DNA of 64,000 nt from Steromphala cineraria. Lineage: Eukaryota; Mollusca; Gastropoda; Trochida; Trochidae. Made by a program: the position numbers and the translations under genes. The stretch is taken from the NCBI GenBank assembly GCA_916613615.1, contig OU744721.1:54880747-54944746 (forward strand), in the 5' to 3' direction. The notes beneath the pieces were generated by a model. The model made no database searches. It saw only the letters and a program-made list of their open reading frames with translations, and had not been told where the DNA came from. Below are positions 1 through 64,000 of the stretch, one piece after another. Position 1 is the stretch's first letter; each line of letters starts with the position of its first letter.

Positions 1-358
1 ACTACTGCTTGTTCGGTTACATCTTGAAGCTCATGGGCTTCTACTACTGCTTGTTCGGTTACATCTTGAAGCTCATGGGCTTCTACTACTGCTTGTTCTG
101 TAACATCTTGAAGCTCATGGGCTTCTACTACTGCTTGTTCGGTTACATCCTGAAGCTCATGGGCTTCTACTACTGCTTGTTCGGTTACATCTTGAAGCTC
201 ATGGGCTTCTACTACTGCTTGTTCGGTTACATCTTGAAGCTCATGGGCTTCTACTACTGGTTGTTCTGTTACATCTTGAAGCTCATGGGCTTCTACTACT
301 GCTTGTTCTGTCACATCTTGAAGCTCATGGGCTTCTACTACTGCTTGTTCTGTCACAT
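1..358 (-). CDS. Exon coding an acidic 14-residue tandem repeat, 3' part of the GTF2I-like gene, runs off window
   Basis: Eight full copies and one partial copy of a 42-bp unit are open on the minus strand. Each encodes the 14-residue repeat EAHELQDVTEQAVV, acidic and without Lys or Arg. The frame has no stop and no ATG. Of five distinct nucleotide differences between units, four are synonymous in this frame (GTA/GTT/GTG, ACC/ACA, CAA/CAG) and one is Ala to Pro. The same changes are mostly non-synonymous in the open plus-strand frame, so the minus strand is the coding one. The exon starts after a pyrimidine-rich acceptor (TTTTTTTCAATTTCTACAAG, AG at 360-359) in phase 1. That fits exon A of the left module, which ends in phase 1 (joined codon AAT). 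Function of the repeat is unknown; an extended acidic or coiled-coil linker is possible. The exon continues beyond the left edge. Confidence 0.75.
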
Positions 359-362
359 CTTG

Positions 363-1331
363 TAGAAATTGAAAAAAATATTACTCAACATTGTGTAAAC
401 TATGATTTACTTAATAAGAGTTTTAGCTAAAAACAAATGTGGCACTTGTTAAAAATATTTTTCTTCTATTTCTCATTATAGTGATTTAGCATACTAATAT
501 CCTTTACTCATTTATTGTATAAACAATCCCACATTTTGTGTTTTTCTTATTTTTCAGAACCTGCTTGATTCACTATAACTTGCAAATCAGCAATTAAACA
601 GTAAGTAAAGTTATGCTTTTGTTTTAAGTACATTGGTGATTTACAGCAGGGGGTTGATAGCTTTGACCCTCCTCTTGTCCTCTGCAAAATATTATTTGGA
701 AAAGGAATTTATATTTACAATACAGTTATATTTTATTAATGCTATTTATCATTAATTTCTTAAAATATATTAACGATACAGGGGGGATCCGATGAAATAC
801 AATAGGTATTCCGATTTTAAGGTCACGAAACAATAAGTATCCCGATACATATAAGCTCCTGACATAATGATCTTTTCACCAACTTTTAAAGTCAGTTTAT
901 CTTAAGTAAGAATAAATTTACTTGAAGCCTTTTTGATGTAATCGTAAAATATTATTAAACTTCAAAATTTTAGAAGAGGTTATTGTGCATAATGAAGTAT
1001 CTTTTTAATGCATTTAATGTTTTGAGCATCTACACTGAGAATTTATCATTATTTTATTTATCCCGATACGCATCCTTCGATACGATACGATATATTGTGA
1101 GACCCATAAATCAAAATACGATAATTGTTGTATCATAACATCTCTAGATAACAGGTTTAGGTGTGTCAAGTTTTGAGAAAACCTAATTTGAATGTTTATC
1201 AGATTTGGATATTAAGTTTATGCGATAGCTTTATTTCATATATAACAGTTTTCATTATAATATATAGAACAATATCCTTATGTGATGATATGGCTATTAG
1301 AATCCTTATGATTGACGTAAGATTAATATAC
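363..1331. other. Intron or spacer between the repeat exon and damaged exon C of the left module
   Basis: AT-rich sequence with no convincing exon on either strand. It holds the short words ATCCCGATAC near 1060 and a related one near 840. A possible 18-nt micro-exon on the minus strand at 578-561 is discussed in the findings. A plus-strand stretch at 558-600 is framed by TTTTTCAG and GTAAGT but has no frame open throughout. Confidence 0.5.
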
Positions 1332-1497
1332 CTTCTTATGATCACTTTCGGGGTATCTGCATTTTCAAGAAGCTGTTTCCATCTCGAATTGCCAATTGAC
1401 TTGGGCTTTGACAGAATGAAGCCTGATGGTTACCCTTCTAGAAAGACATCTTTTCCATACTGACTGTAGGGGAATTGGCGTTTTCCTGTGGCTTCAA
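1332..1497 (-). pseudogene. Exon C of module 1 with in-frame stop
   Basis: Homologous to C exons at 4933-5098 and 8356-8521, but TTA (Leu of G-L-P) is TAA at 1432-1430. Other changes are missense (for example T-P-K-V-I-I-R-R against T-M-N-V-I-I-R-R; N-S-R-W against N-S-R-C). Splice sites are kept. It shows that copy 1 is the most diverged copy; it may serve as a terminating exon or be skipped. Confidence 0.75.
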
Positions 1498-1743
1498 CTG
1501 TGATCAGAAGTATTTTTTCAGGTGTCTTGAATAATGTGAATTTTTTAAATTGTGAAATATTTGGTTTTTGATAGGATGCAAGCACAAAATAGAAAATTTA
1601 TGATACAACATTTCAAGAAAAGAACATCTATGTTTATTTTAATTCTATAGCTTTTCTTATTTGATTAGGTTTAAAACAATTCTGAAGTGTCTGCAATTAA
1701 TATATTTGTGTGAAATCAAAAGCATAGGCCCATAAAAACAATT

Positions 1744-2087
1744 CTTTAAGGAGCAGTAGCACGTTTTAAGGGGGAATATGAGGTGAATCATGTCAGGAAA
1801 ATAAAAATTAATGGTTCCAAATGAAACAGTAAAAATTCAAATATATAATGTAAAGTTTAGCCGTGCAATTTCTTTTTCTAACACAAACTGAATTAAAAAC
1901 GTTCACACAAAATGGCCGCCAATGGATTTTATGTGAAATTTATACTTGACCTCTAAATATCGATGATTGAGTTGTGTTACGAGATTTTTGACACTTTCAA
2001 AATAATACATTTAGTATTAACCTCCAGTTATCAGTGAAAATTTTGAAATATAAAACTTTCAAAAAACGTGCTACTGCCCCTTTAAAG
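1744..2087. mobile_element. GGGGCAGTAGCACG-family MITE (complete in unit 1)
   Basis: Inverted ends CTTTAAGGAGCAGTAGCACG and CGTGCTACTGCCCCTTTAAAG. The interior words TGGCCGCCAATGGA and ACACAAACTGAATTAAAAACGTTCAC are shared with other family members in inverse orientation. In units 2 and 3 only the left part is left (5345-5519, 8768-8942). Confidence 0.8.
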
Positions 2088-2116
2088 TCAATTGGTAAAA
2101 TAGCATAGTGACTTGA

Positions 2117-2181
2117 AGTATTTCCTATTGAGGAGATCTCTTACTGCATCCTTGTTAGAATATTTGTCTACTTGCTGTTGA
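2117..2181 (-). pseudogene. Damaged exon D of module 1
   Basis: The coding part is still recognisable (D-K-Y-S-N-K-D-A-V-R-D-L-L-N-R-K-Y). The acceptor region of copies 2 and 3 (CTTTCAGATGG) is replaced by ACTCAAACTCAACAG, which puts the exon out of phase with exon A. The GC donor is changed to TC (TACT|TCAAGT). Neither end can be used in the original frame. Confidence 0.7.
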
Positions 2182-2406
2182 GTTTGAGTATCATGGAATA
2201 AGTAATTATTCAGGAAATAATATGGCAAAATACTGGAATGCTTTATTGCATAGAAAATTCTCTTTGATCATTGTGATTGAGATTTTGATTGTCATATTTT
2301 GAGAAGTTAAGCTTGCCTTAATGCATTAGCATTAAGATTATTTAAAGAACACAAGAAAATAAATTGATTAATGACACATTTGGATGCACTCATGCACAAT
2401 ACTTAC

Positions 2407-2548
2407 TAAATGATTCTAAAAATTCTTGCTGGAAATTTGGTCGTTTTTTCAGGAATGACTCTCCTTTGGTTGATCCTGAGATAATCAGGTGCTGTTCATC
2501 GGCAATGAGGACCGCACTGTCTACGCCGATTGCCTCTAGTTTAGAACA
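2407..2548 (-). CDS. GTF2I-like gene, exon A of module 1
   Basis: Identical to the other A exons. Donor GTAAGT at 2406-2401, acceptor AG at 2550-2549. It ends in phase 1 (A). Because exons D and C of this module are damaged, it is probably spliced to the repeat exon at 358, which also begins in phase 1 with AT (joined codon AAT). Confidence 0.85.
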
Positions 2549-2656
2549 CTGTTAAAACAGGAAAACATTTGCCGGTAACCTCATATTTACACAGCATAAA
2601 TTTTTGTGTATAAAAGTTTCAGGGACATTTTAGACTGTATAGTGGGTAGCAAGTTT

Positions 2657-2994
2657 CTAGGGATGTCAGGATACATCGATTCATCTTTGTGGTACAGTTT
2701 ACAATATGATACAAAAAACAGTTAAATCTATCATGATGCAAGTTTTGATGGCAATCCCTAAAAAATGTTGTGAAAATCAATTCAACAAATCTAGGTGTGT
2801 TTTTAAAATCCAATTTCCTTTCATGCTTCAGAGTTTTTCAAAAAGAAGTTGGCTTGTTTTGGGTTAAAATTATGGTAGTAGGTTACTAAAATAATTATTG
2901 TTAAAATATTAAATTTAGCTCATTAAATTAATTTATGTCTCCATAATAATGTCAAATTCACTGTATCATGAAGTAGCAGTACTGTGACAACCCT
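2657..2994. mobile_element. Possible hAT-type MITE inside each tandem unit
   Basis: Starts TAGGGATGTCAGGATAC and ends GTGACAACCCTG, imperfect inverted ends of the CAGGGRTGTCA type seen in hAT elements. No clear 8-bp target duplication. Copies at about 6080-6417 and 9503-9840. Confidence 0.35.
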
Positions 2995-3514
2995 GGTTGC
3001 TTCAGCAATGGAATCAAAAAAGCAATTGGCCTAAACGGATTAGCAAACTATTGAAGAATTTGCTTTATCAATCCAATGCTTTATCAAAAGTGTTTAGATA
3101 AATGTTTTGCCTAATGAACATCTTCTAACTAGATCTGTAAACTTCAACACCAAATGACACCTGAGGTGATGTTTTTTGGGTTGAGCTATTTTTTTATGCA
3201 TGTAAAATGTATACATTTAAATAATTTAGCTATTACTGAAATTTCAAGTTTTTATGCAACTTCCCTCTTGTACTGGTTTTAGCTCATATTGTCATAAGGG
3301 GCTATCTTTATCTATAGTAGGGTACTGCTCTCCCCGATGACAACCCCCATAAAATGTGGAAATTCATTCCTGTGTTTTGAGGGTTCTTTTCAAATCCCTA
3401 CCCCTATCCCCACTTAAATTACAGTTATTCACTATCCAAAAAAAAGGTGATTGTGATTTATTGCAGCCTGACTGCCCTGTTCTATATTATTATGTTTTGT
3501 GTGCTTTACTCTAC

Positions 3515-3663
3515 CTGATCGGAAATTTTCCTAATTAATTTCCTGGCCAACTTCTTGGTGTCACCCAAATCTGTTGATTGGTCCTTTTCTCTCCATTGCT
3601 TCTTTTCCTGGAGGGAAAGTTTCTTCCACAGAGTGGACCACTCTTGGAACTTGTTAGTTGATT
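3515..3663 (-). CDS. GTF2I-like gene, exon B of module 1
   Basis: As in modules 2 and 3 apart from one synonymous change at 3641 (Glu codon GAG instead of GAA). Acceptor AG at 3665-3664, donor GTAGAG from 3514. Confidence 0.75.
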
Positions 3664-3720
3664 CTAAACATAGAGCATGAATGCATTGAACTATCAACTT
3701 TTAACTCTGCTTTATGAGTA

Positions 3721-4057
3721 ATTTTATATTTTAAATTTTTCACTGATAATTGTAGGTTAATGTTATATGTATAATTTTCACAGTGTCAAAAATCTCATTA
3801 CACAAGCCAATCATCCATAGTCAGGGAACAAAGTATGAAGATTCATATAAAATCCATTGGCGGCCATTTTATGTGAACACCTTTAATTCATTTTGTGTAA
3901 CAAAAAGGAATCGCATGGCTAAAGTCTACATTATATATTTGAATTATTACTGCTCCATTTAGTTTAAATACATTGTCTTTCATTTGGAAGCATTACTTTT
4001 CATTTTCCTGACATCACCATATATTACCCATAAAAACGTGCTACTGCCCCTTTAAAG
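3721..4057. mobile_element. GGGGCAGTAGCACG-family MITE lacking its left end
   Basis: Interior and right end (CGTGCTACTGCCCCTTTAAAG) match the family; the left inverted end is missing. Copies at 7144-7480 and 10567-10903. Confidence 0.75.
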
Positions 4058-4319
4058 ACCATCTATTATATCAAGCCTATTTTTGTAATCAAATTCCACA
4101 TCCTTCTCCATAGCACTTTACACAGTCAATTATGGATGTTCAAATATCAATTTCTCCCCTCTCATAAAATGTTATTACAATAATTACACTTTATCATGTG
4201 AGCACTGGCAAGTGTAAAACAACTGTCATTTCATAACCTAATTATCCATGCGAAGTGTTGACAATCATCCCATTATTTTATTCCCGGGGGTCTCCTATTG
4301 AAGAAATTCACTACTTGAC

Positions 4320-4357
4320 CTGTGTTCATTTCCTCATAAAATATGTGGTATCGGGTT
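4320..4357 (-). CDS. GTF2I-like gene, exon E of module 1
   Basis: Same 38 nt and splice sites as the other E exons. Confidence 0.65.
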
Positions 4358-4454
4358 CTGTGAAAGGTATATGATCATAACAGAGACATGCATTCAAGAT
4401 TATCTAGGGTGTTGCAAAACTTGTTATGAGAAGACAAACCGGTCCATTTTAGAC

Positions 4455-4645
4455 CTTAAAGGGGCAGTAGCACGTTTTTTTGCAAATTTTATATTTCAAT
4501 TTTTCACTGATAATTATTTTTACGTTGATGCAAAATGTATAATTTTGATAGTGTCAGAACTCTCATTATAAAAAACAATCATTCATAATCAAAGAACAAA
4601 TTGTTAAGATTCCATAAAGTCAATTGGCGGCCATTTTTGTAATGA
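4455..4645. mobile_element. GGGGCAGTAGCACG-family MITE, left half only
   Basis: Begins CTTAAAGGGGCAGTAGCACG and stops after the word TTGGCGGCCATTTTTGT. Copies at 7878-8068 and 11301-11491. Confidence 0.75.
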
Positions 4646-4932
4646 CATTCTACCCGGAAGTACCTTTTAGAAACAGTAACTTTAAAATTAGTAGCTTTTT
4701 GCATCAGAAATGGAAGTTTTGACGTAATAGATCGAGCAGCTTCAGATACAAGGTTCTAGCTGACAAAGGGAGATAACTGAATTTCTATTTCCAATTTGTC
4801 TGAGGTATTGTTAGCTTTCATTTATTCGCAAACTCGGGATGTGTCTCCGTTTTCATTATAATATATAGAACAATATCCTTATGTGATGATATGGCTAATA
4901 GAATCCTTATGATTGACGTAAGATTAATATAC

Positions 4933-5098
4933 CTTCTTATGATCACGTTCATGGTATCTGCATTTTCAAGAAGCTGTTTACATCTAGAATTGCCCATTGA
5001 CTTGGGCTTTGACAGAATGAAGCCTGATGGTAACCCTTCTAGAAAGACATCTTTTCCATACTGACTGTAGGGGAATTGGCGTTTTCCTGTGGCTTCAA
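4933..5098 (-). CDS. GTF2I-like gene, exon C of module 2
   Basis: Identical to exon C of module 3 with the GTF2I-repeat signature open throughout. Ends AGAAG|GTATAT. The block boundary at 4849 lies just downstream, within the following intron. Confidence 0.85.
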
Positions 5099-5529
5099 CT
5101 GTGATCAGAAGTATTTTTTCAGGTGTCTTGAATAATGTGAATTTTTTAAATTGTGAAACATTTGGTTTTTGATAGGATGCAAGCACAAAATAGAAAACTT
5201 ATGATACAACATTTCAAAAAAAGAACATCTATGTTTATTTTAATTGTATAGCTTTTCTTATTTGATTAGGTTTAAAACAATTCTGAAGTGTCTGCAATTA
5301 ATATATTAGTGTGAAATCAAAAGCATAGGCCCATAAAAACAATTCTTAAAGGAGCAGTAGCACGTTTATGTCAGGAAAATAAAAATTAATGGTTCCAAAT
5401 GAAACAGTAAAAATTCAAATATATAATGTCAAGTTAAGCCGTGCAATTTCTTTTTCTAACACAAACTGAATTAAAAACGTTCACACAAAATGGCCGCCAA
5501 TGGATTTTATGTGAAATTTAGTGACTTGC

Positions 5530-5598
5530 AGTATTTCCTATTGAGGAGATCTCTTACTGCATCCTTGTTAGAATATTTGTCTACTTGCTGTTGACCAT
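5530..5598 (-). CDS. GTF2I-like gene, exon D of module 2, GC-AG donor
   Basis: Identical to exon D of module 3, with acceptor AG at 5600-5599 and GCAAGT donor at 5529-5524. Confidence 0.65.
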
Positions 5599-5829
5599 CT
5601 GAAAGTTTTTTTATCATGGAATAAGTAATTATTCAGGAAATAATATGGCAAAATACTGGAATGCTTTATTGCATAGAAAATTCTCTTTGATCATTGTGAT
5701 TGAGATTTTGATTGTCATATTTTGAGAAGTTAAGCTTGCCTTAATGCATTAGCATTAAGATTATTTAAAGAACACAAGAAAATAAATTGATTAATGACAC
5801 ATTTGGATGCACTCATGCACAATACTTAC

Positions 5830-5971
5830 TAAATGATTCTAAAAATTCTTGCTGGAAATTTGGTCGTTTTTTCAGGAATGACTCTCCTTTGGTTGATCCT
5901 GAGATAATCAGGTGCTGTTCATCGGCAATGAGGACCGCACTGTCTACGCCGATTGCCTCTAGTTTAGAACA
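5830..5971 (-). CDS. GTF2I-like gene, exon A of module 2
   Basis: Identical to exon A of module 3 (TFII-I N-terminal-like segment), same acceptor and GTAAGT donor, phase 0 in and 1 out. Confidence 0.85.
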
Positions 5972-6937
5972 CTGTTAAAACAGGAAAACATTTGCCGGTA
6001 ACCTCATATTTACACAGCATAAATTTTTGTGTATAAAAGTTTCAGGGACATTTTAGACTGTATAGTGGGTAGCAAGTTTCTAGGGATGTCAGGATACATC
6101 GATTCATCTTTGTGGTACAGTTTACAATATGATACAAAAAACAGTTAAATCTATCATGATGCAAGTTTTGATGGCAATCCCTAAAAAATGTTGTGAAAAT
6201 CAATTCAACAAATCTAGGTGTGTTTTTAAAATCCAATTTCCTTTCATGCTTCAGAGTTTTTCAAAAAGAAGTTGGCTTGTTTTGGGTTAAAATTATGGTA
6301 GTAGGTTACTAAAATAATTATTGTTAAAATATTAACTTTAGCTCATTAAATTAATTTATGTCTCCATAATAATGTCAAATTCACTGTATCATGAAGTAGC
6401 AGTACTGTGACAACCCTGGTTGCTTCAGCAATGGAATCAAAAAAGCAATTGGCCTAAACGGATTAGCAAACTATTGAAGAATTTGCTTTATCAATCCAAT
6501 GCTTTATCAAAAGTGTTTAGATAAATGTTTTGCCTAATGAACATCTTCTAACTAGATCTGTAAACTTCAACACCAAATGACACCTGAGGTGATGTTTTTT
6601 GGGTTGAGCTATTTGTTTATGCATGTAAAATGTATACATTTAAATAATTTAGCTATTACTGAAATTTCAAGTTTTTATGCAACTTCCCTCTTGTACTGGT
6701 TTTAGCTCATATTGTCATAAGGGGCTATCTTTATCTATAGTAGGGTACTGCTCTCCCCGATGACAACCCCCATAAAATGTGGAAATTCATTCCTGTGTTT
6801 TGAGGGTTCTTTTCAAATCCCTACCCCTATCCCCACTTAAATTACAGTTATTCACTATCCAAAAAAAAGGTGATTGTGATTTATTGCAGCCTGACTGCCC
6901 TGTTCTATATTATTATGTTTTGTGTGCTTTACTCTAC

Positions 6938-7086
6938 CTGATCGGAAATTTTCCTAATTAATTTCCTGGCCAACTTCTTGGTGTCACCCAAATCTGTTGA
7001 TTGGTCCTTTTCTCTCCATTGCTTCTTTTCCTGGAGGGAAAGTTTCTTCCACAGAGTGGACCATTCTTGGAACTTGTTAGTTGATT
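6938..7086 (-). CDS. GTF2I-like gene, exon B of module 2
   Basis: Identical to exon B of module 3 (HMG-box-like core and basic helix), phase 1 in and 0 out. Confidence 0.75.
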
Positions 7087-7742
7087 CTAAACATAGAGCA
7101 TGAATGCATTGAACTATCAACTTTTAACTCTGCTTTATGAGTAATTTTATATTTTAAATTTTTCACTGATAATTGTAGGTTAATGTTATATGTATAATTT
7201 TCACAGTGTCAAAAATCTCATTACACAAGCCAATCATCCATAGTCAGGGAACAAAGTATGAAGATTCATATAAAATCCATTGGCGGCCATTTTATGTGAA
7301 CACCTTTAATTCATTTTGTGTAACAAAAAGGAATCGCATGGCTAAAGTCTACATTATATATTTGAATTATTACTGCTCCATTTAGTTTAAATACATTGTC
7401 TTTCATTTGGAAGCATTACTTTTCATTTTCCTGACATCACCATATATTACCCATAAAAACGTGCTACTGCCCCTTTAAAGACCATCTATTATATCAAGCC
7501 TATTTTTGTAATCAAATTCCACATCCTTCTCCATAGCACTTTACACAGTCAATTATGGATGTTCAAATATCAATTTCTCCCCTCTCATAAAATGTTATTA
7601 CAATAATTACACTTTATCATGTGAGCACTGGCAAGTGTAAAACAACTGTCATTTCATAACCTAATTATCCATGCGAAGTGTTGACAATCATCCCATTATT
7701 TTATTCCCGGGGGTCTCCTATTGAAGAAATTCACTACTTGAC

Positions 7743-7780
7743 CTGTGTTCATTTCCTCATAAAATATGTGGTATCGGGTT
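7743..7780 (-). CDS. GTF2I-like gene, exon E of module 2
   Basis: Same sequence and splice sites as exon E of module 3. Preceded in the spliced model by exon C of module 3 (ends AG, phase 2), giving joined codon AGA. Followed by exon B at 7086 (G plus AA gives Glu). This junction is what allows modules to be chained in one protein. Confidence 0.65.
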
Positions 7781-8355
7781 CTGTGAAAGGTATATGATCA
7801 TAACAGAGACATGCATTCAAGATTATCTAGGGTGTTGCAAAACTTGTTATGAGAAGACAAACCGGTCCATTTTAGACCTTAAAGGGGCAGTAGCACGTTT
7901 TTTTGCAAATTTTATATTTCAATTTTTCACTGATAATTATTTTTACGTTGATGCAAAATGTATAATTTTGATAGTGTCAGAACTCTCATTATAAAAAACA
8001 ATCATTCATAATCAAAGAACAAATTGTTAAGATTCCATAAAGTCAATTGGCGGCCATTTTTGTAATGACATTCTACCCGGAAGTACCTTTTAGAAACAGT
8101 AACTTTAAAATTAGTAGCTTTTTGCATCAGAAATGGAAGTTTTGACGTAATAGATCGAGCAGCTTCAGATACAAGGTTCTAGCTGACAAAGGGAGATAAC
8201 TGAATTTCTATTTCCAATTTGTCTGAGGTATTGTTAGCTTTCATTTATTCGCAAACTCGGGATGTGTCTCCGTTTTCATTATAATATATAGAACAATATC
8301 CTTATGTGATGATATGGCTAATAGAATCCTTATGATTGACGTAAGATTAATATAC

Positions 8356-8521
8356 CTTCTTATGATCACGTTCATGGTATCTGCATTTTCAAGAAGCTGT
8401 TTACATCTAGAATTGCCCATTGACTTGGGCTTTGACAGAATGAAGCCTGATGGTAACCCTTCTAGAAAGACATCTTTTCCATACTGACTGTAGGGGAATT
8501 GGCGTTTTCCTGTGGCTTCAA
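8356..8521 (-). CDS. GTF2I-like gene, exon C of module 3 (core of GTF2I-like repeat)
   Basis: A 166-nt exon, acceptor AATACTTCTGATCACAG and donor AGAAG|GTATAT, phase 1 in and 2 out. The 54 codons carry the GTF2I-repeat signature in order: E-A-T-G, F-P-Y-S-Q, V-F-L-E-G-L-P-S-G, K-P-K-S-M-G, L-L-E-N and V-I-I-R-R. The family pattern is E-A-x-G, V-P-Y-x-K, V-x-G-L-P-x-G, P-x-x-x-G, I-L and F-I-I-K-R. Known GTF2I repeats bind DNA and mediate partner contacts in the nucleus; a similar role here is inference. If unspliced, the frame would read on to a stop near 8241, so a read-through isoform is possible. Confidence 0.85.
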
Positions 8522-8952
8522 CTGTGATCAGAAGTATTTTTTCAGGTGTCTTGAATAATGTGAATTTTTTAAATTGTGAAACATTTGGTTTTTGATAGGA
8601 TGCAAGCACAAAATAGAAAACTTATGATACAACATTTCAAAAAAAGAACATCTATGTTTATTTTAATTGTATAGCTTTTCTTATTTGATTAGGTTTAAAA
8701 CAATTCTGAAGTGTCTGCAATTAATATATTAGTGTGAAATCAAAAGCATAGGCCCATAAAAACAATTCTTAAAGGAGCAGTAGCACGTTTATGTCAGGAA
8801 AATAAAAATTAATGGTTCCAAATGAAACAGTAAAAATTCAAATATATAATGTCAAGTTAAGCCGTGCAATTTCTTTTTCTAACACAAACTGAATTAAAAA
8901 CGTTCACACAAAATGGCCGCCAATGGATTTTATGTGAAATTTAGTGACTTGC

Positions 8953-9021
8953 AGTATTTCCTATTGAGGAGATCTCTTACTGCATCCTTGTTAGAATATT
9001 TGTCTACTTGCTGTTGACCAT
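8953..9021 (-). CDS. GTF2I-like gene, exon D of module 3 (first helix of GTF2I-like repeat), GC-AG donor
   Basis: A 69-nt exon, acceptor AAAAAAACTTTCAG, phase 1 in and 1 out. It reads xAT, then G-Q-Q-Q-V-D-K-Y-S-N-K-D-A-V-R-D-L-L-N-R, K-Y and T. The end that keeps the frame is a non-canonical GC donor, TACT|GCAAGT, otherwise a perfect match to the U1 consensus. Joined to exon C it gives K-Y-F-E-A-T-G, which matches the K-Y-x-E-A-x-G of GTF2I repeats. The GT donor three bases further on (AA|GTCACT) would bring an immediate stop in exon C. Confidence 0.65.
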
Positions 9022-9252
9022 CTGAAAGTTTTTTTATCATGGAATAAGTAATTATTCAGGAAATAATATGGCAAAATACTGGAATGCTTTATTGCATAGA
9101 AAATTCTCTTTGATCATTGTGATTGAGATTTTGATTGTCATATTTTGAGAAGTTAAGCTTGCCTTAATGCATTAGCATTAAGATTATTTAAAGAACACAA
9201 GAAAATAAATTGATTAATGACACATTTGGATGCACTCATGCACAATACTTAC

Positions 9253-9394
9253 TAAATGATTCTAAAAATTCTTGCTGGAAATTTGGTCGTTTTTTCAGGA
9301 ATGACTCTCCTTTGGTTGATCCTGAGATAATCAGGTGCTGTTCATCGGCAATGAGGACCGCACTGTCTACGCCGATTGCCTCTAGTTTAGAACA
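9253..9394 (-). CDS. GTF2I-like gene, exon A of module 3 (TFII-I N-terminal-like segment)
   Basis: A 142-nt exon with strong signals: acceptor TTTTCCTGTTTTAACAG and donor TTTA|GTAAGT, phase 0 in and 1 out. GC content is clearly above the surroundings. Key stretches are C-S-K-L-E, D-S-A-V-L-I-A-D-E, S-G-S-T-K-G-E-S-F-L and N-F-Q-Q-E-F-L. These line up in order with the first 75 or so residues of vertebrate TFII-I as I remember them (C-K-E-L, A-C-I-A-V-Y-E, V-G-T-E-R-G-R-A-F-V, D-F-Q-K-D-F-V). The GTF2I-like repeat follows in D+C, in the same order as in TFII-I. Identical copies at 5830-5971 and 2407-2548. Confidence 0.85.
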
Positions 9395-10360
9395 CTGTTA
9401 AAACAGGAAAACATTTGCCGGTAACCTCATATTTACACAGCATAAATTTTTGTGTATAAAAGTTTCAGGGACATTTTAGACTGTATAGTGGGTAGCAAGT
9501 TTCTAGGGATGTCAGGATACATCGATTCATCTTTGTGGTACAGTTTACAATATGATACAAAAAACAGTTAAATCTATCATGATGCAAGTTTTGATGGCAA
9601 TCCCTAAAAAATGTTGTGAAAATCAATTCAACAAATCTAGGTGTGTTTTTAAAATCCAATTTCCTTTCATGCTTCAGAGTTTTTCAAAAAGAAGTTGGCT
9701 TGTTTTGGGTTAAAATTATGGTAGTAGGTTACTAAAATAATTATTGTTAAAATATTAACTTTAGCTCATTAAATTAATTTATGTCTCCATAATAATGTCA
9801 AATTCACTGTATCATGAAGTAGCAGTACTGTGACAACCCTGGTTGCTTCAGCAATGGAATCAAAAAAGCAATTGGCCTAAACGGATTAGCAAACTATTGA
9901 AGAATTTGCTTTATCAATCCAATGCTTTATCAAAAGTGTTTAGATAAATGTTTTGCCTAATGAACATCTTCTAACTAGATCTGTAAACTTCAACACCAAA
10001 TGACACCTGAGGTGATGTTTTTTGGGTTGAGCTATTTGTTTATGCATGTAAAATGTATACATTTAAATAATTTAGCTATTACTGAAATTTCAAGTTTTTA
10101 TGCAACTTCCCTCTTGTACTGGTTTTAGCTCATATTGTCATAAGGGGCTATCTTTATCTATAGTAGGGTACTGCTCTCCCCGATGACAACCCCCATAAAA
10201 TGTGGAAATTCATTCCTGTGTTTTGAGGGTTCTTTTCAAATCCCTACCCCTATCCCCACTTAAATTACAGTTATTCACTATCCAAAAAAAAGGTGATTGT
10301 GATTTATTGCAGCCTGACTGCCCTGTTCTATATTATTATGTTTTGTGTGCTTTACTCTAC

Positions 10361-10509
10361 CTGATCGGAAATTTTCCTAATTAATTTCCTGGCCAACTTC
10401 TTGGTGTCACCCAAATCTGTTGATTGGTCCTTTTCTCTCCATTGCTTCTTTTCCTGGAGGGAAAGTTTCTTCCACAGAGTGGACCATTCTTGGAACTTGT
10501 TAGTTGATT
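10361..10509 (-). CDS. GTF2I-like gene, exon B of module 3 (HMG-box-like core)
   Basis: A 149-nt exon, acceptor ATGCTCTATGTTTAG and donor GATCAG|GTAGAG, phase 1 in and 0 out. It has 49 codons and begins S-T-N-K-F-Q-E-W-S-T-L-W-K-K-L-S-L-Q-E-K. After the HMG-like core comes a basic helix (K-K-L-A-R-K-L-I-R-K) and S-D-Q. With exon E it forms a short HMG-box-like unit, which in known proteins binds DNA minor groove. That role here is inference from pattern only. The unit-1 copy differs by one synonymous change (GAG/GAA at 3641). Confidence 0.75.
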
Positions 10510-11165
10510 CTAAACATAGAGCATGAATGCATTGAACTATCAACTTTTAACTCTGCTTTATGAGTAATTTTATATTTTAAATTTTTCACTGATAATTGTA
10601 GGTTAATGTTATATGTATAATTTTCACAGTGTCAAAAATCTCATTACACAAGCCAATCATCCATAGTCAGGGAACAAAGTATGAAGATTCATATAAAATC
10701 CATTGGCGGCCATTTTATGTGAACACCTTTAATTCATTTTGTGTAACAAAAAGGAATCGCATGGCTAAAGTCTACATTATATATTTGAATTATTACTGCT
10801 CCATTTAGTTTAAATACATTGTCTTTCATTTGGAAGCATTACTTTTCATTTTCCTGACATCACCATATATTACCCATAAAAACGTGCTACTGCCCCTTTA
10901 AAGACCATCTATTATATCAAGCCTATTTTTGTAATCAAATTCCACATCCTTCTCCATAGCACTTTACACAGTCAATTATGGATGTTCAAATATCAATTTC
11001 TCCCCTCTCATAAAATGTTATTACAATAATTACACTTTATCATGTGAGCACTGGCAAGTGTAAAACAACTGTCATTTCATAACCTAATTATCCATGCGAA
11101 GTGTTGACAATCATCCCATTATTTTATTCCCGGGGGTCTCCTATTGAAGAAATTCACTACTTGAC

Positions 11166-11203
11166 CTGTGTTCATTTCCTCATAAAATATGTGGTATCGG
11201 GTT
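11166..11203 (-). CDS. GTF2I-like gene, exon E of module 3 (start of HMG-box-like segment)
   Basis: A 38-nt exon between acceptor ATATACCTTTCACAG and donor ACAG|GTCAAG, phase 2 in and phase 1 out. It reads xxA, then T-R-Y-H-I-F-Y-E-E-M-N-T, then G. Joined to exon B it gives R-x-R-Y-H-I-F-Y-E-E followed by F-Q-E-W-S-x-L-W-K-K-L-S-x-x-E-K-K-Q-W. That matches the HMG-box pattern (aromatic plus F near the start, then W-K-x-L-S-x-x-E-K). The loop is shorter than in classical HMG boxes. It is too short to be seen as an ORF. Identical copies at 7743-7780 and 4320-4357. Confidence 0.65.
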
Positions 11204-11804
11204 CTGTGAAAGGTATATGATCATAACAGAGACATGCATTCAAGATTATCTAGGGTGTTGCAAAACTTGTTATGAGAAGACAAACCGGTCCATTTTAGAC
11301 CTTAAAGGGGCAGTAGCACGTTTTTTTGCAAATTTTATATTTCAATTTTTCACTGATAATTATTTTTACGTTGATGCAAAATGTATAATTTTGATAGTGT
11401 CAGAACTCTCATTATAAAAAACAATCATTCATAATCAAAGAACAAATTGTTAAGATTCCATAAAGTCAATTGGCGGCCATTTTTGTAATGACATTCTACC
11501 CGGAAGTACCTTTTAGAAACAGTAACTTTAAAATTAGTAGCTTTTTGCATCAGAAATGGAAGTTTTGACGTAATAGATCGAGCAGCTTCAGATACAAGGT
11601 TCTAGCTGACAAAGGGAGATAACTGAATTTATATTTCCAATTTGTCTGAGGTATTGTTAGCTTTCATTTATTGGCAAACTCGGGATGTGTCTCCGCCAAC
11701 ATATTCAACTGCTCTATTAATAGATTATCCTAATAAAATATAGGAAACCTAGACGTTTACTTATAATGTGATTTCCTCGAGGCAATCTTCTGTTGAGAAC
11801 TTAC

Positions 11805-11849
11805 GACAGCTGGACTATAGTAAGCTTCCTCTTTCTTTCTTTGTCATCA
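11805..11849 (-). CDS. Possible exon upstream of module 3, basic segment
   Basis: A 45-nt minus-strand stretch ends at a consensus donor (GTC|GTAAGT). It starts after a weak acceptor (TTTAACCAAG). In phase 2 it reads xxT then D-D-K-E-R-K-R-K-L-T-I-V-Q-L and ends in phase 2, the phase needed by exon E at 11203. The joined codon would be TCA. The matching position in the duplicate block near 50.84 kb lacks most of this sequence. Acceptor quality and shortness make this tentative; the true upstream exon may lie elsewhere. Confidence 0.25.
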
Positions 11850-12690
11850 CTTGGTTAAAGGTACCAACTAAGTTCTTGTAGGTAACAATGTATCAGTATC
11901 AGTAGAGAAGAAGGTTAACTTCATTATTCAGTAGACCATCAATAATTGTTAATGGTCACATGTGAAGAAGTAAGATTGATTTCATTACATTTTTCTTAAT
12001 TGTTTTTCGAGATGTTTTTTAGAAAACGTTAATACTGTGGATAGAACAATTTGTGAAGAAGGAAAGAGAAAGCACAGTGATTGAATAATGAACCCGACTC
12101 ATTTCTTTTTATTCAAACATTATTTAAACTGAATTAACATGTAGTTAAAGTTTCTTTTATGGATATATTTTCACATGAGTGATATGTAATTGTCTCCAGT
12201 AACTAAAAATGAGGCACTGCCAGTTTATGTTTTCTACTCCAGAGTACATTACAAAACATTGAGTATAATTAAATGTAACTTCAGTATTGAGGTAAATCCT
12301 CTCTCCCTTAATAATTACCCATTTAAATGCAAATGCTGACAACTGACAGTTTTAGTTTTTATCATTAGAATTAATCAACATTTGAATCTAATTTCAGTTA
12401 AAAGGAGTGATTGCACAATTTCACAAGGAAAATCCAACATCTGATCAATTGCTTTTCATTTAACAAATTGATTTTATGATTACCATTTAAGTCAAGGCAG
12501 ACGAAAAAGTACTAACCTATTAAATCTGTAAGGGAATTTAAGAGTTTTCATTTATGTTTAAAAGACATGTTTGTCCACATATTTTAATTCTCTTCTCATT
12601 TGATATTACAAATCATTTTGAAACTATAAATTGTATTCCATTTTCCTCATCTAATGTTATGCTGATGTTCAATATAAAATAAAATATGTA

Positions 12691-14402
12691 TGTTAGCGGC
12701 AATAAGGAGAATCAGGAAGTAACGTACTTCCTAGGCAATAAGACACTGCCTAGGCAATAAGAAGAAAGGCTCATTTAACCAGGCAGTAGCGTTTATGCCT
12801 TAGGCAATAACACTACTGCCTGCAACTTTGACCAGGTAGTAACGCTACTGCCTAAGTACTTTTAAAGTGTTATAGAGTTCAAATTGTCAAAACATACTAA
12901 ACTGATATAACATGTTTATTAAAAAAAACAGCTTGTTTTATTTATTTGAATAATGGAAATATTCCCTATCCATCAAACATATCTTTGCTCACTTTTTCTA
13001 TGAATGATAATGTTTTTGATAGAAATGCCATCTTCCCTCAAGTGGAGCTGCCTCGGACGCCAAATGGCTTATGTCAAACATTCCATTAAGATACATAGTA
13101 AAGACTATCTTTGAACAACACTGTTGTAACTAGTTGTCACGTTTTTATCAAATGTAGGATTGAGATGCCGAATTACGAAAGACCATTGGTACCACATTTG
13201 AAATTTGTTTTTTGTCTTTCAAAACTCGTTATTACGAGAAAAATCTCGTAATTACGAGAAATTAACTCGTAATTACGAGATTATAAGACCATATCTGTAA
13301 TTTGTATATTGTATTTAAAAACTCGTTATTACGACAAAAATACTCGTAATTACGAGAATAAAATCGTAATTACGAGAATAAACTCGTAATTACGAGTTTT
13401 GAAAGACTACATTTGTAACTTTTATTCTATCTAATATAAACTCGTAATTATGAGTTTTAAAAGACAAAATACAAGTTTCAAACGATGTCTAATAATCTCG
13501 TGATTACAAGTTTATATAAGATAGAATACAAGTTACAAATGTAGTCTTTCAAAACTCGTTTTTAAATACAACTTACAAATTACAGATATGGTCTTAAAAT
13601 CTCGTTATTACGAGATTTTTCTTGTAATAACGAGTTTTTAAAGACAAAAAACAAATTTCAAATGTGGTACCAATGATCTTTCGTACCGAATGACATAAGG
13701 ACAATTTGAAAAGTATTTTTATTTTTCATTGTATTAACTTGATTTTTATTTTATCAGTTTTCACAATTAATGCTCATCAGTGAACATAATGTTGGTAACA
13801 GTTTCCTTCAATTCCTTGTGTGTTTTTATCTGACATATGAACCTGCAATATGATCAAATGGAATTTTCCATATCCATACAGTGTTAGAAAAAGCTTTAAT
13901 TGATAAAGCATGTTGTGCCATTTGTCTGGGATATAGCTCGATCTAGTCGCCCGTTTGTTTCATTTTTTTCAAGTAATAGTAACTGTTTCTATTTATAGAC
14001 AGGGAAAGTTAACCCAAGTTATGACACCCAAGCTTCACTCAGCTATTCAGGCCAGATTGGTGAGTTCGCTTTCCCTATCAATCAAGCAATCTGTTGAATT
14101 TCAATTGTCTGCTTTAAACCCAACCAAACAATCTCACTTTTGACAAAGATTATATATTAATTAAAAATTGATTTTTTACAAATACATTTATTCTATGATG
14201 ATACACATCTTTGACAATATATTAAATGTCTTCAGGCAGTAGCACTACTGCCTAAGGCAATAAGCAGAATTCACCCAAAAATATCTAGGCAGTAAGCTTA
14301 CATGTATTCCCTGAATTTTTTAGGCAATAAGTTATTGCCTAGGTAGTATCTTAATGCCTAGGAAATAACGTTACTGCCTGATTCCCCTTATTGCCGCTAA
14401 CA
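12691..14402. mobile_element. 1.7-kb TIR element rich in AGGCAGTA/AGGCAATA words
   Basis: Inverted ends TGTTAGCGGCAATAAGG and CCTTATTGCCGCTAACA, flanked on both sides by TGTA (12687-12690 and 14403-14406). Each end has about 170 bp full of AGGCAGTA and AGGCAATAA words in both orientations. The duplicate block has no such element at about 51.49 kb, giving an empty site. No transposase frame is visible; a short plus-strand frame around 12950-13090 ends in a stop. Likely a non-autonomous DNA transposon of unknown superfamily. Confidence 0.8.
13170..13690. mobile_element. Nested palindromic element with CTCGTAATTACGAG arrays
   Basis: About 515 bp lying wholly inside the 1.7-kb element. The left arm (TACGAAAGACCATTGGTACC...) and right arm (...GGTACCAATGATCTTTCGTA) pair along most of their length, making a long hairpin with a small loop near 13455-13495. 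Both arms hold several copies of the self-complementary 14-mer CTCGTAATTACGAG or variants. Confidence 0.8.
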
Positions 14403-15326
14403 TGTACAAGTTTATTTCAAGTGACAGGGATATTAAGGAAAAAAGGGTCTAAAATATAAATACATATTACTCACATGTAATTGTATCAATACTACACGTA
14501 CATGAATTGCAGTAATTACAGAAATAACCTGACGTCCGACATTTTTACCAAAATAAGTTTTTTTATATCTTCTTTATCGCATATGGTTTCTTTTGAAGTG
14601 CTTTAAAATATAAACATAGATACAGGTTTTTTAGAAATCTTATCAACCGTTTTTGTTCGCCTTTCCATAATTGGTATCTATCTACACACCAGACAAAATG
14701 CTCCATGCTGGTTATATCAAATGAACACTGATTGCATGCAATAATCTGTTCAATAACATTTATGTCATGCAAAACGTACACAAATGATGAACTCTAGTCT
14801 CATATGTTTTTTTCACTAACTAACTAGACCATTTTAGATCTTCTCTTCTCTTTTTGCAAAAACATAATTTTATGAGGCCAAGACAATTATAAAAATAACA
14901 ATTGATGATTTTGGCGCCTGTAAGTTATTTTCAAACATTTTATTCATTTTCATAAGCCAATTTTATATAGAGAATTTACTTATCATTAAATAGTCAAGAG
15001 AGATGATTCTATTTGGAGCAAGAAAAGTGCTTGTCAGTAATAAGGCAGTCCTTGTGGTGTTTAGATAAAGTATTAGCATATTGTCTGTCTGTTTATGATG
15101 TAACTCCAATAATTCGTAAAGGAAGTTATCCCCTGGAACAATGTTAATCACCGTGGAATAATATTACATGATTAGTGAATGTTATCATACTAACCCAAAC
15201 TACGATAGCGAGACACCATAAAACATACCACTAGGGATGCCCTTAATGTTATTATCATTCCCACCCTCTTCATTTCCTGTCATAAACAGATGACTCTATT
15301 TACTATTAGGTGTAGCAACCAGATGT

Positions 15327-15682
15327 CTTAAAGGGGCAGTAGCACGTTTTTTGATAAGTTTATATTTTAAAATGTTCAGTGATACTTGTAAGTTAATGTT
15401 AAATGTATTATTTTGACAGTGTCAAAAATGTCATTACACAAGTCAATCATCCATGGTCAGGAAGATTTACATAAAATACATAGGCGGCCATTTTTGTGTG
15501 AACACCTTTAATTCATTTTCTATAAGAAAAGGGAATCGCATGGCTAAACTTTACGTTAAATATTTGAATTATTACTGCTCCATTTAGTTTAAATACATTG
15601 TCTTTCAATTGGAACCATTAATTTTCATTTTCCTGACATCACCTTATATTCCCCCTAAAAACGTGCTACTGTCCCTTTAAAG
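15327..15682. mobile_element. GGGGCAGTAGCACG-family MITE, full length
   Basis: Ends CTTAAAGGGGCAGTAGCACG and CGTGCTACTGTCCCTTTAAAG, 356 bp. The duplicate block reads AGAGGTCTTGAAGCATACTA at 51.90 kb without it, so this is an empty-site-proven insertion. The interior holds GGCGGCCATTTTTGTGTGAA. Confidence 0.9.
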
Positions 15683-16735
15683 CATACGTATACACAATGC
15701 AAATATTTATGTGGACTTACTATAATATGATATTTATGATATATAATACATTAAATAACAAACAGAGACATAATCGTAAATCATAATTATTTAAGTTACA
15801 ATATTTTTATAGTAAGAGCAACTACATTATAACATTATTTAAAAACAAATTAGTTATATATACAAGTTTCATTTGATATAGAAATTTTGACTGTAACATT
15901 TCCAAAAATGAAATTTACTTTTTAATTCATTAGAACTTGGAAATAATTGGATCCGAACAAACAAGAAGTATTAACTATGTATGTATTTATTTATGTATTC
16001 CTGGATGATTGATTTTTTGGAGTAAATTGCATTTTCTCTGAAGTCACAGTGCTATGTTTTTAGCTCTATCATTAAAGTTTTATTTCTTATACACATTAAC
16101 AGATTGCATTATTCGTTTGTGATTTAAGCATGAAAATACATGTAAACAAACGCTTGTCTCCACATCAACAAACATCTCCATCAAATTTGATAATAACTGC
16201 ATGTTGCTGCTGAAGACAGAACATCAATGAATCTGGTTATTATAAAACTTTATTATTTCGGTAATCATTTCTGCAGTATCAAAAAATGGATAACTATCTG
16301 TAATTAGAAATTAAGCTAAGCCTATTGGGAATTAGTGGCGCCAACAAGCATGTAAAATTAGATTAAACATCCATTCTCAAAGCTCGATTATGTCTTAGTT
16401 TTCTACTCATGGAAATCATCATAACTCTATCAGAGAAACAAATTTGCACATCAAAAGATTTCAAAGTATAGTTATAGAACCATCAAATAGAAAGACGTTT
16501 ACACGTGTAAACCATTGATTTGATGACTCAGGTATTATAAAATATAAATAATCAACCTTGTAGTGATAATAGTCTGTTACTCGAAACACTTCTGAAACAC
16601 CACAATTACAAAATTGCAATTGCTGTTTGCGATCAATTGTGGAAACCTAAGTTGAGATATCTGACACAGCTCATCAGTGATTTGAGACATGATATTTCTT
16701 AACCAATCGCCATTATGCTGCAATGACCTTCTAGT

Positions 16736-18489
16736 CATTCAAAATGTATTGGAACTGTTCCTAACAATAATACATAGATCAAACGCAATAATATAATGAT
16801 GTTTCTGGTCAAGGATTTTCAACTTATGGCCGAATTTGTTTGAATTTCGTTTATCTAGACAAGAATAAACCACTTCACCTAAACTAAACATCTCAACTGT
16901 ATTTACCTTCAAAACACATCGAACCGAGGCTAATATATTCCTAATCAATTGCTGTTTTCTTGTATCACAGCCAGAGACAAGCAACATATTAAATTTGGAA
17001 TCAGAAATATATTTTAACAATTTAACATACCTTTTAACAACAACTAAAACCAGGTATGTTCTTCCTTTAAAAGATAATCCTCTAATCGGTCCTGTTACTT
17101 TGCATTTATTATCTAAATTAACGAGGGATCAGATCTTGTAATATTGATCTGCAATAGGTCTTTTATTAGGAATTATGGTGCGTGACCAGCTTAATATTAC
17201 TCTCACTGGGTTGGCGACGAGGAATTAATAAGATCAGTCACAAGTTATAGCCATGGTTAATTTTCTCATAAAAAGTGCCCTTTTATCTGTCATTAAGACT
17301 CAAGCTTAACTAATAATCACAGCTTTTTTGGAAAGGGGTTCAAACAACAATTATCAATGTCTTATCATTGACAATTCAAATGTTAGATCTAAGCATAACA
17401 TTTTCCTCGACCGCAACTTTGAAAGTGAAGGGTTTTGCCTAACATCAATTAATCTCAAAATACATGTGCCTGTGGATGTTATATTGAGATCCAAATGGAC
17501 TTCTGAAATAAAACAAAGTCTAATTGACCCACATCCAGCCCTTTGTAATGCCTGCATATTTTTTCTAAGGTCACTAATATATATTGTGTATTCAAAACAT
17601 TGAAATCTATTTCTGCCAAGTTGTATTATTAGCCGACAGTCGATGTCTAAACAAAATAATAAGTAAATGAATAAAAAAGACACATTTGAAATAAAATGGA
17701 AGATTGTTTTATTTCTGAAAAAAACTATTTTATCTTGACGAGCAGATATTGTTTTCAATCAGAAATATAAAAAAATATTTTATCTTGACGAGCAGATATT
17801 GTTTTCGATAGGTATTTAATGTTCGCATGGCAAATTTGAAATATCTGACAAACATTATTCTTATGTGAAAAAGCTAACATATACTCGGGGTTTAATACAG
17901 CAGCTTGTAATTCCATCATGGATTAATACCATGAGCCAAATAACAATACAATCCTCAATAAATTTATGATTGTTCGAACAATGATTTGTGGCTCATTGTT
18001 ATGTAAAATGTTTTTAAAATTACATGATTCTTATTCTACGTCTGAATTAGTTCCAATTGTGCCTATTTCATGTAAATTGTATTTATTTAGTCTCAAATAT
18101 AAAAATCTGGAAAATGCTTTATACAATGCGGTTTAGCATGATCAAATAAAATTATTACCTACCAAATCCACAAATATTGCAAAGATTGTTTCTAGTACCA
18201 AAACGACTGTTTTTCTGGGCAGATTAACTAATTATTAAGAAAAACAGTTAGGTAACTACATATATTTCAGACAGAGAATCCTCACATACTCATATTTAAA
18301 CAAAGACTTTTTCTAGACCTTGTCATTAATAGACTTTATATTGACAACAAGCAGCATCATGAGCATTACTTTAATAGTATCTGAAACTAGTGGTGATGAG
18401 AAATACTGGCCATACAAAAGTGTGTAACATTAAAGCATGTAGGTATAACAATTAAGCTCATATTGAACTCACTCTCGATATGAATACGA
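16736..18489. other. No gene recognised
   Basis: AT-rich. Open frames on both strands around 16739-17020 and 17328-17758 have no splice context or recognisable motif and are judged chance. A 31-bp direct repeat lies at 17726-17756 and 17776-17806 (TATCTTGACGAGCAGATATT). A weak foldback lies at about 17930-18000 (ATGAGCCA / TGGCTCAT). From 16736 the sequence has no counterpart in the right-hand duplicate. Confidence 0.5.
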
Positions 18490-18513
18490 GGGGGGGGGGG
18501 GGGGGGGGGGGGG
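18490..18513 (+). repeat. Poly-G tract (24 G)
   Basis: An uninterrupted run of 24 G in an AT-rich background; true length is uncertain because homopolymers are error-prone in sequencing. Confidence 0.9.
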
Positions 18514-18542
18514 AATTAAACAAGACTATTTCCCTTAAAAAC

Positions 18543-18650
18543 CTCACTTTGCCTTGCTTTGCATTCCCTTCTCTTGAAATAGCTCACTTTGTCTTGATTT
18601 GCATTCCCTTCTCTTGAAATAGCTCACTTTGCCTTGATTTGCATTCCTTT
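18543..18650. repeat. 40-bp tandem repeat, about 2.7 copies
   Basis: Unit begins CTCACTTTGCCTTGCTTTGC and ends CTCTTGAAATAG; copies differ at one or two positions. It directly follows the poly-G tract. Confidence 0.85.
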
Positions 18651-19381
18651 TCAACGATTTATCTATCAATGATGTTTATCATTCGTCCATCATGATGAAA
18701 AAAACAATTTATTTATGGAAAACACATTTAAAACCCTTTACAATTGAATAATTAATAATTGTTGTGATAAATATCTGTGAGATGTTTTTTAAAAACTGAC
18801 AATTATACCAGTTCATGTACCTGCCAATGTAAAATTTTGTTATTTTTATCCCATCATGTCTAAGACGGCGTATTACCATAACCAATTCCTACCAATTATG
18901 GAGATATGTTGATGCACGGAAATTGAAACAAGTACCGGTCATCGAGCATGAAATTGAACGCACACTTAAAGTGTTCCTATTGTGTCTTAAGAAGCACCGG
19001 GATAGACGTATCTACATAGTGCCAGTAAGAATGTATTTTTCTGCAGAAAGACTTCAATATGATTAAAAGGCTTTTATTATCAAACAAGTTAATGAATTCT
19101 TACTTATTCAAGAAAAAACCTTTATGTATCTTATGGAGATGTATTGTAATTGTGATGTATTTAAATAGAACAAAAAATCCTGCATGAAACCTTAAGAAAA
19201 ACCTTGGAAAAAACCCAATCACATTTGATATTGTCACTAAATACAAATCAAATTTGGAATATGGATTAGGCATAATGGTTATATGAATCATGATTCAGTA
19301 TGCAAACTGATGACTTTTGAACTGTGTACTTGATAGCGCATATAACTCTGATTACATCCAATCAGGCTTTTCCCTTTCTAG
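18651..19381. other. No gene recognised
   Basis: AT-rich, no exon or repeat seen. The last 15 bases form a good acceptor (CTTTTCCCTTTCTAG). Confidence 0.5.
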
Positions 19382-19454
19382 CCCACAATCTCAGGTTATT
19401 AGGACAGCGGTTGGATCAGCATTTTTACTTGATCGTCCTCTGACGGGAGAGAAT
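19382..19454 (+). CDS. Possible exon preceding the exon at 19533
   Basis: Starts after acceptor CAGGCTTTTCCCTTTCTAG in phase 2 and reads P-Q-S-Q-V-I-R-T-A-V-G-S-A-F-L-L-D-R-P-L, T-G-E-N. The frame stays open to TAA at 19476-19478. A donor at 19455 (GTTATG, weak) would be exactly in phase 0 and would splice over 78 bp to the exon at 19533. Composition is protein-like, but the donor is poor. Confidence 0.25.
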
Positions 19455-19532
19455 GTTATGCTCTATGCCACTCTTTAATTTGTACAGAACTGAGTCATAC
19501 TTGTTATTCACATGAACCAATTCTATTTGCAG

Positions 19533-19690
19533 TTTCCAGACAATGCCTGTCTTATTGTGATCACCGGGGATCAACACGTCAAAGAGCTTTACCAAGGAGT
19601 TGAGTTGAGACAGATCTTCTTTCCACAGACCTACTGTTATCCACTTCTCGCACTAAATATTCTAAGATGCCCTTCATGTAAATTTGTCAG
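19533..19690 (+). CDS. Plausible internal exon of an unidentified plus-strand gene
   Basis: A 158-nt exon between acceptor CCAATTCTATTTGCAG and donor GTCAG|GTAATA, phase 0 in and 2 out. GC content is near half in an AT-rich setting. The 52 codons include I-V-I-T-G-D-Q-H-V-K-E-L-Y, V-E-L-R-Q-I-F-F-P-Q-T-Y and a C-P-S-C pair near the end that could be half of a zinc site. The opposite strand is interrupted by stops in all frames. I do not recognise the family. No certain neighbouring exon was found; the candidate at 19382-19454 is weak. Confidence 0.5.
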
Positions 19691-22600
19691 GTAATACATA
19701 CATGTACATGATAAGGACCAGTTGTGATTAAAATATTATTGTGGGGATTATCAACTCTAAACTGTGTGATAATTATGATAATATGGTATGTTTCGAAATG
19801 CATATCGAACTTGTGTTATCCTTGAAGTCAGACCTACGTTTTGAAAAGAGATGAAAGGTTGTCACTCATTACATTATTCGACTTCATTACCACTGGACAC
19901 TTCATCCCCCATGAGATGTGCGTTTAATTAAGCAAACTGAGTGGCGTTAAGGATCTACCGAACTGGTTTATCCTTCATTGACTGATCGTACAGGTCATGA
20001 TTAATAAACTGAAAGGCAAAAGAAATGTTGTCTTAATTATTCAGTGGGACAGCTCACTTACGAAACAAAATTAGCAACTTTGCCAAACAGTACAATATCT
20101 CTAGCGTATCTGAATTGTATGTTGTATTTCATGCAATCCTCCGTACTGTACAATCCCCCAAGAAAACACTTGCTTTTATACAACTTTAAGTGCATTCAGT
20201 GTTGTAGCTATGAAGACATCTGTATTGCAAGGACTTTTTTTAGCGATTGCCTGTGCGTTCTCGCGATGAACTATGAGTCAGCGACCTTCTGAATTCAATT
20301 GAAAATCATGACATGCATTTTTTCTAAAAATGGCAGTCAACAGTTAAGTTAACTTTGTTTCATAGTCAGAAGTCTTAAACAATACAGGTCAACATTTCAG
20401 ATTCAGGGCAATTCCATTCTACAGTGTGAAGATCAGACCTTCCCAGTGATTATTTTATTTAAACGCACGTTTTCAAAAACGTCTTACCTGTCACAAACAC
20501 GTAGAACTCTTAATTGGTTTATACAATGGTTTGACAAAAATATCCATAAGCCAATAACAACTTAATTTTACTTTTTTTATTTAATACTTTTATTTACTTA
20601 TACTTTTATATAATAATAGTTTTTCTTTATTGTCGATTTAATTTAACAGCATTACTGCATCTTAAAATGACAATTTTATCTGCACGAACTGTATCAACAA
20701 TATCTAGCATCTGATGGGCAAAAATGACATTGTTTCATCACATGGAAAAATTCATTGTATGATTGGCAAAATAACAGCTCTCTTCGTATAGAATAATTAA
20801 CATTGTTGATGAAATTCCGAGCTATCCGGCAATAATTCATGTGCTTCCTTCGTTTTGTGTTAATATTATTGTGAAGAGTACAAAAAATGGTGTTTATCAA
20901 TGTCTCTGGAATCAAATTATCATCCTAAGAAAAAAGCATACTTGCTTTCTTTGTTTTGTACAGGTTTATTGTTGTCATCTCGTATTTACGTCAATTGATT
21001 TAAGAACTATTAAAATCTGCCAGTTCATAACTTCATAAAAATCATTAGATCAAAAATAACACACAAGACTTTACAGGATAGGAAGTTCACTCAATCAGAA
21101 AAGAAAAATCAACTTTCATTATTTTTGTATATGATAGGGACATTTCCAACAAGTTAAAATCTTCAGTTAGTTCGCCCACGCCAATTTCTGAAGTAGACTA
21201 TAATGAAGTCGTAAGTGAGATGTGAACCTATGAGTTTAAACTCATATTTAACCAAATTATCAAGCACGACTTTTTGGGAATACATTGAACCTATCACGTG
21301 TAAATATCATCGTAAATATAGGGCTACAGAAATGTATAAACAACTGTGTATGTACATAGTGATACAAAACGTTTATCAAATCATTTGCTTTAAAGTTGTT
21401 ACTTCGTAAAATGAAAATATCTTGTCTAACTTCAATACATTGAATACATTTTAAAGTATATATTTTTTAGATGTTTTTGAGAGATGTTTTTGTTTTTGAA
21501 ATTGAGATTGTAGATTGACCGACCACAACGAAAACCCTATTTAAATCTGTTTTTCTTTACCGAAACATTGTCCAATTAAAATATTGTTTCCTTTGTAAAG
21601 ATCTTGTCAAATTGGGAATACATGAATATTGTGACTCAGAAGCTTTAGACTTCATAAAAATGTATGCTGCCTTTGTCAATTAGAGACATGGCTTTCTAAT
21701 ACAAACATTCATTGTATTCATGGAGTCTACTGAAGGTTCCATCAAGAAGCTCGTTTGGTTAACATTGAGCAGTCACTAGGGACACGAGAAACACATCTAT
21801 TTTGGAACAGAAACTTGAAAAAATTCATTTCATTGGGATCGTGACAGCTTCTAGCAATTGCCAATGAAAATGCATGAGGTTTTTCGAACACCAAGAGCTG
21901 TCAGCGTGAATTAAGGAACCTTAAACATAGTCACAACTGGTCGTTCCCCTTTCTAAAGTTGAAACAATCAGGAAAGTGTCGATTTAATTTCCATTTATTT
22001 AGATGCCAATTTAGTCCAATGCATGTTTACCATAAATGGGTATTCATATTGCCTACATTGCACTCATTCTTAACATCCTTTAAACTGTTAGAAAACTGAA
22101 TAACACTGTCATGTACTTTCACATGGTAGGTAACTACGTTGTAACAGTAAATATCGTGACTCTGCTGTGATCCAAAATAACAACGATAATACTTAAACTT
22201 ACACTAATGACAATTTAGTATGGATATTGATATGGAATTCATTGAATCGTCACATAAAACATGTTTTTTTATGTCATACTTAGCAAAAGTAGGTATTATA
22301 TTGTTTAAATCTTTTCATTGTGCATTTAATAAAATGAACTTACCTTTTTTTCAACAATCAACGACGAAGTGAACTACATTACCATAATGGTTTGAAAACC
22401 ATTTTCTACACAGAGTCTCTCGACACTACTATTATTCAACTTAAATGCAGTGGTAGATTCCTGAAATTCAGATTTGGAGGATCGTTTGCTTTCGACATTT
22501 GACACGCAACTTAGGTCTGTTCAACTATGTCATCTCACAACACAAAGTGAGGGTCCGAGTCATTGTGAACCTTACTCGTGCATGTTAAAAAACAAACTGT

Positions 22601-23335
22601 TTAATATGTCTTTGATGCAACCCGGGTAATTTGCTATATATAATATTTTACTGACAACAACTCACATAAGGACCCTGAACAGTTCAATTTTAACGATTTG
22701 AAATTTCATTTATCACAAATCAAATGGATTAAACTGATTGTTGCAATTTGTTGTAGAATAGATTTTTTTCTCCTGTAAAACAATCCAACTGATTCAATTT
22801 TTTTCTAAATTTGTATTCTTTGTACTATGTTAGCTGGTAAATAGAAATGGTGATATCACCGTTATCCATATGTTGTCAATGGTATGTGTAGTGTTGTTTA
22901 TGTATTCTTATAAATTATGCAAAAGGAAGTGAACTGTTCAAAATGGTTGGTTTGAGATTGACTTCTTATCCTTGGTTTGCTTAGTCAAAGATGGGATGAT
23001 ATGAGTGAGTTTTTAGGGATATCGATATGACAGCTAGGCCTGACAAAAATAATATTAAATATATTGAATCGAATTTAATGGTTAATAACTGATTTAAACC
23101 CTTTCAAAACCATCCTAACAGCGTTTTTAAGAGATTTTAATGTCATTGCTAACAAATGGTGAATCTGTTGAAGACAAAAAAAACCTTCTGAAATGGAATA
23201 ATCTTTACTTGAGTACTACATGAGCTAAGATTATTTTTGCGAATATTCGTATGTCATACCTAACATTATTAATTAACTATCAATGATATGGCTCTTATAC
23301 AATTTATACGGCCTGCACTATACGAATCCACAACT
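19691..23335. other. No gene recognised
   Basis: AT-rich. A minus-strand candidate exon at 22460-22383 (acceptor CTGAATTTCAG, donor ATG|GTAATG, 26 codons, phase 0-0) was considered but has no partner exons. Other open frames look like chance. Confidence 0.45.
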
Positions 23336-23404
23336 GGGCCAATACAGGAAAACTGGGCCAATACGAGCAAAACAGGGCCAATACGAGCAGACTGAGCCAG
23401 TACC
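23336..23404. repeat. Short tandem array of GGGCCAATAC, 19-20 bp period
   Basis: GGGCCAATAC at 23336, 23355 and 23375 and the variant GAGCCAGTAC at 23394. The word contains CCAAT. Immediately downstream is TGAGCATGCGCATAC, like an NRF-1 half-site. Confidence 0.8.
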
Positions 23405-23579
23405 AAGTCTGAGCATGCGCATACACGCAAATGGCTATCGCTTCAAATCTTTCAACATATATCAGTTCAACAATCTCATTGATAATTTTGATTTCGGTAA
23501 AAAATAACTCTATAATGTTGTGCATGTAAATTACAAAGAAGTTAATTAATGAAAAAAGTCATTACTCAAGTTTGGCCTT

Positions 23580-23621
23580 GGGCCAATACAGCAGACCTCG
23601 GACCTGTAACTGGGCCAATAC
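23580..23621. repeat. Two further GGGCCAATAC copies
   Basis: The same decamer occurs at 23580 and 23612, about 200 bp from the first cluster. Confidence 0.75.
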
Positions 23622-25140
23622 GGCAAAACTTGATTAATAACATTATATTAAAAGTAACAGTTTTGGCATGTCATTGAAGAGACCAGGTGTATAGAAATTG
23701 AAAACAATTTGTTTTTATTTTCTCTACAAAATCCTTAATAAGTCATCGACAGCTTTGACAGCTGCACGAATGACCTGACAATTCCAAAATATGGTTTGAG
23801 GAGAGTTATTAGTGATCCTTTTTTTCTGTTCGGCTGGACTTACTTAAATGATCTTCCAAACCGTACCAAAATTGCATGATATTTGCACTAGGAAACACCA
23901 GCAAGTTAACAAACTGAGTGTAATGATTAATAATAATAATAATAGGTAACTGAAATTAAAATATACAACTCAAACAATGAACAGCGTAAGATAAATACTT
24001 CTGGGATATAGTTTGCATACAAATATAGACGATTTTCATATTTTAATGAATTATGACCAACAGTCATTGGTTCTTTGAAGGATCAATTGCTTGTCATTCC
24101 ATTTCTTTCATTTTCGTAATGTGAACTAAAAAGGCTAATTGGAAAATTATATTGTTGACAGACAGACGAATCTTATATACCTAAAAACAATATCAAATAT
24201 TGCTTATTTCAGGACTCTGCGATAGTACAACCTGAATTGAATTAGTGTGATTTACATTTTCCTTAAAAAAAGTAACGAAAGAAAATTGATGCTATTCCTT
24301 CAAGACATTTGGTCTAGGTATACTTTCTAAGAATGAACATGAATAGTTTTGGGAACAAAATTTGACATGATATCCAATCTCTCCAGACGAAGTGAGTCAA
24401 GTTTATATTATCCATTAAGGAATGATTGACTAATGGCTGCTACCAACATATAAAGATAAGAGCTTATGTTTGATTATAGTGTCTGTGCATCCACTGTGAC
24501 TTTTGTCAAATGGCAAACATCACTTAGGTTGAGGGTAGCAATTAATCTGCCACCTTAATACTACCTCCAATCCAATGCAATTGTCTTATCCTATATCATA
24601 TCAGACGTAAGAGCACAAAGGACTTGATTAAAGCAGATGCAACCAATAGTAATCTTGCAAGTACAAGTGTTGAGACTTTTAGAATTGCAACTAAACAAAA
24701 AACATAATGCATTTTGCCAAATTATACCTCACAAACTCGTTTCACAAAACGTTCATTTAGGCCAAAATATTTTCATCTTAATTCAGCCTAATCAAGTGAT
24801 ATTTGATTGTTTTTTAATCGTAACCATTTTATTATTTTGTATGTAAATACGTGAATCTGTATACTTTGATAAATGATGTTTGGACCGTTACAAAGTGTAT
24901 TATCAATCGGGCCTGCTTGATGTAATTTTTACCTTGCCGTGGCTTGCAGAAAATCTGCTTGGAAATGAGTGCATGAAAATTGACAACTGATTTATTGTGA
25001 TAATATAGGATGGAAGCAGCGGGTTATATTGTTTAGAAAATGTACATTCCAGAGCACATTCTCCGAAAGATAATAAACTTTTGTCGAACATAAGTCTTCT
25101 TTGAGAGGCATTTTAGCAGTTGAAATGACAATAATGCAGA
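23622..25140. other. No gene recognised
   Basis: AT-rich, with a short (AAT)n run at about 23930-23944. No exon seen. Confidence 0.5.
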
Positions 25141-25251
25141 GGAATATATGGATTACAACTTCTTTGTTCATTCCTCCGCTTGAGAACGTCACAAGAATCT
25201 GTGTCAACACGTCGCATACAATGAACAAAGAAGTTGTTATCTATACATTCC
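25141..25251. repeat. 111-bp inverted repeat with 32-bp arms
   Basis: Arms at 25141-25172 and 25220-25251 pair at 29 of 32 positions, 18 of them uninterrupted (ACAACTTCTTTGTTCATT). Loop of 47 bp. It may be a minimal MITE or a transcribed hairpin. Confidence 0.7.
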
Positions 25252-26909
25252 TATGCATTGGAGCAAAAGCTGCTTGTAGAATACTTTCTTTAGTGTAAAG
25301 TATACACTAAGGCACATTCATCTGGCCTCATCTTTGTGTGTTGATTGGTGTGAGAGTCCAATTTATATATAAAACGAGTTTAATACATAACCCATTCTAC
25401 ATTTATATTACATTAATATACATCATGTTCAATGTGATGATCAGTTAAGAAAACATAAACATTGCCATTTAACTAATGATTAAAAAGATAAATAATTATA
25501 ACTGCAAAATTATGTAAGAGCAGAATCTAACCGAGGATTTAAGTGTGTCTCATGTCGTAAGTTTGACACGTGAATTTAATTGATGATATGACAATGTTTT
25601 CCAGCTTTTCTGACAGGATTGAAGTAACGAAAAAAAGTGTAATATTTCAAATTTGAACAGACATTTAGGTTTGTCATGCAATCCACAAATTGTCATCTAA
25701 ATAAGTAAGAATCAACATTTTCCTGAACTTACAACTTTGGGAAAATGAAACTAAACGTTGTAACTATGCGTTAGGTTCGATTATTTACACTGACAGCTCT
25801 AAGGGTTTGAAAAAGCCTCATGCATTTTCATTGGCATTTGCCAGAAGCTGTAAGTCCGGTGAAATGTACTTCTTCAATATTCTTAAACAAAATGATGTCA
25901 TACACAAACAAAATTGGTTTAATAATGATCTTGCATGGGTTCTGCAAAGAGGATTAGTGACTCAAGCTTTTTAATTAAATTGTTCCTAAAAAGTAGACGC
26001 AAATGGATTTGCTGTATTCTTGTGTGATTTGAATAGATTATAACTATTTGAATAGAATGAACTTTGTGTTAATGTCTTGATACAACTGTCAAATTCATTA
26101 AATTTGAGTTGGCATCTAATACTATGTTCAAATTCATGTTCTTGTTCGGACATAGAAACAGTTGACGTACACAAAAAGTATACACTGCTAAGCTAAATGT
26201 AATTACAAAATACTTGTGCTTGATAATTTGGTGAAATGTTTTCTCTTAGAGTACATAAAAACTTTGAACTTTAATCAAGTTTATCCCAGAACTTTGCGTT
26301 AAAAGCTTTTAAGCTTTAAACTTTTGCAATGGGTTCTTATGATAAATGCAAACAACTAAGTTAAATGTAATAAAACACACCTCATTTTCCTTTCAAACTT
26401 GTAAGTTCTGTTCTTATATATATAACACCTTTATTCTAGTCACACAATTTGGACTGGTTGTTCAAAACGATTTTAAAATTTATCAACATAAATTTTACTC
26501 AAGAAACTGTAAACTTGAATAATATACATGAATATGACACCAAAAAAGTCTATCAAGATTCTAAATATGATTAATCAAAATTGATTACTAATCATGCAAT
26601 CAGTGTTCAAATATGCAATAGGTTAGGTTCGAAATGACAATAAATCAGTATAAATCGATTTGCAAGAGCAATCGACGAAGGATGAATTTCATTATGCCGT
26701 CAACTTGTGTAACAAGATGAATAGTATATATGATTTTAGGAATAACACACTTTTATTCAGTTCTGCATGGTTTCGAAAACACAATCTACACATATATCAT
26801 TGTATAGATTGCCTATCATTTATGTCCAAAGTCTTGAGTATGTATTGCACAGAGTAGGTAATTGAGAAAGCAAAGAATAAAGAAATCTCTTTGAAACCAA
26901 CATTCTTTC
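25252..26909. other. No gene recognised
   Basis: AT-rich, no exon or clear repeat seen. Confidence 0.5.
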
Positions 26910-27459
26910 CTTAAGGATGTTCGCTCCTCAAATTTATAGTATTAAACTTTTTTTCTAACTTATATTTTTTAAAAGATCAAAGTATATGATTGCAAAATCA
27001 GCATTAAAAATTAGGGGGTAGTGTGATTTTTTTCGAGATATGACGCCTGTAAGATAGTGGAGTGAAGTACGATTTTAACATGGGAGTTTATGGGAAATTG
27101 AGAAAAAAACTGCTTAAAACTTTAAAATACTACATTTCTATTATTAAACTTTTTTTCCTTTTGTGATATTTTACAAAGTTCATGTTACCCTACCGAAATC
27201 AATGAAAAAATATATATGGTAGTGTGGGTTCTTTTAAGCTTTGACACAAAATGTACCTGAAAACCCCCCTTTTTTAGTCAAATTTAGGCCATTTATGCTG
27301 TTTAAGCACTTTTAGAGGCTCTTAAGTCTTTATTTCATTTGTTTTTTAAAAGTATGTAGATGATGAAGAATATCATGAAGTAAATAAAGATGAGAAAAAA
27401 TCCTTACTTAATCATATTTCATTTTTAAAGGTTAACAGTAAGGAGCGGACATCCTTAAG
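26910..27459. mobile_element. 550-bp MITE, piggyBac-like TTAA ends
   Basis: Inverted ends GGATGTTCGCTCCT and AGGAGCGGACATCC (13 of 14 pair) are each bounded outside by TTAA (26911-26914, 27455-27458). TTAA flanks are the target duplication of piggyBac-type elements. No coding frame inside. Confidence 0.7.
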
Positions 27460-27980
27460 CCGTCTTGCGTTCATGTTTCTAATACAAATGTATGTGGATC
27501 GACAGATCACAACATGACAGTAAATGCCTACTAACAGCAAATAATTAATTGCTTCATTTATGATCTTGAACACATGTTTCTAGCGTGAACAGAGTTTGAC
27601 TTTCAGGATCAGGTCCCCAGTGTCAAAATTGTTTAGATAAAGTTTTTTCAACACTGATGAGCAGGTAACAAACATACAAAAACTTTACTTACAGAGAAAA
27701 AGTTACAAATGTAATATGAACGGACGATTGCTTAAGTTGAATCAATATTCTATCAACATAACAGCAGACAATGTCCTCAAAATATTGACACAGAGGAATA
27801 CTTGTTAAAGTATAGGTAATAAGAAAAAATGTATAAACAATAGCAACGGGAAGCAGAAAATGGATAAAGGGAATTGATGGAGATCTATCAAATCTTATTT
27901 ATCTAAAGATAATTTAATGTGTTCCTCATTGTCATACAAATTCTTTTGTATAACTGTCAAAGTAATAAAATATCAGAATC
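27460..27980. other. No gene recognised
   Basis: AT-rich spacer without visible structure. Confidence 0.5.
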
Positions 27981-28423
27981 AAAAGTCGGGAGCAAATAGA
28001 GGTCAAATTATGAAATTCGATATTTCTACGAGTTACTAACGACACTCTTAAGAGTTACCTACGACATACACGACTGACATACGACACAATGAAGAGGAAC
28101 TCCCGACAGACCTACGAGGCACCCCCGACAATAAACTGAGGAACTTACGACTCATCCAAACTCAGATACGACTCAATACGACTGAGACCGACTCGTTCAC
28201 GACTCACTGTCGAGTCTTTCACGACACCAAGTCACCACCACGACTCTGACAAAGACTCATTTCCAACTCTCTAACGACTCACTGTCGACCCACTCACGAC
28301 CTGAACGACTTATTTACGACTCGTTCACGACAATGAAGACTCCTCACGACACAGAAACGTCTCACGTAAGAGTCACAGACGATCCACGTACGATAAAATC
28401 GGCAATTTTAGACCGGAATCGGG

Positions 28424-28434
28424 CATATAAAAGG
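28424..28434 (+). promoter_or_regulatory. TATA box-like CATATAAAAGG
   Basis: CATATAAAAGG matches the TATA consensus and sits in the CpG-rich middle gap (28390-28560) of the CGACTC region. It could be a core promoter belonging to the element. No clear downstream gene on the plus strand. Confidence 0.35.
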
Positions 28435-28743
28435 CCAAAAACCGCCGACTTTTTTGTTATGATTAGTCAGGAACGGGTCGTCACTGATCGTCTTTGAGTA
28501 TTGGTTAGTCGTGCATGTGTTTGCACTAGTTGGAAGTGAGTCGGCATGTAAATTAGGGAAAGAACCATTCCCGACTCACACCCGACAACCACGTTTCAAT
28601 CCAACTATGTACGACTTATTCACGATTTAATATGATTCCATACGACTCAATAAGACTCAGATACGAGCAACATACGACTCAATACGACGTCAATGGAATT
28701 TCTGGAATTTCCGGTTGAAAAGTACGAACCCCCGATTTAAAAA

Positions 28744-28787
28744 GTCGGGAGTGGGTTTTTGAACATGTTCAAAAACCCACTCCCGAC
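28744..28787. repeat. 44-bp perfect palindrome
   Basis: Two 22-bp arms meet without a spacer: GTCGGGAGTGGGTTTTTGAA, CA and its exact complement. It lies inside the CGACTC-rich region. Confidence 0.95.
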
Positions 28788-29059
28788 AAAAATTGACCTC
28801 CCGACTCTCCCAGACTCATACAGACCCATACAGACTCAACTACGCTCAGAGGCGACTAAAAAGGACTCAGAGACGCTTAATTACGAGTCAATGACGACAT
28901 TTGGCCTATTTTCAGTCGGCAACGGCTCGTAGCTCAGTGAAATGGGGGTATTACATACATAGCAAATACACTATTGATAAATTCGCAAACTCTCATGCTC
29001 AGTAATATGGTGAAATGTATGTGTAATGATATGTGAAGACTTGCAGACAGTCTAGTCAC

Positions 29060-29164
29060 CTGCGTCGCGCTAGGCTCCACCCAGGAGTTCACGCCGTGCA
29101 CGTGCAGTACGCGACCATACACTCGCGACCTGTAGCTCGCATTCAGTATTGTATTAAACGTCAT
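29060..29164 (-). CDS. Possible first coding exon in a CpG-rich stretch
   Basis: A minus-strand frame starts at an ATG (29164) preceded by a purine-rich, stop-tolerant leader. It runs 35 codons (M-T-F-N-T-I-L-N-A-S-Y-R-S-R-V-Y-G-R-V-L and on to S-A-T-Q) to a donor ACGCAG|GTGACT. CpG density is high, as at a promoter. No matching second exon was identified. Whether it belongs to the GTF2I-like gene more than 17 kb downstream on the same strand cannot be told. Confidence 0.3.
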
Positions 29165-29758
29165 TGTGTGTAGTCGTTGTCTTGTCTTCTCTCGTGAGCT
29201 GTCTTCGTCCTAGCCGTCTATCGTTACAGTATGCTTAAACTCTTAAGAAATCTTGAGTGTCTTCTAAAAGTACACATTGCACATTGGATTTAGCTAAAGT
29301 TAATTCAAGAATTTGACTTTGGCAGATCTAATTAAAGCTAAGTTTTATTTTGGAGACTCCCTGTTGTATTGGAGAGTTTAGTTTATGGTTTTATGCCAAG
29401 ATAGCATCGTATCCTTTTTATCTGTTCATAGTGGTAATGGAGTAGAATAATGAAATGTCAGAGAGAACCATTTGTCCCTGTTCCAAATGCAATCTGATCA
29501 GGGGGTACACAATTTACACAAATTTCACATGATTTTGAAACACAAAATGAAACCATTTTCCTCATGTACGTTCCAATTCCTTGTCTTAAATGGCCAAACT
29601 CACAATCGTTTGCTACCATAAATGTGTACAAATGTAGGACATACATGTAACTAGAGCATGTTATAATAGAGGTAGGATGAAGTACTTTCATGAAAGGAAG
29701 ATGAATCTAACCCATCTCTGCAATAGAGCTGTTTTACGTGCAGATTACCTAATTTCAG
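29165..29758. other. No gene recognised
   Basis: Contains an open minus-strand frame at 29458-29691 without splice context. Nothing else seen. Confidence 0.45.
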
Positions 29759-29824
29759 GGTTGTACAGGGACTTGCAGTTATCCATGGCGATAAGGATGC
29801 CGCTGATATTGCCTGACTGCACTC
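29759..29824 (+). CDS. Possible 66-nt internal exon, unidentified gene
   Basis: Flanked by acceptor GATTACCTAATTTCAG and a perfect donor CTC|GTAAGT. It is GC-rich against its surroundings. In phase 1 it is open throughout (L-Y-R-D-L-Q-L-S-M-A-I-R-M-P-L). In phase 2, the phase that would follow the exon at 19690, it reads V-V-Q-G-L-A-V-I-H-G-D-K-D-A-A-D-I-A and stops at TGA before the donor. The frame cannot be decided and it may be non-coding. Confidence 0.35.
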
Positions 29825-32279
29825 GTAAGTTGCCCCTATGAATAACTAGTGACTAATTTTTCTTCAAACTGGCAAGTGGCATAGATTGTAACAGTTTATA
29901 TTGGACTCCTTTTCTTGTTCACTCGTTTGATATTTTCAATCAATTAAATAAATTTAATAATGAGAATATAATCAAACAATGGGAGTCATGCTCTTCTGGC
30001 TACAACAGAGTCTTGCCAAGGTATTCTATATTTCTAATTTAACCAAGATAATTCGTTACAATGATGTTCTCAGATAATGGAGGAGGATATTATCCAAGTT
30101 CAAGAACTGTGAAATATTTCGATGTTTGTCCTGGAAATTTAATCATTTAATCAATATTTATATATTTCAATGAAATAGATCAGTCCCAGTGACAGCTAAT
30201 ATTTCGATATTTGTACTGAAAAAAGTACTGACAGAACAATAACAGGCAACCACTTTATATGTTCTGTCACACATGTGGATACTTACAGATCTGAAAATAA
30301 ATCAATTTTATAAACCGATAGATTAATTACAGTTTCTATCTTATATACCACTTGACACAAGTGCAATCAGTGTGAACAGAAATAATTGTGGATATATGTG
30401 CAGACATATAATCAACTCCTTGAGCAAAGCTATTGATTTGGTAGCTGAGATGTTAACAAACAATATGATGAAGGAAAGAATACAATTACAAGGTTAGAGT
30501 TGTCATTTGTTTGGATAAGGGATTAAGGGACTTATTGGAAAACCTGACAAGAAACCTTTTATCTTTGTTGTCAATATAAATTATCACAAATTATAGGAAG
30601 GTTAAAGTGACAAGAAACCCATACTTGATAGAAATAAAAAAAGATAACTACATCATCAAACTCCCTTATTTGGTTGCCTGATGTTGTAATTGAATACAAA
30701 TATAAATCTTTCAGATGTTGAAGTAGTCACAAAATATCCTTGATAACACAATTTCAGGATATTCAATCTGACAAATGTATTGAGACATCAAGCAGAGTCT
30801 TCCGTTCCGAAATAGAACGTGATTTAACATTGTATCTTGTTGTCTGCATAATTGTCCATACTTAAATATTGCCCCAATGTAGGGAAGGACTTTAAAATGA
30901 TGTGTTTCAATATCGATATTCCCTTTAGTGGAACATAATTGGTCACACTATTACAAGGGCATCATTTCGATGATTTTCCCATTTAATTGGATTAGTGGTC
31001 ACTGATGTTGAGAAAGCCAAAGTGCTACGTTTAAGAATTTATATGAGAATAAATAAACACAGAACATACAGCTTTATTGTTACATGATTCAGATTAAAAA
31101 GCATCTCACAAAGATGCATCTGACTTAGACAAAATGATCATAATGTCATATCAATTAATGACAACTTATGAAATGTCTGTGGATGGACAATGTTATTTAA
31201 ATTAACTAAACATGAACGTAAACTGCTTAAGAATTGTATAAATAACTGGTATATGTAATGTTTCTGTGATGTATCTTCTTATGAAATTTCTCATATTGAT
31301 TGCGGAATGCTTTAATGACTTTCACTCACATTATATCATTTGAAGTAATGACAGCAGTTTTATGTAAAAATAAAATATTGGGTAACATTGTCATAAAGAC
31401 TTGAGTGCTACATTGTAAAGTAATTAATAGCCGTGAAATGATAGAAACTGATTTATGGGAACAATGAAAGATGATTTCTTCAAGTATTTGAAACTTCTTA
31501 TTGATTAAAAATTTAAGTAATAGATACTCACAAATACATAAATATTCAGCTTACAACGGTAAGGTTTGTATGAATTTTTATCATGAATGGAATCTGAAAA
31601 CTTGTGCTAAAACCATCAAGTTCTTTCGATCACATTAAATTTATCAGTTTTACTTACATGTTGAATTGATTGCTTTACATGTAATAATTATACCAAGATT
31701 TATCAAGAATGCTTTTTCATAAAAATGTTTTACGTTCACTTCAGGTTCATGTATGTATACAAACAAAATCACGGGTCTTTATATATTTTATGGTGAGGTC
31801 GAAATGAAGCAGAGACTTTTTAATTGAATTATGAATAAATCCTTTTCAAACAAATTGAAATACTTATTATATAAGATATATTATGAAATGATTAAATGGA
31901 TTTACGTGCAAAAGATGAATTGTTTGACAGGCCTTTCGTTTAGGAAAAATATTCAGATTAAAATGCCTTACTACCAGAGTACTATTAGCCATTACTTTTT
32001 CTTGCTTGTGTACTTATTTCACGATTTAACCTATTTCACAAACAAAAACCAGGCCCAATGCATAGAATGTAATTCAACTTTCAAAACGTTTGATTTTATC
32101 ATTAACAAATATGCATATTTGTATATTATGCTCCTTGAACCGAAGCTTCGACGGGAATATTTCTATTTAATGGTAACTAAAGGTTAATGATTTAGAACTT
32201 GAAAATAATCAAACTAAGATTACCTTGAATTTTTCTATTCTGGATTTACCAATAATGCACAATTAATTAGTTTGGAACG
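29825..32279. other. No gene; one diverged copy of the ELVAEM-core repeat
   Basis: AT-rich. About 30305-30480 is related to 33500-33690, 39225-39410 and 58920-59115 (shared GATTACAGTTTCTATC and the core TTGGTAGCTGAGATGTT). Nothing else seen. Confidence 0.5.
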
Positions 32280-33800
32280 TAGATGCTTTGTTATAAGCCG
32301 CAGATAACTTTAATCAACATTCAGAGCACCTTTATTGAGTTGGTTACTGAGAAGTTTGCAAAGTTAATAAAGAGATGCCAATTAGAAGTTTAGATTAACC
32401 TTCTATACAGATTATTTGGGAAGGGCAAACCTTTATTTTATCTTTGTGACAGCACTTGTTTAGCAGAAATTAGCTGTCAGATAGCTGTCCGATATTCTGA
32501 AAGTTACACATGGAGTGTGACAGAACTGTCACATTATTGTGTAAAACTATTTTAAGAAACATTGAGGGGTTAGGATTACGAAGTACTCGTATTTAGTATG
32601 ATATATTTTATATGGAAAGGGTGGTCCATATCACACTTATTTAGGAAAGGGTCGCTGATTGCACTTCTAACTTTGATATCACCCTTTCTCCAACACGGCT
32701 AAGTGGAACAGAGCCTTGATCAAAGTAACATGACTGAGCTGCCTCTGTTGGAAGAGAATTGTTTTTGTGAGAAATATAAAAAGTGAACGAAGTAAAGTTT
32801 GTTTTCCTATCTGATGCTCCTTAGAGGAATCAAGGAAAAATTAACTTGTCTGTAATAACACATTGTCTGTTTACACAAAACAAATTAAGAAAGGTAACGG
32901 ACCGTGTAATCAAGTTGATTGTGACGCTTTTCAGTACATTAGATGTGTGGATTGAAGTGATGACATGTGAACATTGATGTAGATGACAGAACAATGCCAT
33001 GAAGTTGCGTTTCATGATATTGATGTGCCTTATAAATGACATTTAGATATTTTTACTCTTATCTCTGTTTAAGTAATGTGGAATAAGAATCTATGTTTTT
33101 CGTCAGAGGAAAAAATTATCAATTATAACATGCTTCGCTTTGCACAATTTTATTGAGATTTATTTGTAAGTGTTTTTAGTATTTACATCACTGTTGATAA
33201 TACATGGACTTTACGTAAGGAGATGATAACAGAGTTAAAAGAAAACAAATGAGTCCTCTAAAACTTAACATCTGTTTTATTTTTATCAAATTGGATTTTT
33301 CCTTCTTCATTTTATATAAAAACGTTTGAGAACCCCAATGTTTTGATTACAATTTCGTTCAATCAGTGAGATGTAGATCAATTTGGTACATTTTTTAAAT
33401 CTAACTTTGTGTTATTCCTTCTTCCAGCTCTTATATTGCCATGTCCAAATTTAAGTTCATTCATTAAGATGAAGGTCCAATTAATCTGCCAAAAAAAAAA
33501 ACCATGCAAACCAGAAGGTTGATTACAGTTTCTATCCCTGTTACATTACGCTAATACAATCACATCACTTGAAGCATTGAGGTATAGACACACTGTAATC
33601 AAGTCCAAGAGAAACCTTATTGAGTTGTTAGCTGAGATGTTTACAAAGAATAAGGAAGAAGGAAGAAATCTAATTACAGAATACAGCATCAACTTAATCA
33701 GTTTTGATCAGACGTATTTCATGGAATAAACTGTGGAAGTGATTCCAAGAACCCAAATAAAACTTTTAACATCAGTGATCTTACTGTCTAATTAATCTCT
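32280..33800. repeat. Partial third copy of segmental block II
   Basis: Collinear with 36670-39420 and 57540-59130. Shared anchors in the same order are GAGCACC.TTATTGAGTTGGT, AACAATGCCATGAAG (not seen in the right copy) and GATTACAGTTTCTAT followed by TGTTTACAAAGAATAA. It is more diverged than the other two and lacks several parts. Confidence 0.6.
32640..32768. mobile_element. Degenerate relative of the 37.5-kb inverted-repeat element
   Basis: The right part AACATGACTGAGCTGCCTCT plus GTTGGAAGAGAATTG resembles the right end of 37459-37810, with decayed interior. Weak. Confidence 0.35.
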
Positions 33801-35807
33801 TTTCAAAATTGATAACATCGTGCCTGAAGGGTGAAACATTATCTCTTTGTTGTTTTTTGGACCTTTGATGACCACCGCATGAAAATGTGAGACGTTTTGT
33901 GCAGGTTCAATGCTCCGTTAAAAACACTTTGACTCATGTTAAATGTGTTCGCAACTTGAATAACAAGCATTCACATGTAACTGTGAGGACGTGAAATGAC
34001 GTCGTTGACGTTGAGAAATCATTGTTAGTGTTCAATTTAACATCTCCTTACTTCAATTTGATGGCTAAGAAACCCATAAAATGTCTGAACTTTACTGTGC
34101 TGTAAAGACCAAATCAGGAAATGTGAACATGTAAGCTGATGTGATGACGAGGAATTCATGCTCAACTGTGTATCTGTATTGGTCTACAATAGTTGTTTTT
34201 CCCCCAGAAAGATCTTTAATCTATGATCCATCTAAAATTGTGAGTAGTATACAATGTTTCAGTATTTGAAGACAACTAAACTAGTTGAATCATAATCAAG
34301 CAGTTTCGGAGGAATATATAAGTGAGACCTTTTGATGTTCAAATTTGTAAAAGTTAATACTTTGGTACCTTCGTTCAAATGAGATATGAAAGTTGATAGA
34401 TATAATGTGAAGAATTCTGTTGTTCAAAGCCAACTTTACAAACTTTAGTATCCGTCATTAACTAACACGCCAATAGTTACAGTAATATAAATTGCCATAA
34501 ATCACAAATTTGGAAAAAAGGTAAATTCCATAAAAGATGCATTGTAACAAAAAACTCTTGTCTATATTCTCTGTACTGACTCCTCCGAAGCGTAGAGAAG
34601 GGCTTTAATTATTGGCTGGAACCAAAAAAAAAAGAGTTTCAAAAGTGTTTAAAAGTCATATGACTGTAGCCTATCTGTCATTAATTGTTACTTCTACATG
34701 CTTAGCATGATGTATGCAAAAATATACTAGATATCATTCCCGCAATGTTTATAAAATGTTCCCTTAAAAAGTTGTCACACATCAACAAGTGTTTGCTTCT
34801 GTGGCGGATTCAAGCCGTTTGACATGACATATTGCACAAGATTGACCGTTATGGTTGACACTATTGTTTATCTATGTTTGTATATGTCTATCAGCTGTCT
34901 TAAGAATAAATAAAGGGATCTAAAACATGTCTCGAAATCTGATCGACTGTTGTGATTGATACTATTGTTTACTTATGTCATACATGTCTACTAGCTGTCT
35001 TAAGAATAGATTAAGTAAACTTTGTCTTGAAGAATTGTTTTATTGTAAAATCTTCTTTATGAAAGATACGGATTTATATTGAACTAATTGCAGATGTATA
35101 TGTACCATTTTGTTGTCAGTAAACACAAGTGGCTCCGTGATTGATTCATCATCTAATTGTTAGAAAACTTTAGTGGAAATGAATTGTGAACAGAAACAAA
35201 TCAGAGATGTAACAATTGGACATCCATGCTAAATCGGACAACATAAACAGATGTTATATCCACAGTGCATTAGATTCACACTAAAGTTAGGGAATGTATA
35301 AAAAATACCATATTTCAAAATTGAATGTTCACATACCCATAGAAACTGTATATATTTACTGTTTAAAGTGTTCACAGTCTAGTACAACTGAATCCACTAC
35401 CTGTTATATGCGGGACGTGTGGAAGTTAATAAATGTAAAGATATTGTAAAAAACCAACTCCTTCACTTCTGCACAGAGCATAAGGATATTTTGAAGGTTT
35501 GTCTAACAATATGACTCGAGAATCGGACATGAAATTCGAGGATTGTAATGATGAACTATAGATGCAAGAAGTTTTATTGATATGACAGCGCACTATTTTA
35601 TCAAGACATGTAATGTTGTTGTGATCTAGTTTTGATAATTTAAATACCATCAAATTTTATCTTCTTGGATATGTGTTGTAAGCTTCAATATAACGGATAA
35701 AATGACATTCATTCTCAATCTTGAATACCAATTTCCCAAACTAAGGAAGTCGTTATTCAAGGAATAGTTGTTGGAAGGTTAGTTTATTTCATATATCACA
35801 CCTTTAA

Positions 35808-36178
35808 ATAAAGGGGCAGTAGCATGTTTTTAGGGGGAATATAAGGTAAGGAAGCTCAGGAAAATGAAAATACATGGTTCCAATTGAAATACAATGTTTT
35901 TAAACTAAATGAAGCAGTAATGAATCAAATATATTATGTAAGGTTCAACCATGCGATTTCTTTTTTGTACACAAAATGAATAAAAGGTATTCATACAAAA
36001 ATGGTTGCCAATGGATTTTATGTGAATCTTTATAATTTTGTTCTCTGACTATGGAGGACAGGTTTGTGTAACGACATATTTTTTGCTATCAAAATATTAC
36101 ATTTAGCATAAACGTACAGTTAGAAGCAAAAACTTGAAAATATAAAATTTTCAATAAAAAGTGCTTCTGACCCTTTAA
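35808..36178. mobile_element. GGGGCAGTAGCACG-family MITE, full length, diverged
   Basis: Ends AAAGGGGCAGTAGCATG and AAAGTGCTTCTGACCCTTTAA. Interior matches the family in inverse orientation to the copy at 15327. The related position in the right copy (about 57.06 kb) lacks it. Confidence 0.8.
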
Positions 36179-37458
36179 TTTTGATTTATTGATTTACTAG
36201 AATGGATTTAATCATAAAGTTTATATCACTTTTTTTCATATTTACAAGATAAGAATCAATGTACGTAAACGTTTTTGAAATCAAAACATATATTGATTTG
36301 ATCAACAAAGTAAATAATATTGGTTCATTTATATTTACGATTAAGATCAGTGATAAATGGCTCTATTAATCAGTGTTCTGATAAAAAAAACAATTCCACC
36401 TAATGCAAATCTAAGAGCACACTGTTTGTCACTTACTTCTGCAATCAAGGAGAACATTTCAACTTTGAAGGAAAGATAGAGCAACTTGATGTGACAGCTC
36501 TAGCAGAGATGTTTATAGGAAAACAGGGAAGAAAGAAATATCATTAATGGTGCCATAAGTGACCTCAAGGTTAATGAATACAAATTTAGAAAAGTCAAAT
36601 TAAGATTCTATCTTGGTTACTTTGTTATTTAATATTTACCAATAACATGCAATTAATGAGTTTGAAACCTAGATGCTTTGATATGAGAGACAAAATTAGT
36701 TAACCTTTAGAGCACCGTTATTGAGTTGGTAGCTGAGAAGATTGCTTGCTTAATGAAGAGGTGCCAATAACAAGTCTAGATTAACCGTCTGAAACTATTG
36801 CGGAGACGATTGTTTGGGAAGAGAAGACCTTAGTGATTCCTTGTGACGCAAATGTCAAATATGTGTACCAGATAATTGCCCATGGTATAAAGTTGTCCTA
36901 GAGAAGTCGATTTACTGTCAGAGAGCTGTCAAATATTCTAAATTGATATATATGAAATAAAATGAATGTGTAGAATAATTCGTTTATTGTAATTATCTGT
37001 TATGTATTTAGCATAAAGGACATTTTGGAAACAAAACAAAATACTCTGTTAAAGTGAGTAATTGTACACAAAATACTTATCTCATTTAGATACGTTCACA
37101 CAATTGCATCACTGCATTAGGCAGATTTGGCCTCTCTGAAACTGAGAAAGACTGAAAAAAACTAAAGGAACAAGTCACAACAACAAAATCTTTATTTTAC
37201 GAATTTGTCTTTTTATGAAATGTGTTGACATTTCATTAGATGACTTTGCCAATTGAAATGTTTAAAATCCCCTTTTTTTTTTAAAAGCATAAGCTGAAAG
37301 TGGAAGCAATTAAGCATTCTGCATGCAAATGTTTAAAGAGCTGAAACGTTGTCATATTGTTATTCAGATAAGTTTAATCACTTTATATTCAAGTGTGTAA
37401 GTATTGAAATGACAATACCCCAGTGTGTACCTTACATAGTAAAAAAAGCATAACTTTG

Positions 37459-37810
37459 CATTCTCTCCCCACAGAGGCAGATCAAGTTGTGTTGATTTAG
37501 CCTCTGTTATATTACGCCGAGTTTGTGGGATAGAATGGGAAATGCCTGATTGGAGGCAATCAAAGTTAGTTGTGCAATCAGCAACGCTGTTCTTAAATCA
37601 TCAGTTTGGCTTCTTAATCAAGGCAAAGGCATTGTAAAATGAGCCATCCTTTCCATGCGAGCAGCCTTGTCATTTGATAAAGAAATTCAAATGTAATGTG
37701 ATCAAATTTTTCCCCGCCAAGGGAAACTGCCGGAACACAATCATTTCTTCGGCGTAATATAACAGAGGTTAAATCAACATGACTTGATCTGCCTCTGTGG
37801 GGAGAGAATG
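37459..37810. mobile_element. 352-bp inverted-repeat element with about 60-bp ends
   Basis: Left end CATTCTCTCCCCACAGAGGC and onwards to TTATATTACGCCGA; the right end is its near-complement, TCGGCGTAATATAACAGAGG to GGGGAGAGAATG. AACTTT stands on both sides. The right duplicate reads AAGCATACCAGTACAGGAGA at 58.28 kb without it, an empty site. Confidence 0.9.
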
Positions 37811-39432
37811 AACTTTACAGGAAAGGAGAACCACTTCTAGAAACATTACAAAATTCAAGCTATGCAATTAGCGGAAACATGGTAACTTTTTCTGAGCCCA
37901 AATGATGTATTTATTGCATGAATGTTGATAAAGAACATACATGCTAGGGAAAATAGTGTTTGTATTTGACTTAGCAAGGAATCTATCGAAAATCTGAAAT
38001 ATATATTAAAAGTAACTGCCAAAAAGGTTTGGCCAACAGCTAACGATAGTATTTGCGGCAATAAAATGCATAAACAAAACGCAGTAAAGTTTGTTTTGCT
38101 GGTGCTTAACAAAAGTTTGTTACACTGATAGATTCCTATGAAATGTCATCATGTAAGGATATTTTGGTTACTTTTTCAAAAAGTGAAACATTTTGGACCA
38201 ATATGAAAGCGGATCATATTCAAATGACATAAATAAAAGACGGATATGTGGAATGTCAGAAGAAACTTTTCGTATAAATACTGAACATTGGTGAACAATA
38301 TGATAAAACTTACGTTTTGTAGCGAAACATTATCAAACTGATATTTTTTGAGACAATCAATAAATTAAGATTTTAATCACATTTTTAACCAAGGTATTAA
38401 ATCAATCCCTGCAAAATGTGTTCCTGTAGTTCTAGGATTATCATAATAAGTTTTATTTGGGAAAATAATTATTATTAATCTACTTAAAACTTAATTGTTT
38501 GTACTTTACTGATTTAATGATTACATGATATGTGCACTGGGATTCAAAGTGAGAGCAATCTTTTGTTAGGCAGCTGTACTCTGTGAAACCCCTTCAAGGC
38601 ATCAATAGATAATTATATTGCGAATATTTTTGCAACGTCTGTCGATACAAAATCAAATTTACAAACCTAACGAACCATGTTATCAAATTACATGATTGGG
38701 AAGTTCTTCATAACATGACTTGTGTCGACTGGTGTTGGTATATGTGAACAATGATGTCAATTAAACAACAATGCCATGAAGTCTAATGAGTGTGTCTGAG
38801 AATTGACACTTTCAGCTGTGTTTAATCTTTTTTTCGAAAGCAGAGTCTCTATGTGTTGTGAAATGATAACATAAGAGACATAGACATCAATTATAACAAG
38901 CAACAATGTGTAATATTTTAAATATGTCAAAATATTCTTGTTACTACTTGATAGGATATTTCAAGACAAATACTTTGCAGATATGTTACAGAGATCTTGA
39001 AGGTGAATATACAAAGATAATTTCAAAGAGTGTCCTAAAACTTATCATTAGTTCTCTATAGATAAAATTGGGTTTTTTCATCTTCAGCTAATATAGAACC
39101 CCCGTTAGTGTATTGATAACAGATACATCATCATCAATCTTATATATATATTTCATCTAATTATTGATCATTACTTCTTCAAGCTCTAAAGTCTAGATGT
39201 AGGTCCAATTCATCTGAATAAAAACCCCATGGAAACTAGAAAGTTGATTTCAGTTTCTATCACTATCTGTTACATTAGGCTAATACAATCACATTGACTT
39301 TGAGAATGGAAGTAGGCACACTGTAATCAAGTCCCAGAGCAATTTGAGCGAGTTGCTAGCCGAGATGTTTACAAAGAATAATGAATTTAGGAAGAAATCT
39401 TATTACTTCTTACAATACCAACTTGAAGGTCA

Positions 39433-39550
39433 GGGTCCCCTTTCACAAAGCCCTAAGGTGATCGTAAGTCCTTAAGGTAGCCTTAGTGCAATGTTAAAGA
39501 ATGGGAGTTAAGGTCAACCTTAGTAAAGGTTGCTTTGTTAAAGGAGACCC
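39433..39550. mobile_element. 118-bp MITE, GGGTCNCCTTT ends
   Basis: Begins GGGTCCCCTTTCACAAAG and ends CTTTGTTAAAGGAGACCC. The right duplicate reads AAGGTCAGCTATGTAATGAG without it at about 59131, an empty site. Confidence 0.85.
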
Positions 39551-40957
39551 TGCTATGTAATGAGTTTGGTCCAGGAAGGAAAAGAATAGAGGAACCAAAA
39601 TAACATTGGTTTGTCAGTCTGTTGAATATTCTTTCATTGCAGATTATCTTGATAATATTCCAGGAAGGGCAGTCAAGTTTATCTCAGTCATGAGGAGATG
39701 CATGCCAGCTTCATACATACAATCTGTGAACCTTAACCGTACAGCTAATTAAATCAATAATGTTTGAAAACACATATCCGTATCTAAATTCACCGGGAAA
39801 GTTCTATTTTTTGGTATATTAAGCACACTGGGAAAACATTAAGCATACCCATTTATTTTCGGTACATTGTTTCAGTGAAAGAAGACACAAATAGGAATCA
39901 CAATCTTGCAGTTAAGGAAACAACACTGAGATATCATTTCAGTTTCCCATTGGTTAATTTGTTTTTTTAGCGTCGAAGACATACTACGTTAATTTGAGAT
40001 ATCAAAATGAATATTGGTAGTTATCATTCAAATACTAGCATTCTTTCAAACAAACTGCTTAAATTGCAATAACTGTATTTCAATAAGACGCCAACAATTA
40101 CAACAATTTAAACCATCAAATAATTTAATTTACCTGAGGCTTATAAAATGTTCCCTTAAAACTTTACAGCTGATGACACATTTTCATACACACATCCACA
40201 AGTGTTATTTTGCATGTGGCGTAGTCGTTTTGCTTCTTATTATTCCTATGACGTTTGCAATCCTTTTCATATTTTTAGTCAGTTAATCCTAATACTTGAT
40301 TTTTAAAAAAACAGTCCCTTTATTCATCTTCGAGTCATTAAGAAAAGTTCGGAATTTGACACAAAATCTTCAAAGTTGCAAACATGTGCAATTGTAAATG
40401 TTTTGCATTGCCAAGCTGATAAAATGACTCCTTTGTGAAGAATGTACAACTGCTTGTCTTAATAACTGCTTGTCTGTAATAGAAGTATTATCGGTATTTC
40501 CATGTAGAATAAAAGGAATTTCCAATGGGAAATCATGTCAGGATCACTTACTTAACTGACCAAAGCGTTTAATAGACTTGTGTTAGGAGCAAGTCCAATG
40601 GGAAATTGAGATCATTTGGTGTCATTTAAGGTAACTAGCTGATTACCCAGACCACTAACGGCTGTAAGCAATTCACAGAAGGTTTGTCAGCTATGATTAA
40701 TTGTCTTCGAACTGTAAAACCTTAGGGGTATTCTAATCACCTATTCATGACAGTGGAAGGTAGGCTATATGTGATCCGTTAAATGATGAGAAATAGATGT
40801 ATTTTTTTATATAAAAAAGTCGATGAGCCCCTTTGGCGCTTGTTCATTATTTTCACGAATCCAGTTCTCCTCTCTATTACATATTATAATGTATCCTACC
40901 ACAAAATGGTCTGCGAGGGGAGTCACTTCAGTTTGTTTTCGTGAATATGTACAACCC

Positions 40958-41449
40958 GATTGATGCCTGGTTTACAAATGTGGCAAAAATATAGTCTGCA
41001 TCAAACTGTATGTACCACTCCCAAATATAGCAATGTGACTTACTGCATGCAATAATCACCCACTTTTCATTACAATTTTAAAACCAATTCTTACTTCAGA
41101 AAAATAGATCTCCTGATATTAACCTTGCAAAAGATTCAATTGTTTTGTTTTGTTTTAATGTTTGTGTCCATGATGAAAAAAATTTTGGATTTAGAAAATG
41201 TAAATTTAACAAGGTAAGTTTTGTACAATAATTTATTTAAGTAAAATAAATACGTCTTACAACAATTTCGAAAAAATATCAAAAGAAGTCTCAACCTTAT
41301 ATTAACTAAATTAAGTATAATTTATTTTCAGTCGTATAGATTTAAAACACAAGAATGTTTTCAATAACGATTGAAAATAAAATCATCCTGCAGATATAGA
41401 GTTTGCTGCAGACTATATTCTTGCCACATAAATAAACCAGGCATCAATC
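40958..41449. repeat. Inverted repeat, arms of about 48 bp
   Basis: GATTGATGCCTGGTTTACAA at 40958 and TAAATAAACCAGGCATCAAT ending near 41447. The arms pair over GATGCCTGGTTT, ATGTGGCAA and AATATAGTCTGC. The spacer is about 390 bp. It may bound an element, or be a duplicated inverted fragment. Confidence 0.65.
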
Positions 41450-44400
41450 AGACAGTAAATCACTCGAGTAATGTATAGACAATCCGACTTCAATGTATCA
41501 GTGAATGATTTGTTGGTTGGTTGGATTTGATAAATATTCTTTCCTAATGGTATTACATGCTCCATGAGTAAATCAGCATATCTTTGAATCTGGCCAGAAA
41601 TGTGTTCTAAGTTCATAAACGTTACATCATTCCTTACCTCTACACTTGCATTTCTTTTTGAACAATTTTGCAATATGACTGCTCAAATGTCCCTTTATGA
41701 AACAATTGATTATTCATTTCATACTCTGTTGATAATTGATTTTATTTGTTAATTTGGCAGAACAGCAATTCTTGAGACCAATACCTTGTTGTGCCAGTAT
41801 GTATTCATATAATTCTCTTCATAAAAGATTTATAGTCCCGAAAACTGTTACGATGTTATCTCAAAGGGTCATTATTTATTTACTCTAATGTTAAACCAAA
41901 AGAAGAGTTCAAAACATGGAAATATTTAATCAACCCAACACCTCACAAGATTCAGGTTACCCTGTATAACTCTGGAACATGGAACGAGTAAATATTACTT
42001 ACAAAATCAATTTAAAGAGGCTTTCTTGTTTTCTTTTACATACATGGACAATTCAGATATAAACAAGTTCTTTCAATATTAGATTTTAAGCATGCATGCA
42101 TCAATATAAGGCACACAAATCACTGACGTCAATGATACTTTTTTGAGCTTGCAGTGTTCAAATAAACTATCTAAAGAAATGTAATCAAGTTAGCCATTTC
42201 AAACTCTTGAATTAAATGAAACTGACTGGTTGTTTCATTCTTTTTAAATCAATAACATTGTACTTTATACACAAAAGAACTAATCATAGGATCGGTTGAT
42301 TTATTACAAACAATAAGTAATAAACTTCATTTACTCGAAACATTTAACAATTATCAGTGATATAAATCTATGAACAACTTTAACACCAGTACCATATATG
42401 TTATAATGCAATTTCGAACTAAACTTGGATTTATGTTTATCATATTTTATCATGGCTGAATTTGAAATAGTTTCTTAAGGAATTTAATGAGATGAATGAT
42501 CTTACATATCAAAAATGTTATGAATTAATTCAGAATGTGAATGTTCTGAGAGAAAATATATATAGTGTCATGCAAAAGGAATTGTTTATTCTATTCTGTG
42601 CCATCGGTTATATTAACAGTAAAAGGAGAATTTTATAAAACAGGTAAATGTGTAAATGTTTTGCCTATTGCCCAAAATGTGGTGTCCTGTTGCTGAGGTA
42701 TTTCCTAAGATTTTGATAATAATTTAACTTAAAGTAAAAGACAGTTTTAACACAGAGCGAGGCTGTCCCAAATTATGAAAAGTGGCAAAATAAGAATAAT
42801 GGTTTGAAAATAATAATCATAAACTTGTTGAATAGGTTTGAGATAAACGTTGTCATCTCTGTTCTTAAGACAGTGTCATATACTAGGCAGAGATGTACAT
42901 CAAGTCGTAAAATGCTGATCCAACTTCTGTTTGAATTCGGGCATATCACTGTTTGGCCGGCAGTTTCCCCTAACGGCAAAAATGTGCACTACTACCCCAT
43001 TTACATGACTTCTGCCATTAAGAACATATACCGTATACAGAATACATTTGTCAACATGATGACCTTTGAACAGTGTCACTTATTGCACTCATAACTCATT
43101 CTTTACTCAAATTTATTCAGATATTGGATCAGCCTCTGGTGGGAAAAATGCCTACTAGTGCAATATTTCAGGAAAGTGACAAGATACTTATATGTTTGTA
43201 CGTTAAAATTGTGATCCTGTGTTACAAATATTTGAAAAACATTTTATATCTAACTCATTAACACGTGACAAAAACGTTTTACTCTGGGGAACATTAATTT
43301 TTCAATGAGAAGTGAATGATTCATTATTGTCATTTCTTGCCTAAATTGCAGCAAATAGTTATCATTTTTATTTTCAAATAACAGTTTATTGATTCAGCTG
43401 TTCAATATTGCGATCTCGAAATAATCGTTTGATAGTGACTTGCCAAAATACATAAGCTAGGTGACAAATTGTTTAAATTGACTCGCTTAAACAAATTTAT
43501 TTTGATTAAAAAGTTATAACTGTAGTGCAGAAGACTCATCTCAACCCTCGACACATGTTTTTACAGCCAAATGGTATTGCTGTATCCTATTGAGTAGGCA
43601 TCGTCCATTTAAGAAAGATGTTATCTTTTTCTGAGAAAGCAGTCTGACAAAAGAGCATATTTCATTCAATTTGATGTAGAAATCTCTAGAGAGAGACCTA
43701 GACATAGCTTGGTTATCCAACTTTATCCTTTGGAGATTGATCAGAATTGCTTTGCGTCTACCCTATGATTTCCCATGTCTGACATAGCAAGAAGAAATGA
43801 ATGAATAGAGAGGTGTATTCCTGTGGCAAGGTGATTGCTCCTCGGTACTTGTGTGATGTTCCCACTTCAGTAATGTTATCATCTGACAGATCGCTTCATG
43901 TTCTCAGACGTCCTGTAATCAACGTTTAGAAAAGATGGATTTTGTGATACACAGACGAAGATCAAACATCTTTAAATAAAAAGATGTTTACAACCGTAAT
44001 AATACCGATGCTTGCTGTAATGAAAGACAACAGTTACTCCCTATCTTTTTCCTTTATTTCTAATGTATTTTGCTTTCGTGTGTCTCTGTATTCTTACAGA
44101 TTATTGTCTTGTGTCTAAATGTGTTTACTGTTTTCAAGATAAGATATCATTGGAAAAGTACTTGCAAACGTATGATTTTACATGAACTCGCCTCAAAGGC
44201 AAACTTCTTTGCAAACTTAATTAATATATGCTATATAATTAAAACCAGCGTGCATGTCATTATGTGAATATCAGCATTTGAATGTGGAATGTGCATTGTA
44301 GCCTATTTCGAAGTCAGAATAAATTAAACAGATGAAGGATAAAAAAAGAAGATTTTTTTTGCCAGGTAGTTACATTCTCAACTAGCAAAGTTATTATTTA

Positions 44401-47400
44401 GTAAATCTTTAATCTTAAGCAATTGTGAGTGATTTGGTCAGTGTACGCGTCATCATATATACATGTATTTTCAAATGTTTTGAAATTGAAAATATATCTC
44501 AGTCTTAAAGACTAAACACAAAAAGGAAACAGATATATGAAGAAACTTTTGCCACTTGTGAACTCTGATCCCTACAAATAAGTTTTTCCATCTCTTTTCT
44601 ACGTCTCCTTCATTGGAGATTAACAATGTTTCGTAGCGATTTTATTTGAACTACTTAATGGAAGATATCTATTGTATTGCGGATTGTATTCCTACCAATG
44701 AAATAATTTACGACTGATTAGAAAAATGGGTTACAAATCAATAACATGACCATTTCAATTTTAGCCAAACGCGGATTCCCTTTCAGCGAGATTAACCTGA
44801 GTCGATTAACTCAATATAGGTATGGCATGGAACATTAAACAGCTTAATTTCTTGATAATTTATCTGAAGCGTCCGGGTTTTTTTTAAAGCATGAAGCTAG
44901 GATGATCATTAAGAAGATTCAATGTTTGAAAGTTTGACTTTAATCATTATTTTTTTTGTAAATAAGAAAATATTTTTTGTATGAAGGAACTTCAGGGTAA
45001 CGCTAAATTTATCGATAAACATACATAAATCTCATCATTCTTGGTAGGGATAAGTTGATGCATTCAAGAAGAAAGTATTTATTTTGAAAACTTGTTTACA
45101 GATGGTTACGATATTAGTGTTGTGTGCATCAAAGGACATGTACGTTGTTGACATTGATAGAAATTCTTTAATAAGAAAGCAATGATAAATTGGGTGTTTA
45201 TTGCGTTTTATCATTGATCAAGATCGATGATATCAATATGGTAATGATAGTTTATCAGATGCAATAAAACATTACCTTACACAGCAGTGTGTTGTCAAAG
45301 TGATAAATAAACAAGTGTAGAAGCGAATAGAGCTCACATACCCCCGCTTCCCACTGACGTCAAAGAACTTCAAAATAGCAAAAGATACAACAATGTAAAA
45401 TAATTTACAATTGGTGAAGTTGCATGACAGTCGAAAATAGGTTTATTGCTAGCAACGTTCCGAGATATTTTTCATTTATAATTATTATTAACCAAAATAT
45501 GTGGAAGAAAAATTCAGCCATAAAGTAAATTTTTTTTTTAGATTTAAAGTCATTTCATAGATACATATTACAATTATATATCCTTGTTTCTTATGTTTTT
45601 ATACTTGTGTAGCTATAGTGTATAGATCACAAGTCATGATCCGGACAAATTGACAATTAAATAAAAGGTGTGTGACTTAGAGAAAGTACTTTTATTAAAT
45701 ATCATTGAACGTGAACGCATGTAATGCACTTCTCCTATAACAATTCCCGACAGACCAGAATAACTACAAACCATAAATTGAATGTAGATGATTCAATTGA
45801 ATGTGCCCCTAATGGATTCCTCTTACAATTACGTCTATCTCTTGGGGACCAAAACAACCATTATCATGATATCATAAACGTGTAAGTCCTTTAATGTCCT
45901 AATTAACTTAACCCTTGAACATATCATTAACATTTGTATATATGTTAGTTGTAAACGTGTTTTTGGTTTTATTAATAAAATTTGTTTTTGATAACTTGTC
46001 TTTAAATGCCATGTTAGAAAACAAGTGAATTGAAGAAATAATTTCTTATCAAGAATGTAACTCAATAGATACTAAATACATAGATATTTAATTCGATATT
46101 GACACATTATAGAAACTAAGGTCACCAATTGATACTTCCCTCGTTGGTCAAACAGACATGATACTTGGCAATGGATATTCAATTAGAATTGCTTCAATAG
46201 TATAAAGCAAGATTAAATTTCAGTGCATATTTCAGATTTTTTCCTCGTTCACGTCACAAACCTCATAACGGTATTTTGGCTGGAATGGCATGTAGTTTAC
46301 TGACATTCGTTGCTTGCAAAACTATTTACAATATGCATCTTGAAACATTGAATATTTTATTGTTATTTTCTGAAATGTAAATGAATCAACTTAAACTTAA
46401 CCTGCCTTAACCCTGTATAGAAAAGACTGCTAACTAGACTAATAAAACAAGAATTTATCACAGGGATGAAATCAAATTTACTGCACAATATTGCATCGTT
46501 CCTGACTTGACTTGATGTATGTAATTGAAACCAATAACGTGCAACACATTTTAATTATTACACAAAAGAACTTATTTCAGGCTCAGTTGTTTTGTTACTA
46601 ACTTCAATAAAAGAAGCCACTCTCAAATGACAAGGTTATTAATTTATCACTGCTGTAAAATTACGAAGAACTTGAACAAAGACCCAAAATCTATATTTAT
46701 ACTCATCCAATTTAGAAGAAGTCTCAAAGTTTTTATCAAGGTCCTGTTTGACGGACGCTTTCATGAAGAAAGTTTATGCTGCAGTATAACACATGAATGT
46801 GCCAAAAAAGAAGGATAAATCACATTCTTAATGATGTAAACCAATGAAAGAGAGCCTTACTTACCCCCACGCTTAGGTAATCACATATTCCATCTGACAT
46901 GTTCTTTCAATGATTGATTGAGTAGTCATTATATATAGGAAGCATAAACTCATTTATAGAATTCGTTTGAAATGTAATTCATTAAGATATCATTTTGCAG
47001 ACAATATTTATCACAATTGTTAATGTAGTTTCTGAGGGTTGATAGGTTTAGCAATTTAAATCATAAATGGAAAGGCACATCAAGCTGTAATTTTTAAAAT
47101 GACCTAATTTAATGTGTTTCGTTGATTGCAGCTTCCCTTTTTCACATTAACTTAGGTCTGAACATGGGAACAATAAAAGACCTCAAACTCTGTGGGCATA
47201 CTAAAAAAAAGAAATTACTCTGTTAAATTAACTGTCTTCAAAAATTGCATCATTGAAAACATTTCTTGATATTTATGCCATTCATTTATTTTATCTTTTT
47301 TTTCCAATGAAAAGGGAAATGAGAAATGAGAAGAAAAAAGACTTTTGACGTTTTGTTTTTGTGATTTTTCAAAGTGTTTGATTATAAAGGGACACAACAA

Positions 47401-50400
47401 TGACATCTTGAACAAAGAGCTTCAGAATAATCCAACTTCGCATTCTTTAAACAAAACACATAAAATATCAATGGCCTATTTTGTTTGGTTTCTTCAACAC
47501 CCTGTGCATGCAATTAATCATAATGATGTATTGTTATCTATGTAAAATGTTACTATTAATTGAGTTAGTTTATAATAAGTTTGCATGTTGATAAGTATAT
47601 TACTACCTAATTTTGTTGCCTGTCCAGGGTCATTTTGAGTTATTGATTTCAAGTGAAGGTCAAGGACATTATATTTTTCTTATTTCATTCGCACAGCTGA
47701 GGAAGACTGATGTCCTTCATTTCTCTAATGAGTCAATACTGTCTTATGATATCAAATCTCGTTTGAAGTGGATCGGTGTAGTATGAGGGTGATTTATACT
47801 GATATTCTGTAGAAGAAATATTGTTGTTTTAAAAAGTTATCAAAAGTATAATGTTTAAATGTGTTTAACATCACATTTTAAAGTAGTGTTCCAGAAATTA
47901 ATTTTGATTCATTTCAACTAATTCCCCTCATCATAAACATGTAAATGAATATAATTGATAAGGCAAGGGTTAAAGTAATGTTTTGGTTTTAATAAAAATT
48001 TGCTTTGAGCCTTAAAGAAAGTTGAAAGGTTAATTTTAACAGGCACTGTAAATCTTTTACACAGCATCATATGCATATTCTTCTTAGTTTATTCACGCTT
48101 CAAACCATTAGGCATAGTGACACTAATTGCTTCTGTCAAGGGCCACTTTGCAATGATTACACCATAATAAGTAAATGGAGAACTACAAGGACCAAAAACG
48201 TAATGTTGTTACGGGAATGACTATTTTGTTTCCCATGAGACTGACTTAATTGTGAAAGGAATCCATTTGGAACTAAGGCAATCATCAACATACTATTTGT
48301 TGTTTATTATTTGTTCCTAGTGTTGCTAGTCTGAGAGAACTTGTCATGTTACATTAGCTATAGCTTATACAATGAAACCTTTAATCAGAGAACTGCAAAA
48401 TGAGAAGACATCTTTTATATAAAGATCTTAGATAATATATTCAAAATTAAATAATGACATTACGAACATTTAATATATGTGTTTTGAGCATTCCATTCTG
48501 TTTAAAGATACTACTCATAAGCACTTTTTGCAATTTGCAATTGTTTAATATTAAACAAATAATGTTCTATATCAAAGTCATCGTCTATCAAAATGTAAAA
48601 TTTATCGTTCTTTCAATACATCAATACGTTGTCAGTTGAAAAAAATCCATATAAACTTATAATTATTTCGAATGCATTACAGATATTCATTAAGTTCAGT
48701 TAATCCTGCTTCATTCATCATAACAGAACAATAGCAGCCAGACACTGTGTATGGCCTGACACCACCTGTTCAATCGATATTGTTTAGAAAGGTTTTTTTT
48801 GTTTTTAATGACTTAAGAGAAATTGTTTAATTTTAAATGGCTATTTAACATAACGGAAACACAACAAAACACAACAAAATTGGATTGTGTTACTTGTTGA
48901 CAAAGCTCGCATGTATTTTACCTAAACATGACACAAGGCTGATCCTATATTATTGATAAGACCATTGCAATAAAGCTGGTAAATGGTCTATTCCAAACTA
49001 GTATTGATTTCATCGCTTTAAGCGTATCCTGAAATTTAATCCAGATGTTTGGATAATTGAATAGATTTTCTCGTTGATTTGTAACCTATCCTCTCAATCA
49101 GCCACTGATATTGCTCGTAACGTCAGTTATGTGTTTGGAATGGAAACGTAATCCATAAATGAGATTGCCAAGTACTCAAGTAGGTCGTGAGTGCAAGTGT
49201 GCAAAGTGTAAAACAACTACCCAAATTACTTAATGAGTATATGGTTTGTCTAGAATGGATTGTCATTGCATTCAAGGACTTAATCTCGTAATATGTTTCA
49301 CCATACTTTGTACAATCTTGTTCTATTCTTATAATGAAATTATTTCTAGATTGCACTTTTTCATTGCAACAATGAAACAATACATACTAAAGAGGCTTAT
49401 TTGCTTCTTCATTCAATAAATACATGTTGAAATGTGAAGACTGACTCATATGTTGTTATGGTAATGACTATTTGGGTTTCCTATGAGACTGACTAACTGG
49501 TAAGACAAATCCGTTTGAGACGTATTTCTAATTCAATCAACAACCTACAATTTATTGTTTGTAGTTATTATAGACTATAGTTATATCACAGACTCAAAGG
49601 ATTTGCAACATTATTTTATTCCATTCTTTGTGGATATGCAGGACAGTCCTGTGCGATATTATCCACATAAGAAACGTCTTCAGAATGCAGTGCAACTTTT
49701 TGCCTTTGACCGTGTTTCAGACTGACTTATAGTTGATGTCACCTGTGAACGAGACAAGGGGATTGTCAAGATTAATGGCAAACTTGTATCAACAATTGAA
49801 ATCAATAATAAATCAATATATATATGCCCTTTGGAACAGATGTCCTTCAAAAGCTGACAAGTTATCAATGACAAGTATTGATACAAAAAGTGAAGATAAT
49901 ACACTCTGTGATTGGAGATAGAAATTATCAGAAATCTAAGCGTACTAAACATTGCCTTTGAAACAGGCTCCATAGCCCTTTCACAAGGCTTTGAGGGCAA
50001 TAAGGATATGCCCTAACCATCAAACGACTTTCTCATGCGGTTTTGCACAGCAAATGGCAATTTAAGATCAGTGGACTGTAATCTTTAGAGCAGTTTTCAG
50101 TTATAGACTTATTTTTACAATTTGGACAGACCATCTTAAAAATCTGTGATCCTCTTGAATAAAGGACTAGTCTTCATTGCATCTTTGATACCACACAATA
50201 ATACATGCTCTGTGTCACCATTATCGAAGGATTGATTTTGTTGAAACAGAGGAATCACACCATTGAAGTTTCCAGTGTTGATTCTTGCACCGCGCCTGCA
50301 AGTCCTATTATTTTTTCCTTCAAAGGTTTTCCTTGATAAAATCTTAAAGATGAGGGTTTGTTGTATTGCATATGAAAAAAATTAACTAAAACCCGCCTTT

Positions 50401-50570
50401 TAAAATTGGCCCTTTGAACAAATCAATATAAATATATATTTTAATCAATTTGATTATAACACGCATTTCGATTTTTTAAGCAAAAATTTTTCTGTATTTC
50501 TTCTTTTTGCAATGAATAATGTGTTTTCCCTAAGGTTGCCTTATATTCATTGACTTAGTTGATAAATATT
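41450..50570. other. No gene recognised over 9 kb; weak internal duplications
   Basis: AT-rich. Short related stretches are 48195-48320 with 49450-49570 (TTTCCYATGAGACTGACTWA), and 42265-42300 with 46555-46595 (ACACAAAAGAACT). Open frames at 41413-41673 (minus), 42804-43094 (plus) and 46627-46818 (plus) have protein-like pieces but no splice-site pairs or recognisable domain, so they are not called. Confidence 0.45.
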
Positions 50571-52485
50571 AATTATTTGCGTCAGAAATCGAAGTTTTGG
50601 CGTAATAAATCTAACAATTTTAGATACAAGCTTAAGGTTCCAGCTGACAAAGGGAAATATCAGGATATTTAGTTTCAATTTGTCTGAGTTATTGTTAGTT
50701 TGTATCAATTAGCCATCGCAAGATGTGTTTAATTTTTATGTCTGCACCAACATATTCAACTGCTCTGAAAATAGATAAGCCTGATGAAATATAGGAAACC
50801 TATGCGTTAAATAATAATGTAATTTCCTTGAGGCTATCTTCTCTTTTTTATTAGTCATCACTTGGTTAAAAGCACCAACAACATACTTGAAGGTAACAAT
50901 GTATCAGCAAAGAAGGTAAACTTCATGATCCATTGCACCCATAATAATGTTATTGGTAACATGTGAAGTGATATTGATTTGATTTGATTCAAATTTTCTT
51001 AATATTTTTTATGTGAGATTTTCCTGAGAAATCGTAAAGGAATGTATCACGTTTTAAATGATTTCATACAAAATATTATGACATTATTGACAGAAATAGA
51101 AATCTTAATTACATTAATGGTTGTTACTGCCAGATTTATCAATGCTCTAAAATGTGAAACCATTTTATTTTCCCTTATTTCCAAACCATCCAAAAGTTAT
51201 AAAATATTATCTTTGTTTTTTGTCTATGTCAAATCATGTAGAGATACTATTCTCGTTTACCATTGATCCTAAATTACAAAGTTGCTTGTGACTATATATA
51301 TATACTAAGTTGGTGATATCAAACAAAAAGATAGTTAGCTATTCATTATAAATGCTAGAATACACAACAGAATGACATTTGTACATAAGGGATATATTTA
51401 ATATGTCAGTTCATCTGTTCTACTCCAGGAACTATTTTACACCATATTCCTAGTCTGATGTAATGCCGATATTCAATATAAGATATGTTGTATACAAATA
51501 ATGAAATCGAGTCTCATTTTTTTGCACCCACGGACGTAAATATTTAAGATCTCTTCTTCTCGTAACATCTTTGCAGAAACTTAATTAAAAGAAGCCAAAT
51601 AAAAAGATAGAAAAGCGATTGTCAGTGATAAGGTAGCCCTTGTGAAGTTTAGGTTAAGTTTTAGCATATTGTCTTTTTATGATGTAACTCAAATAATTCG
51701 TAAAATGAAGTCTGCAAGAAGTAATCCCTTGGAACAATGTAGGTCATAGTGGAATAATATTACATGATTACAAAACTATGGTACCGAGGCGCCATAAAAC
51801 AAACACAGTAGAGATGTCCTGAATGTTATTATCATTCACACTCTCCATATTTCCTTTGATAAACACATGGCTCTGTTTACTATTGGGCGTAGCGACAAGA
51901 GGTCTTGAAGCATACTAATGTACACTGCACGTTGTTATTAAGACATTTATTAACAAAGGGAGACACTTATCATAAATATGTTAGTAACTGTAGTATTATA
52001 GCAAGAGCATCCTTTCTTTCCTTTTCATTCTTTAGACATAAGTAGGTAACGAATTAATTTCATTTATTGAAATTTGATATTAACATTTCCTAAATATGCA
52101 ATTTATGTTTTATTAGAATAAAGAATTTCGAAAAATGAATATTGACAAATAAGAAGTAAAAACTAAATATGTTTTCTTTTGTCCAATATGCATATATATC
52201 TTTAATATACATTTGGATTGCTGATACTTGTATCAGTAAATTTGCAATTGCCTTTTCTCTGAAGTCACAGCATTTGATTAAGCTATCATTAATCATTAAA
52301 AATGTATTATACGCATATAAAAGACAACAATACTCGTTTGTGATATAAGCATTACAATGCATGCAAACAAACTTATTGAGTTCGTCTTCACGTCAACAAA
52401 CATTCCCATCAAAATTGTTTGCAATTTGCTGCTTAAGACAGAACATCAATGATTCTGTAAGGTTGAAATAATGACCGCTGACTGA

Positions 52486-52542
52486 GTGAATATCTGTGAT
52501 AACCATCGAGCCATCAGCGAGATGGTTATCACAGATATTCAC
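52486..52542. repeat. Hairpin with perfect 22-bp arms
   Basis: Arm GTGAATATCTGTGATAACCA, TC at 52486-52507 is exactly complementary to 52521-52542, with a 13-bp loop. It marks the left part of the insertion. Confidence 0.95.
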
Positions 52543-53018
52543 GAGTTATTATTATTTCACATACACTACATGGCTATTGTTAAAACTGTTTTCCATTTTT
52601 AATGAAAATATCAATATTAGCCGAATATACATGTAATTTTGTTGATAATGAGTTCAAAAGTGACAATGGTGTCTAGCATGGTTAACTTCAACTCCTGAGG
52701 AATGGATCAATTTCATTTAACACTGCACGTATTTCACGTGCAGTTGGAGATAATACTTGCGAAATTGTCGGTAAAACAATTCTAAGCCGTTTACCAACTG
52801 TGCATTTTCATTTTTTTACCGAGCTATTAACCTTAAAATGTCACACTGAACTGAACTATAAATATAGTCGCAAGCGACGACAAACGGATTCAGCGCTGTA
52901 TGGTGTTAATGTAATTCACAAAGGTAATGATTTCAGTCAAAAGGTTATGGGTTATAGTCTTTTGTTGATGGTTAACGCATTTTGCAAACATACAGTTATC
53001 AAATGCATTTAAAACGCA

Positions 53019-53350
53019 TGCAGGGTTGACAATATTCAGAGGTCCGTAACTCAATGTAAATGAAGTAACTAAATTTATTGTTAATTGTTAAAAGATTCTG
53101 TATTCTTCTAGCTTTCTAATGATATATGGAACAATGATTTATCGTCTATCAACTTTTTTCACATACCTGTATCCTAAGAAATCAAAACGAAAGCAGAATT
53201 GACAATATTCAAAGGGCCGTAACTCAATGTAAAACAAATATAGGAATTTACTGTTAAATTTCAAAAAAATCAATAGACTTTTGGCTTTCATATGATGTAT
53301 AGAACAAAGAGTTTTCATACGCCTTTGATTCGCTACGATATTTCAAACAT
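53019..53350. repeat. Imperfect tandem duplication, period about 174 bp
   Basis: Both halves begin GCAG(G/A)(G/A)TTGACAATATTCA followed by CCGTAACTCAATGTAAA and share diverged flanking sequence. Confidence 0.7.
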
Positions 53351-53722
53351 ACCCACCAAAACACCACATGTCCAAAATGGAAAGTTTGACCTCTTACCCT
53401 GACCGGAAATGACTGTTCGCGAGCGATTTTATTCTTTTATTTTTAGGACCTTGCCAATGTCTAACTCTCATGCAAAAATCATAAAATTCTATGTTCTGGT
53501 TTTTGAGTTATCTGCCCTTGAAGTTTGCGATTTTTAGATTTTGGTCAACTTGAAAAATCACAGCAAGAAAAGTATTAAAGTAAGGACTTTCTAAAGAACA
53601 AACTAAGAACTACAATGCTTCAGCTACCTTGAGTGTAAGTTTCAGATCTCTAGTGCAAGTATCTTCAGAGGAGAAGATTCTCAAAGGTGGGTGGGGTCGG
53701 CAATGGTCAAAAATGCACTAAA

Positions 53723-53736
53723 TCCAAGATGGCGGC
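53723..53736 (+). promoter_or_regulatory. YY1-type site CCAAGATGGCGGCC
   Basis: CAAGATGGCGGC is the strong YY1 consensus, followed by an E-box CACGTG at 53741. It lies 540 bp upstream of the ATG of the two-exon gene, a possible promoter element or part of the repeat. Confidence 0.4.
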
Positions 53737-54273
53737 CAAACCACGTGACCTACGAATTTTCCATGATTTGTTTTTTTGCAGCATTTTTGATTGCGCACAT
53801 TTAAAAAAAAAATTAGCTCTCTAAGTGCATTTTAAAAAAAAGTCAATGTTAAATTTTCGATTTTGGAATCGAACTGGACCTTTAATGTATAGGCCGAATT
53901 ATCCCAAAAGCTTATTGTCGCCTTTCCACAACAAGGTCTACCAGCCTGTGAAATTTGGCTTCGATAGCATCAGTCGTTTGGTAGGAATCCTGTTCACAAA
54001 AATCGTGGAAAAATAAAAATAATAAACACGCCAATAACAATAAGGATCTAGCCTTATGGCTGAATCCTTAATTAATTATTTTGATGCAAATTTTAAACGG
54101 ACGTCAATGAAATTTTGTTTGGTGGCAAATGATGTCAAATGTAATAATACGTCACTAGTCAAAAACTGTGTGGCTGCAGGGACGTCGTTTCCTCTTGTGA
54201 TGCACGGACGTCTTGTACGCCAAGTTGCTAAGCAACTCCTCAAAATTCACGTGCAGCACACAACCTAAAGCAC

Positions 54274-54372
54274 ATGGTTTCAAGAAGGTTGGTAGAATGG
54301 AGTGCTCTCCGCCGCTGGTGTCAAACAGATATATTTGCCGGTGTTTCGAGGTCTTTCCCGGAGGCAATTAAG
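54274..54372 (+). CDS. Exon 1 of a two-exon gene for a 131-residue protein
   Basis: ATG at 54274, 33 codons (M-V-S-R-R-L-V-E-W-S-A-L-R-R-W-C and on to F-P-E-A-I-K), donor ATTAAG|GTGAGA in phase 0. The stretch is CpG- and GC-rich for this window. The start is chosen as the only ATG in this frame. An overlapping frame on the minus strand (54367-54155) holds D-T-S-G-G-E-H-S-I-L-P-T-F-L, which faintly recalls a small-GTPase G3-like stretch, but it lacks an ATG and clear splice sites. An upstream open frame ends just before this ATG (54056-54268). Confidence 0.45.
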
Positions 54373-54803
54373 GTGAGATTGATCGCAAAGTTTACTTTAT
54401 TTGTTGTTTCATGTAATAGACTCGGAAATATGTTTAAAGCATTACAAGGAATCAAAAGAAGCATGTACGCATTTTCTGCTTTAGAAAATGCTTTTAGTAT
54501 TGTAATATGTATATAAAATGCAGACACATATGGGTATTAGCTAGATTTCTGACTTTGAGATCAGTTTGGTATTATTATTATCTTCAATAAATCTCGTGTG
54601 AACGTTGAAACTATCAATCGTCCATTAAACAATAAGATACTAAATTATACAAAAGTCGATGTTAGAAATGACAGTTCGAAACTTAAGTTACTATTTCGGG
54701 GAAAGCGTGATGATATGAAATATCCATGTATTTAAATGGAAATGTGTTTTTGTCAGCACTTGAAATCAGACTGTTAGTAGCGTTAAACCTTTGAATGTTT
54801 CAG

Positions 54804-55100
54804 GAACTACGCACGGATGATAGCTGGACAGTTAAATGTTTGCTGATACTGAAGTCAGCTTTCTTGTGCATTGTTTCGAAAGGACCATTTCAAATGCTTG
54901 TGACCTCCCGACAACTGACTTCTTATGAAGGATTTGGAACATTAATTGAAGAGAACACTAGCATAGATACTGAGGCCCAACGGGATTGTGTGTGGGAGTG
55001 TTTGATAAATGTAAATGTTTGCATGTTTCAAGGAAACCAAATAGAAAGAATTGAAAGCAGTATGAACATATATGAAAATGACTTCAAAAGTTCTCTGTAA
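54804..55100 (+). CDS. Exon 2 (terminal) of the two-exon gene
   Basis: Acceptor CCTTTGAATGTTTCAG, phase 0, 98 codons then TAA at 55098-55100. Residues include T-D-D-S-W-T-V-K-C-L-L-I-L-K, F-G-T-L-I-E-E-N and D-C-V-W-E-C-L-I-N-V. There is no signal peptide or transmembrane segment. Together with exon 1 it gives 131 residues. I do not recognise the family. The open length, the phase match and the AATAAA overlapping the stop support a real gene. Its placement inside an insertion raises the possibility of a mobile-element gene. Confidence 0.55.
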   Translation, partial: ELRTDDSWTVKCLLILKSAFLCIVSKGPFQMLVTSRQLTSYEGFGTLIEENTSIDTEAQRDCVWECLINVNVCMFQGNQIERIESSMNIYENDFKSSL

Positions 55101-55104
55101 TAAA
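55099..55104 (+). terminator. Polyadenylation signal AATAAA overlapping the stop codon
   Basis: AATAAA begins at the second base of the TAA stop; a T-rich stretch (TATTTTTTCTGTCTTTTG) follows within 30 bases as expected downstream. Confidence 0.55.
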
Positions 55105-55152
55105 GAGTATTTTTTCTGTCTTTTGTTTTCTTTTATTATCGTTCTTGCGGCC

Positions 55153-55237
55153 TTTGATATTCTTTAGAATGGCATATTGAAATAAAGACATAATATATCA
55201 CAGGTGAAAATCACAACAAATTCTAAAGAATATCAAA
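55153..55237. repeat. Inverted repeat with 18-bp perfect arms
   Basis: TTTGATATTCTTTAGAAT at 55153-55170 and its complement at 55220-55237, just after the polyadenylation signal. Confidence 0.9.
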
Positions 55238-55371
55238 AGTCACAATTAGAGGCAAAGGGTCATTTAGACCAGTAAGCTGAGGGTAAGTTTTTTTCGAGGT
55301 GCGATACGGTGAAGATGGAGAGGCGTAGCCGAGACATGTTCACAGTATCGAACCGAAAGGTCAGTTATTAA

Positions 55372-55398
55372 GAGGTTGGTTATCAGATAACCAACCTC
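55372..55398. repeat. Palindrome GAGGTTGGTTATC with 1-bp centre
   Basis: 13-bp arms around a single A; a third GATAACCAACCTC copy follows at 55401. Marks the right part of the 3-kb insertion. Confidence 0.95.
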
Positions 55399-58300
55399 GT
55401 GATAACCAACCTCCAGGTTGATCTGAGGTCAGTTATCTCAAAATTAAACATCCAGTCTCAAAGCTGGATAAATATTTTATTTTTGTACTCATCGAAATCA
55501 TCTTAACTCTATGAGGGAAACAAATTTGCACATCAAAAGATTCCAAAGAAGAATTATTGAATCATAAAATAGAGAGACGTTCACACGTGTAAACCATTGA
55601 TTTGATGACTCATGGTATTAAAAAATATAAATCATTAACCTTGCAGTCATAATAGTCTCTTCCTTGAAACTCTTCAGACATTACACCATGACTACAAAAT
55701 TGCAAATGCTGTTCAGGCGATGAATTATGCAAAACTAAGTCTAGATATTTGACACAACTTATCAGAGTTTTGAGACATGATATTCTTAACTAATCTGCAC
55801 TGGCCTTCTAGTATTTCATCTGTACTGAATCTTCCGAAGTGTAGAGAAGTGTTTTAATTTTTTTTAAGACTGGAGCTAAAAGTATTAAAAAGTCTGACTG
55901 ACTGTTCCTCATGCAGAAATGTCAAAATTTTGGATAATGTTATGAACTTAAAAGTGTGTCATTAATATTTTGTGGACATTAGTACATTTTATTATTTCTT
56001 GTTTGCGAAAATGTACAAAATATCATACCAGCAATACTTATTAAATGTTGCCTTTAAAATGTACTGATCTTTATACACACGTCATCGAGTATTTGCTTCT
56101 TTGGCGGTTTCATTTGGTTTTGATAAGACATATTTCATGGGATAGACTGTTGTGATTGACACTATTGTTTATTCATGATTGTACATGTCTAGCTGTCTTT
56201 TGAATAAATAAAACGATCTAAAACATGTTTGGAGATACTTCATCAGATAAACTATTGTGATTGATACTACTGTTTACTTATGTTGTAAATGTCTATCAGC
56301 TGTCTTTAGAATATATAAAGTGACCTAAACTGTGTCTTTAAGAATAGTCTTATGTTGTTGTTGGTAAACACAAGAGTGGCTGCTATGATTGATTGATCAT
56401 GTTAAAGTCAGAAAACTTGAGTTGAAAAGAATTGTGAAGAGAAATAAATCAGAGATTGAACAATTTGACATCCATGCTAAATCCGACGAAGGAAACTTAT
56501 TTTATATCCGCAGTGCATTAGTTTCACACTGAATGTTCACTGTCTCATACAACAATATATATATTCTGTTTACAGTGTCCTCAGTCCAGTACAACTGAGT
56601 ATACATTTACTACCTGTTATATGCAGCTAGTGTCTAAGCCCTGACAATAACGCTGAAGATATTGTTAAACACCAACCCCTTCACTTCTGCACTGTGTATT
56701 TTGAAGGCTAGTTGACATGAAATACGAGGCAACATGCAATTCGTGGATTGTTATGATGACCTCATGATGCCAGGTGGAATCATGCCACTTTTAGAAAACA
56801 GGTGGCTACAAGATTGGGCTATTTCCTGGACACAACACAGTTATGTGTCAGAACATAGTTCTTCAATACATGTAATCTTTTTATGATATAATTGATATGA
56901 TAAATAATGTCAATTGTCTGTTCCTAGATATGTGTTGTTTTCGTTAGTATAATGGATGAAATAAAAAATAATCTTTTTAACCTTGAATACCAATAGGCTA
57001 AGCTTCCGCTTATTGGGTTTTATAAGGGAATGAATTTTGAAAATATCATATTAATATTTTATATCATTTAATCTTACTACATGTATATTGATTTACTACA
57101 TTGGGTTTAATTTTTAAGTTCATTAAAAATTTAGGATATGTTGTTTATATTTATAAAATAATTAGAATTAGTGAAATTGAAACGTTTTTTTAAATCCAAA
57201 CATATTTTTTCAACATATTGAATAAAATTCGTACTAGAATATTTATTATTTAGAACTCAGAACTAAATAACTCATTCCATAAAGCTGTTTAAATGTTCTT
57301 ATAGATACAATTGCACTTAAGGCCAACATAAGAGCGTAAGAGCGTAAGAATATTTAAATTTAAAGTGATTTCAAGACTTAATTTGACAGCTCTTTTTGGA
57401 ATGTTAAAAGGTCATTTTTGAAGAAAGAAATCTAATTAATGGTACCATAGGTGACCTCAAGCTTAAAGAATACAATTTTAGAAAATCCGAATGAAGATTA
57501 CCTTGATTACTTAACTATTTTGGATTTACTAATAACATACAATTAATAAGTTCGAAACTTAGATGCTTTATTATAAGAGACAGACAAATTCAATTAACCT
57601 TTAGAGCACCGTTATTGAATTGGTAGCTGAGAAGTATGCTTACTTGATCAAGAGGTGCCAAAAACAAGTCTAGATTAACCGTCTGAAACTATTGCCTGAA
57701 ACTATTGCGGAGACGATTATTTGGCAAGAGCAGGCCTTAATGATACCTTGTGACGCAGTTGTCAAATATGTGTATCAGATAATTGCCTTTGGTATAGAAT
57801 TGTCCTAGAGAAGGCAATTTCCTGTCAGATAGCTGTCAAATATTCTTAAAGTAATATATATAAAATGTGAAGGAACTGTGTAGAATGATTCTAAGTAATT
57901 GTTCGTTGTTGTCATATATGTTTTCCCATGGACATTTTGTAAACAGAAAAAAGTTTTACATGTTAAATTTTCCTTTTCACACTGACTTGTAACTTGAATG
58001 TGTTATGTATTCTTGATAGCATGGCAATCTGGTATCCAATGCTTGCATAGGGGGATCATACGCATAACTTTCATGAGATAAAATTGACAATTGAATTTTT
58101 TTAATCAATGTTTTTAAAGAATTAATCTGAAGATGGGAGCAATTATGCAGCTGCATGCCAGTGTTTAAGGGGGCTAAAGCGTTGTCTTAGAAATTTACTT
58201 AGAAAAGTTTTATTACTTGATATTCAAGTATGTATGTCTTGAAATGACACTACTCCAGAGTGTACCCTACATGGTAAAAAAGCATACCAGTACAGGAGAG

Positions 58301-58434
58301 AAGAACCTCTTTTCGAAAGTAAAGTAATAGAATGTGTAGAATAATTTGTTTACTTCAATTCCTTGTCATGTATTGAGTATTATATATTTCGCTTCATGGA
58401 ACATCTATGGACTAAACTGTATTTTCCTTCTTCC

Positions 58435-58800
58435 CTTAAAGGGGCAGTAGCACGTTTTTCGATAATGTTATATTTTAAATATCTCACTGATAATTGTAAG
58501 TTAATGCTTAATGTATTAATTTGACAGTGTCAAAAATCACAATACACAAGCCAATCATCCATAGTCAGAGAACCAATTATACAGATTCACAAAAAGTCCA
58601 TTGGCCGCCATTTTTGTGTGAACACCTTTTATTCATTGTGTATAAGAAAAAGGAATCGCATGGCTGAATTTTACATTATATTTTTGAATTATAACTGCTT
58701 CTTTTAGTTGGATAACATTGTCTTTTAATTGGAACAATATATTTTCAATTTCCTGCCATCACCTTATGTCCCTCCTAAAAACGTTCTACTGCCCCTTTAA
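58435..58800. mobile_element. GGGGCAGTAGCACG-family MITE, full length
   Basis: Ends CTTAAAGGGGCAGTAGCACG and ACGTTCTACTGCCCCTTTAA. The left block II copy reads CATCTTCAGCTAATATAGAA at 39.08 kb, an empty site. Confidence 0.9.
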
Positions 58801-59485
58801 TATAGAAATCCTGCTAGTGTGTTGAGTACAGTTACATTTATCTAAAAACCAATTTGGTATATTTTATCAAATTGATGATCATCACTGCTTCAAGCTCTAA
58901 TGTAAAGATGCAGGTCCAATTCATCTGCAAAAACATGGAAACCAAAGGTTGATTACAGTTTCTATACCTGTCTGTTTCATTACACTAATGCAATCATATA
59001 AACTGGAACTATTGATGTATAGGCACACTGTAATCAAGTCCCTGAACAACCTCATTGAGTTGGTAGCTGAAATGTTTACAAAGAATAATGAATCAGTAAG
59101 AAATCTAATTACTCCTTACAATACCAAGATAAAGGTCAGCTATGTAATGAGTTTGGTTTAGAAAGGAAAACATAGAAGAACCAAAATAAAATTGGTTTGT
59201 GTGTAACCTTACTGTCTGATGAATGTCCTTTCATTGCAATTTATCTTGATATTATTCCAGGAAGGGCGCTAAAGTTTATCTCAGTCAGGAAGAGATGCAT
59301 ACACGTTGCATACATACTTACCTTAACTTTCTTATTAAAACAATAATGGTTGAAAACAACATTTCTATATACAACTTCACTACGATAATTCTCTTTCATG
59401 GTTTATATTAGTACACTGGAAAAACATTAAGCATCCCAATTCATTATCAGTACAATGTTTCAATGAAAGAAGCCGCAAAGAGGAA

Positions 59486-59693
59486 TCGCAATCTTGCTGT
59501 TAAGGAAAGAAAACACCACTGAGATAACATTTCAGATTCGCAATCTTGCTGTTAAGGAAAGAAAACACCACTGAGATAACATTTCAGATTCGCAATCTTG
59601 CTGTTAAGGAAAGAAAACACCACTGAGATAACATTTCAGATTCGCAATCTTGCTGTTAAGGAAAGAAAACACCACTGAGATAACATTTCAGAT
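59486..59693. repeat. 52-bp tandem repeat, 4 identical copies plus a partial
   Basis: Unit TCGCAATCTTGCTGTTAAGG ... GATAACATTTCAGAT. The left duplicate (about 39897-39950) has a single diverged copy, so the expansion is later than the block duplication. Confidence 0.95.
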
Positions 59694-61532
59694 TCGCAAT
59701 TGTAAATTTGTGGTAGTTTAGGGTTTAAGACATGCTACATTATACTGAGATATTAAAATGAACATTGGTAGTTATTATTAGAATACTAGCATTCCTGCAA
59801 GCAAACTGTTCAAAGTTTAATACCTGAAACATATTACAACGCGAATACATAAGTCAATTTAAACCATCTAAAAAGCAAACTCCGGGAAAATAAAAAAAGA
59901 GGCATCAGAACAAAATCTGCTTTGTGTTGACTGAAATGATCCCTCCAAAGTTAAGAAAAGTGTTTTGATAAACGGATATACCTAAAAAGTATTCAAAAGT
60001 CTTTTGCGTTTATTGTCTTTTGTCAAGAAATGGTAGTAAAATTACTAATTACAATAATCTACATGATTTTAGATTACAAAATGTTACAAAAACGAGTGTT
60101 TGTTTCTGTGGCGGATTCAATCGGTTTGACCATTAGTTTACCATTGTTTACAAATGAGTTAATATGTCTTTCAGTTGTCTTTATTATACATCCAGAGGTT
60201 TAAAACATGGTAGAATGTTTGAATGTAAAATTATCTTTATGAAAATTAATTGAAGATGTTCATATGTAAACACAAAAGTGGAACAAGGGCCATAAAAGGG
60301 CAACTACATATCAAGTGTGGTTACCTATCAGATATAGTATCCGAGAAAAGCTGTACACTTTAACATGGACGGAGCCAAAGCCTAAATTCCCCTCTGACTT
60401 TGTGACAGGGACAAGAGCAACTGAGTACTGTCTGCATGTAATGAATTTGAAACAGTACCCCTAATCACGCCATGTGCGACTTGCCTCAACAAGTCATTTA
60501 AAAAGGTAGGTATTTGACAAAAACATTCTGAAAAAACAGTTGCAGAAATATGAAGTGGACTGTAAAAATACAAGTTTGCATTGACATACTGAGAAAATGA
60601 CACCTTTAGGAGGAATTCACAATTTGAAGATTTTATCTTATGAACTTCTGCATTTAACGATGATTGCGGATGCTTTTGGCGCACAATTGGTGATTATTAA
60701 GATATAAAAAACAGCGAATTAAAATTCATATGTTAAAACATCAACATTTCTATTGTGGTAAAAACTCAGATATATATAAAAAATTCTAGAGAAGCAAACA
60801 TCAATACGTTTGAGTTCAAAATCATATAGTTTCTGATTGACAAGGTCTATGGTTTGTATTTAAGAAAAACCAGCTTTGTAATAAATATACAGCAGCTATC
60901 ACTGTATTAGAAGTAGTATCGGTATTTCCAAGTAGACAAAGAATAAATTCCAATGGGAAATCATGTCAGGATCACTTACTTAACTGACCAGAGCGTTTAA
61001 TAGACTTGTGTTAGGAGCAAGTCCAATGGGAAATTGAGATCATTTGGCGTCATTTAAGGTAACTAGCTGATTACCCAGAGCAATAATGGCTGTAAGCAAT
61101 TCACAGAAGGTTTGTCAGCTATAATTGATTGTCTTTGACCTGAGAGGTATTCTAATCACCCATTCATGGTGGAAGTTAAGCTATACATGTTGTTAAATGT
61201 TAAGAAATATAGATGTTTTTTTACATATTTTCTGTTTCAATTTGTTAACATGGTATTATTAAAGCCACATTTGTCTCTCGTGATGAGTTATGACAGCTGT
61301 TATATTTGAGTGAGTAATTTAAATGAGTAGTTTTTGATATTAAGTCATTGTTCACTGAAAGTTAGTATTTGATATCCTGTATTATTATTGTTTTATACTG
61401 AAATTATTATAATTATTGGTATTAAAGTAACTGAAACCAAAAAATACGTCATCCTGTGCAAACGTGTGTGTGTTGGGAGGGGTGTGGGGTTTGGTTGCAA
61501 GATTTTCGATTTTTGAGTTCAATGTCAATCCT

Positions 61533-61610
61533 CTATAGCTCAGTTGATAGAATTGTCTTCCACGTCTAAGTTTATGATAAACAGTTATCTGTCGCGCCTT
61601 TATTTCAGAG
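61533..61610 (+). repeat. tRNA-like A-box fragment (possible SINE remnant)
   Basis: CTATAGCTCAGTTGATAGAA resembles the D-arm and A box of a tRNA. No B box (GGTTCGANTCC) or closing acceptor stem is visible, so it is not a tRNA gene. Confidence 0.3.
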
Positions 61611-62491
61611 CCATTTACAGGTGCATTAAAAAAAATCTGATCACCTTTTTTTCTATTTGTGTTTATGTTATTAACAATATATTGTCTAGAAAATAAGACA
61701 TGTACAATCTTAATGCTAAGAGAAATTTTGCCTTGAAGATATGATGGTATGTATAGGACAATGCAATGCTAACACAGGTTGTAAAGTGTGTGGCTTTGAT
61801 GTACATGTACTTCTTTAAGAGTTGTGGTTAAACAGAATAAAGAAGAATGTTTGAGTCTAAATTAAAAAATGGAAAATATTGGTTTGTTTGTTTGTTCTGT
61901 AGATATTACATTTTTAATGAGTGTAGAAGTTAGTCACTAAGAAGAACAGAGAAAATCAACGTACAAGTAGGAGAGGCTTTGCACATTATCAGAGCAAGAA
62001 GCAACACACTACTTCGTTTCACCTCTAATGGGAAACTCGATACCTGATTGGACAGGGCAGGAAACAGACATTGTTATAATGGCTTTCAATGTAGTCATGT
62101 AACGTAGAATGTATTCCAACAATGCAGAAATGTATTATTTAAAGGACAAAACATATTGGTTTTAGTACGTCAAAAATAATAACGTTCTGAAAAAATATTT
62201 TTATTCTCGTCTGTGGAAGATAATGCAGTGTAATATATTTACATGCTGTACAAATAACGTCACAAAAGTGCGTTATTGTGACTTCACAATGTATGTATCA
62301 CTCTCAAATATAACAATGTGTCGTACTGCATGCAATTATCACTCACTTTTGAAGACAATTTTAAACCAATTTTAACTTCAGAAAATAGAGTTTTGCTTAT
62401 TTTCTACTTACATAACGTGTAATTGTTTTGGGGTTCAAATGTCTGTGTACATCCCATATATTTTGCATTAAGAAAATGTGGCTATAAAAGG

Positions 62492-62832
62492 TTTAAAGGG
62501 GCAGTAGCACGTTTTTTGATAATTTTATATTTTATATTTCACTGATAATTGTAGGGTTATGCAAATGTATTATTTTGACAGTGTCAAAATCTCATTACAC
62601 AAGCCACTCATTCATAGTCAGAGGACAAAGTATGAAGATTCACATAAAATCCATCAGCGTTCTTATCCGTTGTGTAAGAAAAGGGGATCACATGGCTAAA
62701 CTTTACATTATATATTTGAATTATTACTGCTCCATTAAGTTTAAATACATTCTCTTTCAATTGGAACCACTGATTTTAATTTTCCTGACATCACCTTTAA
62801 TTCCCCCTAAAAGCGTGCTACTGCCTTTAAAG
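62492..62832. mobile_element. GGGGCAGTAGCACG-family MITE, full length
   Basis: Ends TTTAAAGGGGCAGTAGCACG and AGCGTGCTACTGCCTTTAAAG, with an internal deletion over the GGCGGCCATTTT word. Confidence 0.85.
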
Positions 62833-64000
62833 ATGGACTGAAATGCTATATGGCAACTTTCGGGATTCATGAAATAGTGATAACCATTTGACATGGACTC
62901 AACTTTAAATTTCTGAAATCGACCTAGAAACGGCTTAATTACGTCTGTATAAATAACACCGCCTAATTAGGCCGGCGAACAGAATAAAACGCACTGAAGC
63001 GTGACTGACTCGTGACGTGTTAGTAGGTGATGTGATACCCCGTTGTGTGCCCTCGTTATGTAAAACAACACAAGCTAACAGTACAGCTCGATGTTTAACG
63101 TGAGAAGTATTTTTGTCATAAACAATTGCTCATGTGTGAACTGTTATATCTTCGTGCACAGTTGTTTGTTGTTATTGAATATTACTTTAGTAGCACAGCA
63201 GAAAGGATGTTATTATACAATAATATTTGTTTATACATTTAAACCAATTTTAAAAAAATGCCTTTGACTTCATTTTGTAACAGGATAAATAAATATACGT
63301 TTTTCTTAGTTATTTCATTTAGTGATGGATAAGTTACAATTCTCAATGAAAAGCATGTATTGGATGATGACTGATGTCTTGTTTAAAACATTATTTTAAT
63401 AGGGCATTTCACTGACAATCTTAATGTTTTCACTCTTGTACATAGAAGAGATATTTTTCACAACAATACCCGATACATGGCCCAACAGAATGAAAATTTA
63501 TTAAATGAACCTTATTCAAAATAATTATCAGATAGAGCAAAAAAGTATTCCTAATTTCAACAGGTTATAATTTACCAATCGGAGAAAAAGGGACGTTAAG
63601 GAATATAATTGCTATTTGATGTTACCTAATTAGCTGATGTTATAAAATAGCCAGGTGTTGATGATTGTGCATTATATAACCTACCTGCTATAGTCATCAT
63701 TTGATAGCTTTTAATTTGGAAACAGACAGGAAATATGATAGACAGTAAAGTAATTGTGTAATAAGTGAGTATCTGATCTAAAGAAAGTAAATAACACCTG
63801 CAGACCAATGTCATTGTTTATTCAACCTTTTTACACAACGTTCATATCTAAATGTGAGCATTTTAAATTCGGATTATTACCATAAATCAGCCAAATACTT
63901 TGTGCTATGTTTTATATTTGACAAATCTCTTTTTTCTCTGCATGCCAAACTGTTCATTCAGTGCAAAATGCGAGCTGGAAACAGAAAATCGGTGTGGTGA
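62833..64000. other. No gene recognised; locally CpG-rich at 62940-63060
   Basis: TATAAATA at 62948-62955 is followed by the palindrome GCCTAATTAGGC (62961-62972) and the words GACTCGTGACGTG. This might be a core promoter on the plus strand. The remaining sequence to the right edge is AT-rich without visible exons. Confidence 0.35.

Follow-up and report, generated by a model that had tools for sequence, protein, structure and literature searches.

The closest described relatives of the locus reported here belong to the TFII-I family (GTF2I, GTF2IRD1), which excerpts of PMC10721858 and PMC9900109 describe as vertebrate-specific. TFII-I contains six repeats, according to an excerpt of PMC8155576, and GTF2I is deleted in Williams-Beuren syndrome, as stated in published abstracts. 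GTF2IRD2 combines GTF2I repeats with a hAT transposase, and fish, reptile and frog gene models of this name can in fact represent transposons (excerpts of PMC10641963).

The window (the whole 64,000-nucleotide stretch analyzed) holds, on its minus strand, the exons B, A, D and C in each of three tandem units with clean edges (Table 1), in agreement with the tandem repeats reported in the initial annotation. As in the TFII-I family, the order is an N-terminal-like segment followed directly by a GTF2I repeat. Unlike TFII-I, each module has only one I-repeat, an HMG part precedes it, the fuller relatives carry a homeodomain as well, and the host is an invertebrate. COX1 of the same assembly reads with the mitochondrial code of invertebrates, which rules out a vertebrate host and bears out what had been supposed for this copy from the outset. 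CpG content by itself was dropped as a guide to the host group, since similar values can occur in fish. With GTF2IRD2 the family shares a GTF2I repeat placed inside a fusion protein; unlike GTF2IRD2, it showed no transposase profile in the part of the window frames that was scanned, and the kinship runs via the GTF2I repeat itself, not via transposase misannotation.

Table 1. Coordinates of the features in the window
Feature	Position	Strand	Remarks
Unit 3	8273..11695	-	3423 bp; first in transcription order
Unit 2	4850..8272	-	3423 bp; 2 mismatches to unit 3
Unit 1	1248..4849	-	3602 bp; 3'-most; D and C broken
Exon B, unit 3	10361..10509	-	HMG-like box, second half; phase 1-0
Exon A, unit 3	9253..9394	-	TFII-I N-terminal-like segment; phase 0-1
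Exon D, unit 3	8953..9021	-	GTF2I repeat, first part; phase 1-1; GC donor
Exon C, unit 3	8356..8521	-	GTF2I repeat, remainder; phase 1-2
Exon B, unit 2	6938..7086	-	
Exon A, unit 2	5830..5971	-	
Exon D, unit 2	5530..5598	-	
Exon C, unit 2	4933..5098	-	
Exon B, unit 1	3515..3663	-	
Exon A, unit 1	2407..2548	-	
Exon D remnant, unit 1	2117..2180	-	acceptor deleted, donor altered
Exon C remnant, unit 1	1332..1497	-	TAA in frame
Proposed exon E, unit 3	11166..11203	-	38 nt; unsupported as exon
Proposed exon E, copies	7743-7780; 4320-4357	-	
Candidate exon Y	1..358	-	42-nt repeats (14-residue unit); phase-1 acceptor
MITE-like, mobile-element-like repeat	10557..10903	.	adjoins 5' end of C3 homology
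MITE-like repeat, copies in other units	7134-7480; 3711-4057		
MITE-like repeat, copies further along window	15328-15682; 35809-36178; 58436-58800; 62493-62833		

Based on the observed homologies, exon order, phases, breaks and genomic copies elsewhere, the array in the window is very likely a paralogue, cut short at its 5' end and triplicated in tandem, from an invertebrate gene family with many copies, whose fuller members are predicted homeodomain-HMG-TFII-I transcription factors.

The kinship of A-D-C to TFII-I is supported at the level of predicted protein sequence. Against PF02946 (Pfam GTF2I, curated cut-off 27 bits) the joined A-D-C exons scored 30.1 bits, D+C 30.9 and C alone 23.0, with no score for D alone; a stop-masked frame over 3000-11999 gave two GTF2I stretches (33.7 bits). 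The solved GTF2IRD1 repeat 2dzr matched the window module (E 8.7e-5), and a relative, L009, matched solved I-repeats (E 1.2e-10). With a provisional human query, exon A aligned with the TFII-I N-terminal region at 18.4 bits, a score equalled by 0 of 2000 shuffles, and its copies took the top three places among 1491 window ORFs compared with this provisional human N-terminus (E 3e-5, the next being 0.24). The N-segment of the relatives is weaker, shuffles being as good in 0, 1, 2 and 245 of 1000 cases for L019, L009, L024 and L047, respectively. Overall, the PF02946 score, the GTF2IRD1 match and the exon A match uphold the suggestion that A-D-C resembles the TFII-I N-terminus plus repeat. Among viral contigs we found no homologue of the window module, of the L009 protein or of the MITE-like end, the last having none in prokaryote genome contigs either. 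PF02946 was found in 0 of 14 genomes of a comparison set, an uninformative control as the named ones are prokaryotes; likewise, the predicted structure of exon A gave no Foldseek match at E <= 0.001, an absence that carries no weight. No other Pfam family exceeded its cut-off near the window gene in the frames scanned (those outside minus 41402-48998, two of three minus frames over 1-11597 and most of the plus strand).

Four of the five phased exons proposed per block stand, with phases 1-0 (B), 0-1 (A), 1-1 (D) and 1-2 (C); exon E is not supported. The joined exons represent chosen splice sites, not cDNA; the D-C intron is of the GC-AG type, as the D donor must be GC (ACT|GCAAGT). Most of the eight relatives that were read have sites in the same phases; for B, the donors in L011 and L012 are ambiguous. 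In units 2 and 3 all four exons have open frames, and the proposed 564-nt module indeed sums in phase and is stop-free. In unit 1 it is broken: a 10-bp deletion removes the D acceptor, the D donor is TC rather than GC, and C contains TAA. The suggestion that further blocks would leave the frame intact therefore does not hold for unit 1.

Could the array nevertheless form a single multi-module gene, with E-B-A-D-C repeated in frame and running on into exon Y? We consider this improbable, even though splicing A of unit 1 to Y leaves 605 residues open, the two alternative frames of the exon chain as far as A in unit 1 hold 32-33 stops, and the splice scores of E are good. Eight of the nine changes among the eight Y units are synonymous, i.e. 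mostly at third positions (albeit in four variable columns only), and a CpG o/e of 0.36 in unit 2, compared with 0.62 for 12-64 kb, fits a methylated, transcribed gene body. On the other hand, although E was the best among 18 possible phase 2-1 open exons of its own interval, 7 of 39 other same-length window stretches hold one as good, and E was not found in the single-module relative on contig C3; we therefore rejected it as a conserved exon, and with it the phase 2-1 link between modules. Moreover, D and C of unit 1 are broken, neither the homeodomain nor the first half of the HMG box turned up in the window, the near-identical units 2 and 3 count once for openness, and the CpG o/e of 363-1247, the interval separating Y from C of unit 1, is an undepleted 0.77. 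With the linking exon unsupported, unit 1 broken and the 5' exons not found, the protein amplified in frame that had been envisaged is thus unsupported.

Units 2 and 3 are identical except at 2 of 3423 positions, with the introns counted, which points to recent duplication (or an assembly repeat) and not to constraint, so their open frame is a single observation. This near-identity would be expected of an assembly artefact, in which one copy has been falsely multiplied into tandem units, but we regard that as highly unlikely, because D and C set unit 1 apart (94% over 1248-1942), the unit edges are clean and the array sits in a 90 Mb contig.

The proposed HMG segment adjoining the TFII-I part proved half right: B appears to be the second half of the box, and its first half is exon H2 of the relatives, not E. 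Exon B shares the W-K-x-L-S-x-x-E-K motif with HMG-box proteins (PF00505, PF09011); unlike in those proteins, the family box is split across H2 and B, of which the window holds the second half only. Searched with HMG-box models, the module, E+B included, had no Pfam match. A home-made HMG HMM gave E+B 8.7 bits (11 of 2000 shuffles equally good) and hhalign an HMG probability of 13 (0 of 60 shuffles); in the HMG comparison the B copies ranked first to third among 1491 window ORFs, yet at E 0.063. The predicted fold of exon B alone has three helices. Its two weak Foldseek matches include no HMG box, and VIA-align took in only these two chains, the lack of an HMG match being uninformative; HMG identity via structure was dropped. 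A tblastn search of the window with H1 and H2 of the relatives gave nothing convincing (best E 1.7), hence the array is considered 5'-truncated, although 5' exons of the window copy may have escaped the reach of profiles.

Across the 1.27-Gb genome there are 20 further PF02946 matches, all 20 of which read as GTF2I-like exons falling into five groups. The fuller members show the order homeodomain, HMG box, TFII-I-N-like segment and GTF2I repeat, with intron phases largely kept. HMG_box_2 (cut-off 22.4) scored 25.1 in L009 and 27.6 in L026, L012 staying below at 20.2 and L050, L011 and L019 having no HMG match over cut-off. Homeodomain (cut-off 22.9) scored 29.9 in L026 and 30.8 in L012, with none over cut-off in L009, L011 or L050. 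L026 and L012 thus resemble homeodomain proteins (PF00046); unlike there, the family homeodomain is split across H1 and H2 and joined to the HMG and TFII-I parts. L050, L009 and L010 hold all six exon types (H1-H2-B-A-D-C) in order, H1 (E 0.023) and D (E 0.15) of L009/L010 being weak taken singly. H2 was seen in the C3 relative and other members, and exon A was detected at 10 of 24 loci with exon profiles partly seeded from loci that they later found. The C3 relative, L050, has the six exons on one strand as a single module, H1 and H2 (5' of B) encoding a homeodomain-like part along with the first portion of the HMG box; its match to the window begins about 60 bp before B and runs onward, with none further before. 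L050 passes no domain cut-off (GTF2I 21.0 bits, below 27); GTF2I in the joined exons of L009 and L047 reaches 56.9 and 28.9.

The L012 group comprises nine copies on eight contigs. L012 aligns with the other eight over ~2 to 8 kb, the main pieces at 96.8-99.8% (an L017 piece at 93.8%), the ends differ from copy to copy, and L013 has a stop inside its B exon. Such alike, dispersed copies raise the possibility that the family travels as cargo in a large mobile element and is not a gene family of the host, which we hold to be doubtful, since neither element ends nor a transposase were identified and the remaining groups are few-copy, diverged and have dN < dS where measurable. By the NG86 method (6 of 10 comparisons with finite dS), between-group dN/dS was 0.16 and 0.27 for A and 0.10 for H2, and within-group 0.22 and 0.29 for C and 0.09 for B, dN being below dS wherever measurable in the family. 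Near-identical copies contain too few changes for selection estimates, and the B change counts of the L012 group (18-45), to which offset coordinates of L018 and a frame difference of L012 contribute, were left unused.

Over 1001-2793, which takes in A, D and C of unit 1 with the 3' flank, identity to the C3 relative is 96%. The window module differs from this relative by dN 0.032 and dS 0.054 (ratio 0.60, 15 changed codons) and by two indels, both in frame; on 15 codons, this ratio makes constraint on the window branch weak or uncertain. The array may even be wholly dead, i.e. an untranscribed partial pseudogene copied in tandem, a serious contender that we place a little short of an even chance. 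It agrees with the missing 5' exons, the broken unit 1, this same ratio and the presence of another decayed family relic on contig C39, whereas the open B, A, D and C of units 2 and 3, a single synonymous change over the 47 codons of exon A versus C3, and a CpG depletion matching 8 of 10 family loci measured argue against it. Under the preferred reading of a truncated, triplicated paralogue, H1 and H2 would have been lost or never copied, beside the MITE-like repeat; the B-A-D-C part would then have been duplicated in tandem, at breakpoints with almost no common sequence, before D and C of the 3'-most unit decayed. Family members are probably transcribed, and the window array itself probably yields no complete family protein. 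Full-length members, with the HMG box and the GTF2I repeat each split over two exons in the order H1-H2-B-A-D-C, may bind DNA via homeodomain and HMG box, and their TFII-I-like part, by analogy, could make additional DNA or protein contacts.

For annotation, such short exons are easily overlooked, and true repeat relatives need to be separated from 'GTF2IRD2' models, since these can be transposons (same excerpts of PMC10641963). Tentatively, TFII-I may be older than vertebrates: invertebrates would possess an expanded homeodomain-HMG-TFII-I family with one I-repeat, from which vertebrate TFII-I would descend by losing the homeodomain and HMG box and multiplying the repeat through exon-block duplication like that in the window. 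A many-membered invertebrate family uniting N-segment and I-repeat with homeodomain and HMG box would imply such an older origin of TFII-I, which would become testable via protostome genome and RNA data.

The initial annotation had likened the product of exons A, D and C, three of the four minus-strand exons (B, A, D, C in transcription order) of a tandem module, to TFII-I. A Pfam profile search bore this out, the GTF2I model (PF02946) giving 30.1 bits with A-D-C against a cut-off of 27. D joined to C via a GC-AG intron scored 30.9 bits, C alone 23.0 bits and D alone gave no match, indicating that the D-C splice betters the GTF2I domain. In a control profile scan GTF2I was returned twice by one masked frame of 3000-11999, while the other scanned frames (minus strand, three frames of each of 11598-26599, 26400-41401 and 48999-64000; plus strand, one frame each of 34000-48999 and 49000-63999) returned nothing at E <= 0.1, or at E <= 1 in the scan that held the masked frame. 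The best solved relative of the module was a GTF2IRD1 repeat (E 8.7e-5). Exon A scored 18.4 bits with the human GTF2I and GTF2IRD1 N-terminal region, a value equalled by 0 of 2000 shuffles, and its three copies ranked top among 1491 window ORFs.

Units 2 and 3 of the array differ at only 2 of 3423 positions and therefore do not amount to two independent tests of openness. In unit 1, neither the acceptor nor the GC donor of exon D survives, and exon C carries an in-frame TAA. Window 1001-2793, which takes in D and C of unit 1 and the sequence 3' of them, shows 96% identity with L050, a single-module relative on contig C3 of the same genome; unit 1 therefore seems to have kept the native 3' side, and units 2 and 3 seem to be later copies.

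Module units and exons in the window, and groups of PF02946-matching loci elsewhere in the genome
Feature	Window position	Length	Strand	Loci
Unit 1, tandem	1248-4849		exons on minus	
Unit 2, tandem	4850-8272		exons on minus	
Unit 3, tandem	8273-11695		exons on minus	
Exon B, per unit		149 nt	minus	
Exon A, per unit		142 nt	minus	
Exon D, per unit		69 nt (unit 1: 64-nt remnant)	minus	
Exon C, per unit		166 nt	minus	
Exon E, as initially proposed		38 nt	minus	
Group of 2				L009/L010
Group of 2				L011/L023
Group of 9				L012-L018, L020, L022
Group of 5				L019, L021, L024, L025, L028
Group of 2				L026/L027

The 564 nt initially assigned to one module comprise B, A, D and C plus a proposed exon E. 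Of the 18 open candidates in phase 2-1 that the C-to-B interval offers, E scored best; an equally good candidate was held by 7 of 39 other stretches of equal length, and no match to E was found in the C3 relative, so that E is probably not real. With short flanking sequence included, exons B, A, D and C each share 89-99% DNA identity between this relative and the window, the GC donor is retained there, indels are in frame and dN/dS is 0.60. In C3, B is preceded by H2, an exon with the last piece of a homeodomain-like part and the first of an HMG box, and H2 by a homeodomain-like exon H1. The C3/window alignment starts ~60 bp before B and runs onward; neither H1 nor H2 had a convincing match in the window.

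Searched with PF02946, the same genome (281 contigs, 1.27 Gb) yielded 20 matches, each above the cut-off and none of them a C exon of the window or of C3. The 20 loci, all of them read, sort into five groups, and adding the window/C3 group and L047/L048 makes seven. Exon-type profiles, which drew part of their seeds from these loci, were applied to 24 loci and found all six types in order in L050, L009 and L010 (in the last two, H1 at E 0.023 and D at E 0.15 are weak). Detections in loci that were not seeds included H2 (L012 group, E 1.6e-12; L009, E 8.6e-9), H1 (L026, E 1.5e-8) and A (L019, E 1.8e-16). Exon A was seen in 10 of the 24 loci, none in the L012, L011 and L026 groups, and D in five. 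A decayed copy, L041 (C39:53462015-53465116), has relics of H1, H2 and B. The nine gene-bearing copies of the L012 group lie on eight contigs, their main pieces 96.8-99.8% like L012 and their ends differing. Long overlapping ORFs, retroelement-like in look, lie 3' of exon C in L019, with a reverse-transcriptase-like motif.

Splice sites, inspected in the expected phase only, were sought in eight loci. The C acceptor was in phase 1 in all eight and its donor in phase 2 with fair consensus in seven (weak in L009). The H2 acceptor was in phase 0 in 6/6 loci, and its phase 1 donor was GT in four of six, GC in L012 and found by manual reading only in L026. B donors were unclear in L011 and L012, and L047 has A and D in one reading frame without an intron. 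Among seven joined exon products (predicted splicing), Pfam domains over cut-off were Homeodomain and HMG_box_2 in L026, Homeodomain in L012 (HMG_box_2 20.2, under 22.4), HMG_box_2 and GTF2I (56.9 bits) in L009 and GTF2I in L047; C3 (GTF2I 21.0), L011 and L019 had none. NG86 dN/dS was obtainable in 6/10 comparisons, the other four lacking a finite dS. Between groups it was 0.16 (L009 with L019) and 0.27 (L009 with L024) for exon A and 0.10 for H2 (L009 with L019); within groups, 0.22 for C in L011/L023, and 0.29 for C and 0.09 for B in L026/L027.

CpG depletion marks transcribed genes in invertebrates with gene-body methylation. CpG o/e was 0.31-0.46 in eight of ten family loci measured, versus 0.62 for window 12-64 kb; L012 (0.80) and L019 (0.70) were not depleted. 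It was 0.36 in unit 2 and 0.77 in 363-1247, and the two pooled (0.425) fell below all 477 overlapping control windows (minimum 0.434).

Window 1-362 (minus) holds 42-nt repeats whose translation is a unit of 14 residues (DVTEQAVVEAHELQ); their variation is mostly synonymous and falls in four variable columns. Reading frames of tandem repeats likewise lie 3' of the GTF2I exon in L026/L027. A MITE-like repeat of ~350 bp occurs at 3711-4057, 15328-15682, 35809-36178, 58436-58800 and 62493-62833, its end AAAGGGGCAGTAGCACGTTTT having 16 window matches (<=2 mismatches). Palindromic CTCGTAATTACGAG units form an array at 13191-13640 (CpG o/e 1.43 in 13001-14000), and 28001-30000 shows locally raised G+C (41%) and an imperfect 10-nt TACGACTCAA repeat.

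COX1 on contig C281, assumed to be from the same animal as the window, encodes a protein that looks molluscan. Twelve TGA are read as Trp, and AGA/AGG stand at four places that the vertebrate code would make stops, one being the Ser of GIKIFSWLAT and one near the open-frame start, perhaps ahead of the true start. AAA encodes the Lys of NHKDIGTLY and of GIKIFSW; these residues are conserved in animals. This usage agrees with NCBI table 5, a code found in protostomes and in amphioxus, and not with the vertebrate, tunicate or echinoderm code.

In the literature, TFII-I is called vertebrate-specific (PMC10721858; PMC9900109), 'GTF2IRD' genes are reported to be expanded in a wasp (PMC8314478), and vertebrates other than mammals can have GTF2IRD2 models that are in fact transposons (PMC10641963). 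Among the matches listed, with subscription journals mostly outside the search, no paper combined GTF2I repeats with a homeodomain and an HMG box; of the papers listed for that combination in one search, the one holding GTF2I, a retina transcriptome, had no HMG box. In the present genome, the nine-copy L012 group is possibly a large mobile unit.
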